Origin: Planctomycetaceae bacterium
GTDB taxonomy: Bacteria; Planctomycetota; Planctomycetia; Pirellulales; Pirellulaceae
Reading direction: 5' to 3'
NCBI GenBank assembly: GCA_007694185.1
Contig: RECD01000160.1
Coordinates: 1-46,097, forward strand
DNA: 46,097 bases
Made by a program: the position numbers and the translations under genes. The notes beneath the pieces are model-generated. The model worked only from the letters and a program-made list of their open reading frames with translations. It ran no database searches and was not told where the DNA came from. Positions 1 to 46,097 of the stretch are shown piece after piece; position 1 is the first letter of the stretch, and each line of letters starts with the position of its first letter.

Positions 1-2040
1 GCGACCGATCCGATGCGAACGGTCGTGGTCGTCAACGCCAATTCGGTCGACTCGTTGACGATCGCCAATCACTACGTCGGTTTGCGTTCGATCCCCGATT
101 TTGGTCTGGTCACCCTGGAAGGGGTTCCGACGGGAACCGCTTGTTCGTTCGCCGACTTTCGGCAGTCGATCCTGCAGCCGCTGTTGGACGAACTCAATGC
201 ACGCGGGCTGGCCTCCCAGACGGATACCGTCGCCTACTCGGCCGGTTTCCCGACGGCGATCGACTTTTCGGCCGAGACGAAGAAATTCGATCCGTGGCGG
301 AAGGCATTCACCCCGACCGGGTCGCTCAACGGCTTGACCACGCTCTACTCGCTGCTGGGTACCGAAGAGTTGTTATTCGCCGCGCCGCGGGCCAATTTCT
401 ATGCCCGCCCGCCGTCCTCGGTGTTCGACATCAACCCGTTTTTGGGTGCAGACAACGCGACTTGGGAAATGGCGATGACGGAAGCGGCTGCGGGTGAGTT
501 TGCACCCGCGATCGCGACCGCGGAACGGTTGTTGGCAAAGCACCCCATGCAATGGCCGCTGGCGTTTCGCCGCGCCGAATGGTTCGCTCGCTCGGAACGG
601 CCGGATGAGGCGATCCGAGAGCTGCGGAAGCTGTCCAAAGCGGGCCTGCTCGATCGGGCGATGCTGCAAGACGGCTCCGCCTTCGCGGTACTGAGGCGGC
701 ATGCCGAATACCCACAGCTGGTCGATTCCTGTGTCGAGTCGATCGTGGAGCGGATGCCGCCGGTCCCGTTCTCGGCACGGCTGACGTTTGGCGTCAACGG
801 CTTGCCGGTCGCGGAAGGCACGGGGATTCGGTTTCTGCTGTCGACCTGCCTGGCCGTTACTCATCCCCAGCGGGGCAACACGGTCGCCGAGGCGATCGAA
901 TCCTTGCGTCGAGCGGCCGCGGCGGACGGGACGGGAGGGCCGGCGGAGTTTTACTTCAGCATCTCCTCGGACGTTCGCGCGCAGACCCGCAAGCCGCTTG
1001 TCCCGGCCGCGACCTTGTTGCTTCGAGATCTGGGGCACAAGGTGCTGATCGACCAGGAGACGCTTCCCGAGGGGCGAGAGGCCTTGATGGGGGCGATGCT
1101 GGGGACGCCGAACTACGACTGGGCCGGCAAGCGAAATAAAATCCTGCCAGGCGGGATCGTCGAGAACTTGACCAGCACCAGCGGCGTGCTGCACGAAGCC
1201 AATTCGCAGACCGCGATGACGGAATTGATTCGCGCCGGCGCCGCCGGCACGAGCGGAACCGTCTACGAGCCGTTCGCGTTGCAATTCAAGTTTCCGACGC
1301 CGTTGCTGCATGTCTACTACGCCTCCGGCTGCACCTTGGCGGAAGCGTATCACCTGGCTGTCGAGTCCCCTTACCAACTGCTGATCATCGGCGACCCGTT
1401 GTGCCGGCCGTACGGGGATGACCAGAACGAGGCGTTCAGTTTGACTTCCGTCGATGACGAGGCCTCGACCACGATCGAATGTCGTTTTTGGCGTGGCCAG
1501 CAAGGGATGTCACGGATTCGGCAACTCGACCTGTTCCTCGATGGGAAGTTAGTTCGGTCGCTGCCCCCGACGGTCCAGCGGATCCGGATCGGGCATGAAG
1601 ATTTGGCCCCAGGGCACCATGAGGCGCGGGTCTTTGCGGTCAGCAAGCATCCGCTGGCGATGCGAACCGGCCAGGCGATCACCTTCTCCGTAGGTCGTCG
1701 GGCTGCCGCGGGCCAGCGGGCTGCGTCAGGCGAGTTGGGCCGGTTGCCCGTCGCGGACGTTTCCATCGGTTCGACCCTGGTCGATGGCCGATCGGTCCCG
1801 GCGACGACGGTTTCGGTGCGGGCGCCCGACGCACAGCAAGTCGCCGTTCGACACCTCGGTCGGCGGTTGCGAACGGCTGACGGCCCGACCGCCCGATTCG
1901 AGATCCCTTTTTCACGAACCGGTTTGGGGCCGGTCCGACTGATCCCCGAAGCTTTGGTCGGCGACGTTTGGGTTCGTGGTGAACCCGTCATGATCGAGAT
2001 CGAACGGCCAGGGAATGCGGGTGTCGATGTGATCCGATGA
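1..2040 (+). CDS. TIGR03790 family protein, 5' end outside window
   Basis: The frame is open from base 1 through the first ATG at 13, and the protein begins directly with a family-like core (VVVVNANSVDS) with no signal peptide, so the true start is probably upstream and this is a 5'-partial gene. Family-like segments are the N-terminal nucleotide-binding-like strand, a helical TPR-like stretch around residues 160-235, and a conserved block around residues 365-465. That block contains LPGGIVENLTS, an AGAAGTSGTVYEP motif, LAEAYHLAVESPYQ and GDPLCRPY. The last 200 residues look like beta-rich Ig-like modules. TIGR03790 proteins are uncharacterised; I do not assign an activity. The next gene is 215 bp away and need not be in the same operon. 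The family call is fairly sure; the function is unknown. Confidence 0.72.
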   Translation, partial: ATDPMRTVVVVNANSVDSLTIANHYVGLRSIPDFGLVTLEGVPTGTACSFADFRQSILQPLLDELNARGLASQTDTVAYSAGFPTAIDFSAETKKFDPWRKAFTPTGSLNGLTTLYSLLGTEELLFAAPRANFYARPPSSVFDINPFLGADNATWEMAMTEAAAGEFAPAIATAERLLAKHPMQWPLAFRRAEWFARSERPDEAIRELRKLSKAGLLDRAMLQDGSAFAVLRRHAEYPQLVDSCVESIVERMPPVPFSARLTFGVNGLPVAEGTGIRFLLSTCLAVTHPQRGNTVAEAIESLRRAAAADGTGGPAEFYFSISSDVRAQTRKPLVPAATLLLRDLGHKVLIDQETLPEGREALMGAMLGTPNYDWAGKRNKILPGGIVENLTSTSGVLHEANSQTAMTELIRAGAAGTSGTVYEPFALQFKFPTPLLHVYYASGCTLAEAYHLAVESPYQLLIIGDPLCRPYGDDQNEAFSLTSVDDEASTTIECRFWRGQQGMSRIRQLDLFLDGKLVRSLPPTVQRIRIGHEDLAPGHHEARVFAVSKHPLAMRTGQAITFSVGRRAAAGQRAASGELGRLPVADVSIGSTLVDGRSVPATTVSVRAPDAQQVAVRHLGRRLRTADGPTARFEIPFSRTGLGPVRLIPEALVGDVWVRGEPVMIEIERPGNAGVDVIR

Positions 2041-2119
2041 CGGTGGCCGGAAATTTCCGGCAAGTCGTCGGTTGGCTTCTCGCGGTGACGGGCATCGGCC
2101 ATAATGGATCCAATCCGTA

Positions 2120-2180
2120 GGCGGCCGGCATGGGCCGCCGGGAGGATCGCTGAGCGACTCAACTGCCGCCTGACTGCGGC
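2120..2180. other. two small hairpins between genes 1 and 2
   Basis: Two inverted repeats lie in the 215-bp gap before the cytochrome gene: GGCGGCC-6-GGCCGCC at 2120-2139 and GCCGC-6-GCGGC at 2165-2180. Neither is followed by a clear T-run on the plus strand. They could be a weak terminator for the upstream gene or a structured leader of the downstream one. A CATAAT hexamer at 2100-2105 could be a -10 element, but no convincing -35 is seen. Chance pairing in GC-rich DNA is possible. Confidence 0.25.
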
Positions 2181-2255
2181 TACATTTCCTCACGTTTCGC
2201 TCAGCCAATACCATGTCCCCCGCCTCCTGTCCCCTCCACCTGCGGTGAATCGCCG

Positions 2256-3410
2256 ATGACCTCACGCTCGCTCGCCTACCTAATCTTCGCCCTTGGCACG
2301 TTCGGCTCACCCTTGATCTCCGCGGCACAAGACGACGATTTCGGCCGGGTCGTCCGGTTCTCGCGGGACATCGCGCCGATCTTTGCGGCACGTTGTTTGG
2401 AATGCCACGACGCCGACAACATGAAAGGCGGCTTTCAAATCGATGACGCCGACACGGTCAGCGGCTACTTGGAGGCGGGCGACGCGGAGGCGAGCACGTT
2501 GTTCACGGAGTACCTGTTGACGGATGACGAGGACATGCTGATGCCGCCGTCGAGCCATGGCGGACCGTTGTCGCCCTCCGAGTTGGCGTTGATCAAAGTC
2601 TGGATCAACGAGGGTGCCGATTGGCCCGAGGACGCCGTCGTGGGGACCACCGTTGAAGTGTCGATCGAAGAGGGTGTATCCCCTGGTGACAAAGCGGTCG
2701 CGCCCCCGCGGACGCTGCTCGGTCGGGTCTGGGCGTTTCAAGGCTATTTGCACCCGGCCACGGTTCACTTCCCGATCGCGCTGTTGCTCGTCGGCGGCCT
2801 GTTCGTCGTGGTCAGTTGGGTTCATCCCACTTTGGGAAACCACGTCGCTTTGACCTGCCTGTACATCGGCGCCGCATCGTCCGTCGCGGCTTCGGCGATG
2901 GGTTGGTCCTTTGCCACCCAGCAAGGGTATGGCGGTTGGGCGAAGGTCGATTTCGATTCGACGATCTTTTGGCACCGCTGGTCCGGGCTGGTGGTTACCG
3001 TGATCGCGGTCGTCACCGCGCTCGTAGCGGTGCGGGCGACGGGAAGTCACAGTCGTCGGCTGAATGCGACTTGGAAGTTCGGGCTACTCGTTTGCGCGGC
3101 GTTGGTCGGCTTGGTCGGCCATCAGGGCGGCGATTTGACCTACGGCGAGTCGCACTACCCGCGGGCTTTTCAGATCCTGCTCGATTCGCCCGGTCCGGGG
3201 GGCGTCGAGAGCGGCGAAGCGGACCCGGTCGGGACCGAAAGTGACACCCAGGCCGTCACTGAAACCGGAGCGTCCGTTCCGCCGGTCGCCGCTCCCGACG
3301 AGACGCCCGCGGTGACGGATGAAGTGCCGAGCGAAAGCGAGCCGAGTTTGCAGCCATCCGAGCCATCCGCTGAGCCGGTGGCGGCGGACGGGGCGGAAGA
3401 TCCTGCCTGA
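2256..3410 (+). CDS. Planctomycete cytochrome c (PSCyt1-like) / DUF2231 membrane protein
   Basis: 384 residues. An N-terminal hydrophobic segment (residues 5-24) looks like a Sec signal peptide. It is followed by a planctomycete cytochrome c-type domain with one haem-binding CLECH motif (C47, C50, H51) and the family signature of residues 60-125, including MPP, LSPSELALIKVWINEGADWP and the preceding acidic region. From about residue 165 to 300 there is a DUF2231 domain with about four membrane helices and an HPATVHFPIALL start. The final 65 residues are Glu/Pro/Ser-rich and probably disordered. It likely sits in the cytoplasmic membrane with the haem domain outside and takes part in electron transfer, but partners are not visible here. 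The next gene converges, leaving 7 bp. Domain calls are firm; the role is inference. Confidence 0.85.
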   Translation: MTSRSLAYLIFALGTFGSPLISAAQDDDFGRVVRFSRDIAPIFAARCLECHDADNMKGGFQIDDADTVSGYLEAGDAEASTLFTEYLLTDDEDMLMPPSSHGGPLSPSELALIKVWINEGADWPEDAVVGTTVEVSIEEGVSPGDKAVAPPRTLLGRVWAFQGYLHPATVHFPIALLLVGGLFVVVSWVHPTLGNHVALTCLYIGAASSVAASAMGWSFATQQGYGGWAKVDFDSTIFWHRWSGLVVTVIAVVTALVAVRATGSHSRRLNATWKFGLLVCAALVGLVGHQGGDLTYGESHYPRAFQILLDSPGPGGVESGEADPVGTESDTQAVTETGASVPPVAAPDETPAVTDEVPSESEPSLQPSEPSAEPVAADGAEDPA

Positions 3411-3417
3411 CCGCTCA

Positions 3418-4449
3418 TCAGGGCTTGATCGCCAACACGACATCGAGCGGCGTATCCGTCCGGCAGGCGACCACATCTGCAAAACCGGCCGCCGTCAACA
3501 GCCCTTCGTATTCCTGGAGTGTCCGTTCCCGGCCTTCGGTGACGATCAACATGTTGATGTCCTGGAGCTGAGCCCAGGGCGGCCCGTCTTGGGAATCGCT
3601 CAGCAATTTTTCTCCGATGGCGACACCCCCACCCGACGGCAGGGCCTCACGGATCTTGCTGAGCAGCACGCCGATTTTCGACTCGGACCAATCGTGAAGG
3701 ATGCGTCCTAGGAAAAAGAGGTCCCCTGCCGGCAGAGGGTCCACAAAGAAATCGCCGCCGGTGACGGTGATCCGAGCCGCGACATCGGATTGGCTGATAA
3801 TCTCTTGAGCCAACGGCACGGCTGCGGGTAGGTCGAAGAGTGTCGCTCGCAATTCGGGGTAGCGGTGACAAGCGGCAATCGCGAAGTGCCCGGTGGCCCC
3901 ACCCAGGTCAACCAGTCGACGGAAGCGTGACAGATCGAGGGCGTGAACGACCTGCGGCGAGGTCAACCTGCCGAAGCCATGCATCCCCATCAAGAACTCG
4001 CGCATCGCCTCGTCGGTCTTGAAGAAGCTCGAAAAGATCGGCCCGTCCCATCCGTAGGTTTGTTGCCAGCGATGAGTCCCCTCGCGGATCGCATCTTCCA
4101 AGTGGGCCCACATTTCCCACATGACACGGTTGCTGTAGTTGACATAGCCGGTCATCCGATCGGGGGATCGGGTCGTCAGGTATTGATCGGCGGCGGGGGT
4201 GTTGGCGAACGAATCGGGCTCGACAGACGGGATTAGCAACCCCAGCCCGACGAGGGCGCGCAGCAGACGCAGGGTGGCCTCCGAATCAAGCCCGAGCAGG
4301 CGGGCGATCGCGTCGGCGTTCAGCGGGCCGTCGGCCAAGCGATCGAAGATGCCCAAATCCGTCGCGGCGAACATCAGCTTGGAGCGACGAAAGGCGGACA
4401 GCAGTTCAAGGACGACGGCGGGATCAGCGGGCGTCAGATCTTTGGCCAA
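3418..4449 (-). CDS. SAM-dependent O-methyltransferase (family 2)
   Basis: The chosen start is a TTG at 4449 with a GGGAGA ribosome-binding site 5 nt upstream, giving 343 residues, the usual family length. The longer open frame to 4644 would add a Pro/Arg-rich stretch lying inside the neighbouring gene. An N-terminal winged-helix dimerisation domain (FDRLADGPLNADAIARLLGLD) is followed by the Rossmann methyltransferase domain with the SAM motif DLGGATG near residue 182, GDFF, and the LHDW motif that carries the catalytic-base histidine in plant and bacterial O-methyltransferases. The acceptor is unknown; relatives methylate polyketides, phenols or carotenoid-type products. It overlaps the end of the upstream membrane-protein gene by 26 bp, so the two are probably translated together. 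A methyltransferase next to a possible exporter suggests modification and export of a small molecule, but that is inference. Confidence 0.82.
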   Translation of the reverse strand: MAKDLTPADPAVVLELLSAFRRSKLMFAATDLGIFDRLADGPLNADAIARLLGLDSEATLRLLRALVGLGLLIPSVEPDSFANTPAADQYLTTRSPDRMTGYVNYSNRVMWEMWAHLEDAIREGTHRWQQTYGWDGPIFSSFFKTDEAMREFLMGMHGFGRLTSPQVVHALDLSRFRRLVDLGGATGHFAIAACHRYPELRATLFDLPAAVPLAQEIISQSDVAARITVTGGDFFVDPLPAGDLFFLGRILHDWSESKIGVLLSKIREALPSGGGVAIGEKLLSDSQDGPPWAQLQDINMLIVTEGRERTLQEYEGLLTAAGFADVVACRTDTPLDVVLAIKP

Positions 4450-5431
4450 CGGGCTCTCCCGAAAGGGTCTCAACCGAACGCGGGCCCGGCAAGGCCCAAT
4501 CCGAACGTCCGGAACCGGGGTTTCGGCGAACGGCGGAGGCCGCGCCGGCGACGGCCCTGCCGGGGGCCGCCACGACGTCAGCCGAGTCTTCCCAAGGGGA
4601 ATCGGCCGTAACGGGCGACGGTTCGTGCTCGATCGACAAGCCAACTGCCGAACCCGTCACGGCGACAGCGGGATCAAGGGGCGGCGTTGCGACGCTGGTC
4701 AAGTAGCCCGATTTCAACCGCCGGTAACGTCGTTCGAGAATCAAGACGATCATCACTAAAACCAAGAAACCGCCGATTTTCAGATAGACATTGTCTTTAT
4801 TCAGGTAATGCCCGAGCAGGTCGGAAAAGAAAAACATGATCGAATTGCCAAGCAGCGCGCCGATCACGATCCCAAAAAAGGTCGCGATCCGGCTCATCCC
4901 CAGCAGGCGGCCAAAGACCGAGCCGCCGATGCTTCCGGTCGCGGCCAACGGAAAACCGACGAACGCGATCAAGCCGAAGAAAGTCGCTCGTCGCATCCAG
5001 GGCTGCGCGTCGAGGATGAAGTGGCCGTCGGTAACCAGCGCCACCGCCCGTGGGCCGATGTACGGGAGGCGAAACAGGAACCCGATGTGAAACGCCAGCA
5101 GGAGTGCGGTCATGACATCGAGGTAGCAGACCATCGCGAAGAGGTGTTCAGACGCCAGCGCCCCGTCGGTGTCTTGGAAGGTGCCGTTAACGCCCGACAG
5201 GATGACGAAACGGCCGAAGAAAAGGACTGTCACCAGAGCGGTGGTCGCCAATTTCGAGGTGAACTCCCATCCGGTCTGCAGCAGCAGTCCCGAGAGCACC
5301 AGTGCCGTCAGCACGATCGGTCCCAACAGGGTGACTCGCCAACACCACGGATGCGATTGACGGAACTGCGCCTCGGTCGAGTGCAGGTCGTCCATTCGGA
5401 CCGCGTCCAACGCGGAGGTGATTCGATTCAT
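4424..5431 (-). CDS. Six-helix membrane protein, small multidrug export-like
   Basis: About 335 residues from the ATG at 5431; an upstream GTG (5479) and a later ATG (5395) are alternatives and none has a clear ribosome-binding site. About six membrane helices are visible, including FFGLIAFVGFPLAATGSIGG and FFGIVIGALLGNSIMFFF. The glycine-rich PLAATGSIGGSVFGRLLGM stretch and the following GALLGN resemble the putative small multidrug export family (PF06695). The last 90 residues are Ala/Pro/Ser-rich, hydrophilic and probably cytoplasmic and disordered. Substrate and transport activity are unproven for this family. The gene lies between uvrC (52 bp upstream of the GTG) and the O-methyltransferase it overlaps, all on the minus strand. 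The membrane nature is certain; the family name is tentative. Confidence 0.55.
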   Translation of the reverse strand: MNRITSALDAVRMDDLHSTEAQFRQSHPWCWRVTLLGPIVLTALVLSGLLLQTGWEFTSKLATTALVTVLFFGRFVILSGVNGTFQDTDGALASEHLFAMVCYLDVMTALLLAFHIGFLFRLPYIGPRAVALVTDGHFILDAQPWMRRATFFGLIAFVGFPLAATGSIGGSVFGRLLGMSRIATFFGIVIGALLGNSIMFFFSDLLGHYLNKDNVYLKIGGFLVLVMIVLILERRYRRLKSGYLTSVATPPLDPAVAVTGSAVGLSIEHEPSPVTADSPWEDSADVVAAPGRAVAGAASAVRRNPGSGRSDWALPGPRSVETLSGEPVGQRSDAR

Positions 5432-5531
5432 TCGGCCGAAGACCAAAACGGATTGGGAGGTCCGGGCAACGGTGAACACGCCGAACCGAGTGATATCATC
5501 CCGAGCCTCCCGGGTGCCACATCAACCGAAA

Positions 5532-6941
5532 TCAGCGTTGGAAGGTGGATCGGTTGCGGAGCAGATGGTGATAGTGCTGGGCAAAACGGTGGGATTCGTC
5601 GCGGACGTACTGTAGAAGTCTAAGCGCGAACGAGTTTTTGGAAAGCCGGATTGGCTCGGCTTCGCCCGGCCGAAAGATTTCCTCGTCCCGTTTGGCTAAT
5701 GAAATCAGAGTCGGAGGGTCGATCTGTTGGTCCCTAAAAGCGGCCAGAGCGGCGTTCAACTGCCCCTTACCCCCATCGATCAGCAACAGGTCGGGGAACG
5801 AATCGCCGTCGTCTGCCAGGCGGCGAAATCTTCGCGAGACAACTTCATAAATGCTGCGAAAGTCGTCGATCCCCTGGGTGTCGCGGATCCGAAACCGCCG
5901 GTAACCCGGTTTGAAGGGCAAGCCGTCAATGAATTGCACGAGGCTCGCCACCGTCTCACCGCCGCCCAGATGGGCGATGTCGACCCCTTCGACGATGCGG
6001 GGCGTGCTCGCCAGTCCGAGTACTTTGCGGAGTCCGGTGAGGCCTTTTTTGGGATCGATGTAGAAGACTTCGGGCTGGGCATGGGTTTCCAATTCTCCCC
6101 GTTCGTCGAGCCGTTCCAACATCGCCAATTCGTCTCGCAAGACCGCGGCGCGTTCGAAATCGAGGCGTTTGCTGGCATCGAGCATTTCGGCCCGCATCTC
6201 TCGTAGCAACTTGGCTTTGCCGCCATCCAGGAAGGTGATCAGTCGGCGGATGTCACGCCGATACGATTCCTTGTCGATCCGCAGGTTGCAGGGGGCCGTA
6301 CACTGGTCGATGCTGGCCAACAGGCAGGGGCGAAACCACTTCCATTTCTCCTCTTCCTCAGTCAGGTCGAGCGAACAGGTGCGAAACTTGAAGATCCGCT
6401 GCAAGACGGCGATCGCCCCGCGGAGCGCGCCGGCACTGGGGAAGGGGCCGTAAAGTTTGACACCTTTGCTGCGGGGTTCGCGGGTGATCTCGACGCGGGG
6501 GAATTCCTCGCGGGTGGTGATCATCAGGTAGGGGAACGACTTGTCGTCCTTGAGATCCCGATTGTGCTTGGGTTGGATGTCCTTGATCAACCGCGATTCG
6601 GTCAACAACGCGTCGACTTCGCTATCACACAACATGTAGTCGATGTCGGCGATTTCCCCCACCCAATCGGCGGTCCGCTGATCCTCGCTGGCGGCCTTCA
6701 AGAAGTAGCTGCTCGCCCGGCTGCGAAGATTTTTCGCTTTGCCGATGTAGATCACGCGGCCGACGGCGTCCTTCATCAAATAGACGCCGGGTGCCTGAGG
6801 AAACTCCCGGACCTTCCGGCATGCGTGCCCGAACCCTAATTCGGCCGCCTCTTCGGCTGCTGCTTCGGCCGCCTCGCTGGGTTCGCTCGGGGGACCCGCA
6901 TCGTGATCGGGCCTGGCGTCTTCCGTGTCTCCCGCGGTCAT
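5532..6941 (-). CDS. uvrC: UvrC excinuclease subunit lacking the C-terminal HhH domain
   Basis: 469 residues; it makes both incisions around a lesion in UvrABC nucleotide excision repair. An N-terminal GIY-YIG nuclease (PGVYLMKDAVGRVIYIGKAKNL, residues 51-72) follows a 40-residue acidic Ala/Glu-rich extension. Four cysteines (C189, C206, C214, C218) match those reported to hold an iron-sulfur cluster in E. coli UvrC. The UvrB-binding UVR helix pair is at about 246-280. The RNase H-like C-terminal nuclease keeps the DIAH aspartate (D321), the GIDDF aspartates (359/360), LIDGGKGQL (D389) and DESHRFA (H451). The chain ends only 18 residues after H451, where a full-length UvrC (about 600 residues) would continue into a tandem helix-hairpin-helix domain. 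No continuation is seen in other frames. The start is an ATG without a strong ribosome-binding site. Confidence 0.93.
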   Translation of the reverse strand: MTAGDTEDARPDHDAGPPSEPSEAAEAAAEEAAELGFGHACRKVREFPQAPGVYLMKDAVGRVIYIGKAKNLRSRASSYFLKAASEDQRTADWVGEIADIDYMLCDSEVDALLTESRLIKDIQPKHNRDLKDDKSFPYLMITTREEFPRVEITREPRSKGVKLYGPFPSAGALRGAIAVLQRIFKFRTCSLDLTEEEEKWKWFRPCLLASIDQCTAPCNLRIDKESYRRDIRRLITFLDGGKAKLLREMRAEMLDASKRLDFERAAVLRDELAMLERLDERGELETHAQPEVFYIDPKKGLTGLRKVLGLASTPRIVEGVDIAHLGGGETVASLVQFIDGLPFKPGYRRFRIRDTQGIDDFRSIYEVVSRRFRRLADDGDSFPDLLLIDGGKGQLNAALAAFRDQQIDPPTLISLAKRDEEIFRPGEAEPIRLSKNSFALRLLQYVRDESHRFAQHYHHLLRNRSTFQR

Positions 6942-7020
6942 GCTCGGTTTGTTCCCTGATGTTTCTTTCCGCGGCGTTTCATTTCGCCATGGTAGGCGTC
7001 AACCGGACCCGTTCCAAGTC

Positions 7021-8307
7021 TCAGGTCGATTCGGATTCGGTGGCCACAACCCGGCTACGGATGGTCCCTTGAGCCACACGGGTCAGCAATTCGTCACCGA
7101 TGTCGACCTGGCGAGCATCCCGGATCACCTCCCGATTTTCGGCCCGCTGGGTGACCGAATAGCCACGGGCGAGGACGGCGAGCGGGCTGAGTGCCGACAG
7201 GGCAGCCGCTTGGTGCTGCAACCTGCGGGCGTGCTGGGCAAGCCGATTGCGAATCGCCAACCTCGCCCGGTGATCGAGTTCATCGAGGCGTCGGGAACGG
7301 TCATGGAGCTGTTGGAAGGGTCGAGCCAGCCCCGGGCGAGCGCCGAGTTGTCGGAGTTGCTCTCGGAAAAAGGTCAGCCTTTGGCGGACCGGCTTATCGA
7401 GCCGTCGGCGCCATTCCACGAGCGATTGTTGCACGGCCGTCCATTCCGGGACGACCAATTCGGCCGCTTCGCTGGGGGTGGCCGCACGCACGTCGGCCGC
7501 AAAATCGCTGAGCGTGAAATCGACCTCATGGCCGACAGCGGAAACGACTGGCACGTCACTCGCCGCAATCGCCCGCACCACCGGTTCTTCGTTGAAACAC
7601 CATAAATCCTCCAGAGAACCGCCGCCGCGGGTGACCACGATCACGTCGGGGCGGGGCTGTAATCGCTGCGCGGCGCGGATCGCGGCGACGATCGAAGCCG
7701 CGGCGGCGGCGCCTTGGACCTGAGCCGGGATCACGACGGCGTCCAAGCGGGGCCAGCGGCGGAGCGCGATCTGCAAGAAATCACGGACCGCGGCCCCGGT
7801 TGGGCTGGTGACCACGGCGATCTTTTGCGGAAACGGCGGCAGCGGACGTTTGCGATCCGGGTCGAACAATCCTGCGGCCGCCAAGCGGGCCTTGAGCTGC
7901 TCGAAAGCCAACTGCAACGCCCCGATACCCTGCGGTTCGACCCGGCGGACGATCAACTGGTAGCCACCATGCGGCGGGTAGACTTCGACCCCTCCCTGAG
8001 CGATCACCGCCTGCCCTTCCTCGAGGCGGAAGGGCAACCGGGCCGCGGTGCTGGACCAGAGCACCGCGCGGATTTGGGCGCCGCTGTCTTTGAGCGTCAG
8101 GTAGACATGTCCGCTCCGAGGTCGGGCCAAGTTCGAGATTTCGCCCGCAACCCAAACTGACGGAAAAGACTGTTCGACGACCCCCTTGAGCCGGGCCGTC
8201 AGCTGCGAAACCGTCAACGGCTCCGGACGCGCAGGCGGTGCTACGGGCTCTTCCGTCGGTTCCAGGTCGAACAGGCCTGGCGTTTGTAGGTTCTTCCTGA
8301 CAGGCAT
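7021..8307 (-). CDS. xseA: Exodeoxyribonuclease VII large subunit
   Basis: 428 residues from the ATG at 8307, which has an AGGAA ribosome-binding site 5 nt upstream; the open frame extends 14 codons further without support. Exonuclease VII degrades single-stranded DNA processively from both ends. An N-terminal OB fold (LTVSQLTARLKGVVEQSFPS, GEISNL, SGHVYLTLKD) is followed by the catalytic domain with VTSPTGAAVRDF, TRGGGSLEDLWCFNEE and SAVGHEVDFTLSDFAADVRA-type motifs. A long Arg/Gln/Leu-rich coiled-coil C-terminus follows. The small subunit gene xseB, which usually follows xseA, is not in the 79-bp gap before uvrC nor elsewhere in the window. It is divergent from the SMC-like ATPase gene across 263 bp. 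Confidence 0.95.
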   Translation of the reverse strand: MPVRKNLQTPGLFDLEPTEEPVAPPARPEPLTVSQLTARLKGVVEQSFPSVWVAGEISNLARPRSGHVYLTLKDSGAQIRAVLWSSTAARLPFRLEEGQAVIAQGGVEVYPPHGGYQLIVRRVEPQGIGALQLAFEQLKARLAAAGLFDPDRKRPLPPFPQKIAVVTSPTGAAVRDFLQIALRRWPRLDAVVIPAQVQGAAAAASIVAAIRAAQRLQPRPDVIVVTRGGGSLEDLWCFNEEPVVRAIAASDVPVVSAVGHEVDFTLSDFAADVRAATPSEAAELVVPEWTAVQQSLVEWRRRLDKPVRQRLTFFREQLRQLGARPGLARPFQQLHDRSRRLDELDHRARLAIRNRLAQHARRLQHQAAALSALSPLAVLARGYSVTQRAENREVIRDARQVDIGDELLTRVAQGTIRSRVVATESEST

Positions 8308-8570
8308 CGGGTTCCTACCTTTGCGTGGGCGGAGCGGTTTCGGGGGCAACCCGTCGCGAGCGGGCAGGGTAAATAACGGGGATGACCCTCAGCGGATAAA
8401 CGGATCGATCACCGAAGTGAGCGGAATACCGCAGGCCGCCCCCCCTCCTTCAAGGGGAACCGAAAGTGATCTTCCGGTGATTTTAGGATTTTGACTAAAG
8501 TTTCGTCGACCCAGTTGCGCGGCGAGCGGGCTTGCGCATTCCAAACGAATGGCCAGGGAGGAGCCAAATC

Positions 8571-11500
8571 ATGTTGCTCGAGCGCGTCGACATCGACTCA
8601 CACGGACCTTTGAAGGGGATCGGATTGGGCCCCTTCTCCCACCAACTCAACGTGATTCAAGCCCCTCGGGGGACCGGAAAGACCGCCTGGATTCGCTTCC
8701 TCCGAGACTCCTTGACCGGCACGACCCCGGCTGGCCGGGGGCTCGCTCCCTCTCAAGGACGGGTCGTCTGGGTGGCGGCCGACGGATCTTACCATTGCCA
8801 CCGCCAGCCCGATGGGACCGAACAGGGCAAGCGATGGGTGACTTTCCAAAGCCGTTCGGAATTCCCGCCTCACTCCGGCCACGATCGCGCTCGGGTTGTT
8901 ATCGATGTGCCGGCCAGGATCGTCGACGGGATCGTGACCGACACGCTGCTGAATTCGCTGCGTCACGTCGTCACGGCGGCGATCGATGCGGGGTTGGATC
9001 GATCGCCTAGCGAACCGTGGGCCGGTTGGCCGCATACCCGACAAGCTGAGATCGTCGAACTGCAAGCGGAACTGGCGCGGCTCAGTGAACGGCTCCGCCC
9101 ATCGGGAATGGCGGAACCGCGTGGCGATACTCGGTCGACGCGAACTCGGTTGGCGTCGCTCACGCTCGAGTTGTCCGCGCTCGACGCCCGCCGTGAGTTC
9201 AGCAGCAAAAGTGACCTGCTGTTGTCGCGGCGGCGTGACGAACGACGCCGGTTGGCGCGCATCGTCGAGGACGTCGATGGCTTGCGTCGACGCGAACGAG
9301 AGCTGAAGGAACGGATCGTCGAGTTGGATGCCGATCTGAAGAGCCTCGAACGGGAGGCCCGCCATGACGAGATCCTAACGGCGATCGCGGGGCTCGCTCA
9401 CGATCGGATGCGTTGGCTCAACCGCCAGGTCGAGGCGATCCGCGACTTGATCGGACGGGTGGAGAGCTTGGGAGCTTCCCACGCCACCGAGCCGTCTGCT
9501 TTCGCATTGTCGGACACGACCGATCGCATCGCGTCGATCGGCAGCACCGTCGATCGGCTGATCGGCAGTCTGGAAGCGGACCAACGGCACTGGCTGGAAG
9601 CGGATAGCGACGACGCCCCGCTGGGCGGTGACATCCTGACCGAAACCGACCAAGCCTTCCGGCGACAGCGGCGGCGAGCGATCGGCATCGATGAGCCGAC
9701 CGAGCGTCACGTGGCCACGGACGCTGCCGCGCAAGACCACGCTTGGCTGGAGGATCCGGTGCGTCGGAGCCGGATCGATTCGCTGCGGAGGTCCGAACGT
9801 CGTCGCCGACTGCATGAGTTGACCGACGGGGACGCGTCGGGTCTGGGGACACACGGGGCACTGCTCGCTTCGTTGCGGTCGATCGCCGCGACGCTTCATG
9901 GCATCGCTCATCGGCTGACCGGGATCCGCCCGGACCCACGGGCCGATCGGTCAGCCGACGGCCCCCCGCTCGTCCGCCAGTGTCTGGCCGAGTTGCGAAC
10001 TGCCTTGAGCGGGCTGGTCCAGCGTCGCACCGAACTGGCGACGCGGGTCGCGCGGGCCCAGCGGCTCCCGTTGAGCCTGCTGGAAGCGATCGCCGCGGGT
10101 GACCCGTTGCCGCTCGACGGGGCCGCAGGCGAAGCGGCGAATCGGTCCCTTGGGGATCTCCTCGACGGAGACGTGGCGGAGGTCGAGCGAACTTGGACGC
10201 TCGGCGAATCGCCGACGATCGACGATCCGGCAGCTTGGGCGACCGTTCGGTCACGACGCGAAGCGACCCGACATCGGTTGGAAACCAAACGCCAGGAATT
10301 GGCAGAGGACATCCGGCGGACGGTCGGACGGATGACCGACAAATTGACCGAAGCCGAAACGCTTCGCCGGGGTCAGCGAGACTCCCTGCTCGTCGAACCG
10401 CCGGGTGAAGACCAGCAACGTCGCAGCGAACTGGAGTCCGAAATCCGGCAATTGCAAACCCGCTTGGCGAACCCGGAGCAGGAAGCGGTGCGTCAGCGGT
10501 ACCAGGCTTGTTGGGACCGGCTGGGCGAACTGCAAGCGGGTGACGACGCGGTCGACCTGCCGACGTCCCCGTTGGCCCAGGCCGCCGGCGGCTACCTCGA
10601 ACGGCTCTCGGGCGGCCGCCTACGCGACGTCCGTTGGCAGAGCTCAGCGGACTTGTCGACCCCGACGAACCGTTTGGCGGTCACGGTCGACGGGCAGCCG
10701 GCCGACCGGATGCCCGAAGCCGATCGGTTTCTCGCGGTCCTCGCGGTGCGATTGGCCGCGGCCGACGAACTGGCGAAACGCGGCCGTCCGTTGCCGCTGG
10801 TGGTCGAGACGCCCGACTTCGCACAGGGTGCCGAAGCGAACATGCACATGGCCGAGAACGGCGCAAACGGTCAGCTCGCCGACCCGCAGCCCCAAGCTAC
10901 GGCCCGTCACTTGGTCGCGGTGTTAGCCGAAGCCGCATCACGAGGACGCCAGGTCATCGTCTTGACCCACGACGAGTCGTTGGCCGCAGCGATCGCCCGA
11001 TTCGGCGGTTACGCCTTCGGATTGAATGGCCGCACGCGAGCCAACACCCTGGTAGCGGACGATGCGAACCGCGAGTTTGACATCGATTGGCGGCAGACAT
11101 TCCAATCCGATGATTCCGCCGCGACAATCCTGCCAAAGTCAGCCCCGGCGGCCGGGCCGGCGGTCGAAGAACCGCAATCGGTCGTCCCCTTCCCGCTGAA
11201 CCGTCACTTGGACAAACCGAGGCGGAGCGGGGCCTCCCGTCCCCCTTTTTTCTTGACCGTCGATAGTCCGATCGAGCGGGCACCCTCGATCAACGCTGCC
11301 GTCGCGACCCGACTGCGGTCGATCGGGGTCGCGATCATTTCCCAACTGCTCGAAGCCAGCCCGTCACGGCTGGCCGAACGTTTGGGGCTGAACAAGATCG
11401 ACGCGGCGACGATCCGGTTGTGGCAGCAGGAATGCAAGCTGGTCTGCGGGGTTCGAGGGCTGCGAGCCTTCGACGCCCGCGTGTTGGTCGGTTGCGGGAT

Positions 11501-12116
11501 CACCCATCCACGCCAGGTCCGTGAAATCGAATCTTCCGTGTTGGTCGAAAGGGTGGAAGCCTTCCTCGGTACCGATGAAGGTGCCCGGATTCTGCGAGCG
11601 GGAACCGAGCAAGAAATCGCCCGGCTGACCCGCTGGCTGACCCAGGCCAAACGGGGGCCGTCAGTCGAGGGTGCATTGAAATTTTACCTGAGCCGCCGCA
11701 GCCCCGTTCAAGATGCCCCCTCGATCGGCCCCCGGATGGCCGAGCGACTGGCCAAGCAGCAGATCCGGACGGTGGATGACCTGCTCAAAGGGGATGCCGC
11801 CAAGATCGCTGCGGGGTTGAAGGTTCGTCAGGTCGATGAGACGACGGTTCGCGATTGGCAGCAGCAAGCGATGCTCGTCTGCCGCGTCCCGTTGCTCCGC
11901 GGTCACGACGCCCAATTGCTGGTCGCCGCCGGAATCACCCAGCCACAAAGGCTTGCCGAATGCGAACCGGCGGGGTTGCTCCGCAAGATCCAGCCGATCA
12001 GCCACAGCCGTGCCGGTAAGCGGATCCTTCGTGGCGGCAAGCAACCGGATCTGGCGGAGGTGACCGGTTGGATCCGACAGGCCCAGCGCCGACGGGAATT
12101 GCGGGCTGCCTCCTGA
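8571..12116 (+). CDS. SMC/Rad50-like coiled-coil ATPase with tandem DUF4332 tail
   Basis: 1181 residues from the ATG at 8571, which has an AGGGAGGAG ribosome-binding site 7 nt upstream; 13 upstream in-frame codons are ignored. The N-terminus has an AAA_23-like strand and a Walker A (APRGTGKT, residues 31-38). Residues 170-660 are Arg/Glu/Leu-rich helices, largely coiled coil, without a CxxC zinc hook. The second half-ATPase has a canonical LSGGR signature (679-683), a degenerate Walker B (LPLVVETP, 741-748, with Glu-Thr where Asp-Glu is usual) and an H-loop LTHDE (798-802). Residues from about 893 to 1022 and from 1038 to 1175 are two copies of a DUF4332 helix-hairpin-helix-like module, each ending in a ThrxTrpxRQAxRR-like helix. 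It probably binds DNA and acts in repair or chromosome maintenance, in keeping with divergent xseA/uvrC; this is inference. Resembles YhaN/RecF-type proteins. Confidence 0.8.
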   Translation: MLLERVDIDSHGPLKGIGLGPFSHQLNVIQAPRGTGKTAWIRFLRDSLTGTTPAGRGLAPSQGRVVWVAADGSYHCHRQPDGTEQGKRWVTFQSRSEFPPHSGHDRARVVIDVPARIVDGIVTDTLLNSLRHVVTAAIDAGLDRSPSEPWAGWPHTRQAEIVELQAELARLSERLRPSGMAEPRGDTRSTRTRLASLTLELSALDARREFSSKSDLLLSRRRDERRRLARIVEDVDGLRRRERELKERIVELDADLKSLEREARHDEILTAIAGLAHDRMRWLNRQVEAIRDLIGRVESLGASHATEPSAFALSDTTDRIASIGSTVDRLIGSLEADQRHWLEADSDDAPLGGDILTETDQAFRRQRRRAIGIDEPTERHVATDAAAQDHAWLEDPVRRSRIDSLRRSERRRRLHELTDGDASGLGTHGALLASLRSIAATLHGIAHRLTGIRPDPRADRSADGPPLVRQCLAELRTALSGLVQRRTELATRVARAQRLPLSLLEAIAAGDPLPLDGAAGEAANRSLGDLLDGDVAEVERTWTLGESPTIDDPAAWATVRSRREATRHRLETKRQELAEDIRRTVGRMTDKLTEAETLRRGQRDSLLVEPPGEDQQRRSELESEIRQLQTRLANPEQEAVRQRYQACWDRLGELQAGDDAVDLPTSPLAQAAGGYLERLSGGRLRDVRWQSSADLSTPTNRLAVTVDGQPADRMPEADRFLAVLAVRLAAADELAKRGRPLPLVVETPDFAQGAEANMHMAENGANGQLADPQPQATARHLVAVLAEAASRGRQVIVLTHDESLAAAIARFGGYAFGLNGRTRANTLVADDANREFDIDWRQTFQSDDSAATILPKSAPAAGPAVEEPQSVVPFPLNRHLDKPRRSGASRPPFFLTVDSPIERAPSINAAVATRLRSIGVAIISQLLEASPSRLAERLGLNKIDAATIRLWQQECKLVCGVRGLRAFDARVLVGCGITHPRQVREIESSVLVERVEAFLGTDEGARILRAGTEQEIARLTRWLTQAKRGPSVEGALKFYLSRRSPVQDAPSIGPRMAERLAKQQIRTVDDLLKGDAAKIAAGLKVRQVDETTVRDWQQQAMLVCRVPLLRGHDAQLLVAAGITQPQRLAECEPAGLLRKIQPISHSRAGKRILRGGKQPDLAEVTGWIRQAQRRRELRAAS

Positions 12117-12197
12117 TCGGAATCGGCGTTTCTGTCGACAGACCGGCGGCCCGACCTACGCGGCCACGCCGCCCTTTGTGACCCGTGGCAGTCCCGC

Positions 12198-13322
12198 ATG
12201 ATGAACTTCGGATCCGCTCACCCGAGAATCGCACCGAGAGGGCTGACTTGGCTGCTCTGTGCCGCTTGCTGGTTCGCCGTGGGCTGCCAGAGCGTGGCGC
12301 CGATTCACGTCTGGGCCCCGCCACGGATCGGATCGGCTGTCGGCAAACGGATCGCCATCGCGCCGATTTCGGGTGAGCCAGGAATCGCCCAGCCGCTGCA
12401 TGCGGCGATGATCCGGGCCTTGCCAGCCGACGTCGGTGGCGGTGTCGAGGTGATCGACACACGCCGCCTGGAGGAGGGCTCACCGATCCGGCTCGTGTCC
12501 TTCGACCAGGACGAACCGAGCGACATCGCGTTGGTCAACCTGGCACGGAATGGCGCGATCGATCTGCTGCTATGCGGCGAAGTGCTGCAGGTGTCCGGCC
12601 CCGCGAACGGCCAAACGGACCGCCGGACCGGAGACGCTGAACTCGTCTCAACAGGCCTCGATCCGGCAACGGTTGGGCCGGCCATGGTCGGCCCAGGCGA
12701 CCGTCCCGGGCTCGGCGGCATTCGACGTCGCCCGGCGGTCCCCACCACCGGCGACCTGGGGGCGATCGAGGACGCCGCGGCGGCTGAGAAGGTTTCCCCC
12801 CGAGAGACGATCCTGAGGATGTCTTGGAAGTTGATCGATACCAAGAACGGGGCGCCGCTCAACGGCATGCCCTTGGTCACTGCGGCGCGGCCGGGTGAGA
12901 GTGAAGAGGATTTGATCGGCCGAGCCGCCCGCGAGGCTTGGGAACTGCTCGTCCCCCACGTGGTCCGTGATGAAACGGAACTCGCTAACCAGCGATTAGG
13001 CTCCGGTGTTGCTTCTGTGCGACAGGGAAACGTGGCGGCGGGAGAAGGCGATTGGTCTCAAGCCGAGCGACATTGGCAGGCCGCTCTCGAAACCGACCCA
13101 CGGTCCCATGCCGCGATGCACAACCTGGCGGTCGCTGCCGTGGCCCGCCAGGACTTCCCTGAAGCGCGGCGGCGGATCGGGGAAGCCTTGGGAAGGAGGT
13201 CGTTATCGCTGTATCGTTCGACCGCCGTCTGGATCGAGTTGCGGCAGCGACAATACCATCGCGCTTTCGAGCTGCCCGATCCTCCCGAGGGCTGGGCGGC
13301 GACCCGCGGCCTACCCGACTAA
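12198..13322 (+). CDS. TPR-containing lipoprotein
   Basis: 374 residues, starting at tandem ATGs (12198 or 12201). An N-terminal hydrophobic segment ends in the lipobox FAVGC (C30), so the mature protein is probably lipid-anchored. The segment KRIAIAPISGEPG and the later NGAIDLLLCGEVLQVS recall the periplasmic alpha/beta fold of CsgG/LpoB-like or TolB N-terminal-like proteins, but this is a weak resemblance. A low-complexity Gly/Pro/Arg insert is near residues 140-195. Residues about 275-345 form TPR-like helix pairs (GDWSQAERHWQAALETDP, HAAMHNLAVAAVARQDFPEA). It sits 81 bp after the SMC-like gene and converges with the symporter gene, 23 bp apart. The function is unknown; a scaffold or envelope-assembly role is only a guess. 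Confidence 0.7.
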   Translation: MMNFGSAHPRIAPRGLTWLLCAACWFAVGCQSVAPIHVWAPPRIGSAVGKRIAIAPISGEPGIAQPLHAAMIRALPADVGGGVEVIDTRRLEEGSPIRLVSFDQDEPSDIALVNLARNGAIDLLLCGEVLQVSGPANGQTDRRTGDAELVSTGLDPATVGPAMVGPGDRPGLGGIRRRPAVPTTGDLGAIEDAAAAEKVSPRETILRMSWKLIDTKNGAPLNGMPLVTAARPGESEEDLIGRAAREAWELLVPHVVRDETELANQRLGSGVASVRQGNVAAGEGDWSQAERHWQAALETDPRSHAAMHNLAVAAVARQDFPEARRRIGEALGRRSLSLYRSTAVWIELRQRQYHRAFELPDPPEGWAATRGLPD

Positions 13323-13345
13323 CGGGCCGACCCGCCGCTGAGAAA

Positions 13346-15013
13346 TCATGCCGATACGACGGCCGGCCGATCACGCCGGCTCGCCCACCAACTGACCAGC
13401 GTCCCGACCGCTAGGTTCACGCCCAGCGCGAACGGCGCGATCCACTGAAAGGAGATCGGGTCTTCCGCGACATAGCGGGCCGTGCCGGAAACCGGATCGG
13501 CGATCAACCGCACCGTGGTTCCGAACAGGTCCGGATCGACCCCAAAATGGTTGATCAGCAGCCCGAACAGCGGCCCCGAAAAGGCGGTCACCGTCGCGGT
13601 GGTCACCCCCGCGATTGCCCCCAGCCAAACGCCGATCGGCCGGGCGAAAGGGACGAACATCGCGAAGAAAAACAGGGCGAAGATCGGCGTGGTCAGCAAA
13701 TTCGAAGTCTTTTGGGTGACGGCGGTGATGTTGCCGGGGATGATGCCCATCTGGGAACTGCCCAGGACGACGATCCCTCCGATCGTGAAGGCCAGGATCC
13801 GAGCGGTCCGGACGTGTGCCCGTTCGTCTCGCGGCGCCTTGCCGAAGCGGTCAAAAAAGTCGGTCAACACCACCGCGGTGATCGAATTGACCCCGGAGTC
13901 CATGCTCGACATCGCCGCGGCGAACATGGCGGCGACGACCAACCCCGCGATCCCGATCGGCAGGTGATGCGCGATGAAGTGCGGGAACAACGTGTCGGCG
14001 TTGTCTCGGACCGTCATCCCCTCCGGCAGCCGATCGGGGAAGCGGTTGAAGTAAGCGAGCAAAGCGAAGCCGACGAACGCCAGCGTCACGGCGACCAGCA
14101 ACGCGACCCCCAATTGGGTCGCGATCGCCCGCCGCGCCGCTTTCAGATCGGCGGTCGACATGAACCGCTGGACCGAAGTCTGATCACCACCCATCGTGCA
14201 GACTTGCCAAATGGTCATGTTCAGGATCGCGCCGACGATCGTGAGCCGCACCCGAGGATCGAAACTGAACAACGGTTGGCTGTCCCAATTCTCGTCCCAT
14301 TCGGTCGGCACCCAGCCGAACCCTCCGAAGGCATAAGTGACGGTGCCGAGCACGAGCAACGCCCCGCCGTACAGCAGCAACGATTGCATCAGGTCGGTGA
14401 TCACGACCGCCCGCAAGCCGCCGAGTGTCGTGTAGATGACGGAGATCGTCCCGGTCACCAACGCGACCCACGGGATGTACTGCGGACCGATCCCCATGAT
14501 TTCGGTCAACGCCCGAGAGGTCAGGTAGATCAGCAGCGACATCCAGACGAGCCGCAGCACGAGGAACATCACCGCGCCGAGCATCCGGACGCTCAGCCCC
14601 AGCCTTTCCTCGAGCAGTTCATAGGCGCTGGTGACGCGGCGGTGCATGTAGGCGGGTAGCAAGCCGAACGCGACGATCACGAAGACCAGCGGGAGGCCGA
14701 TGGCGTTGAGCATCATTCCCGGACCTTTGCCGGCCGCCTCTCCCGGCATCGACAAGTAGGAGATCGTGCTGAGCAGGGTCGCGAACAGCGACACCCCGAT
14801 CAGGATCGGGTTCATGTGGCCGCTGCCGACGAAGTATTCCTTGACAGTCGTCTGTTGGCGACTGAAGTACCACCCCAGCGCCAGGGTCGACGACGCGTAC
14901 ACCACGACGATCGCCCAATCGAGCGGGGCCAGCCCATCGGCTTTGTTGGTCAACACGTCGGCCATCGCGAGCAGCGGCAACGTCACCGACGCGTCGGGAG
15001 AATCGATCGGCAT
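13346..15013 (-). CDS. Sodium:solute symporter (SSS family)
   Basis: 555 residues from the ATG at 15013, which has an AGGGGA ribosome-binding site about 6 nt upstream; the open frame continues 47 codons further but without support. About 13-14 membrane helices are visible. Family features include the start of the transporter core (VVVYASSTLALGWYFSRQQT, residues about 37-56), a LLSTISYLSMPGEAAGKG stretch for TM2-3, the GGLRAVVITDLMQSLLL motif, and AMFAAAMSSMDSGVNSITAVV, the SSS signature with the Ser/Thr-rich sodium site. SSS proteins carry sugars, sialic acid, amino acids, carboxylates or polyols. The gene is divergent from a seven-gene catabolic run across 273 bp, so it probably imports that pathway's substrate (inference). 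A dyad that could be an operator lies 46 bp upstream of the start. Confidence 0.9.
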   Translation of the reverse strand: MPIDSPDASVTLPLLAMADVLTNKADGLAPLDWAIVVVYASSTLALGWYFSRQQTTVKEYFVGSGHMNPILIGVSLFATLLSTISYLSMPGEAAGKGPGMMLNAIGLPLVFVIVAFGLLPAYMHRRVTSAYELLEERLGLSVRMLGAVMFLVLRLVWMSLLIYLTSRALTEIMGIGPQYIPWVALVTGTISVIYTTLGGLRAVVITDLMQSLLLYGGALLVLGTVTYAFGGFGWVPTEWDENWDSQPLFSFDPRVRLTIVGAILNMTIWQVCTMGGDQTSVQRFMSTADLKAARRAIATQLGVALLVAVTLAFVGFALLAYFNRFPDRLPEGMTVRDNADTLFPHFIAHHLPIGIAGLVVAAMFAAAMSSMDSGVNSITAVVLTDFFDRFGKAPRDERAHVRTARILAFTIGGIVVLGSSQMGIIPGNITAVTQKTSNLLTTPIFALFFFAMFVPFARPIGVWLGAIAGVTTATVTAFSGPLFGLLINHFGVDPDLFGTTVRLIADPVSGTARYVAEDPISFQWIAPFALGVNLAVGTLVSWWASRRDRPAVVSA

Positions 15014-15058
15014 CCGGTTCCCCTGTCGGGACCATGTCAGGTTGGTGGAAAGGGCAGT

Positions 15059-15083
15059 CGAGTTCGCTAGCTTACCGAACTCG
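15059..15083. promoter_or_regulatory. Operator-like dyad between symporter and aldehyde dehydrogenase genes
   Basis: A perfect inverted repeat CGAGTTCG-N9-CGAACTCG lies in the divergent promoter region. Its spacer, read on the minus strand, contains GTAAGCTAG, a possible -10 for the symporter. A site of this form would suit a dimeric repressor controlling both directions, but no local regulator gene is present in the island. A hairpin in the symporter leader is the alternative. Confidence 0.4.
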
Positions 15084-15188
15084 TTGCGGCGATGGGGCGA
15101 GCGAGACAGAAACCGCTCGACCGACTCCCGAGACGGGCGGTACTGGCTGAGCACGGACGGGCGGAAACACGGGACCGGCGGGTACGGT

Positions 15189-15194
15189 TACAAT
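15189..15194 (+). promoter_or_regulatory. Candidate -10 element for the catabolic run
   Basis: TACAAT, preceded by GGT, about 93 bp before the aldehyde dehydrogenase start. No convincing -35 is seen 16-18 bp upstream, so this is a weak call based on the hexamer alone and on its place in the divergent region. Confidence 0.3.
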
Positions 15195-15205
15195 GCGTCG
15201 TCGTC

Positions 15206-15245
15206 CCCGTTCACCCGCCCTGCGGCCCGTTCACCCGCCCTGCGG
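15206..15245. repeat. Perfect tandem duplication of 20 bp
   Basis: Two exact adjacent copies of a 20-bp unit (CCCGTTCACCCGCCCTGCGG) at 15206-15225 and 15226-15245, in the probable untranslated leader of the aldehyde dehydrogenase gene, downstream of the candidate -10. It looks like a recent slippage duplication. Confidence 0.85.
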
Positions 15246-15286
15246 TATGCATACGGCCGATCCCTCCAAACCCTACCCGCGGCCCC

Positions 15287-16774
15287 ATGACCCGATCGAC
15301 GTTGCCCGCTTGGCCGACCCAGTTGTTCATCGACGGCAAGTGGGTTGACGGCAGTGGCGGACGAACCTGGTGCGTGACTAACCCGGCGACGGGCGAGGCC
15401 TTGGCCGATGTCGCGATCGCGGAAACGGCCGACGTCGACCTCGCCGTCCGCGCGGCGCGACGGGCGTTCGACGAGGGCCCGTGGCCGCGAATGGAACCGC
15501 TGGAACGAGGCCGGTTGCTGTTCCGTTTGGCCGAAAGGATTCGCCGCGATAACGAGGTGTTGGCGCTCACCGACACCCTGAATGTCGGCAAGCCGATCCG
15601 CGATACCCGCGGCTTCGACGTGCCCTGTGCCGCCAGCTTGTTCGAGAGCTACGCCGGGTTGGCCGATAAGATCGCGGGCAAGTGCTTCGGGACGTTGCCC
15701 GACAACGTGACGATGCAGTTCCGCGAACCGATGGGCGTGATCGCCGCGATCGTCCCTTGGAACTTTCCGCTGACCAACGCCGCGATCAAGTTGGCGCCGC
15801 TGTTGGCGTGCGGCAACACGGTGGTGCTGAAGCCGTCGGAGATCTCTCCGCTCTCCGCGCTGATGTTAGCGCAACTCGCCGCAGAGGTCGGCTTTCCGCC
15901 TGGGGTGATCAACGTGATCCACGGGACGGGAGCCGAGACCGGGTCGCCATTGGTCAGCCATCCCGGTGTCGACAAGATCACTTTCACCGGTCGGCATCAG
16001 ACCGGCGTCCAGATGCTGGAAGCGGCCAAGGTCGGCATGAAGGGGGTGATGCTGGAATTGGGCGGTAAGACCCCGAGCATCGTCTTTCCCGACGCGCCGA
16101 TCGAGCACGTCGTCAACGGCGTGATCACCGGGATCTTTTACAACCTCGGCCAAGTTTGCGTGGCCGGATCGCGGCTGTTGGTCAGCGAACAACAGCACGA
16201 CGAACTGCTCAGCCGAATCCTGGAACGGGTCCGGAACCTGCGGCAAGGCGATCCGACCGACGAAACGAATCACCTCGGGTGTTTGGCCACCCCGCAGCAT
16301 GGCGAGACGGTGGTGCGGATGGTCGACGAAGCGCACCACGAGGGGGCACGCTGCCTGCTCGGCGGCGTACCGTCCGATCGGTCCGACCCGAAATTCTTCC
16401 CGCCGACGATTTTCGACGGCCTACGGCCGGACATGGTTCTCGCTCGCCAAGAGGTGTTCGGTCCGGTCCTCGGCGTCATGACCTATCGTGACGAGGCCGA
16501 AGCGGTGCGGTTGGCGAACGATTGCGATTTCGGCCTGATGGCGAATGTCTGGACCCGTGACGGGACTCGCGCCTTGCGAGTCGCCCGACAGCTGCGAGCC
16601 GGCAAGGTGGCGATCAACGGCGGCGGGGCGCTGCGTCCGGGCGTCCCCGTTTTCGGTTACAAGATGAGCGGGATCGGTGCGGAACTGGGGTTTGACGAGG
16701 CGATCCACGAATACACCTGTTCCAAGGCCGTCGTCTATTCGCTCGCGGAGGAGAAATCAGCATGGCCGGAATGA
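15287..16774 (+). CDS. NAD(P)-dependent aldehyde dehydrogenase
   Basis: 495 residues from the ATG at 15287; 65 upstream codons of the open frame are non-family sequence that includes the 20-bp duplication, so they are left out. It oxidises an aldehyde to the carboxylate. The full family fold is present: PWNFPL with the catalytic Asn, LKPSE for NAD(P) binding, LELGGK with the general base E257, GQVCVAG with the nucleophile C291, and EVFGPVLGV. The Glu-Ile after LKPS does not settle NAD against NADP. Similarity is to the betaine-aldehyde/phenylacetaldehyde-type group. It is the first gene of a co-directional run, overlaps the next gene by 13 bp, and is divergent from a sodium:solute symporter. 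The aldehyde is likely made by the downstream aldolase or dehydrogenases (inference). A Shine-Dalgarno is not seen. Confidence 0.93.
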   Translation: MTRSTLPAWPTQLFIDGKWVDGSGGRTWCVTNPATGEALADVAIAETADVDLAVRAARRAFDEGPWPRMEPLERGRLLFRLAERIRRDNEVLALTDTLNVGKPIRDTRGFDVPCAASLFESYAGLADKIAGKCFGTLPDNVTMQFREPMGVIAAIVPWNFPLTNAAIKLAPLLACGNTVVLKPSEISPLSALMLAQLAAEVGFPPGVINVIHGTGAETGSPLVSHPGVDKITFTGRHQTGVQMLEAAKVGMKGVMLELGGKTPSIVFPDAPIEHVVNGVITGIFYNLGQVCVAGSRLLVSEQQHDELLSRILERVRNLRQGDPTDETNHLGCLATPQHGETVVRMVDEAHHEGARCLLGGVPSDRSDPKFFPPTIFDGLRPDMVLARQEVFGPVLGVMTYRDEAEAVRLANDCDFGLMANVWTRDGTRALRVARQLRAGKVAINGGGALRPGVPVFGYKMSGIGAELGFDEAIHEYTCSKAVVYSLAEEKSAWPE

Positions 16775-17916
16775 CCTCGCCGCCCGCCGCCGTCCCCGAG
16801 CCCGGTTTGTCCGAGACGTTGGTGTCTCCGAACGACCCGCGACTCGGCTTGCCGCTCGATCGGCTCGATACCCCTAGCCTGCTGCTCGATCGCGACGCCT
16901 GCGCCCGCAACCTTCGCCGGATGGCCGATTTCTTCGTCGACCGACCCGCTTCCCTGCGGCCCCATTTCAAGAATCACAAGTGCGTGACACTGGCTCGTCT
17001 GCAACTCGAAGCCGGGGCGGTGGGGATGACCTGTGCGAAGTTGGGTGAGGCCGAGGTGTTGGTCGAGCATGGCTTTCGCGACGTGTTGGTCGCCAACCAA
17101 ATCGTCGGCGAACCGAAAATGCGACGCTTGGCGGCGCTGGCCCGTCGGGCTGAGATCGGCGTGGCGGTCGATCATCCCGAACAGGTGGAAGCGATCTCCG
17201 CGGCGGCGGTCGCGGCCGGTTCGGTCGTCGGCGTCCTGGTCGAAGTGGACATCGGGATGGGGCGGTGTGGCGTGCAGCCCGGTGAGCCGGCACTCGAACT
17301 GGCACGTCGGATCCGGGATCTCCCCGGCGTCCGCTTCGACGGCTTGCAGGCCTTCGAAGGGCACCTGGTGAATGTGGTCGATCGGGCCGAGCGAGCCGAG
17401 CGGTCGGCCGAGGCGATGGGGCGAGCGGTGGTTACCCGTGAACGGATCGAATCGGCCGGCATTGCGGTCGGCAGGATTAGCGGCTGTTCCAGCGCGACTT
17501 ACGACGTGACCGGCGTGCTGTCGGGCGTCGATGAGGTTCAGGCCGGGACCTACGTGACGATGGATCGCCAATATCACAAGCTGGTTCCCGAATTCGAGAT
17601 CGCCCTCTCGGTCGGGGTGCGGGTGATCAGCCGTCCCGCCGCCGGCCGCGCCGTGCTGGACATCGGCGTCAAGGGAGCCGGTGGTGAGTTCGGGGTGCCG
17701 GGCATCCTGGGGCACGACGAGGTCGAAGTCCCCTTTTTCCTCTCGGAAGAGCACCTCGTCATACGCAACTCGCCCGACTGGCCGATCGGCCAAGTCCTGC
17801 AAATGATCCCGACCCACGCATGCACGACTTGCAACCTGCATCGCGAATTGGTCGTTCATCGACAGGGTCTGGTTGTCGACATCTGGCCGATCGAGGCTTC
17901 GGGTCGGTTGAGTTGA
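16762..17916 (+). CDS. D-threonine aldolase / D-serine dehydratase-like PLP enzyme (DSD1 family)
   Basis: 384 residues; the ATG at 16762 has GGAGGAG about 8-10 nt upstream, and a second ATG at 16771 is possible. Fold type III PLP enzyme: an alanine-racemase-like barrel with the Schiff-base lysine in RPHFKNHK (K70), then VGMTCAKLGEAEVLVEHG, LVEVDIGMGRCGV and YVTMDRQYH. A C-terminal domain has the metal-binding pair in PTHACTTCNLH (H352, C354), the form seen in D-serine dehydratases rather than the His-Asp of some D-threonine aldolases. Family members cleave or dehydrate beta-hydroxy D-amino acids, or beta-hydroxyaspartate. Which substrate applies is not readable here. It overlaps the aldehyde dehydrogenase gene by 13 bp, so the two are probably co-translated and may act in sequence. 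Confidence 0.85.
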   Translation: MAGMTSPPAAVPEPGLSETLVSPNDPRLGLPLDRLDTPSLLLDRDACARNLRRMADFFVDRPASLRPHFKNHKCVTLARLQLEAGAVGMTCAKLGEAEVLVEHGFRDVLVANQIVGEPKMRRLAALARRAEIGVAVDHPEQVEAISAAAVAAGSVVGVLVEVDIGMGRCGVQPGEPALELARRIRDLPGVRFDGLQAFEGHLVNVVDRAERAERSAEAMGRAVVTRERIESAGIAVGRISGCSSATYDVTGVLSGVDEVQAGTYVTMDRQYHKLVPEFEIALSVGVRVISRPAAGRAVLDIGVKGAGGEFGVPGILGHDEVEVPFFLSEEHLVIRNSPDWPIGQVLQMIPTHACTTCNLHRELVVHRQGLVVDIWPIEASGRLS

Positions 17917-17986
17917 GTTGAGGTCAGTCGGGCTCTGTCCGAATCGGTTTTGCTGCTTGGAAAATCAACGAAGAAGAGGTGTGGTG

Positions 17987-20311
17987 ATGGCCCATTTTCG
18001 AATCGCCTTGTGGGCGGTGATGACATTCGTTTGTGCCGCGGCCAGTTCGGCCTTCACGGTCGACGCGACGGAGCCCCGGCTGGTCGATGCCCGCAAGATC
18101 TGGGATCAGGCACCTCACAACGCGTTCACCGATTTGGTGCGGTTTCGCGACCGGTGGTTTTGTGTCTTTCGGGAGGGCCAAGGTCACGTTTCACCCGATG
18201 GCGCCCTGCGGGTGCTGACGTCCGAGGACGGCGAAACTTGGGAATCGGCCGCGCTGATCACTTCGCCGAATTCGGACCTTCGTGACGCCAAGATCACCGT
18301 CACCCCCGCCGGCCAATTGATGCTTTGCGGGGCCGAGGCGATGCATGACCAGACGGAGAAGACCCATCAATCGCTCGCTTGGTTCAGTGACGACGGGTAC
18401 ACCTGGACCGACAAGCACGAGATCGGCGACCCGAACTTTTGGTTGTGGCGGGTCACGTGGCATGGTGATCAGGCCTACGGCGTCGGCTACGCCTGCGGGC
18501 CGGCCGACCGTTCGGTGCGGTTGTACTCAAGCCGCGACGGCAAAACCTTCGAAACGCTCGTCCCCAATTTGTTCTCAGAAGGTTACCCCAACGAGACGGC
18601 GATCGTGATGGACGGTGACACCGCCTATTGCCTCCTTCGCCGTGACGGCACACCCAACACCGGCCTGATCGGTGTCGCCCAGCCGCCCTACACCGATTGG
18701 CAGTGGCAGGACTTGGGCGTGCGGATCGGCGGCCCACACATGATCCGGTTGCCCGACGGCCGCATGGTCGCCGCGGTACGGTTGTACGACGGTGGCGCGA
18801 GAACTTCACTCTGTTGGCTCGACCCCGAAGCGGCGACGCTCACCGAATTCCTCAAGCTTCCGTCTGGGGGCGACACCAGCTACGCGGGACTGGTCTTTCA
18901 TGACGAGCGGTTGTGGGTCAGCTACTATTCCTCCCACGAAGGGAAGACCAGCATTTATTTGGCGCGGGTCGAATTGCCGAGCGACGTGATCGACGTCGGA
19001 TCGCGACGGGAATTGTTTGTCGACGATTACCTGGTCGCCGACCATTCCGGTTGGGACTGGGTGCTGCAGCGGCCGGAGCCTCAAGAGGTCTCCTTGGTTT
19101 GTGACGAGCCGTGGGAAGGGAACACGTCGGCCTACTACTCGATCTTCGCCGATGACGATCGTTTCCGCATGTATTACCGCGGCTCTCATTGGGACGTGGA
19201 CGCGAAACGCTCGGTTCACCCCGAGTTCACCTGTTACGCCGAAAGTCGGGACGGCATTCACTGGACCAAGCCGGAATTGGGGTTGTTCGAGTTCCGAGGT
19301 TCCAAAGCGAACAACATCGTTTGGGCGGGTGACAGCACGCACAACTTCACGCCGTTCAAGGACGCCAACCCGGACTGCCCGCCCGCGGCCCGTTACAAGG
19401 CGTTGGCGGGTTCGGCGGTCCGTTGGAAGGGCGAAGGCCTGATCGCTTTTCAGTCGCCCGATGGTCTGAAGTGGTCTCGGATGCGGCAGGAGGCGGTGAT
19501 CACGGTCGGCGATTTCGATTCCCAGAACCTCGCCTTCTGGGATTCGACACGCGGGCGTTACCTCGCCTATCACCGCAAGTTTCGCGACGGCGTCCGGGAC
19601 ATCATGGTCGCTTCATCGACCGACTTCCTGAATTGGACGGAGCCGGAATATTTGAAATATGGGGACGCCCCCGAAGAGCAGCTCTACACGAACGCGATCC
19701 GCCCTTACTTTCGGGCACCACACCTGCTCGTCGGCTTTCCCACCCGCTTTCAGCCGAAGAATCAGCAGGTCGAGCCGGTGTTGATGACCAGCCGCGACGC
19801 GAAGAATTTTCGCCGCTGGCCCGAGCCGCTGATCCCGATCGACGCCCCGCAAGATCGCGACGGCAATCGCAGCAATTACATGACCTCGGCGCTGTTGTCG
19901 CTGCCCGACCGCCCTCGCGAGATGTCGGTCTACGCGACGGAAGCCTACTACGAGGGCCCCGGCAGTCGCGTGCGGCGGTTTAGCTTTCGCACCGACGGGT
20001 TTGTGGCCTTGAAATCGGGTCCGGCGGGGGGAGAACTGGTCACCCGGCCGCTCCGCTTCGATGGTGACCGGTTGCAAGTCAACTTCCGCACCGCTGACGC
20101 CGCTGGCATCCGCGTCGAATTGCAGGACGTCGCCGGGCAGCCGATCCCGGGGTTTTCCTTAGACGATTGCCGGCCTCTGGTCGGTGACGAGATCGACGGC
20201 CCCGTCGTCTGGGGGGCCGGCAAAACGCTGGCCGACCTGGCGGGACAGCCGGTCCGAATCCGATTCGTCGGCCGCGATGCCGATCTGTTCGCCTTCGTGT
20301 TCACCCGTTAG
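17987..20311 (+). CDS. Secreted double beta-propeller protein, sialidase/glycosidase-like
   Basis: 774 residues from the ATG at 17987, which follows an AGAGGTG ribosome-binding site; 23 upstream codons are dropped. A Sec signal peptide is at residues 4-24. The N-terminal part (to about 325) is a sialidase-like propeller with Asp-box-like repeats: SEDGETW (about 78), SDDGYTW (about 134), SSRDGKTF (about 182). The C-terminal part starts with IDVGSRRELFVDDYLV (about 330) and is a second propeller, with ESRDGIHW (about 418) and QSPDGLKW (about 487), that planctomycetes often encode as a separate protein. The last 90 residues are a small beta domain. It probably acts outside the cytoplasm on a glycan, but catalytic residues cannot be assigned. 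It lies 70 bp after the DSD1-like gene and 84 bp before the aldolase. Confidence 0.75.
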   Translation: MAHFRIALWAVMTFVCAAASSAFTVDATEPRLVDARKIWDQAPHNAFTDLVRFRDRWFCVFREGQGHVSPDGALRVLTSEDGETWESAALITSPNSDLRDAKITVTPAGQLMLCGAEAMHDQTEKTHQSLAWFSDDGYTWTDKHEIGDPNFWLWRVTWHGDQAYGVGYACGPADRSVRLYSSRDGKTFETLVPNLFSEGYPNETAIVMDGDTAYCLLRRDGTPNTGLIGVAQPPYTDWQWQDLGVRIGGPHMIRLPDGRMVAAVRLYDGGARTSLCWLDPEAATLTEFLKLPSGGDTSYAGLVFHDERLWVSYYSSHEGKTSIYLARVELPSDVIDVGSRRELFVDDYLVADHSGWDWVLQRPEPQEVSLVCDEPWEGNTSAYYSIFADDDRFRMYYRGSHWDVDAKRSVHPEFTCYAESRDGIHWTKPELGLFEFRGSKANNIVWAGDSTHNFTPFKDANPDCPPAARYKALAGSAVRWKGEGLIAFQSPDGLKWSRMRQEAVITVGDFDSQNLAFWDSTRGRYLAYHRKFRDGVRDIMVASSTDFLNWTEPEYLKYGDAPEEQLYTNAIRPYFRAPHLLVGFPTRFQPKNQQVEPVLMTSRDAKNFRRWPEPLIPIDAPQDRDGNRSNYMTSALLSLPDRPREMSVYATEAYYEGPGSRVRRFSFRTDGFVALKSGPAGGELVTRPLRFDGDRLQVNFRTADAAGIRVELQDVAGQPIPGFSLDDCRPLVGDEIDGPVVWGAGKTLADLAGQPVRIRFVGRDADLFAFVFTR

Positions 20312-20395
20312 AACGATGCGCGGCACCGGCGATCCCGCCGGGCCGCGCGACCGCCTGTGGTCCGCCCTCTGAACACCCATCAAGGAAATCGCCGC

Positions 20396-21223
20396 ATGCG
20401 GTTCAGTCGCATCAAAGCCAAATTGGCGCAGGGTCAACCGACCCTGATCACCTGTTGCCATTTCACCGACCCCAGCGTCTATGAGATGGTGAGTCTGCTC
20501 GGGTTTGACGGCATCTGGCTCGATCTGGAACATCACTCCACCAGTGATGAAACGGCCGCGACGCTGATGCGTGCCGCCCGCGTGGGCACCTCGGACATGG
20601 TCGTTCGTCCCGCTAAGGGCGAATTCATGCGGATCGGCCGGATCCTGGAAGCCGGCGCGCAAGGCATCATGTACCCGCGGTGCGAATCGGCGGAGGAGGC
20701 GGAGGAACTGGTTCGCTGGGCCAAGTTCGCCCCGCAAGGGGCGCGGGGTGTCGACGGGGCCGGCGCCGACAACCCGTACTGCATGCTGCCGATGCCCGAA
20801 TACTTGCAAGCGGCCAACGAACAGACGCTGCTGATCACGCAGCTCGAATCGCCCGCCGCCCTCGATGCCGTCGACGCGATCGCCCACGTTCCCGGGGTCG
20901 ACGTGTTGATGATCGGCCCGGGAGACTTGAGTGTCATCGCGGGCATCCCGTATCAATTCGATCATCCGCTGATCCAGGACGCTTACCAACGCGTGGCCGC
21001 CGCCGCGGAGCGAGCCGGCAAGTCGTGGGGGACGACCAGCGGCGGGCCGGAACATTCGCGACGCCTGCTCGATCTCGGCGCGAGGTTCATCTGCCACGGG
21101 GCGGACATCATCATGGTCAAGCGGGGGATGGAAGCCATCCAACAGGACTACGCGCCGCTCGGGTTCATGTTCGACAACCGGGTTCCCGCGTTGACCGAAG
21201 AACTCCGCCGTGCGGTCAGTTGA
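20396..21223 (+). CDS. HpcH/HpaI-type 2-oxo-acid aldolase
   Basis: 275 residues; the ATG at 20396 has AAGGAA about 8 nt upstream, and the longer GTG-started frame is not supported. Class II, divalent-metal pyruvate aldolase that cleaves 2-keto-3-deoxy sugar acids or 4-hydroxy-2-oxo acids to pyruvate plus an aldehyde. Family residues are present: DLEHHSTS with the histidine base (H46/H47), VVRPAKGE with the substrate-binding arginine (R71), QLESP with a metal Glu (E151), and GPGDLS with a metal Asp (D177). A gap of only 3 bp separates it from the aldo/keto reductase gene. In this run the product aldehyde could be the substrate of the aldehyde dehydrogenase, which is an inference from context. 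Confidence 0.9.
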   Translation: MRFSRIKAKLAQGQPTLITCCHFTDPSVYEMVSLLGFDGIWLDLEHHSTSDETAATLMRAARVGTSDMVVRPAKGEFMRIGRILEAGAQGIMYPRCESAEEAEELVRWAKFAPQGARGVDGAGADNPYCMLPMPEYLQAANEQTLLITQLESPAALDAVDAIAHVPGVDVLMIGPGDLSVIAGIPYQFDHPLIQDAYQRVAAAAERAGKSWGTTSGGPEHSRRLLDLGARFICHGADIIMVKRGMEAIQQDYAPLGFMFDNRVPALTEELRRAVS

Positions 21224-21226
21224 GCG

Positions 21227-22177
21227 ATGAACGTCGGCCGCCAAACGGATCGTTCGCTCAGCCGTCTGATGATCGGGACGGTCCAGTTCGGCTTGCCCTA
21301 CGGGGTTGCCAACCGGACCGGCCAACCGACTTATGCCCAGGTGGTCGAGATGGTCGCTGTGGCGTTGGAATCGGGCGTCAACGGCTTCGACACCGCCGCC
21401 GCCTACGGCACGAGCGAACAGGTGCTGGGTCGGGCTTTGTCGGAATTGCGAGCCACCGATCGGGTGACCGTTGTCACCAAGGTGATCCCGTTGGAACCTG
21501 CCCAACGCTCGGATCGCTCGGCGGCTGCGCAGACGATCCGAGATTCGGTCGACAGGTCGCGTGAAGCCCTCCGGATCGATCGCCTGCCGTTGGTGCTGTT
21601 TCATCGGGCCGAGGACGTCGTCCACGCGGATGTGCTACAGGAATTGGTCGATCGCGGCCGCGTCGCCGCGTGGGGCGTTTCGGCTGACCATGATCCGGCG
21701 GTCGCGCTCCGGTTGCTGGCCGATAGTCGGATTTCCTCGTTGCAATTGCCCGGCAATCTGCTCGACCGGCGACACCAAATGGCGGACGTTTTTCGGCAAG
21801 CCGAGTCGGCGGGTGTGACGACTTTTTTGCGCAGCGTCTACCTGCAGGGGCTGTTGAGGATGCCGGCATCCGAGGTGCCGGCCAACCTGCGCGAAGCCTT
21901 GCCGGTCCGCGAACGCCTCGACGCGGTCGCTCGCCGATACGGCCTCACCTTAGGCGAACTGGCGGTACGCTACGTTTTGTCTCAGCCGGGCATCGGCCCG
22001 CTGGTCGTCGGCGTCGAAACCGTCGGGCAACTGCGGGACAATTTGGAGGTGTTCGGCCGCGGCCCGTTGGCGGCGGAGATCCTCGAGGCGGTCGATGCCA
22101 TCGAGATCGACTTGCCCGATCGGGTGTTGACCCCGTCTCGTTGGAATGAGTCCCCCGCAGCCAGTGATTCTCGCTGA
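21227..22177 (+). CDS. Aldo/keto reductase
   Basis: 316 residues. NADPH-dependent carbonyl reductase/sugar-alcohol oxidoreductase with the catalytic tetrad in place: GFDTAAAYG (D55, Y60), VVTKV (K85) and LVLFHRAED (H126). The C-terminal cofactor-binding strand ends with PLVVGVETVGQLRDNLE. It belongs to the group of aldo/keto reductases seen in catabolic clusters of planctomycetes and of COG0667 type; the substrate is unknown. The start ATG at 21227 lies 3 bp after the aldolase stop codon and has no clear ribosome-binding site, so it is probably coupled to it. It may reduce or oxidise an intermediate of the shared pathway. Confidence 0.9.
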   Translation: MNVGRQTDRSLSRLMIGTVQFGLPYGVANRTGQPTYAQVVEMVAVALESGVNGFDTAAAYGTSEQVLGRALSELRATDRVTVVTKVIPLEPAQRSDRSAAAQTIRDSVDRSREALRIDRLPLVLFHRAEDVVHADVLQELVDRGRVAAWGVSADHDPAVALRLLADSRISSLQLPGNLLDRRHQMADVFRQAESAGVTTFLRSVYLQGLLRMPASEVPANLREALPVRERLDAVARRYGLTLGELAVRYVLSQPGIGPLVVGVETVGQLRDNLEVFGRGPLAAEILEAVDAIEIDLPDRVLTPSRWNESPAASDSR

Positions 22178-22231
22178 GTATCGGCATTCCTGCCCGCTTC
22201 GCATCCACCCTTGCAAACCACGGAATCGCAG

Positions 22232-22987
22232 ATGGACATGGAAACTTGGAAAGCGGAATTCGATCAGCTTGGGTTCGTCGTCATCCGAGGCTTTTTGGAA
22301 GGGGACGCGCTAGCAGAGCTGCGACATGAGTTGGCGAGATACGTTCGTGAGGTCGGACCGCGTCTGTCCGACCGTGACGCCTTTTACGACGACCCGGCGC
22401 GGCCCGAGACGCTGCGACAGCTCCACCGAATGGAACAGGACGCGTTCTTCGCGGAATACCTGCGAAACCCGCTGTGGAATCGGACGGCCAGGCAGTTGCT
22501 CGGCGAACCGGTGCGCACCCCGGATGGGGCCGAATGGTTCAACAAGCCGCCCGGTTCCCATTCCCCGACGCCACCGCACCAAGACAATCACTACTTCTGC
22601 CTGACGCCGCCGCAGGTCTTGACGATCTGGTTGGCGCTCGACGACGTCGACGAAGAAAACGGTTGCCTGCGCTACGTCAGCAGATCACACCTCCATGGCA
22701 TGCGTCCTCATGCGCGGACGCAAACGCTCGGTTTCTCGCAAGGGATAGCCGATTTTGGTGAGGCTGACCTAACTGCTGAAATCGCCGTTCGCGCTGCTCC
22801 CGGAGACGCGCTGATCCATCATGGCAATACGATTCACCGGGCGGAAGCGAACCGGTCGACGTCCCGTCACCGACGCAGTTTTGCGATGGTGTTTCGCGGC
22901 GAAAGTTGCACACGGGATGAGGCCGCTTTGGCTCGGTATCAGGATTCCTTGCGGACGCAACAGGCCGAACTGATCGGTGGTGCCTGA
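22232..22987 (+). CDS. Phytanoyl-CoA dioxygenase (PhyH) family protein
   Basis: 251 residues from the ATG at 22232 (an ATG two codons later is possible; a TTG at 22211 is less likely). A cupin/jelly-roll Fe(II)- and 2-oxoglutarate-dependent oxygenase. The iron-binding triad is in PPHQDNHYF (H116, D118) and NTIHRAEAN (H202), followed by SRHRRSFA with the arginine that binds 2-oxoglutarate. GFVVIRGFL at the N-terminus is the usual start of PhyH domains. Substrates in the family range from CoA thioesters to small amines and phosphonates. Here it lies 54 bp after the aldo/keto reductase and 50 bp before the SDR gene in the same direction. It probably hydroxylates a pathway intermediate; the substrate is unknown. 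Confidence 0.85.
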   Translation: MDMETWKAEFDQLGFVVIRGFLEGDALAELRHELARYVREVGPRLSDRDAFYDDPARPETLRQLHRMEQDAFFAEYLRNPLWNRTARQLLGEPVRTPDGAEWFNKPPGSHSPTPPHQDNHYFCLTPPQVLTIWLALDDVDEENGCLRYVSRSHLHGMRPHARTQTLGFSQGIADFGEADLTAEIAVRAAPGDALIHHGNTIHRAEANRSTSRHRRSFAMVFRGESCTRDEAALARYQDSLRTQQAELIGGA

Positions 22988-23037
22988 AGACGCCGCTGCC
23001 CACCCCCTTGCCCACCTTCCCTTTTGAAAAGCCGAAA

Positions 23038-23871
23038 ATGTCTGACCTTCCATCGGCCGCTGCCGAACCGGCACCGACCATCAGCCAACTGTTTGACCTT
23101 TCTGGGCGCGTCGCATTGATCACCGGGGCCCGGGGCCATTTGGGCCGGGCGATGGCAGACGCTTTGGCCGAAGCCGGGGCGCGGGTGATCGTGTCGAGTC
23201 GTGATCCCGCGGCAGCGGAGTCGTTGGCCCGAGGATTGGCCGGTGCCCAGGCTCGGGGGCATTTCGGCGTCCGCATCGACCAACTCGATCCGGCATCGAT
23301 CGACCAAGGGTTCGACGCCGCGGTCGAGCGTGCCGGGCGGATCGATATCCTGATCAACAACGGTCACGATGGGCTCGGGCGAGATTGGGAGTCGGTCACG
23401 GCGGAGGAGTTCCAACGGCAACTGGGCAACCTGACGGGTTACTTCCTGCTGGCGAGACGATTTCGCGATCACGTGCATGGCACCGCCGACGGTTCCCCAC
23501 GAAGCGGCAGCCTGATCCTGATCGGCTCGATGTACGGACTGGTCGGCTCCTACCCGGATGCCTACGAAGGGATTTGCTCTGCCAGTCCCGCGGCCTACCA
23601 CGCGCTCAAAGGGGGCATCATCCAACTGACGCGTCACCTGGCCGTCTACTGGGCCCCCGACGGGATTCGGGTCAACTGCCTCAGTCCCGGTCCGTTCCCG
23701 GGGCCCGCGGCGCCGACCGAAATGGTCCGGCGGTTGGAGGCCAAATCACCGATGAAACGGATGGGGAGCCCCCATGAACTGAAAGGGGCGATCGCGTTTC
23801 TCGCCTCGGACGCTTCCAGCTATTTCACCGGTCAGAACCTGGTTGTCGACGGCGGCTGGACCGCCTGGTGA
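23038..23871 (+). CDS. Short-chain dehydrogenase/reductase (SDR)
   Basis: 277 residues from the ATG at 23038; the TTG ten codons earlier is not favoured. Classical SDR with the nucleotide motif TGARGHLG (residues 29-36), a catalytic Ser in IGSMYG (S164), and the YxxxK pair in AAYHALKGG (Y187, K191), plus IRVNCLSPGP and the C-terminal TGQNLVVDGG. The usual NNAG is NNGHDG here, a small deviation. It is like gluconate/KDG-type or 3-oxoacyl reductases; the substrate is not known. Last gene of the plus-strand run, ending 107 bp from the convergent metallophosphoesterase gene. Confidence 0.92.
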   Translation: MSDLPSAAAEPAPTISQLFDLSGRVALITGARGHLGRAMADALAEAGARVIVSSRDPAAAESLARGLAGAQARGHFGVRIDQLDPASIDQGFDAAVERAGRIDILINNGHDGLGRDWESVTAEEFQRQLGNLTGYFLLARRFRDHVHGTADGSPRSGSLILIGSMYGLVGSYPDAYEGICSASPAAYHALKGGIIQLTRHLAVYWAPDGIRVNCLSPGPFPGPAAPTEMVRRLEAKSPMKRMGSPHELKGAIAFLASDASSYFTGQNLVVDGGWTAW

Positions 23872-23876
23872 GGCGG

Positions 23877-23963
23877 CGGCGATAACGCCGACAGCTCAAG
23901 AAGATGACCGATCGTGGGGTCGAGCTGAGGGTTCGGCCGTGCGTCACCAACGAAGGGTGGTGA
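23877..23963. terminator. Weak hairpins between convergent genes
   Basis: The gap between two convergent genes holds CGGCG-ATAA-CGCCG (23877-23890) and TCACCA-8-TGGTGA (23944-23963). Both are short and neither is followed by a T-run, so a bidirectional terminator is only suggested. Confidence 0.25.
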
Positions 23964-23977
23964 AGGCGGCGGATCCG

Positions 23978-24871
23978 TTAGGCCGGCCATTGGTAGGGCG
24001 CCTGTCGGCGAAAACCCTCGATCCGGATTTCGCCGCCGGGAAAGAGACTGGCCAGGGCGTAACCGCTGTTCTCAGGCCCGGAACCTTCGACCATCGCCAC
24101 GAGGGTGCAATAGAAGATTTGGCCGATTTGCTTCAGCTCGTTCTTGTGACTGTGGCCTTGGAAAACCGCCAGGACCTTGCCGGAGGCTTCTAGCAGTTCA
24201 CGGACTTGAGCAGCATTCTTGACACCGTGGTTGTTGGTGACGTCGAGCCGTTGGTGGGCGAAGACGACCGTCGGTTTGGTGTTCGCCGCCAAGTCACCGC
24301 GGAGCCATTCGAGTTCCGCCGGCGGGACATTCGGGTCGGTCCATTGGAAGTTGCGACGGCCGTAGGGCTCGCCATCGCTGCGGAAGCAGGAATCGAGCAC
24401 GATGAAATGAAAGTCACCGCGATCGAACGAGTAGTACGACCGCTCCCGCTCGATCTCCGCGAGGAACTCGGGCTTGGTCAGCGTATCGACGCAGTGGTTC
24501 CCCAGCACGTAATGGCGATCGGCGGCGATCTGTGAAAACGGGGCGTTGATCGTTCGCAAGTACCGTCGCTCGACCTCGACGTCCGCAGCGGCGTCGATGA
24601 GGTCACCGAGTTCGACCAGAAAGTCGGGCCGGCGTTCGCGAAGCAGCTCGCCGGCTTCGGCCAGCTTGTCGAGCGTTTCGCGGTAGTGTCGGGTGCCCGC
24701 GGGCGATTTGTCGGCGTAGTGCAGATCGGTCATCAGGCCGATCCGCAAGGCGGGGGCGGTTGCCTCGCCACGAGCCGGGCGGTGAGCAAAGGTTGCGGCC
24801 GCAGCGGAGAGCACCAGCGCGCCATCACGGAAGAAGGCGCGACGATTCGAATGAGGCTGTGCGCGGTTCAT
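23978..24871 (-). CDS. Tat-exported metallophosphoesterase
   Basis: 297 residues; the ATG at 24871 overlaps the stop codon of the upstream gene as ATGA, which decides the start over the TTG at 24883. A twin-arginine signal is visible (SNRRAFFRDG, then an Ala-rich core to about residue 33), so the protein is exported folded. The calcineurin-like two-metal site is complete: DLHY, LGDLID, LGNHCVD, AHQR and GHSHKNE. The family includes phosphodiesterases and phosphatases; the Ser/Cys context gives no substrate. It is coupled to a Gfo/Idh/MocA gene and converges with the SDR gene. It may remove phosphate from an extracellular substrate, which is inference. Confidence 0.9.
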   Translation of the reverse strand: MNRAQPHSNRRAFFRDGALVLSAAAATFAHRPARGEATAPALRIGLMTDLHYADKSPAGTRHYRETLDKLAEAGELLRERRPDFLVELGDLIDAAADVEVERRYLRTINAPFSQIAADRHYVLGNHCVDTLTKPEFLAEIERERSYYSFDRGDFHFIVLDSCFRSDGEPYGRRNFQWTDPNVPPAELEWLRGDLAANTKPTVVFAHQRLDVTNNHGVKNAAQVRELLEASGKVLAVFQGHSHKNELKQIGQIFYCTLVAMVEGSGPENSGYALASLFPGGEIRIEGFRRQAPYQWPA

Positions 24872-26214
24872 CCGACCTTCCAAGGTCCACGGTAATCACG
24901 GGTCAACCAGGCCGGGTCGCCGCCGGATTCGAACTTGCGTGCCTGCGGGTCCCAGCGGAAGCTGGCGTCATGCCAATAGGCCAGATTCATCAGGTGGCAG
25001 GAGATCACCGAATTCGCCCCGATCGCGACGTCACAGATCGGCAGTTTCCGGGTCTTCAGCGATTCGAGCCAATCGGTCTGATGGTTCTGGCTTTGATAGA
25101 GCCGCACCTTGGCGTCGGACAAGAACTGTTTTTCGGCTGCCTCACAGGCTTCGGCGAGCGTCTTTTGGCGATCGTCTTGGTCGTTGAAAAAACGGTGAAC
25201 CGGTTGGCCGTCGAGGATCAATTCGAACCTGCCGCGGTTGACGTGAACTTCGCCCTCGCTGCCGAAGAACGACACCCCTTTGCCGTCGGCGTGGGTCAAC
25301 GTGACGCCGTTTTCGTAAACGAGTTGCGCGCCCCGTTTGGCGTTGGCGCCCGGTGAGATCACTTCGACGGGCCCCGATTCGTCGACGCCCAAGCCCCATT
25401 GGGCGATGTCGATGTGGTGGGCGCCCCAATCGGTGATCATCCCGCCGCCGAACTCGCGGGTCATTCGCCAATTCGGGAAATGGTTGTGGACGCCGCGGGG
25501 GCTGAGGATCTCGTTGTAGGGCTTGAGCGGCCCGGGGCCACACCACATGTCCCAATCGAGTCCCGGTTCTGGCGGATCTTCCCCGAGCGAATAGACCGGG
25601 GCGGGATCACCGAAGGAGGTGGTTACCGATTTGACCTCCCCGATCACGCCGTTGCGGACTAACTCACAAGCCGTCCGGAACTCACGACTGGACCGCTGTT
25701 GGGAACCGGTCTGCAAAATCTTGTCGGCCTGGCGGACCGCCTGGGTCAACGCGACCGCTTCGTGGATGTTATGAGTCAGCGGTTTTTCACAGTAGACATC
25801 CTTGCCGGCCTGGACCGCCGCGATCGCCTGAATCGCGTGCCAGTGGTCCGGCGTGGCGATCACGACGGCGTCGATGTCCGAGCGGTCCAGCAGTTCGCGG
25901 AAGTCGTTGTAAGCGGCGCAGTCTCGTGATTCCTTGCCCTGCTTCTTCGAGTAATGCTCGTTGACCCGATCTTGGGCATGAAGTCGGCGGGTCGTGTCGA
26001 CGTCGCAGACCGCGACGACTTGGGTTTGTTCGCGCCCCAGAAAGTTACCGAGATGCCCGGCGTTCATCCGTCCCATGCCGATGAAGCCGAGGTTGATCCG
26101 CGAGTTGGCTGGGGCTTGCGCCGAAACGCCGTGCGAGGTCAGGATTAGCGGCGCTGCGGCGATCGCGGTGGAGCTGTGGAGGAAGCGACGGCGTGAAAGG
26201 TCGGTGCGTGTCAT
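24868..26214 (-). CDS. Tat-exported Gfo/Idh/MocA oxidoreductase
   Basis: 448 residues from the ATG at 26214. A twin-arginine signal (SRRRFLHSS, then an Ala/Leu core) is at residues 7-32. An N-terminal Rossmann domain has GFIGMGRMN, and the family lysine is in YCEKPLTHN. The C-terminal domain has the planctomycete-type DWGAHHIDIAQW motif. Secreted members of this family are very numerous in planctomycetes and probably oxidise or reduce sugars or act as glycosidases with NAD; the substrate here is unknown. The stop overlaps the next gene's start by 4 bp (ATGA), so the oxidoreductase and the metallophosphoesterase are translationally coupled. Confidence 0.92.
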   Translation of the reverse strand: MTRTDLSRRRFLHSSTAIAAAPLILTSHGVSAQAPANSRINLGFIGMGRMNAGHLGNFLGREQTQVVAVCDVDTTRRLHAQDRVNEHYSKKQGKESRDCAAYNDFRELLDRSDIDAVVIATPDHWHAIQAIAAVQAGKDVYCEKPLTHNIHEAVALTQAVRQADKILQTGSQQRSSREFRTACELVRNGVIGEVKSVTTSFGDPAPVYSLGEDPPEPGLDWDMWCGPGPLKPYNEILSPRGVHNHFPNWRMTREFGGGMITDWGAHHIDIAQWGLGVDESGPVEVISPGANAKRGAQLVYENGVTLTHADGKGVSFFGSEGEVHVNRGRFELILDGQPVHRFFNDQDDRQKTLAEACEAAEKQFLSDAKVRLYQSQNHQTDWLESLKTRKLPICDVAIGANSVISCHLMNLAYWHDASFRWDPQARKFESGGDPAWLTRDYRGPWKVG

Positions 26215-26384
26215 GGCCGGCTCGTGGGGATCGGAGGGAAGGAGAGGGAGAGTGTCTGCTTGGAGCAGCGGACGGGATGAGTATCGGGCGAGGTCGGAAG
26301 GTTGTTGCCCGACGCAGCCGCAATCGTCAGCATAACCGATCGATCCGGCGCCAAGGCAAGTCTCGGCTGTCCGCTGGAAATGCG

Positions 26385-26415
26385 CAGGACCCGCCCGGGT
26401 GACGGGCGAGTCCTG
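26385..26415 (-). terminator. Strong hairpin downstream of the DUF1559 gene
   Basis: A 12-bp stem with one C-A mismatch (CAGGACCCGCCC and GGGCGAGTCCTG) around a 7-nt loop. On the minus strand it lies about 73 nt past the DUF1559 stop and is followed only by CGCATTT, so it is a hairpin with a poor U-tract. It probably ends transcription or protects the 3' end. It also lies upstream of the Gfo/Idh gene. Confidence 0.5.
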
Positions 26416-26488
26416 GAAGCCGTTTGTCTATTCGCAGCCGCGTCAGGTCAGCCAGCAGCGGTTGGGATCAGATCGAATGCCGTGTGGG

Positions 26489-27526
26489 TCACTCGAGCGT
26501 GAAGGTTTCGCCACCGTTGCGGGTAACCATCGCCGCCACGACGCGGGCATCGGTGCTGTCTGACAGGAACCTGACCGAGCCATCGCCCATGCCGACCTGG
26601 ACGCCGCCGGGGTGAAAGGAGAGCAACCCGTCGGAGTTGAAGACGTTGATCGCGCCGCAACCGAGTTCCGAGGGGTTGGCGGGGTTGCCGCTGTAGCCAC
26701 GCAAGTGCCGGGCGACGTTGACGTCGCCGTAAAAGGAGTTCAGCAGGGTGACGTTGGGGATCGCTTGACGCTTCAAGAAAGCGGTTTGTTTGCCAGCGAT
26801 TTCACCAAACATGATCGTGTTCGTCAGCCCGTCGAGCACCTCGGCAAACTTGATGTTCCAGCGGGTCGTGATGTTGTCCGAACCGAACATCGCGTTGTGG
26901 GTTGTTGTGGCGGGCATGCCGGCACAGTTACCCGCAAAGGAACTGTGCAAACCACGCAGCGGAGCGTAGTCGGTTCGTGGCATGACCAGCGGCCCACGAT
27001 CGAGACCGACCGATGCGAAATAGGGGCCGTAATCGCGCGGCGGCTCGCCGGGGGTCGAGGGGCAGATGAAGGTCGCTACCGGGTTGGCAGCGGCAGGATT
27101 CGCGGTGCCGAAATTCGGCGGCATGTTGACCGGGTCGACGTAAGATCGACGACGATCGAACATCTCGAAGATCTGGACTTGTTCCATGAACGGCAGGATG
27201 TGGTATAGCGGGCCCATCGTGGTGCGGGCGACCGAACCGAATGCCAAATAGGGGTTCGGCGGATCGTTCGGGTATTCCGCCAACGGGAACTCGCGTCCCC
27301 ATGCCGGAATCCATTTGTAGGTCGATTCGTGGTTGTGGATCCCCAAGCCGAGTTGCTTCATGTTGTTGGAGCAGGACATTCGGCGAGCGGCTTCGCGGGC
27401 AGCCTGGACTGCCGGCAACAGCAATCCGACCATCACTCCGATGATGGCGATCACCACCAACAATTCGACCAGCGTGAAGCCGGCGCGAACGGGTAGACGT
27501 CGAGCGGAACTCGTGCAGACATTCAT
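26489..27526 (-). CDS. DUF1559 (SBP_bac_10-like) pseudopilin-like protein
   Basis: 345 residues from an ATG with GGGAA upstream. The N-terminus has a type IV prepilin signal: [15 protein letters not shown] with cleavage expected after G16, F17 as the new N-terminus and E21 at +5, followed by a hydrophobic helix. A conserved planctomycete motif [19 protein letters not shown]-like follows. The C-terminal signature is [17 protein letters not shown], the H-x9-DG motif of this domain. Planctomycetes carry many such genes; they are thought to be exported by a type II secretion/pilus-like machine and to form surface or periplasmic structures, but the role is not settled. No pilin-assembly genes are near. 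Confidence 0.93.
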
Positions 27527-27658
27527 GTGCGATTCCCAAAAGAGCGGGGAACAATGAAGAAGCAGGAAAAGTGTGGTTGCTGCCGCCGTTCAGACGGATC
27601 GCCACCTGTCTTATCTTAAGCTAGGAACCCCAGTTGGCACGAAAGGTGCTCAAAAAAA

Positions 27659-28624
27659 TCATGGATTCAGGAATTTTTGCCAAGATCGCCCCGGACGATC
27701 GACACGGAACGCGACCAATCGGGTGTGTTCTACCTCCGTCACGTAAACCGTCCGCCCGTCAGGCCCGCCGAAGCAGAGATTGCTGGGGCGTCCTCCCAAG
27801 ACCTCGATTTCTTGCAGGATCTCCCCTGCGGGCGTCATCTTGACCACCGTCCCCTTGCCGAAACGGGTGATGTAAAGGTTCCCGTCGACATCGACCCGCA
27901 TGCCGTCAAAACCGTAGTCCTCGAATTGGCGGATCAGCCGTTTATCCGCCAACCGTTTCTCGGGCGTGATCGTGAATGCCCACACGTTTCGTTGAACACT
28001 CTCGTTGACGTACAAAGTCTTGCCGTCGGGGCTGACATCGATCCCGTTGGTCGTCCCCATGTTTTCGGCCAACCGGGTGGTCGTGCCATCTGGATCGATC
28101 CGCCAAATCTGGCCGGTGGATTCGGCCCAATTCGGGTCGCTGGCATACAGCGTCCCGTCATCACCGATCGCCAGATCGTTGGGTTGGTTCATCGTCGGGT
28201 TGTGGGCATGAACGGTGATCTGGCGGCTGACCGGGTTGACCTCCAGGACCTGATGGTTGGTGTAATCCGCGACGAAGAAATTGCCTTTCGCGTTGAAGCG
28301 GATGCCGTTGCCTACGCTCCCTTCGGGCAGATCGACAAAGACCTCTCCCCGGCCGTCGGGGGTCACCTTGCCGATCGTCCCCTGCCTCGCGTAGTTGACC
28401 GCGAAGACGTTGCCATCGGCGTCGCAAGCGGGGCCTTCGATCCCCGGCGTGAACTCGCCCGGCGACGTGACCGGCCGAGCGACCCACAGCGGTTCGGCTT
28501 CGGCCTTGCTAGCGGGCGGGTCGCTTTGGGCTGTTGCAGGCAGCGGGGTCAGGGCGGTCGGGACTCCCACTCCCCACAAGATCGTACCGGTGAGAATGCC
28601 TCGGACACGGTTCTGATGGATCAT
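27659..28624 (-). CDS. Secreted SMP-30/gluconolactonase-like six-bladed propeller
   Basis: 321 residues from the ATG at 28624; eleven upstream in-frame codons are not needed. A Sec signal peptide at residues 8-33 ends near ATAQS. The propeller has the metal-site residues of SMP-30/gluconolactonase: the Glu in GIEGPACDADGN, the Asn in NQPNDLAI, and the Asp of NGIDVSPDG. Family members hydrolyse lactones or bind calcium; here it is probably a sugar lactonase in the periplasm, but NHL-type binding roles are also possible. A TATAAT -10 is 45 bp upstream (see next entry). It is divergent from the ceramidase-like gene. Confidence 0.85.
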   Translation of the reverse strand: MIHQNRVRGILTGTILWGVGVPTALTPLPATAQSDPPASKAEAEPLWVARPVTSPGEFTPGIEGPACDADGNVFAVNYARQGTIGKVTPDGRGEVFVDLPEGSVGNGIRFNAKGNFFVADYTNHQVLEVNPVSRQITVHAHNPTMNQPNDLAIGDDGTLYASDPNWAESTGQIWRIDPDGTTTRLAENMGTTNGIDVSPDGKTLYVNESVQRNVWAFTITPEKRLADKRLIRQFEDYGFDGMRVDVDGNLYITRFGKGTVVKMTPAGEILQEIEVLGGRPSNLCFGGPDGRTVYVTEVEHTRLVAFRVDRPGRSWQKFLNP

Positions 28625-28668
28625 GGGTATCGGCTCTCGCAAGAGGGGCAAAGTCAAGTAATCGACGG

Positions 28669-28674
28669 ATTATA
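28669..28674 (-). promoter_or_regulatory. TATAAT -10 element of the SMP-30-like gene
   Basis: On the minus strand the sequence GGGCTATAATCCG contains a perfect TATAAT about 45 bp before the start codon. The same 13-bp string is found upstream of mntR, so it may be a shared promoter form. A good -35 is not seen at 17 bp; CCGACA lies 19 bp upstream. Confidence 0.6.
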
Positions 28675-28854
28675 GCCCTCGCTCGTGAGTGATTGTCGGC
28701 GAACGGGGGAGCGTGGCGGAATGCCCGCGATCGGATGTTGTCAGCCACGCCGCGTGTTAAACTGCGGTCCCCGACCAGCGGTCGCCGGATGACGCGTGCC
28801 CCTGCCAACGCATCCGAGACTGGTCCCCGCCTTCAGCACCTGAGAGACGCAGCC

Positions 28855-31323
28855 ATGTTCAGCTCACGCCAAAGTTCCGCCCGACACCTCGTTCGCTTTC
28901 TGCTGGTCGGCATCGGTTTGCTGACTTGCTTGACCGGATTGCCGGCGGGCGCCGAATGGAAGGTCGGCATCGGTCGGGAAAACATCACGCCGGACGAGTA
29001 CATGTGGATGTCCGGCTATGGCGGTCGTGACCGCCCGGCCGAAGGGAAGCTGACCGACCTGTGGGCCAAGGCGATGGCGATCGAGGACGAGGCAGGCGGC
29101 AAGTTGGTGCTCGTCACGCTCGACTTGGTCGGCATCGATCGGGACACCGCGATGGCGATCACCGAAGAAGTGACGCGCCGACACGGATTGCCGCGAGAGC
29201 GGTTGGCGATCTCGACTTCGCACACCCACAGCGGTCCGGTCGTCGGTGACAATTTGAAGGCGATGTATGCTCTCGATTCGGCCGCATGGGGGCTGGTTCG
29301 GCGATACACCACGCAGCTCGAAGAAAAGGTGATCGACGTCGTCGGTCGGGCGCTAGCGGATCTGCAACCGGCCGAGGTCGGCTGGACGGTCGGGCGAAGT
29401 CACTTCGCCGTCAACCGCCGGAACAACGTTGAAAAAGACGTGCCCGAACTGCGGGCCGCGAATCGGTTGGACGGCCCGGTCGATCACGATGTCCCCGTGC
29501 TCGTGGTGCGGACGCCGGGCGGCGAGTTGCGATCGGTCGTCTGCGGTTATGCCTGTCACGCGACCGTGTTGTCCGGGTATCAGTGGAGTGGCGATTGGCC
29601 CGGCTACGCCCAGGCCGCGTTGGAGGAACGTTATCCCGGGGCGACCGCGATGGTGTGGGTCGGCTGTGGTGCCGATCAGAACCCGTTGCCGCGGCGGGAT
29701 GTCGAATTGGCGAAGGCTTACGGCACCGCCTTGGGCGAAGGGGTCGCAGCGGCCATCGAACGATCGGTCATCCCGTTGGCCGGTAATCTGCAAGCCAAAT
29801 ACGCCGAAATCCCTTTGGAATACCGGTCGCTCCCCACCCGTGAGCAGCTGCTGGAAACGGCTCAGTCCTCCAACCGCTATGAAGCGGGTCGGGCGGCGCT
29901 GCTGCTGGACCGCTGGGAACAAGACGGCGGCTTAGCGAAGACCTACCCCTATCCGATCCAGAGTTGGCGTCTGGGTGACGGGCCGACTTGGATTTTCTTG
30001 GGCGGCGAGGTCGTGATCGACTACGCGTTGCGATTGAAGCTCGAATTGGGGGCCGGGAAGACTTGGGTCGCGGGCTACTCGAACGACGTGATGGCCTACA
30101 TCGCTTCCCGTCGGGTACTCAAAGAAGGCGGCTACGAAGGCGGCGGGTCGATGGTGTACTACGGCTTGCCAAGTCCTTGGGCCGAGTCGATCGAGGAGGC
30201 GATCTTGAGCGAGACGCGGTCGCAGGTCGCGTCGTTGGGTGGCCCCGCCGCGGACGAGCAGCGGAGCATCGCACCGCGTGCTTATCCCGATCACACCGAC
30301 CTGAGCGTCGTTCTGGATGATCAAGGTGAACCACGCCCGATCGAAACGCCTCAGGATTGGAGCCGGCGGCGACAAGACATCCTCACCTCGATGCAGTGGG
30401 TGATGGGCAGGTTGCCGGACGAGTCGGAATTGGAACCGTTGGCGGTGACCGAACGTGGTCGGGAGGATTTTCCCGGATTCGAGCGACTGCTGATCACCTA
30501 TCGCGTGGCCGCCGGCCAAGACGTCACCGCGCACTTGTACCTTCCCAAGTCGGATACGGGCGGTGATGTACGAGGCGTAAATGGCAAGCGGCCGGCGGTG
30601 TTGGCGCTGCACCCGACCTCGGCCCTCGGCAAGCTGGTGGTCGCGGGGGATGGCCCTCGGGCCAATCGCAATTACGCCGTCGAACTGGCGGACCGGGGGT
30701 ACGTCGTACTCGCGCCGGACTACCCGTCCTTCGGCGAACTGGCCGACTACGACTTTCACACCGACCCGTACTTGTCGGGCACGATGGCCGCGATCGTGAA
30801 CCACCGTCGCGGCGTCGACCTGTTGGTCGGCCGTGGCGAGGTCGATCCGGAACGGATCGGCGTCATCGGTCATTCGCTGGGTGGCCACAACTCGATGTTC
30901 GTCGGCGCTTTTGACCCGCGGATCAAGGCGGTCGTTTCGAGCTGCGGCTGGGACCCGTTCCACTTTTACTACGGCGGGAAATTGGCCGGCTGGGCGAGTG
31001 ACCGTTACATGCCGAGGATTCGAGAAATGCACGGGCTGGACCCCAGCCAGATGGCATTCGATTTCCCGGAGGTGGCCGCGGCAATCGCGCCACGAGGATT
31101 TTTCTCGTGCAGCCCGCTGCGTGACAGCAACTTCGATGTTGTCGGTGTGAAGCAGGCGGAGCCGGCGATTCGCCAGGTCTATCAACTGCTCGGGGCCGAA
31201 ACCGATTTCGTCGTCCGCTACCCCGACTCGGAACACGACTTTCCGGTCGAGACCCGGCAAGAAGCCTACCGCTTCCTCGATCGGCTGTTGTCAGGATCGG
31301 CCGCCGATGAGGCCGGACGATGA
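28855..31323 (+). CDS. Ceramidase-like N-terminal domain fused to alpha/beta hydrolase
   Basis: 822 residues from the ATG at 28855, the first Met before a signal peptide (residues 10-33); the open frame begins 54 codons earlier without support. Residues about 35-435 match the neutral/alkaline ceramidase N-terminal domain: DLVGIDRD, STSHTHSGP (H123, H125 region), GYACHATVLSG and VWVGCGADQNPLPRR. In true ceramidases this last segment holds the catalytic Ser in a GDVSPN-like motif, and that serine is not seen here. Residues about 480-820 form a dienelactone-hydrolase/acetyl-xylan-esterase-like domain with nucleophile GHSLGG (S674), a likely acid D757 and SEHDF (H794). So the hydrolase half probably works and the ceramidase half may bind or act on another substrate. 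It is coupled by ATGA to the next gene. Confidence 0.85.
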   Translation: MFSSRQSSARHLVRFLLVGIGLLTCLTGLPAGAEWKVGIGRENITPDEYMWMSGYGGRDRPAEGKLTDLWAKAMAIEDEAGGKLVLVTLDLVGIDRDTAMAITEEVTRRHGLPRERLAISTSHTHSGPVVGDNLKAMYALDSAAWGLVRRYTTQLEEKVIDVVGRALADLQPAEVGWTVGRSHFAVNRRNNVEKDVPELRAANRLDGPVDHDVPVLVVRTPGGELRSVVCGYACHATVLSGYQWSGDWPGYAQAALEERYPGATAMVWVGCGADQNPLPRRDVELAKAYGTALGEGVAAAIERSVIPLAGNLQAKYAEIPLEYRSLPTREQLLETAQSSNRYEAGRAALLLDRWEQDGGLAKTYPYPIQSWRLGDGPTWIFLGGEVVIDYALRLKLELGAGKTWVAGYSNDVMAYIASRRVLKEGGYEGGGSMVYYGLPSPWAESIEEAILSETRSQVASLGGPAADEQRSIAPRAYPDHTDLSVVLDDQGEPRPIETPQDWSRRRQDILTSMQWVMGRLPDESELEPLAVTERGREDFPGFERLLITYRVAAGQDVTAHLYLPKSDTGGDVRGVNGKRPAVLALHPTSALGKLVVAGDGPRANRNYAVELADRGYVVLAPDYPSFGELADYDFHTDPYLSGTMAAIVNHRRGVDLLVGRGEVDPERIGVIGHSLGGHNSMFVGAFDPRIKAVVSSCGWDPFHFYYGGKLAGWASDRYMPRIREMHGLDPSQMAFDFPEVAAAIAPRGFFSCSPLRDSNFDVVGVKQAEPAIRQVYQLLGAETDFVVRYPDSEHDFPVETRQEAYRFLDRLLSGSAADEAGR

Positions 31324-32948
31324 CCGAGGCCGCGAGGGTGTCGGCCGAAGCAGAGACTTTCGGCCGACAACTCTTGAAGGCCGTTTTTCCTCATGAAACC
31401 ACCCGGCCTCGATTATTGGAAACCCACATTTCGTGGGTGATCCTGACCGGCGAGTGGGCCTATAAGGTTAAAAAGCCGGTTCGATTCGATTTTCTAGACT
31501 ATTCGACACCTGAGTTGCGCGAGCAATTCTGTCTGCGAGAGTTGGAAATCAACCGGGCTTGGGCGCCGCAGTTTTATCGGGATGTCGTCCCGATCTTTGC
31601 CTGTGGCGAGGAAAGCGAGGCGGCCTACCGAGTTGGCGCTTGTGGCGAATCGCCTCGGGATGGCGAATGTTTGGTCGATCATGCGGTCAGGATGGTGGAG
31701 TTCCCGCAGTCGGCGTTGTTGTCACAGCGGTTGTCGTCGGGTCAGGTCAGCCCCGTGCAGATGCATTCGCTGGGACGGTCCCTAGCCGAATTGCACCAGC
31801 GGCTCCCCGCAGTAACCGCTGATGCCGATTTGGTCCGCCGGGGAGTGATCGGACCGGCTCGGGACAATCTCGATTATTTGCGGCAGCATCTCGCCGCGGA
31901 TGACCCGGACCGGGGCCGTTGCGAGCAGATCGGCGAGTGGACTCGCGAGGAACTCGGGCGCCTGGAGGGGCTGCTGGAATCTCGCGCCCGGTCGGGTCGG
32001 GTCCGTGCCTGCCACGGCGATCTCCATTTGGACAACCTGTTGCTGCTCGATGACCAGTTCGTGCCGTTCGACGGGATCGAGTTCAACGATTCGCTGCGCC
32101 AAATCGAAGGCTGGAATGAGCTCGCGTTCCTGGCGATGGAACTGAGTGAACACGGCTTCGCCGGGCATGCCCGCCGGTTGATCGACGCCTACGCCGAGGC
32201 TGCCGATGATTACGAAGGTTTGATGCTGCTAAGATTTTTCCTCGTCTACCGCGCGATGGTCCGGGCCAAGGTCGACTTGATCCGTCAGGAGCAACGCTCG
32301 AGTGCCCGTGGGGAGGACGCCGCCATCCAAGGGGACCCGCCGTCACCGCGCGAGCGACAAAATGCCGAGACAGCGCCCAAGCTATCAACCGACGGGAGAC
32401 GCTACCTGGATTACGCGATGCAAGTGCTGCGGCCCGGCGTTCCGGAATTGTGGCTGACGCACGGATTGTCCGGCAGCGGGAAATCGACCTGGTCGGGAAA
32501 GCTGGTCGAGCGGCGCGGCTACATTCGGCTCCGGTCGGACGTTCAACGCAAGCGGCTGGCGGGGCTCGACCCATGGAGCCCCAGCGATCCGGCGGACGCG
32601 TCCTGGTTGTATGGCAGCGAGTGGACATCGCGGACCTACGAGCGGCTTGGCGAGTTGGCGGCCAAGGTGCTGCGGTCGGGTCGCGGGGTTGTGATCGACG
32701 CCGCGTTCCTGACCCGGGCTCAGCGACAACCGCTGCTCGACCTGGCCGCCCATGCGGATGTCCCAGCCGGGATTTTGGTCTGCTCAGCCAGCGATGAGGA
32801 ACTCCGGCGGCGGCTCGACGGACGCCGTGGCGACCCATCGGACGCGACGGTCGAGGTTCTGCGGGGCCAACAGACGCTGGTGGAACCGCCGACAGCGGAC
32901 GAGTGCGCCCGGATCATCTCGGCGGAAACCTGGGACGAATTGCGTTGA
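31320..32948 (+). CDS. APH-like kinase fused to P-loop (zeta/gluconate-kinase-like) kinase
   Basis: 542 residues; the ATG at 31320 overlaps the preceding stop as ATGA, which settles the start. The N-terminal half has an aminoglycoside phosphotransferase-like fold with the lysine-containing GEWAYKVKKPVRFDF and the catalytic loop CHGDLHLDN (about 231-239), followed by FDGIEFND with the metal Asp. A linker around 320-370 is Ser/Arg-rich. The C-terminal half is a P-loop kinase with THGLSGSGKST (Walker A, 380-390), LRSDVQRKRLAG and VVIDAAFL. The fusion is known in many bacteria (COG2187/COG0645 types) and has no firmly established substrate. It is unlikely to mean antibiotic resistance by itself. 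Confidence 0.85.
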   Translation: MTEAARVSAEAETFGRQLLKAVFPHETTRPRLLETHISWVILTGEWAYKVKKPVRFDFLDYSTPELREQFCLRELEINRAWAPQFYRDVVPIFACGEESEAAYRVGACGESPRDGECLVDHAVRMVEFPQSALLSQRLSSGQVSPVQMHSLGRSLAELHQRLPAVTADADLVRRGVIGPARDNLDYLRQHLAADDPDRGRCEQIGEWTREELGRLEGLLESRARSGRVRACHGDLHLDNLLLLDDQFVPFDGIEFNDSLRQIEGWNELAFLAMELSEHGFAGHARRLIDAYAEAADDYEGLMLLRFFLVYRAMVRAKVDLIRQEQRSSARGEDAAIQGDPPSPRERQNAETAPKLSTDGRRYLDYAMQVLRPGVPELWLTHGLSGSGKSTWSGKLVERRGYIRLRSDVQRKRLAGLDPWSPSDPADASWLYGSEWTSRTYERLGELAAKVLRSGRGVVIDAAFLTRAQRQPLLDLAAHADVPAGILVCSASDEELRRRLDGRRGDPSDATVEVLRGQQTLVEPPTADECARIISAETWDELR

Positions 32949-32954
32949 CCGCTG

Positions 32955-33386
32955 TCAAGCGTCTCGTGTCCGACGGGTGAAGTCCTGGAACCGCTTCAGC
33001 GTCTCCGGGCTGACGTGATGCTCGATCCCCTCGGTGTCGATGGCGGCCGTTTTGGCAGATACCCCCAAGGCGATCAGGAACTCGTAGACCGTCTGATGAC
33101 GCTTTTGGGATTGCGAGGCCAGGGCCAAGCCCTGGCGGGTCAGCCGCACGGGTTGGTACGGTTCGGTCTCGACCAGGCCGAGCGAGACGAGCCGGCTAAG
33201 GATTCGGCTGACCGTCACATGGCTGACCGCGAACCGCGACGCCAAATCGACGACCCGGCATTTCGACCGCTGGTTGATGATTTCGGCGATCGCCTCGACG
33301 TAATCCTCTGCCGTCTCGCTCGCATGGTCGCTACGGGTTCGTCGGTGAGGAACGGAGACGTTCGAAGCGGGCCGGGGTTCAGGCAA
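32955..33386 (-). CDS. mntR: Manganese-responsive DtxR-family repressor MntR
   Basis: 143 residues from the only usable start, a TTG at 33386. A DtxR-type regulator that, when loaded with Mn(II), represses manganese uptake genes. The HTH is at about residues 44-72 (RVVDLASRFAVSHVTVSRILSRL). All six metal ligands of B. subtilis MntR have equivalents: D28, E31, H97, E119, E122 and H123 (TEGIEHH). No SH3-like C-terminal domain, as in MntR proteins. It is divergent from a four-gene Mn/Zn ABC transporter, with an MntR-box-like dyad between them. A TATAAT promoter with 17-bp spacing to TTGCGG fits a leader of about 54 nt. The 25-residue Pro/Arg N-terminal extension is a little longer than in relatives. 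Convergent with the APH-like gene at 6 bp. Confidence 0.92.
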   Translation of the reverse strand: MPEPRPASNVSVPHRRTRSDHASETAEDYVEAIAEIINQRSKCRVVDLASRFAVSHVTVSRILSRLVSLGLVETEPYQPVRLTRQGLALASQSQKRHQTVYEFLIALGVSAKTAAIDTEGIEHHVSPETLKRFQDFTRRTRDA

Positions 33387-33446
33387 GAGTTCGTGTCCGA
33401 AGACGAGGCTGGCGATCGGGAGAGACGGGGTTTGATCAGGACTCGG

Positions 33447-33475
33447 ATTATAGCCCCGCAGAATTTGGTCCGCAA
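33447..33475 (-). promoter_or_regulatory. mntR promoter (-35 TTGCGG, 17 bp, -10 TATAAT)
   Basis: Read on the minus strand, -35 TTGCGG is at 33475-33470 and -10 TATAAT at 33452-33447 with a 17-bp spacer, placing the transcript start near 33440 and the TTG start codon about 54 nt on. The -10 is consensus, the -35 matches only at TTG. Confidence 0.6.
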
Positions 33476-33501
33476 AGGCAACTCCGGCCTTTCGTCGAAC
33501 C

Positions 33502-33518
33502 GTAGCATTGGCTACAAT
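33502..33518 (+). promoter_or_regulatory. MntR-box-like operator overlapping transporter -10
   Basis: A dyad GTAGC-ATTG-GCTAC at 33502-33515 holds the TAGC-N4-GCTA core of the E. coli-type MntR box. A possible -10 TACAAT for the transporter operon overlaps its right arm (33513-33518). Bound MntR would block this promoter and could also affect divergent mntR, whose -35 ends 27 bp away. No good -35 for the transporter is visible. Confidence 0.75.
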
Positions 33519-33592
33519 GAATAGGCGACCTGTCGGTTTGGGAAGGCGGGGGCGTGGAGTGGGCGAGCGGGGATGATGTGACTGTGGAGGCG

Positions 33593-34804
33593 ATGAATTT
33601 GTCGGTTAGTGGTTGGAATTCGAGCGTTCGGGGGCAGCCTTTTGGGTCGGCCCATCGGTTGGGCTGGGGCCTTCCGTCGCGAGTCGTGGCGTGGTGCATG
33701 CTAGCGATGTTGGCATTCTCGCTGGTCCTCATCCTCGGCTGCGGCGGCGACTCTTCGTCGGACGTTTCGCAGTCGCCTTTGTCGGGCAGGCCGGTCGGTG
33801 CGTCAGGTGCGGTTGTTCGGGATGTCGCGGATCGTGGCAACCGCATCGAAGTCGTTGCCACCGTCGGGATGGTTGCCGACGTGGTGCGAAATGTCGGCGG
33901 TGATCATGTGCGTGTCACGCAATTGATGGGTTCGGGTGTCGACCCGCACCTCTACCGGGTGACTCGCGATGACGTGCGAGCGATTTTTGCCGCGGACATC
34001 GTGTTTTCGTCCGGCTGGATGCTGGAAGGAAAATTGTCCGACGCTTTGGATCGGATGGCTCACCGCAGGGTCATCGAGCCTTTGGGCGAGTGGGTTTGGA
34101 AGAACTCGCCGATGGGGCAGACGCTCGGTAGCGAAGTCGACGCGGAATCGACGGACCCGCATGTCTGGATGGACATCGGGCTGTGGGCGGAAGGGGCGTT
34201 GCGGGTCGCGGAAGTGTTGGGGGAGCGACTGCCCCTGCATCGCGACGAGTTCATGTGGCGGGCGTCGAAGTACCGCGAGGAGTTGTTGCAGTTGGATCGC
34301 TGGGGGCGCGAGGTGATGGCGTCGATCCCGCCGGAGCGGCGATTGTTGGTCACGTCGCATGAGGCGTTCGGGCATTTCGCGCGGGCCTACCAGATCGAAG
34401 CGATGGGGGTGCAGGGGTTGGCGACCGATTCAGAAGCCGGGTTGGTGAGGATCAACCGACTCGTCGACCAGATCGTCCGCCGCGGTGTCGGGGCGGTGTT
34501 TGTCGAAAGCAGCGTGCCGCACAAGAGCCTCGAAGCGGTGATCGAGGGGGCCGGTTCGCGGGGCCACGCGGTGCGGATCGGTGGCGAGTTGTATTCGGAC
34601 GCTTGTGGTCCGGAGGGAACTTACGAGGGAACTTACTTCGGCATGATGGATCACAACCTGACGATCGTCGCTCGCGGCTTGGGCGGTTCGGTCCCGCAAG
34701 GCGGTTTTCGTGGAGCCCTGGCCGAAACCGCAGCGAACGACATGCAGACCGTAGCGGGCCCGCCGCTTCCGGTTCGTGCCGCTTTGGCGGGAGGCGTTTT
34801 TTGA
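33593..34804 (+). CDS. mntA: TroA/MntA-type metal-binding lipoprotein (ABC solute-binding)
   Basis: 403 residues from the ATG at 33593; an in-frame GTG at 33554 (with GGAAGG upstream) and two more GTGs are possible starts. A long N-terminal segment ends in the lipobox LILGC (C50), so the mature protein is lipid-anchored. It belongs to the cluster A-I (TroA/PsaA/ZnuA) binding proteins. The four metal ligands can be placed at H119 (GVDPHLY), H190 (TDPHVWMD), H256 (VTSHEAFGHF) and D336 (GELYSDACG). A His third ligand is the TroA form rather than the Glu of PsaA, so Mn, Zn or both are possible; MntR control favours Mn. The His-rich loop of ZnuA is absent. It overlaps the next gene by 4 bp (TTGA). 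Confidence 0.88.
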   Translation: MNLSVSGWNSSVRGQPFGSAHRLGWGLPSRVVAWCMLAMLAFSLVLILGCGGDSSSDVSQSPLSGRPVGASGAVVRDVADRGNRIEVVATVGMVADVVRNVGGDHVRVTQLMGSGVDPHLYRVTRDDVRAIFAADIVFSSGWMLEGKLSDALDRMAHRRVIEPLGEWVWKNSPMGQTLGSEVDAESTDPHVWMDIGLWAEGALRVAEVLGERLPLHRDEFMWRASKYREELLQLDRWGREVMASIPPERRLLVTSHEAFGHFARAYQIEAMGVQGLATDSEAGLVRINRLVDQIVRRGVGAVFVESSVPHKSLEAVIEGAGSRGHAVRIGGELYSDACGPEGTYEGTYFGMMDHNLTIVARGLGGSVPQGGFRGALAETAANDMQTVAGPPLPVRAALAGGVF

Positions 34805-35568
34805 GCGAATTGCCGTTAGCGGTTTCGGGGTTGAGCGTCGCCTACCAAGGTCAGACGGTATTGCGGCGGGTCGACTTCGAACTGCCTGCCGGTTCGTTGA
34901 TGGGCGTCGTCGGCCCCAACGGTGCTGGCAAGAGCACCCTGTTGAAGGCCTGTTTGAACTTGATCCCGACATCCTCAGGAGAGGTTCGGTTTTTCGGCCG
35001 GCCATACCGCGACGTCCGGCATCGGGTCGCCTACATCCCCCAGCGGGAGAGCGTCGATTGGGATTTTCCGGTCCGCGCGGTCGATGTCGTCGCCATGGGG
35101 CTGTACCGGCAAATCGGCTGGTTTCGCCCGGTTCGCAAGCGGCACCTCGATCAGGCCCACGCGGCACTCGCCAAGATGGGGATCGCTGAGTTGGCCGGTC
35201 GCCAGATCGACCAATTGTCCGGCGGGCAACAGCAACGGGTTTTCTTGGCCCGGGCGTTGGTGCAGGGGGCGGATCTGTACCTGATGGACGAGCCGTTCGC
35301 TGCGGTCGACGCGTCAACGGAGCGGGCGATCGTGGAGATCCTGCGAGGGCTGCGGGCGGCGGGGAAAACGGCCGTCGTGATCCATCACGACCTGCAGAGC
35401 GTGCGTGACTACTTCGACCGTGTGCTGTTGCTCAACGGCCGGGTCATCGCCACGGGACCGGTGGAGGAGACCTTCACCGCCGAGAACCTGCAGGCGGCTT
35501 ACCAGGGGCGGTTGGTTGTCCTGGATCGCTTGTCGGAGTCCGGCGTAGCGAAGGCGGTAGGATCGTGA
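34801..35568 (+). CDS. mntB: ABC transporter ATPase for manganese/zinc
   Basis: 255 residues from the TTG at 34801, which overlaps the previous stop as TTGA and has GGGAGG 6 nt upstream; the longer frame to 34603 would lie inside mntA. Nucleotide-binding subunit with Walker A GPNGAGKST, Q-loop YIPQRE, signature LSGGQQQR, Walker B LYLMDEP and H-loop IHHD. The YRQIGWFRPVRKRH segment is typical of TroB/MntB ATPases. It energises import through the two permeases that follow. It overlaps the next gene by 4 bp (GTGA). Confidence 0.93.
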   Translation: MSELPLAVSGLSVAYQGQTVLRRVDFELPAGSLMGVVGPNGAGKSTLLKACLNLIPTSSGEVRFFGRPYRDVRHRVAYIPQRESVDWDFPVRAVDVVAMGLYRQIGWFRPVRKRHLDQAHAALAKMGIAELAGRQIDQLSGGQQQRVFLARALVQGADLYLMDEPFAAVDASTERAIVEILRGLRAAGKTAVVIHHDLQSVRDYFDRVLLLNGRVIATGPVEETFTAENLQAAYQGRLVVLDRLSESGVAKAVGS

Positions 35569-36533
35569 CGCACATCAGCTTGGCAGTGCCGGAAATCGGC
35601 AGCTCTCTGTTGGCAGCGATGGGACGTCTGGGGTTAGGAGATCACAACACCCGAGTCGTCGTCTTCGCGAGCGTGTTGTTGGGGTTGGCGTCTGGCGGGG
35701 TCGGCGTTTTCACGTTGCTGCGGCGACGGGCCTTGATCGGCGACGCGCTCAGCCACGCGATGTTGCCAGGCATCGGCGTGGCATTTCTGATCGGTTCGAC
35801 CTTTGGCGATTTCGGCAAAAACTTGCTGTTGTTGTTGACCGGGGCGTTGGCCAGCGGCCTGTTGGGGGTCTTCACGATCTTGGGGATCCGTCGCTGGAGT
35901 CGGACGCAGGAGGATGCGGCGCTCGGCATCGTGCTGAGTGTTTTTTTCGGGCTGGGGTTGGTGTTGCTCGGGTTGGTGCAGCAGATCGGCGGTGGTCACG
36001 CGGCCGGTTTGGAGTCGTTCATTTATGGAAAAACCGCGTCGATCACGATCCGAGACGCGTTCTGGATCGCGGCGATCTCGGTCCCGGCGCTCGCGCTGGT
36101 GCTGGTCTTGATGAAGGAATGGTCGTTGGTCTGTTTTGACGAGGTTCAAGCCCGGGTTGGCGGTTTGCCGATCGGGATGGTGGATGTCGTGATGATGGGG
36201 GCGGTCGTCGCGGTGTTGGTCGTCGGGTTGCAGGCGGTCGGGGTGATCCTGATGATCGCGTTGCTGGTCATCCCCGCCGCGGCCGCCCGGTTTTGGACAC
36301 AGCGGGTTTCGACGATGGTGCTGATCTCGGCGTTGATCGGCGGCCTCAGCGGCATGGTCGGTTCGTTGGTCAGCGCCGTCGCGGAGGACTGGCCGTCGGG
36401 GGCGACGATCGTGTTGGTCGCGGCATCGATCTTTGGGTTCAGCCTGTTCGCGGGGACGCGTCGGGGGTTGTTCGCCCGCTATCGCGAACGGCAATCCGCG
36501 CGTCGGCAAGCGATCGGTGAGGTGAACGCATGA
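35565..36533 (+). CDS. mntC: Metal ABC transporter permease 1
   Basis: 322 residues; start GTG at 35565 in the GTGA overlap with mntB. ABC-3 family membrane protein with about nine helices, the LLRRRALIGDALSHAMLPGI segment that contacts the ATPase, and GVILMIALLVIPAAAARF near the C-terminal helices. An Arg-rich tail follows. Forms the membrane channel with mntD. Overlaps mntD by 4 bp (ATGA). Confidence 0.92.
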   Translation: MTHISLAVPEIGSSLLAAMGRLGLGDHNTRVVVFASVLLGLASGGVGVFTLLRRRALIGDALSHAMLPGIGVAFLIGSTFGDFGKNLLLLLTGALASGLLGVFTILGIRRWSRTQEDAALGIVLSVFFGLGLVLLGLVQQIGGGHAAGLESFIYGKTASITIRDAFWIAAISVPALALVLVLMKEWSLVCFDEVQARVGGLPIGMVDVVMMGAVVAVLVVGLQAVGVILMIALLVIPAAAARFWTQRVSTMVLISALIGGLSGMVGSLVSAVAEDWPSGATIVLVAASIFGFSLFAGTRRGLFARYRERQSARRQAIGEVNA

Positions 36534-37462
36534 CGCTGTTGGCGTCGGGCGATTGGTTGTGGGCGCTGGACGGCTGGATCGTCGTCGCGGGAATTCTGTG
36601 CGCGGTCTCGGCCGCCTTGGTTGGCAACTTCCTGGTGCTGCGTCGCGAGAGTCTGCTGGGGGATGCCATCAGCCATGCGGTCTTGCCCGGATTGGCGGTC
36701 GCCTTTCTGATCACGGGTAGCCGTCACAGCTTGCCGATGTTCGTCGGCGCCGCGGTGGTCGGGGTGCTGTGCGCGTCGCTGACTCAATGGCTTCGCGATT
36801 CGGGCAAGGTGGACGAGGGGGCCTCGATGGGCGTCGTGTTCACGACGCTGTTTGCGCTCGGTTTGGTCTTGATCGTGAAGGCGGCGGACCGTGTCGATCT
36901 CGACCCCGGCTGCGTGCTCTACGGCGCGATCGAGCTGACGCCGCTGGACACGGTCCGGCTCGGGGCGTTCGACATCCCCCGGGTTGTGCTGGTCTTGTCG
37001 ACCGTCTTGGTTCTCAACCTGGTGTTTGTGGTCGGCTTTTTCAAGGAACTCCGCCTAACGACGTTCGATCCCGGGTTGGCCGATACGTTGGGCTTTCGCA
37101 GCCGCTGGTTGCATCACGCGCTGATGGTGTTGGTCGCGGTCACGGCGGTCGCCAGTTTCGAAAGTGTCGGCAACATCTTGGTGGTGGCGATGTTCATCGT
37201 GCCGCCTGCGACGGCGAGGTTGCTGACCGATTCGCTGGGACGCATGGTTTGGCTCAGCAGCGGTTTTGCGGCTGCCGCCGCGGTGTTGGGGCATTGGGCG
37301 GCGATCACGGTGCCGGGCTGGTTTGGGTTCGGCAGCACCACGACGGCCGGCATGATGGCGGTCATGACAGGCTGTTTTTTCTTCCTCGCGATGGGGCTGG
37401 CGCCGTGGCGACGGCGGATGGGCCGGCGGACATCTGATCAGGTTGCCGATTCCGCTCCGTGA
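36530..37462 (+). CDS. mntD: Metal ABC transporter permease 2
   Basis: 310 residues; ATG at 36530 in the ATGA overlap with mntC. Second ABC-3 family permease, paralogous to mntC: VLRRESLLGDAISHAVLPGL at the same place, and NILVVAMFIVPPATARLL near the C-terminus. Two different permeases with one ATPase and one binding protein is the TroABCD/MntABCD arrangement. It runs 25 bp into the 3' end of the convergent queG gene, so the two messages have complementary 3' ends. Confidence 0.92.
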   Translation: MTLLASGDWLWALDGWIVVAGILCAVSAALVGNFLVLRRESLLGDAISHAVLPGLAVAFLITGSRHSLPMFVGAAVVGVLCASLTQWLRDSGKVDEGASMGVVFTTLFALGLVLIVKAADRVDLDPGCVLYGAIELTPLDTVRLGAFDIPRVVLVLSTVLVLNLVFVVGFFKELRLTTFDPGLADTLGFRSRWLHHALMVLVAVTAVASFESVGNILVVAMFIVPPATARLLTDSLGRMVWLSSGFAAAAAVLGHWAAITVPGWFGFGSTTTAGMMAVMTGCFFFLAMGLAPWRRRMGRRTSDQVADSAP

Positions 37463-38685
37463 CCGAGCACGGTTTCGATTTCGTGTCGGACCTGCGGGTC
37501 GGTTTCAACAAGCAGGCGGGAAGCGATCGCCTCACGGTGGCCACCGATTTCGCCGAGTGCCCAAGCGACGGCACCGCGGATCAGCGGTTCGGTATCATCC
37601 AGCAGCCGAACGAGCGCGGGAGCCGCGGCGGGGTTCCGCGCGTTTCCGGCGCAGATGGCGGCGTTCCGTAGGATCCCGCGTCGCCGCGGCCGCCACAGTG
37701 GACTGGCACGGAACCGGTCTCGGAACCCCGCTTCATCGAGTGACAAAAGATCAACCAGCTCGATCGGGTCTCGCTCCGGTCGGGGCAACAATTCGGGGTC
37801 GGTGGGCGGCGGTCCGACGGGGCTGTCCGCGGCGTTCGCTGAGGCAGCTCCAAGTCGCTTCGCCGCGTGTTCGTTCCAGGGACAAACCTCTTGGCAGATG
37901 TCGCAGCCGAACAGCCAATCGCCGATCCCGGCTCGCAGTTCTCGTGGGATCGGGCCGCGATGTTCGATCGTCAGGTAGCTGATGCAGCGGCGGGAATCGA
38001 CCACTCCCGGAGCCGCGAAGGCAGCGGTGGGGCAAGCGTCGAGGCAGCGGGTGCAGGTGCCGCAGTGGCCCGTCGTCTGAGCTTGCGACGGCGGGAGTTC
38101 GAGCGTCGTCAGCAGGCAGGCTAGGAAGAAGTAGCTGCCCCGCTGACGATTCAGCAGCAGCGAATTTTTGCCGGCCCAGCCGAGCCCCGCCAACTGCGCG
38201 AACTCGCGTTCCATCAGCGGCGCCGAATCGACGACGCCACGGGCGTTGGCACCCGGGCAGGCCCGACGGATCGTCTCCCGGAGGCGTTTTAGCTTGGGGT
38301 GGATCAGGTCGTGGTAGTCGGCGGCCCCCCAGGCGTAGCGAGCGATTCTTCCGGTCACGGGCGGCGCGCCCGGCTCGGTGCCCCCGCCGGAAATATCGCT
38401 TTCGGGTGGAACCGTTCGCGGCCGATTCGCATAGGGATAGGTAAGCACGATCAGGCTGCGGGCGTCGGCCAACACCTGACCGGGATCGGCATAGGCGGCC
38501 AACCGATCCTGAAAGTAAGCCATCTCGGCCGCGTACCCGGCTTCGATCCAGGGGATGAGGCGATGGAAGCCTTCGGGGGTGACGGCCGGGGCGATCCCGA
38601 ACAGATCGAACCCCAGGTCACGGGCTTGTTTCGTGAGCGTCTCGACGAGGTCAGCGGGCGGTCGGTTCGGCGCGCGGCTTGTCAC
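37438..38685 (-). CDS. queG: Epoxyqueuosine reductase QueG
   Basis: 415 residues, GTG start at 38685, 18 bp after the previous stop. A cobalamin-dependent enzyme that reduces epoxyqueuosine to queuosine in tRNA. N-terminal cobalamin-binding reductase-like domain with VDSAPLMERE (general acid D153) and GWAGKNSLL. Two 4Fe-4S cluster motifs are visible: CGTCTRCLDACP (C208, C211, C214, C218) and CDICQEVCPWN (C261, C264, C268), with C234 likely completing one cluster. The last 70 residues are HEAT-like repeats (ALVRLLDDTEPLIRGAVAWALG) that probably bind tRNA. The other queuosine genes are not in the window. Confidence 0.95.
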   Translation of the reverse strand: MTSRAPNRPPADLVETLTKQARDLGFDLFGIAPAVTPEGFHRLIPWIEAGYAAEMAYFQDRLAAYADPGQVLADARSLIVLTYPYANRPRTVPPESDISGGGTEPGAPPVTGRIARYAWGAADYHDLIHPKLKRLRETIRRACPGANARGVVDSAPLMEREFAQLAGLGWAGKNSLLLNRQRGSYFFLACLLTTLELPPSQAQTTGHCGTCTRCLDACPTAAFAAPGVVDSRRCISYLTIEHRGPIPRELRAGIGDWLFGCDICQEVCPWNEHAAKRLGAASANAADSPVGPPPTDPELLPRPERDPIELVDLLSLDEAGFRDRFRASPLWRPRRRGILRNAAICAGNARNPAAAPALVRLLDDTEPLIRGAVAWALGEIGGHREAIASRLLVETDPQVRHEIETVLGHGAESAT

Positions 38686-38703
38686 GTGCGGGCTGGTGGC
38701 TCG

Positions 38704-39129
38704 TCAGAGGAGGTCGGGCGGGGCGGGATCGCCCAGTTCGATGCCGATTTCGTCCAACTCGAGCGCTCGCAGGCGTTCTCGATCGAGCGGGCTGCTGGGT
38801 GCGTCCGGGGCGAATTCGTCGCGAGGCTGCGATCCGTCTCTCGGCGGCTCGGCAGGCATCGACAGGATGCCGTCGCCGGGCGACCGGGCGGCCTCTTCCA
38901 TGCGGAGTTCGGAACGGGGCGACATGGCAGCCGTGGAGGCGCCGCCAGGATCGAAAATGCTGCCGACCCGCCCTCCGTCGCGCCGGGTTCGCTGCCAGGC
39001 GCCACCGTAGGTCGGGTAGTCGAGGTCGCCCGCATCGGACGGCAGGACACACCCCAACGGGGTGACCAAGGCGGCGAGCAGCAGACCTGACAACGCACGG
39101 TCGACGATAGCAGAACGTGTTGGACGCAT
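38704..39129 (-). CDS. Small hypothetical secreted/lipoprotein
   Basis: 141 residues from the ATG at 39129, with GAGG about 11 nt upstream; the open frame reaches 39198. A hydrophobic segment (ALSGLLLAALVTPLGC) looks like a signal peptide ending in a non-standard lipobox (PLGC). The rest is Gly/Pro/Asp/Arg-rich with short repeats of Pro-Ser and a C-terminal acidic helix (RLRALELDEIGIELGDPAPPDLL). I recognise no family. The place between gyrA and queG on the same strand and normal codon bias support it as real. Function unknown. Confidence 0.5.
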   Translation of the reverse strand: MRPTRSAIVDRALSGLLLAALVTPLGCVLPSDAGDLDYPTYGGAWQRTRRDGGRVGSIFDPGGASTAAMSPRSELRMEEAARSPGDGILSMPAEPPRDGSQPRDEFAPDAPSSPLDRERLRALELDEIGIELGDPAPPDLL

Positions 39130-39173
39130 GTTAATCCGAACCTCGGCTAGCCCCGGGTGGGTCGATGATCCAC

Positions 39174-39191
39174 GGCCAGCCGCGGCTGGCC
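39174..39191. other. Perfect 18-bp palindrome between gyrA and the lipoprotein gene
   Basis: GGCCAGCCGCGGCTGGCC reads the same on both strands. A minus-strand TAAAGT at 39206-39201 could be a -10, which would put the transcript start next to the palindrome. It could be an operator, a leader hairpin, or a hairpin ending gyrA about 87 nt past its stop; no U-run follows. Confidence 0.45.
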
Positions 39192-39277
39192 CGTACACCG
39201 ACTTTATCGGTTGTCGGGGGCGGGGGCTTGAGGTCGGGTTTGCCGCCGGGCCGAGATTGGCTCAAGTTTTCAGCCGA

Positions 39278-42031
39278 TCACGGTTCGATCACCGGTTCCG
39301 GCGGGGCGATCAGCTCCTCTTCGGCCGATTCCTCAGGCGGAACCCGGACGACGGCGATCAATTGGTCGCCCTCGTCGACGTTCATGATCCGGACGCCCTG
39401 CGTGTTGCGGCCGATGATGTTGATATCGACCGCCTTGATCCGCTGGATTTTTCCCTTGGCGGTCATCAGGAAAATTTCGTCATCGTCGTTCACCCGGGTG
39501 ATCGCGATCACCGGCCCGTTGCGATTGCTGGTCCGGATGTCACGCACGCCTTTGCCGCCACGGCGTTGGGTGCGATAGCGAGCGGAACTCGAGCGTCCTT
39601 CGTCGGTCGCGTCTTCTTCCGGCTCGGACGGACTGTCCGATTCTTCTTCGGGGATCGCGTTGGGCCCGAAGAAGGTCCGTTTGCCAAATCCCTTTTCGCA
39701 AACGGTCAACAGCGTGGCGTCGGGGTCGGCGACGACCATGCCGACAAGCGAGTCGCCTTTGCTAAGCCGGATGCCGCGTACGCCCGACGTGTTGCGGCCC
39801 ATCGGTCGGGCGTCGCTCTCGTTGAAGCGGATCGCCATGCCGCCGGCCGTGACCAAGACGACTTCGCTTTCGGGCCCGACCACGGCGGCGTCGACCAGGG
39901 CGTCCCCGTCACGCAGCTTGATCGCGATGATGCCGCCCTTTTTCGGCCGGCTGTACTGCTCCAACGGGGTCTTCTTGATCAGCCCGTCGGTGGTGGCCAT
40001 CATCACGAAGTGGCCGGGCTGATTGAAGTCACGGACCGCCAAGCACTGGGCGATCTGCTCACCCGGCTCGAGATTCAGCAGGTTGACGATCGCGCGACCT
40101 TTGCTGTCACGCCCGAGTTGGGGCAGGTCATAAACCTTTTGCCAGCGGACCTTGCCGGTGGTCGTCAGGAACAGCAGGTAGGCATGGGTGCTGGCGACGA
40201 ACAGGTGTTGAATCGGGTCGTCTTCGTCAGCTTTCGCCCCTTTCAAGCCTTTGCCACCCCGTCGCTGGGTGTTGTAGAGGCTGGAGGGTGTCCGCTTGAT
40301 GTACCCGCGGTGGCTGATCGAGACGACCATCGTCTCCTCGGTGATCAGGTCCTCAAGGTCGATGTTGCCGAGTTCTTCGTGACTGATTTCGGTCCGGCGT
40401 TTGTCGCCGAAACGGCGTTTCATATCTTCCAGGTCATCCCGGATGATCCTGTTGATCCGCGACTGGTCCGCGAGGATGTCGAGGTAATCGGCGATCTCGA
40501 CCAGCAACTGGGCGTGTTCGTCCGCCAGTTTTTCCTGCTCGAGATTGACCAATTGGCCGAGCGTCATTCGCAGGATCGCGTCGGCCTGGACGCTGGTTAG
40601 CGTGTAGCTTTCCGCTACCCCACCTCGCTGGTCGACGAAATCGGTGTAACCGGCGTCGCCCAACGCCCGTTGCATCAGGGCGGCGGGGCAGGCGATCGCC
40701 ATGATCCCCTGCTTGGCTTCGGGCTGCGTACGGCTGGCTCGGATCGTCCGAATCACCTCATCGATGTTGGCCAGTGCGAGCAGCAGGCCTTCGACGGTGT
40801 GCTTGCGGCGCCGGGCCCGGGCGAGCAGAAATTGGGTCCGGCGGCGGATCACCGTCACGCGGTGCCGAATGAACTCTTGCAGCAATTCCTTCAGCGACAG
40901 CTCTCGCGGCTTGCCGTCGACCAACGCCAGCAGGATCACGGAGAAGGTGTCTTGGAGCGGCGAGAACTGATAGAGCTGGTTCAGGACCACGTCCGGATCG
41001 GCATCCCGCTTGAGCTCGATCACCAGGCGGACCGGCTCCTTCAGATCGCTCTCGTCGCGGATCGCCGAGATCCCCTTGATCTTCTCGCCGTTTACCAGCG
41101 CGGCGATCTTCTCAATCACCCGATCGCGGTATTGTTGGAACGGGATCTCGGTGACGACGATCCGTGAACGGTTCCCGCGGAGTTCCTCGATCGCCGCCCG
41201 CGCCCGGACCACGACCGTGCTGCGGCCGGTCAGGTACCCGCGACGGATTCCCGCTCGGCCGCAGATGATCCCGCCGGTCGGAAAATCCGGACCGGGGACG
41301 ATCTGCATCAATTCTTCGATCGAGACATCGGGGTCGTCGATCAGCCGGATCAGTGCGTCGCAGACCTCGTTCGGGTTATGCGGCGGGATGCTGGTCGCCA
41401 TCCCGACCGCGATGCCGCTGGCACCGTTGATCAGCAGGTTGGGGAAACGGCTCGGTAGCACGGTCGGTTCGGTCCGGACCTCGTCGTAGGTCGGGATGTA
41501 GTCGACCGTGTCGAGCTTCAGGTCGTCCAGCATGTTGGCGGCGACGGCGCTGAGTCGGGCTTCGGTGTACCGCATGGCCGCCGGCGGCAGACCGGCGATG
41601 CTGCCGAAGTTCCCCTGCTTGTCGATCAGCAGGCTCCGCATGTTCCATTCCTGCGCCATCCGGACCAGCGTCGGATAGATCACACTTTCGCCGTGCGGGT
41701 GATAATTACCCGACGTGTCGCCCGAGATCTTCGCGCACTTGACCCGTTTGGAGCCCGGACCGAGGTTCAGGTCATTCATCGCCACCAGGATCCGCCGCTG
41801 ACTCGGCTTCAGCCCGTCGCGGACGTCCGGCAGAGCTCGGCTGACGATCACGCTCATCGCGTAAGTCAGGTAGCTGTTCCGCAGTTCTTCCTCGATCGGT
41901 AAATCGAGCATTCGCAGCGCCCCGGCGCCACGATACGGGCGGGAGTCGCCATCTCCGGAGGAACCACCGGGGGTGTCTTCGGGGCCAAAGCCGGAACCGG
42001 GAGGCAGGTTGGAGTCGCCGTCGGATGACAA
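39278..42031 (-). CDS. gyrA: DNA gyrase subunit A
   Basis: 917 residues from a TTG at 42031 with an AAGGAA ribosome-binding site 5 nt upstream; the open frame to 42298 is mostly unlike a protein N-terminus. A Gly/Ser/Asp-rich 40-residue extension precedes [21 protein letters not shown]. The breakage-reunion domain has the catalytic Tyr in [10 protein letters not shown] (Y155). At the quinolone pocket, [10 protein letters not shown] gives Ser at the E. coli S83 position and Pro at D87. The C-terminal DNA-wrapping beta-pinwheel has a perfect GyrA box QRRGGKG at 589-595 and a second perfect copy at 822-828, after an acidic insert. gyrB is not adjacent. It marks GyrA rather than ParC by the first box. 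Confidence 0.97.
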
Positions 42032-42356
42032 GGGATTTCCTTGGGTGCAGGGGCCATGGTCGGGCAGGATTCGCCCTCCGTGGAACCGCAACAATTTATC
42101 GTTTTCCCCCCCCGAACACAACCGGACACCGCCCCGGCAGCGATCGCATAAAGCATTGTCAGCATGCGACTTAGGGAACGATCGCCAGCGGCCCTTGAGC
42201 CGGGATGCGGGAAGCCCCGAGCGGATCAGCAGGCCGGTCCGCGAATCGGTCACCGAACCGGACCTGGGTCCGCCAGCGGGTGTCACGGGTCGAAGCACTC
42301 ACGGGCTGCCCCGGGGAAGGTACCCAAACGCAGACGGCTGGGTTACGCTGCGATCC
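42032..42356. other. 325-bp divergent promoter region, gyrA / UvrD-family helicase
   Basis: No gene is seen here. For gyrA, a candidate promoter on the minus strand is TTGTGT (42121-42116), a 17-bp spacer and TAAATT (42098-42093); the spacer contains an eight-base C/G run (42106-42113). No clear promoter for the helicase gene was found near its start. Open frames that cross the region are upstream extensions of the two genes and are not supported. Confidence 0.4.
42037..42042 (-). promoter_or_regulatory. Ribosome-binding site deciding the TTG start of gyrA
   Basis: AAGGAA on the minus strand, 5 nt before TTG at 42031. No equally good site precedes the in-frame ATG of MLDLP, which lies 40 codons further on. 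Confidence 0.6.
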
Positions 42357-44396
42357 ATGAGCACGCAAGGACGGCCCAGTAGCGAATCGACCGACGCGGC
42401 GGCGTCGGGGCTGAACCCGCCCCAGCAGGAAGCGGTGGCGACGCTCGCCGGTCCCCTGTTGGTTTTGGCCGGGGCCGGAACGGGAAAAACCCGTGTGGTG
42501 ACCTTTCGCATCGCCAACCTGATCCGCCATGGGACCGCACCCGACCGGATTCTGGCGGTCACCTTCACGAACAAGGCCGCCGGGGAGATGCGCGAACGGA
42601 TCGGCCATCTGCTGGGCGGCCGCCGGACGAAGCGCGGCGCGTCACGCGACGGGGAGCCGACGCCGGTGATCGGCACCTTCCACTCGCACTGCGTCGGCAT
42701 CCTGCGGCGACATGCCAAAGCGATCGGCTACCCGGCCAAGTTCACGATCTACGACCGCAGCGACCAGGAATCGTTGGCCCGAGCCGTGCTCCGGGATTTG
42801 CGTCTGCCGGGCACCGCACTCAGTCCCCCCGACATGTTGGGGATCATCGGCAACTGGAAAAATGCCTCGGTCCTGCCGGCAGCGGCCGCGGGGACAGCCA
42901 GGACGGACAAGGAACATTTGGCCGCGGCTGCTTACCGGCGATACCAGGAGGGTTTGAGGATCCGCTGCGCGATGGACTTCGACGACCTGCTGCTGAACAC
43001 CGAGACGCTGCTGGGGCAGGAACCCGACGTGTTGGCGGAAGAATCCGGTCGCTTCGATCACGTGCTGGTCGACGAGTATCAGGACACGAACGGCAGCCAG
43101 TACCGGATCATCCGCGGCCTCGCCTTGGGGCATCGCAACCTCTGCGTCGTCGGCGACGATGACCAATCGATTTACGGCTGGCGCGGCGCCGACGTGACTC
43201 ACATCCTCAACTTCCGCAAGGATTGGCCCGACGCGAAGATGATCCAGTTGGAAGCCAACTACCGTAGCACCGGTTCGATCCTGCGGATGGCCAACACGCT
43301 GATCGCCTACAACACGGATCGCTACGGCAAGACGTTGCAACCGCACCTGCCGGAGGGCCCGCGGCCGCGAATCCTTCAGTTCAAAGATGAACTCGAGGAG
43401 GCGAAGGTCGTCGTCGCCGAAATCGGCAGGCTGATCAACCAACAGCACCGCCAGCCCCGCGACTTCGCGATCCTCTTCCGGACGAACGAGCAACCGCGGC
43501 TGTTCGAAGTCGAATTGCGGAAGGCCGATCTGCCTTACGTGCTGATGGGCAGCCAGTCGTTCTTTGACCGCCGTGAAATCCGTGACATCCTCGCCTACCT
43601 GAAGTGGATCGACCAACCCGATGACGAGGTCTCACTGCTGCGGGTCATCAACACGCCGCCGCGAGGTCTGGGCCCCCAGACGGTCAAGCTGCTGATCGAA
43701 CGGGCGGTGAACCGTGGCGAACCGGTTTGGCGAGTGATGAACGACTTGTCAGCGATCCAAGACCTGCCGGTCCCGGCACGCCGCGGCATCGAGGACCTGC
43801 GGGCGATCCTCCAAGACATCGGTGATCAGATGACGCGGGGCCCGATGGCCGAAGCGACCCAGTCGCTGCTCACCCGAACTCGGTATGCGGATGAACTCCA
43901 GCGGCTGTACGAGGACCCACAGGAAAGGGAATCCCGCGCCGCTTCGCTGGAGGAAGTCACCAACGCCGTCGCGGCCTACCAGCAGCGGAACCCCGAGGGG
44001 AACTTGGGCGGCTTCCTTTCCGAAATCGCCTTGGCGGGGCGTGAAATGGGAAGTGAGAAGGACAAGGCGGCCGCCAAAAACGCGATCTGGCTGCTGACGA
44101 TGCACGCCGCCAAAGGTCTCGAGTTTCCGATCGTTTATCTGGTGGGGTTGGAAGACGGGCTGCTGCCACACGGCCGCGCGCTCAAAAGCGGTGAGGAGAA
44201 GGACATCGCGGAAGAACGACGGCTCTGTTACGTCGGCGTCACGCGGGCTCAGGAAGTCCTCACGCTGTCGATGGCGCTGACGCGGATGAAATGGGGCAAG
44301 CCGAGACCGACCACCCCGAGCCGATTCCTCTATGAACTCACCGGGAAGGCGGATAACCCCAATCGGCATCGTCGCCCGACCGGCCGCAGGGTTTGA
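42357..44396 (+). CDS. pcrA: UvrD/Rep/PcrA-family DNA helicase
   Basis: 679 residues from the ATG at 42357; the frame runs 128 codons further up into the divergent region without support. Superfamily 1A 3'-5' helicase acting in repair and replication-fork clearing. Walker A AGAGTGKTR (39-46), then AVTFTNKAAGEMRERI (motif Ia), VDEYQDTN (motif II), VVGDDDQSIYGWRGAD (III), LEANYRSTGSI (IV), TMHAAKGLEFPIVYL (V) and CYVGVTRAQ (VI). It ends with PSRFLYEL and a short basic tail. The length is like Rep (about 670) and shorter than UvrD; the C-terminal Tudor-like domain of PcrA seems missing. The symbol is tentative among uvrD, rep and pcrA. Confidence 0.93.
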   Translation: MSTQGRPSSESTDAAASGLNPPQQEAVATLAGPLLVLAGAGTGKTRVVTFRIANLIRHGTAPDRILAVTFTNKAAGEMRERIGHLLGGRRTKRGASRDGEPTPVIGTFHSHCVGILRRHAKAIGYPAKFTIYDRSDQESLARAVLRDLRLPGTALSPPDMLGIIGNWKNASVLPAAAAGTARTDKEHLAAAAYRRYQEGLRIRCAMDFDDLLLNTETLLGQEPDVLAEESGRFDHVLVDEYQDTNGSQYRIIRGLALGHRNLCVVGDDDQSIYGWRGADVTHILNFRKDWPDAKMIQLEANYRSTGSILRMANTLIAYNTDRYGKTLQPHLPEGPRPRILQFKDELEEAKVVVAEIGRLINQQHRQPRDFAILFRTNEQPRLFEVELRKADLPYVLMGSQSFFDRREIRDILAYLKWIDQPDDEVSLLRVINTPPRGLGPQTVKLLIERAVNRGEPVWRVMNDLSAIQDLPVPARRGIEDLRAILQDIGDQMTRGPMAEATQSLLTRTRYADELQRLYEDPQERESRAASLEEVTNAVAAYQQRNPEGNLGGFLSEIALAGREMGSEKDKAAAKNAIWLLTMHAAKGLEFPIVYLVGLEDGLLPHGRALKSGEEKDIAEERRLCYVGVTRAQEVLTLSMALTRMKWGKPRPTTPSRFLYELTGKADNPNRHRRPTGRRV

Positions 44397-44453
44397 ACCT
44401 CCGGCCCAGCGGTTGCGATCGTTCCGCCAATCCACTCGCGGCGCTCGCGGCGA

Positions 44454-46007
44454 TCAGCCCTTGCGGAGCAGCATCAGTCCCGCCCGTTCACGGGTCGTCG
44501 TCTTGCCCGCCAGCGCCCGTCTTATCGCCGACAACACCGGCACATCGGACTGCGTCAGCGAATGGCGGACACAATCGGCCCACCCCGCTTGGCTCAAGCC
44601 CGTCTCCGGGTCGAGCACCCCGGCGTTGACCGCGACCAAAACTTCGCCCGGATGCAGCCGAAACTCGCTGTCGGAGAACCGCCCGTCGATGCGGCTGCCG
44701 AGCGGATCGCTTTGGGAACCGCTGCGGAGCGGTCGAAATCCGCGGCTGCTCGCGATGATCGCCTGGATGTTGCCCGCCGACGCGATTCGCCCTTCCCCTG
44801 TCTCGGGATTGAGGTGACCATACAGCATCGACACGATCTGGTCGCCCGAATTGGTCTGCCACAACGAATCGCTAATCCGCGACAGCATGTCGGTCACCGA
44901 GTGGCGGTAATTGCCGTGGGCGGCATAGGCGGCGCGCGAGGTGGCGGCGATCATCGCGCCGTCCATCCCGGTCGGTTCGGCTTCGGCAAGCGCCAAGGCG
45001 ATCACGCCGTCAGGCAACACGTCCCAAGCGTGCCAGGAGCAGGCCCAAGGCCGCGGCGATTCGGTCCATCCGTCGACGATGACTTTCGGCGCGATCTCGA
45101 CCGCGGGTGGGAGTTGTCGGAGCTGCCACTGGGCAGCGGCTTGGATCGAACGTTGGGTGTCGCACCACCGATGACGCTGGCGCGCCAACTTGGTCCGCGT
45201 CAATTCGGCGGCGATCGCCGTCGCGGCCAGTCGCGCCGCGGCGCCGTCTCGCGAAGAGAACTCGGAAGCACGTTCGGACCACAACCAGAGCGTCCCGACC
45301 GGCAGGTCTTCCAGTTCGATCCGGACGACGATCGCCGAGGGGAACGACTCGGGGCTGTTCCAAGAACCGACCGTGTTTCCTTCGAGGTCCTCGATCAGGA
45401 CCACGTCCCGAACCAGGCTCTCCAGGTCGCCGCGACTGCCACGCAGCGGCCGAGCCGGGGCGACCAATCGCGTCGCGGGCAGGCCGCTGCAAGCTCGTAA
45501 TTTCAGCGACGTGGTGTCATCGTCCAGCAGGTAGAGCGCGGCGACGTCGCACCCGGTCGCCGCGGCTGCCCGCTGGAGCATCCCTTCCAGACGATCCGCC
45601 AACGCCCCCGAATCGTCGGTCACGTCACCCAGCGCCGCAGAGGCCGCCAATTCGGCTTCTTGCCGACGGATCACCGCCAACGACGCTTGCAGTTGTCGCG
45701 TCAAGTCGATGCCCGCGGCGGCCAACCGCTGCGCCGCCCCGCGGCTGACCGCGGGGATGTCCCAGATCGCGGACGGGTCGAGCGGCAGGTTATCGGACGG
45801 CGCTTGCAGGACTTCGATCTCGTCCGCCGAAATCGCCGGCTGGTTCGCCCGACCATTCGTATGAGCCGCATCGACCCGCCAGCCGGTGGCAACGACGTAG
45901 GCCTGCCAAAAATGAGAGACGGGATCGAGCGGTGCGGCCGGAGAGATTGTCGACTCCCGGGTGGGACCGCTGTGGAGTCGCAGGTATGCTGGAATCGTTT
46001 TGGTCAC
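44454..46007 (-). CDS. GAF-domain protein with SpoIIE-like pseudophosphatase domain
   Basis: 517 residues from the GTG at 46007; no clear ribosome-binding site. A 130-residue N-terminal region of unknown fold with a helix is followed by a GAF domain (about 133-270, SGLPATRLV, LVRDVVLIEDLEG). A helical linker (271-300) is followed by a SpoIIE/PP2C-like domain (301-517), with recognisable strands SMLYGHLNPETGEGRIASAG and HPGEVLVAVNAG. The metal motifs are lost: GGDFYD aligns with ACSWHA (322-327), GDVSGKG with AEAEPTG (341-347), TDG with NAG (461-463), and the late DD with ER. It is probably not an active phosphatase and may act by binding, for example as a regulator of a partner-switching pathway (inference). 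It converges with the helicase gene, leaving 57 bp. Confidence 0.75.
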   Translation of the reverse strand: MTKTIPAYLRLHSGPTRESTISPAAPLDPVSHFWQAYVVATGWRVDAAHTNGRANQPAISADEIEVLQAPSDNLPLDPSAIWDIPAVSRGAAQRLAAAGIDLTRQLQASLAVIRRQEAELAASAALGDVTDDSGALADRLEGMLQRAAAATGCDVAALYLLDDDTTSLKLRACSGLPATRLVAPARPLRGSRGDLESLVRDVVLIEDLEGNTVGSWNSPESFPSAIVVRIELEDLPVGTLWLWSERASEFSSRDGAAARLAATAIAAELTRTKLARQRHRWCDTQRSIQAAAQWQLRQLPPAVEIAPKVIVDGWTESPRPWACSWHAWDVLPDGVIALALAEAEPTGMDGAMIAATSRAAYAAHGNYRHSVTDMLSRISDSLWQTNSGDQIVSMLYGHLNPETGEGRIASAGNIQAIIASSRGFRPLRSGSQSDPLGSRIDGRFSDSEFRLHPGEVLVAVNAGVLDPETGLSQAGWADCVRHSLTQSDVPVLSAIRRALAGKTTTRERAGLMLLRKG

Positions 46008-46097
46008 GGCAGAGGTCTCGCAGCAGGTTTTTCGATGTCGCGGCGATCCTCGCCTGTCCAGGCCTTGAAATCCGGCCTCGCAGCACCAACCTTTGGT

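Follow-up and report, generated by a model that had tools for sequence, protein, structure and literature searches.

Planctomycetes carry very many genes for the breakdown of complex glycans, and to our knowledge few pathways that complete this breakdown inside the cell have been described. The locus considered here lies in a 46,097-nucleotide stretch of DNA from a Planctomycetaceae bacterium (contig RECD01000160.1; the whole stretch is referred to as the window) and raises the question of whether a sodium:solute symporter and the run of enzyme genes beside it belong together and, if so, which substrate they serve. This planctomycete gene set is conserved yet unstudied, and it looks built for the uptake and breakdown of an amino-sugar acid without phosphorylation. 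The reading favoured here, to which we give a probability of about 40%, is that the symporter and the seven genes of the run together make up a single catabolic module of planctomycetes, serving the breakdown of a 2-amino-2-deoxy sugar acid or its parent amino sugar.

All ten ORFs between positions 13346 and 26214 were confirmed (Table 1), and the arrangement described in the initial annotation, a symporter divergent from seven co-directional genes with gaps of -13 to +84 bp, holds. The symporter may start at ATG 15013 or 14965, and the ALDH gene most likely starts at 15287 rather than 15092, since the Aldedh match covers the long ORF only from residue 84 onwards; with the preferred starts the divergent intergenic region measures about 270-320 bp. 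The gaps along the run are -13 (ALDH-DSD1), +1 or +70 (DSD1-propeller, with TTG 17918 or ATG 17987, respectively), +84 (propeller-aldolase, with ATG 20396), +3 (aldolase-AKR), +33 (AKR-PhyH) and +20, or +50 with ATG 23038 (PhyH-SDR). The 13-bp overlap between ALDH and DSD1, starting ATGGCCGGA, is found in all four loci where both are labelled neighbours, namely the window, L111, L122 and L126, the DSD1 start in L126 being the analyst's choice within a longer ORF.

Table 1. Predicted genes of the locus; Pfam families are counted at or above their curated cut-offs.
Feature	Coordinates	Strand	Basis and remarks
SSF sodium:solute symporter	13346..15013	-	divergent; PF00474 127.7 bits, TIGR00813 195 bits
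ALDH, aldehyde dehydrogenase	15287..16774	+	PF00171 (Aldedh) 509 bits; 13 bp overlap with DSD1
DSD1-like fold-type III PLP enzyme	16762..17916	+	PF01168 Ala_racemase_N 97 bits and PF14031 D-ser_dehydrat 59 bits
Secreted two-propeller protein	17987..20311	+	sialidase-fold N half; GH32/43/130-like propeller and beta-sandwich C half
HpcH/HpaI-type class II pyruvate aldolase	20396..21223	+	PF03328 91.1 bits against a cut-off of 25
Aldo/keto reductase (AKR)	21227..22177	+	PF00248 143 bits
PhyH-family Fe(II)/2-oxoglutarate oxygenase	22211..22987	+	PF05721 122 bits
Short-chain dehydrogenase (SDR)	23008..23871	+	adh_short_C2 147 bits
Calcineurin-type phosphoesterase	23978..24883	-	Metallophos 52 bits; judged outside the module
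Secreted Gfo/Idh oxidoreductase	24868..26214	-	GFO_IDH_MocA 82 bits; judged outside the module

The six genes from DSD1 to SDR recur in identical order in another planctomycete locus, L106, at 62-85% identity, and in many Planctomycetota, as well as four Verrucomicrobiota, mosaic versions of the module surround the same aldolase clade. The grouping is therefore more than chance; a lack of conserved gene order, which the initial annotation had named as grounds for abandoning its catabolic island, is not what the relatives display. Among 146 genomes of the order the aldolase clade occurs in 28, the SDR in 21 and both in 18 (hypergeometric 3e-13, uncorrected for relatedness), and SDR relatives 55-66% identical travel with the aldolase. 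Symporters of the window's kind are present in 17 of 93 aldolase-centred loci, including L062, L111, L121, L122 and L117. L111 reads SSF-ALDH-DSD1-3HCDH-PROPn-HPCH-GFO3-PHYH-HEAT-SDR-AT3 and L062 reads SSF-DSD1-PROP-PHYH-GFO3-SDR-AT3 with its aldolase on the same contig at a distance of about 13 kb. An ALDH 73-77% identical to that of the window adjoins DSD1 in L111, L122 and L126. Larger versions also have an aminotransferase, an amidohydrolase and a regulator that the window lacks, which weighs against the module reading, although the source genome encodes an AT3-type fusion and also an FCD regulator at other sites.

The Gfo/Idh and phosphoesterase genes, which overlap by 16 bp (24868-24883), converge on the run and encode twin-arginine-like motifs at both N termini as judged by eye, had also been counted as part of the island. 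Phosphoesterase relatives occur in 20 of the order's remaining 145 genomes, and in none of the eight relatives examined was a Gfo/Idh of the window's type found beside one; by this comparison the pair is judged to lie outside the conserved module.

Directly 3' of the aldolase, 53 of 92 loci carry a small Gfo/Idh, GFO3. In the window and five relatives this slot is held by the AKR, which is found in seven of 93 loci, directly behind the aldolase in six and never alongside GFO3; no AKR relatives at 1e-30 were detected elsewhere in the order, over 145 genomes with up to 15 candidates scored in each. This exchange amounts to a natural experiment on the role of the oxidation step. The catalytic residues of the aldolase, AKR, PhyH, SDR and ALDH are in place, as had been reported, and are kept in relatives. 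Those of the aldolase that align with the HpaI catalytic set are conserved in 100/101 to 102/102 loci overall (H59 in 101/101; R84, E164 and D190 in 102/102), which together with the PF03328 score places it in the HpcH/HpaI family. Glu322 and Cys356 of the ALDH (long-ORF numbering) are present in 5/5, and Ser174, Tyr197 and Lys201 of the SDR in 49/49. His123, Asp125 and His209 of PhyH are kept in 30/30; this oxygenase has no clear role in the proposed pathway.

Among solved chains, DSD1 comes closest in sequence to D-threonine aldolases (236 and 230 bits, the former for AxDTA, 4v15, against 114 bits for chicken D-serine dehydratase, 3anu), and of the NCBIfam models that of the aldolase BhcC scores highest, at 248.6 bits below the membership cut-off of 690 (NF045642). 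These scores, and the overlap of the PLP enzyme gene with that for ALDH, speak for the catabolism of a beta-hydroxy-D-amino acid, where a D-threonine-aldolase-like enzyme would release glycine and an aldehyde for the ALDH while the HpcH aldolase acts on a parallel hydroxy-keto acid. This is unlikely, however, as both aldolase signature positions differ. The PLP lysine of the R-P-H-x-K motif (Lys70) is present in 10/10 DSD1 proteins, and the metal site of the window protein is His352-x-Cys354, a pattern shared by 10/10 DSD1 and 8/8 DSD1b paralogues of aldolase loci; of the D-threonine/hydroxyaspartate aldolases, the three that align here have His-x-Asp, which occurs neither in the window protein nor in any of the ten DSD1. 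The position of His193, a histidine in 4/4 solved aldolases aligned there, is Asn204 in the window and is not histidine in 9/10 DSD1 (the exception being L122) and 8/8 DSD1b. According to published work, the dehydratase has His and Cys as metal ligands where AxDTA has His and Asp, and lacks His193 (PMC4401734); this site contrast also argues against the aldolase, and by the type III family rule drawn from that work DSD1 has the His-x-Cys of the D-serine dehydratase type. Since it has this site and lacks both aldolase residues, DSD1 is better read as a His/Cys-site dehydratase or ammonia-lyase than as an aldolase, and is proposed to be a 2-amino-2-deoxyaldonate ammonia-lyase. The D-amino-acid-type role first given to it is thus corrected by its metal site, a case in which family names alone would mislead.

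As an ammonia-lyase DSD1 would supply the dehydratase step that a sugar-acid pathway needs, and no IlvD/EDD or enolase-type dehydratase was matched by Pfam among the ten proteins. The latter argues against a route that takes up and oxidises a sugar acid or hydroxy acid without an amino group and leaves the PLP enzyme a side job such as D-serine/D-threonine clearing, as do the overlap of DSD1 with ALDH and its retention within the gene run in several lineages. This scheme is given a small probability; in its favour, GFO3 (58/93) and SDR (47/93) are more frequent in aldolase loci than DSD1-type genes (18/93), and the SDR scores best against the gluconate 5-dehydrogenase and glucose 1-dehydrogenase models. 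Neither DSD1 nor DSD1b is present in 75/93 loci over the stretches examined, many of which end at contig ends, and the PLP step is therefore a non-obligate partner of the aldolase. In G062 and G122 the nearest relatives of DSD1 (68% and 59%, respectively) sit apart from other module genes. Both observations weigh against the amino-sugar acid module.

The 797-aa secreted protein, the only one below a Pfam cut-off (BNR_2, 24.8 against 31.4), is a double-propeller protein as first described: the whole AlphaFold model has a mean pLDDT of 88.5, and among the 50 matches listed its N half resembles sialidase-type propellers (Z 29.5-33.5 over 286-303 residues, rmsd 2.4-3.2). A separate model of the C half (mean pLDDT 75.4) matches GH32/43/130/117-type propellers with a top Z of 19.8, and in many relatives the halves are encoded by separate genes. 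The sialidase fold lends some weight to the scavenging of a ulosonic or sialic-type acid: the N half would free a 2-keto-3-deoxy acid, the symporter import it and the HpcH aldolase cleave it first, after which ALDH, AKR and SDR would oxidise the (amino) sugar and DSD1 deaminate the acid. In Ruminococcus gnavus the enzyme that turns an anhydro form into sialic acid is reportedly a Gfo/Idh. This conversion, an intracellular one that restores sialic acid (PMC7535918), also speaks for such scavenging. The reading is nevertheless improbable, as the whole protein matches no solved sialidase in a single-sequence search at E up to 1 and a NanA/DHDPS-type aldolase is absent among the 20 window proteins scanned. 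GH33 sialidases use an Arg triad with Arg-Ile-Pro, Tyr/Glu and Asp; in an inspection by eye, none of the invariant residues of the N half stood out as the Arg-Ile-Pro arginine.

A mix of PhyH, AKR and class III aminotransferase resembles surface-sugar clusters. The locus might accordingly not be catabolic but modify or build a glycan that is secreted or lies on the cell surface: it has PhyH and AKR, relatives' loci add a GSAM-like class III aminotransferase, and the L121 cluster ends in a PGA_cap capsule-synthesis-type protein (237.8 bits). We consider this very unlikely given the symporter, the glycosidase-fold secreted proteins of the module and its relatives, the sulfatase upstream in L121 and the absence of any glycosyltransferase or cytidylyltransferase among the scanned proteins, which are part of these loci's genes. 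The GntR/FCD or GntR-LacI-type regulators in relatives' loci likewise fit with catabolism.

For the amino-sugar acid module we infer the reactions, direction of flow and substrate as follows. The two-propeller protein would trim an extracellular glycan or glycoside and the symporter import the product, which the AKR, or in many relatives a Gfo/Idh, may oxidise towards the acid, perhaps aided by the SDR. DSD1 would then remove water and ammonia from a 2-amino-3-hydroxy acid to give a 2-keto-3-deoxy acid, taking the place of the IlvD or enolase-type dehydratase of ordinary sugar-acid routes; the aldolase would cleave this to pyruvate and a short aldehyde, which the ALDH would oxidise. PhyH may act on a decorated substrate by hydroxylation or dealkylation. 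The class of substrate is deduced from the requirement that each product serve the next enzyme: DSD1 needs a C2 amino group and a C3 hydroxyl, and the aldolase a C4 hydroxyl on the DSD1 product, which points to 2-amino-2-deoxy sugar acids. The deacetylase expected for N-acetylated substrates was not found in the window. Of the earlier proposal that the locus imports and breaks down a sugar or hydroxy acid, what stands is a conserved cluster of catabolic appearance that combines import with retro-aldol cleavage; the role given to the PLP enzyme does not. The module offers a concrete route open to testing, its reporter steps being ammonia release by the PLP enzyme and pyruvate formation by the aldolase. 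It is more doubtful that it exemplifies a widespread but undescribed pathway by which Planctomycetota and Verrucomicrobiota oxidise amino sugars without phosphorylating them, the PLP ammonia-lyase supplying the HpcH/HpaI aldolase and Gfo/Idh or AKR being interchangeable for sugar oxidation at the same operon position.

Non-phosphorylative sugar-acid routes of the Dahms/Weimberg and rhamnose/fucose type proceed by a dehydrogenase, a 2-keto-3-deoxy acid, an aldolase and an aldehyde dehydrogenase. The locus resembles them in step logic, except that the dehydratase slot would hold a PLP ammonia-lyase: a vitamin-B6 enzyme looks to remove ammonia where textbook pathways have a metal-cluster dehydratase. 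Its aldolase shares family and aligned catalytic residues with HpaI/GarL (4b5s, 1dxe), whereas scores of about 150 bits against NCBIfam equivalog cut-offs of 369-407 (150.7 against 406.75 and 146.3 against 368.8) do not support orthology. DSD1 has family, PLP lysine motif and His-x-Cys in common with D-serine dehydratase (3anu); to AxDTA it is closer in overall sequence and shares the lysine motif but lacks the equivalents of Asp349 and His193. The nearest precedent, by analogy, is the ong cluster for oxidative chitin use in Pseudoalteromonas prydzensis, where a fold-type III PLP deaminase acting with a symporter converts glucosaminate to 2-keto-3-deoxygluconate (KDG) and also deaminates D-serine and D-threonine (PMC9537276). 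The likeness, an SSS symporter and a fold-type III PLP enzyme in both, is a match at the family level. In ong, KdgK phosphorylates KDG, and a deacetylase and a RidA protein are found along with the GH20-type OngA and TonB receptors; GH20, GlcNAc1A deacetylase, RidA and KDG kinase are absent among the ten proteins of the locus. Unlike in ong, the locus has an HpcH/HpaI aldolase and an ALDH to follow, together with the AKR, SDR, PhyH and two-propeller protein.

The putative catabolic island of the window encodes ten proteins: an SSF symporter divergent from an aldehyde dehydrogenase (ALDH), a DSD1-like PLP enzyme, a 797 aa two-propeller protein, an HpcH/HpaI aldolase, an aldo/keto reductase (AKR), a PhyH protein and an SDR, as well as a convergent Gfo/Idh-phosphoesterase pair. 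All ORFs are present with the positions, strands and spacing described in the initial annotation, and Pfam supports each named family except for the 797 aa protein, which has a weak BNR_2 match alone. The window is the entire contig C238 of a 5.8 Mb genome in 288 contigs. Neither promoter-like sites (1 against a shuffle mean of 1.0) nor terminator-like sites (8 against 7.8 in shuffles) are in excess in the scan. A simple codon-bias caller favoured an ORF antisense to the aldolase over the real gene, which is a warning for the automatic annotation of genomes like this one.

Coordinates of the Gfo/Idh-phosphoesterase pair and of side observations in the window and elsewhere in its genome (G000)
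Location	Coordinates	Strand	Feature
Window	8532-12116	+	1194 aa; C-terminus DUF4332/helix-hairpin-helix; N-terminus SMC/RecN-like ATPase by eye
Window	20159-21625	-	Long ORF antisense across the aldolase
Window	23978-26214	-	Phosphoesterase and Gfo/Idh ORFs
Window	28693-31323	+	876 aa; N-terminus alkaline ceramidase-like, C-terminus alpha/beta hydrolase
Window	31320-32948	+	APH-type kinase domain fused to an AAA_33 domain
G000:C209	L218:8825-11269	-	814 aa fusion protein, one half amidohydrolase-like, the other a GSAM-like class III aminotransferase
G000:C17	L212:496-6782		Consecutive FCD-GntR regulator, DUF1559, DUF1501 and second two-propeller protein (propeller paralogue)

The genes form a real and conserved unit; the broad earlier reading of it as catabolic is a good one, with a probability of about 0.75. 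A relative's locus, L106, keeps the window's order DSD1-propeller-aldolase-AKR-PhyH-SDR, with identities of 74% (DSD1), 79/80% (propeller), 85% (aldolase), 62% (AKR), 69% (PhyH) and 77% (SDR). Among 146 genomes of the order, 28 encode a member of the aldolase clade (250 bits or more), 21 the SDR (E at most 1e-60) and 12 a close PhyH (at least 250 bits); aldolase and SDR are found together in 18 genomes (hypergeometric 3e-13) and aldolase and PhyH in 11 (2e-8), both values being uncorrected for kinship. The nearest named relatives of the aldolase are Planctomycetaceae records. A wider scan of one genome per species (84,980 species) recovered 170 stretches encoding an aldolase relative, and the best 80 of these 170 comprise, judged by their titles, 75 from Planctomycetota, four from Verrucomicrobiota (L127, L130, L132, L133) and one labelled just 'bacterium' (L121).

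Labels based on homology, with seeds, were assigned to 103 loci (the window, L062, L081-L101 and L106-L185), of which 93 were counted after removal of ten same-genome repeats; L062 and L083 share one contig and were both retained. The 93 loci contain the aldolase in 92 cases, a small Gfo/Idh (GFO3) in 58, SDR in 47, PhyH in 27, a class III aminotransferase in 23, the amidohydrolase AMH2a in 21, the symporter and 3HCDH in 17 each, DSD1 in ten, its paralogue DSD1b in eight, AKR in seven and ALDH in five, with absences being soft since contig ends truncate many loci. L174 and L182 hold extra ALDH-cluster genes below the counting threshold, one of which is Pfam-confirmed in L174. Larger versions of the module, L111 and L062, also include a symporter, a GntR-FCD regulator, a class III aminotransferase, an amidohydrolase and extra propellers; in the genome of L062 (G013) the aldolase lies about 13 kb off on the same contig. 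No description of this gene set was found in the open-licence PMC papers searched.

The Gfo/Idh-phosphoesterase pair, which the initial annotation had included in the island, is not conserved with the module. The two ORFs overlap by 16 bp. Elsewhere in the order, 20 genomes encode a phosphoesterase relative (53-66%), with a Gfo/Idh of the window's type beside it in none of the eight examined (tblastn, at least 80 bits). This search covered 1.5 kb flanks at seven loci and 3-5 kb flanks at four others, with three genomes common to both sets, and used the window's Gfo/Idh, so that it would miss other Gfo/Idh families.

Among solved chains the DSD1-like enzyme comes nearest to D-threonine aldolases (236 and 230 bits), next to BhcC (186 bits) and, further down, to D-serine dehydratase (114 bits). 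A role in the beta-hydroxyaspartate cycle was considered and dropped, the BhcC score being far under the cut-off. Residue alignment places the PLP lysine as well as a His-x-Cys metal site that is found in 10/10 relatives including the window, where three solved aldolases aligned there have His-x-Asp. The position of His193, the aldolase base, is occupied by Asn in the window, by Asn or Tyr in eight other relatives and by His in L122; DSD1b, encoded at eight other aldolase loci, has His-x-Cys in 8/8 and His at this position in 0/8 (residue counts include duplicate loci). Across 14 aligned family members His-x-Cys is confined to the window's clade (four) and one other, the rest having the Tyr-x-Asp of other clades. 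The excerpted text of PMC4401734 gives the metal ligands as His and Cys in the dehydratase, which is without His193, and as His and Asp in the D-threonine aldolase AxDTA. Because the window's enzyme combines His-x-Cys with a non-His residue at the 193 position, this published contrast suggests that it is an ammonia-lyase.

The 797 aa protein forms two propellers in an AlphaFold model built from a 19-sequence alignment (mean pLDDT 88.5). Its N half matches sialidase-type structures with Z of 29.5-33.5 at 9-19% identity over the 50 top rows, the top chain in the structure comparison being an uncharacterised Dyadobacter protein; a canonical GH33 sialidase was dropped as a candidate, as the predicted likeness is at the level of the fold only. 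The C half modelled alone (mean pLDDT 75.4) matches GH130, GH32, GH43 and GH117 propellers with many ties (Z at most 19.8), and its profile has a sole, weak match among solved sequences, beta-1,2-mannobiose phosphorylase (E 0.003). Both halves are fused in five of the ten non-duplicate loci having an N half, and order-wide most propeller matches cover a single half.

Directly 3' of the aldolase lies GFO3 in 53 of 92 loci and AKR in six, the window included; the seventh AKR (L118) does not adjoin the aldolase and was therefore given no state in the aldolase tree. AKR and GFO3 never occur together in the 93 loci (Fisher p 7e-4, uncorrected for kinship). On a tree built by a quick method, with low support (25) around the window, L120 and L126, the two states need two changes, which points to one or two swaps. 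GFO3 was not detected in the window's genome at 1e-20 in a search without a positive control, nor were AKR relatives at 1e-30 in the order's other 145 genomes, with at most 15 candidates scored per genome. The window's AKR thus looks like a substitute for GFO3.

The window's genome carries pieces of the larger version outside the module, on contigs C209 and C17. The aminotransferase half of the C209 fusion is Pfam-confirmed and the amidohydrolase half is a 29% tblastn match only; as separate genes the amidohydrolase is present in 21 and the aminotransferase in 23 of the 93 aldolase loci. The C17 row is possibly a second locus of the same regulon. Elsewhere, a variant module (L081, L095, L096, L099, L100, L127, L130, L132, L204) pairs DSD1b with an Amidohydro_2 protein (AMH2b) and, in differing combinations, M19 dipeptidase, 3HCDH and DHDPS; it lies near GFO3-SDR except in L096. 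L204 has the order DSD1b-AMH2b-M19-GFO3-SDR without the aldolase.

A specific pathway can be proposed tentatively and is somewhat less likely to be right than wrong. DSD1 would require a 2-amino-3-hydroxy acid and the aldolase a 4-hydroxy-2-keto acid, and since these needs are chained the substrate class would be a 2-amino-2-deoxyaldonate. ALDH would then oxidise the aldehyde released by the aldolase; the ALDH and DSD1 genes overlap by 13 bp in all four loci where both are labelled as neighbours (window, L111, L122, L126). Steps before deamination, assigned to AKR/GFO3, SDR, PhyH and the propellers, are guesses from family membership. Several observations count against this amino-sugar-acid route: a DSD1-type gene is missing from 75 of the 93 loci as fetched, PhyH is without an assigned role, the ten proteins include neither a deacetylase nor a regulator, DSD1 relatives in genomes G062 and G122 stand apart from the module, and the L121 cluster ends in a capsule-synthesis-type protein. 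Pyridoxine degradation, prompted by a match of the L111 3HCDH to FHMPC dehydrogenase, was rejected at 193 bits against 500. The known system nearest in outline to the amino-sugar-acid route is the ong cluster for oxidative chitin use (PMC9537276), in which a symporter and a type III PLP deaminase are followed by phosphorylation, whereas the ten window proteins are without a kinase and feature an HpcH/HpaI aldolase.
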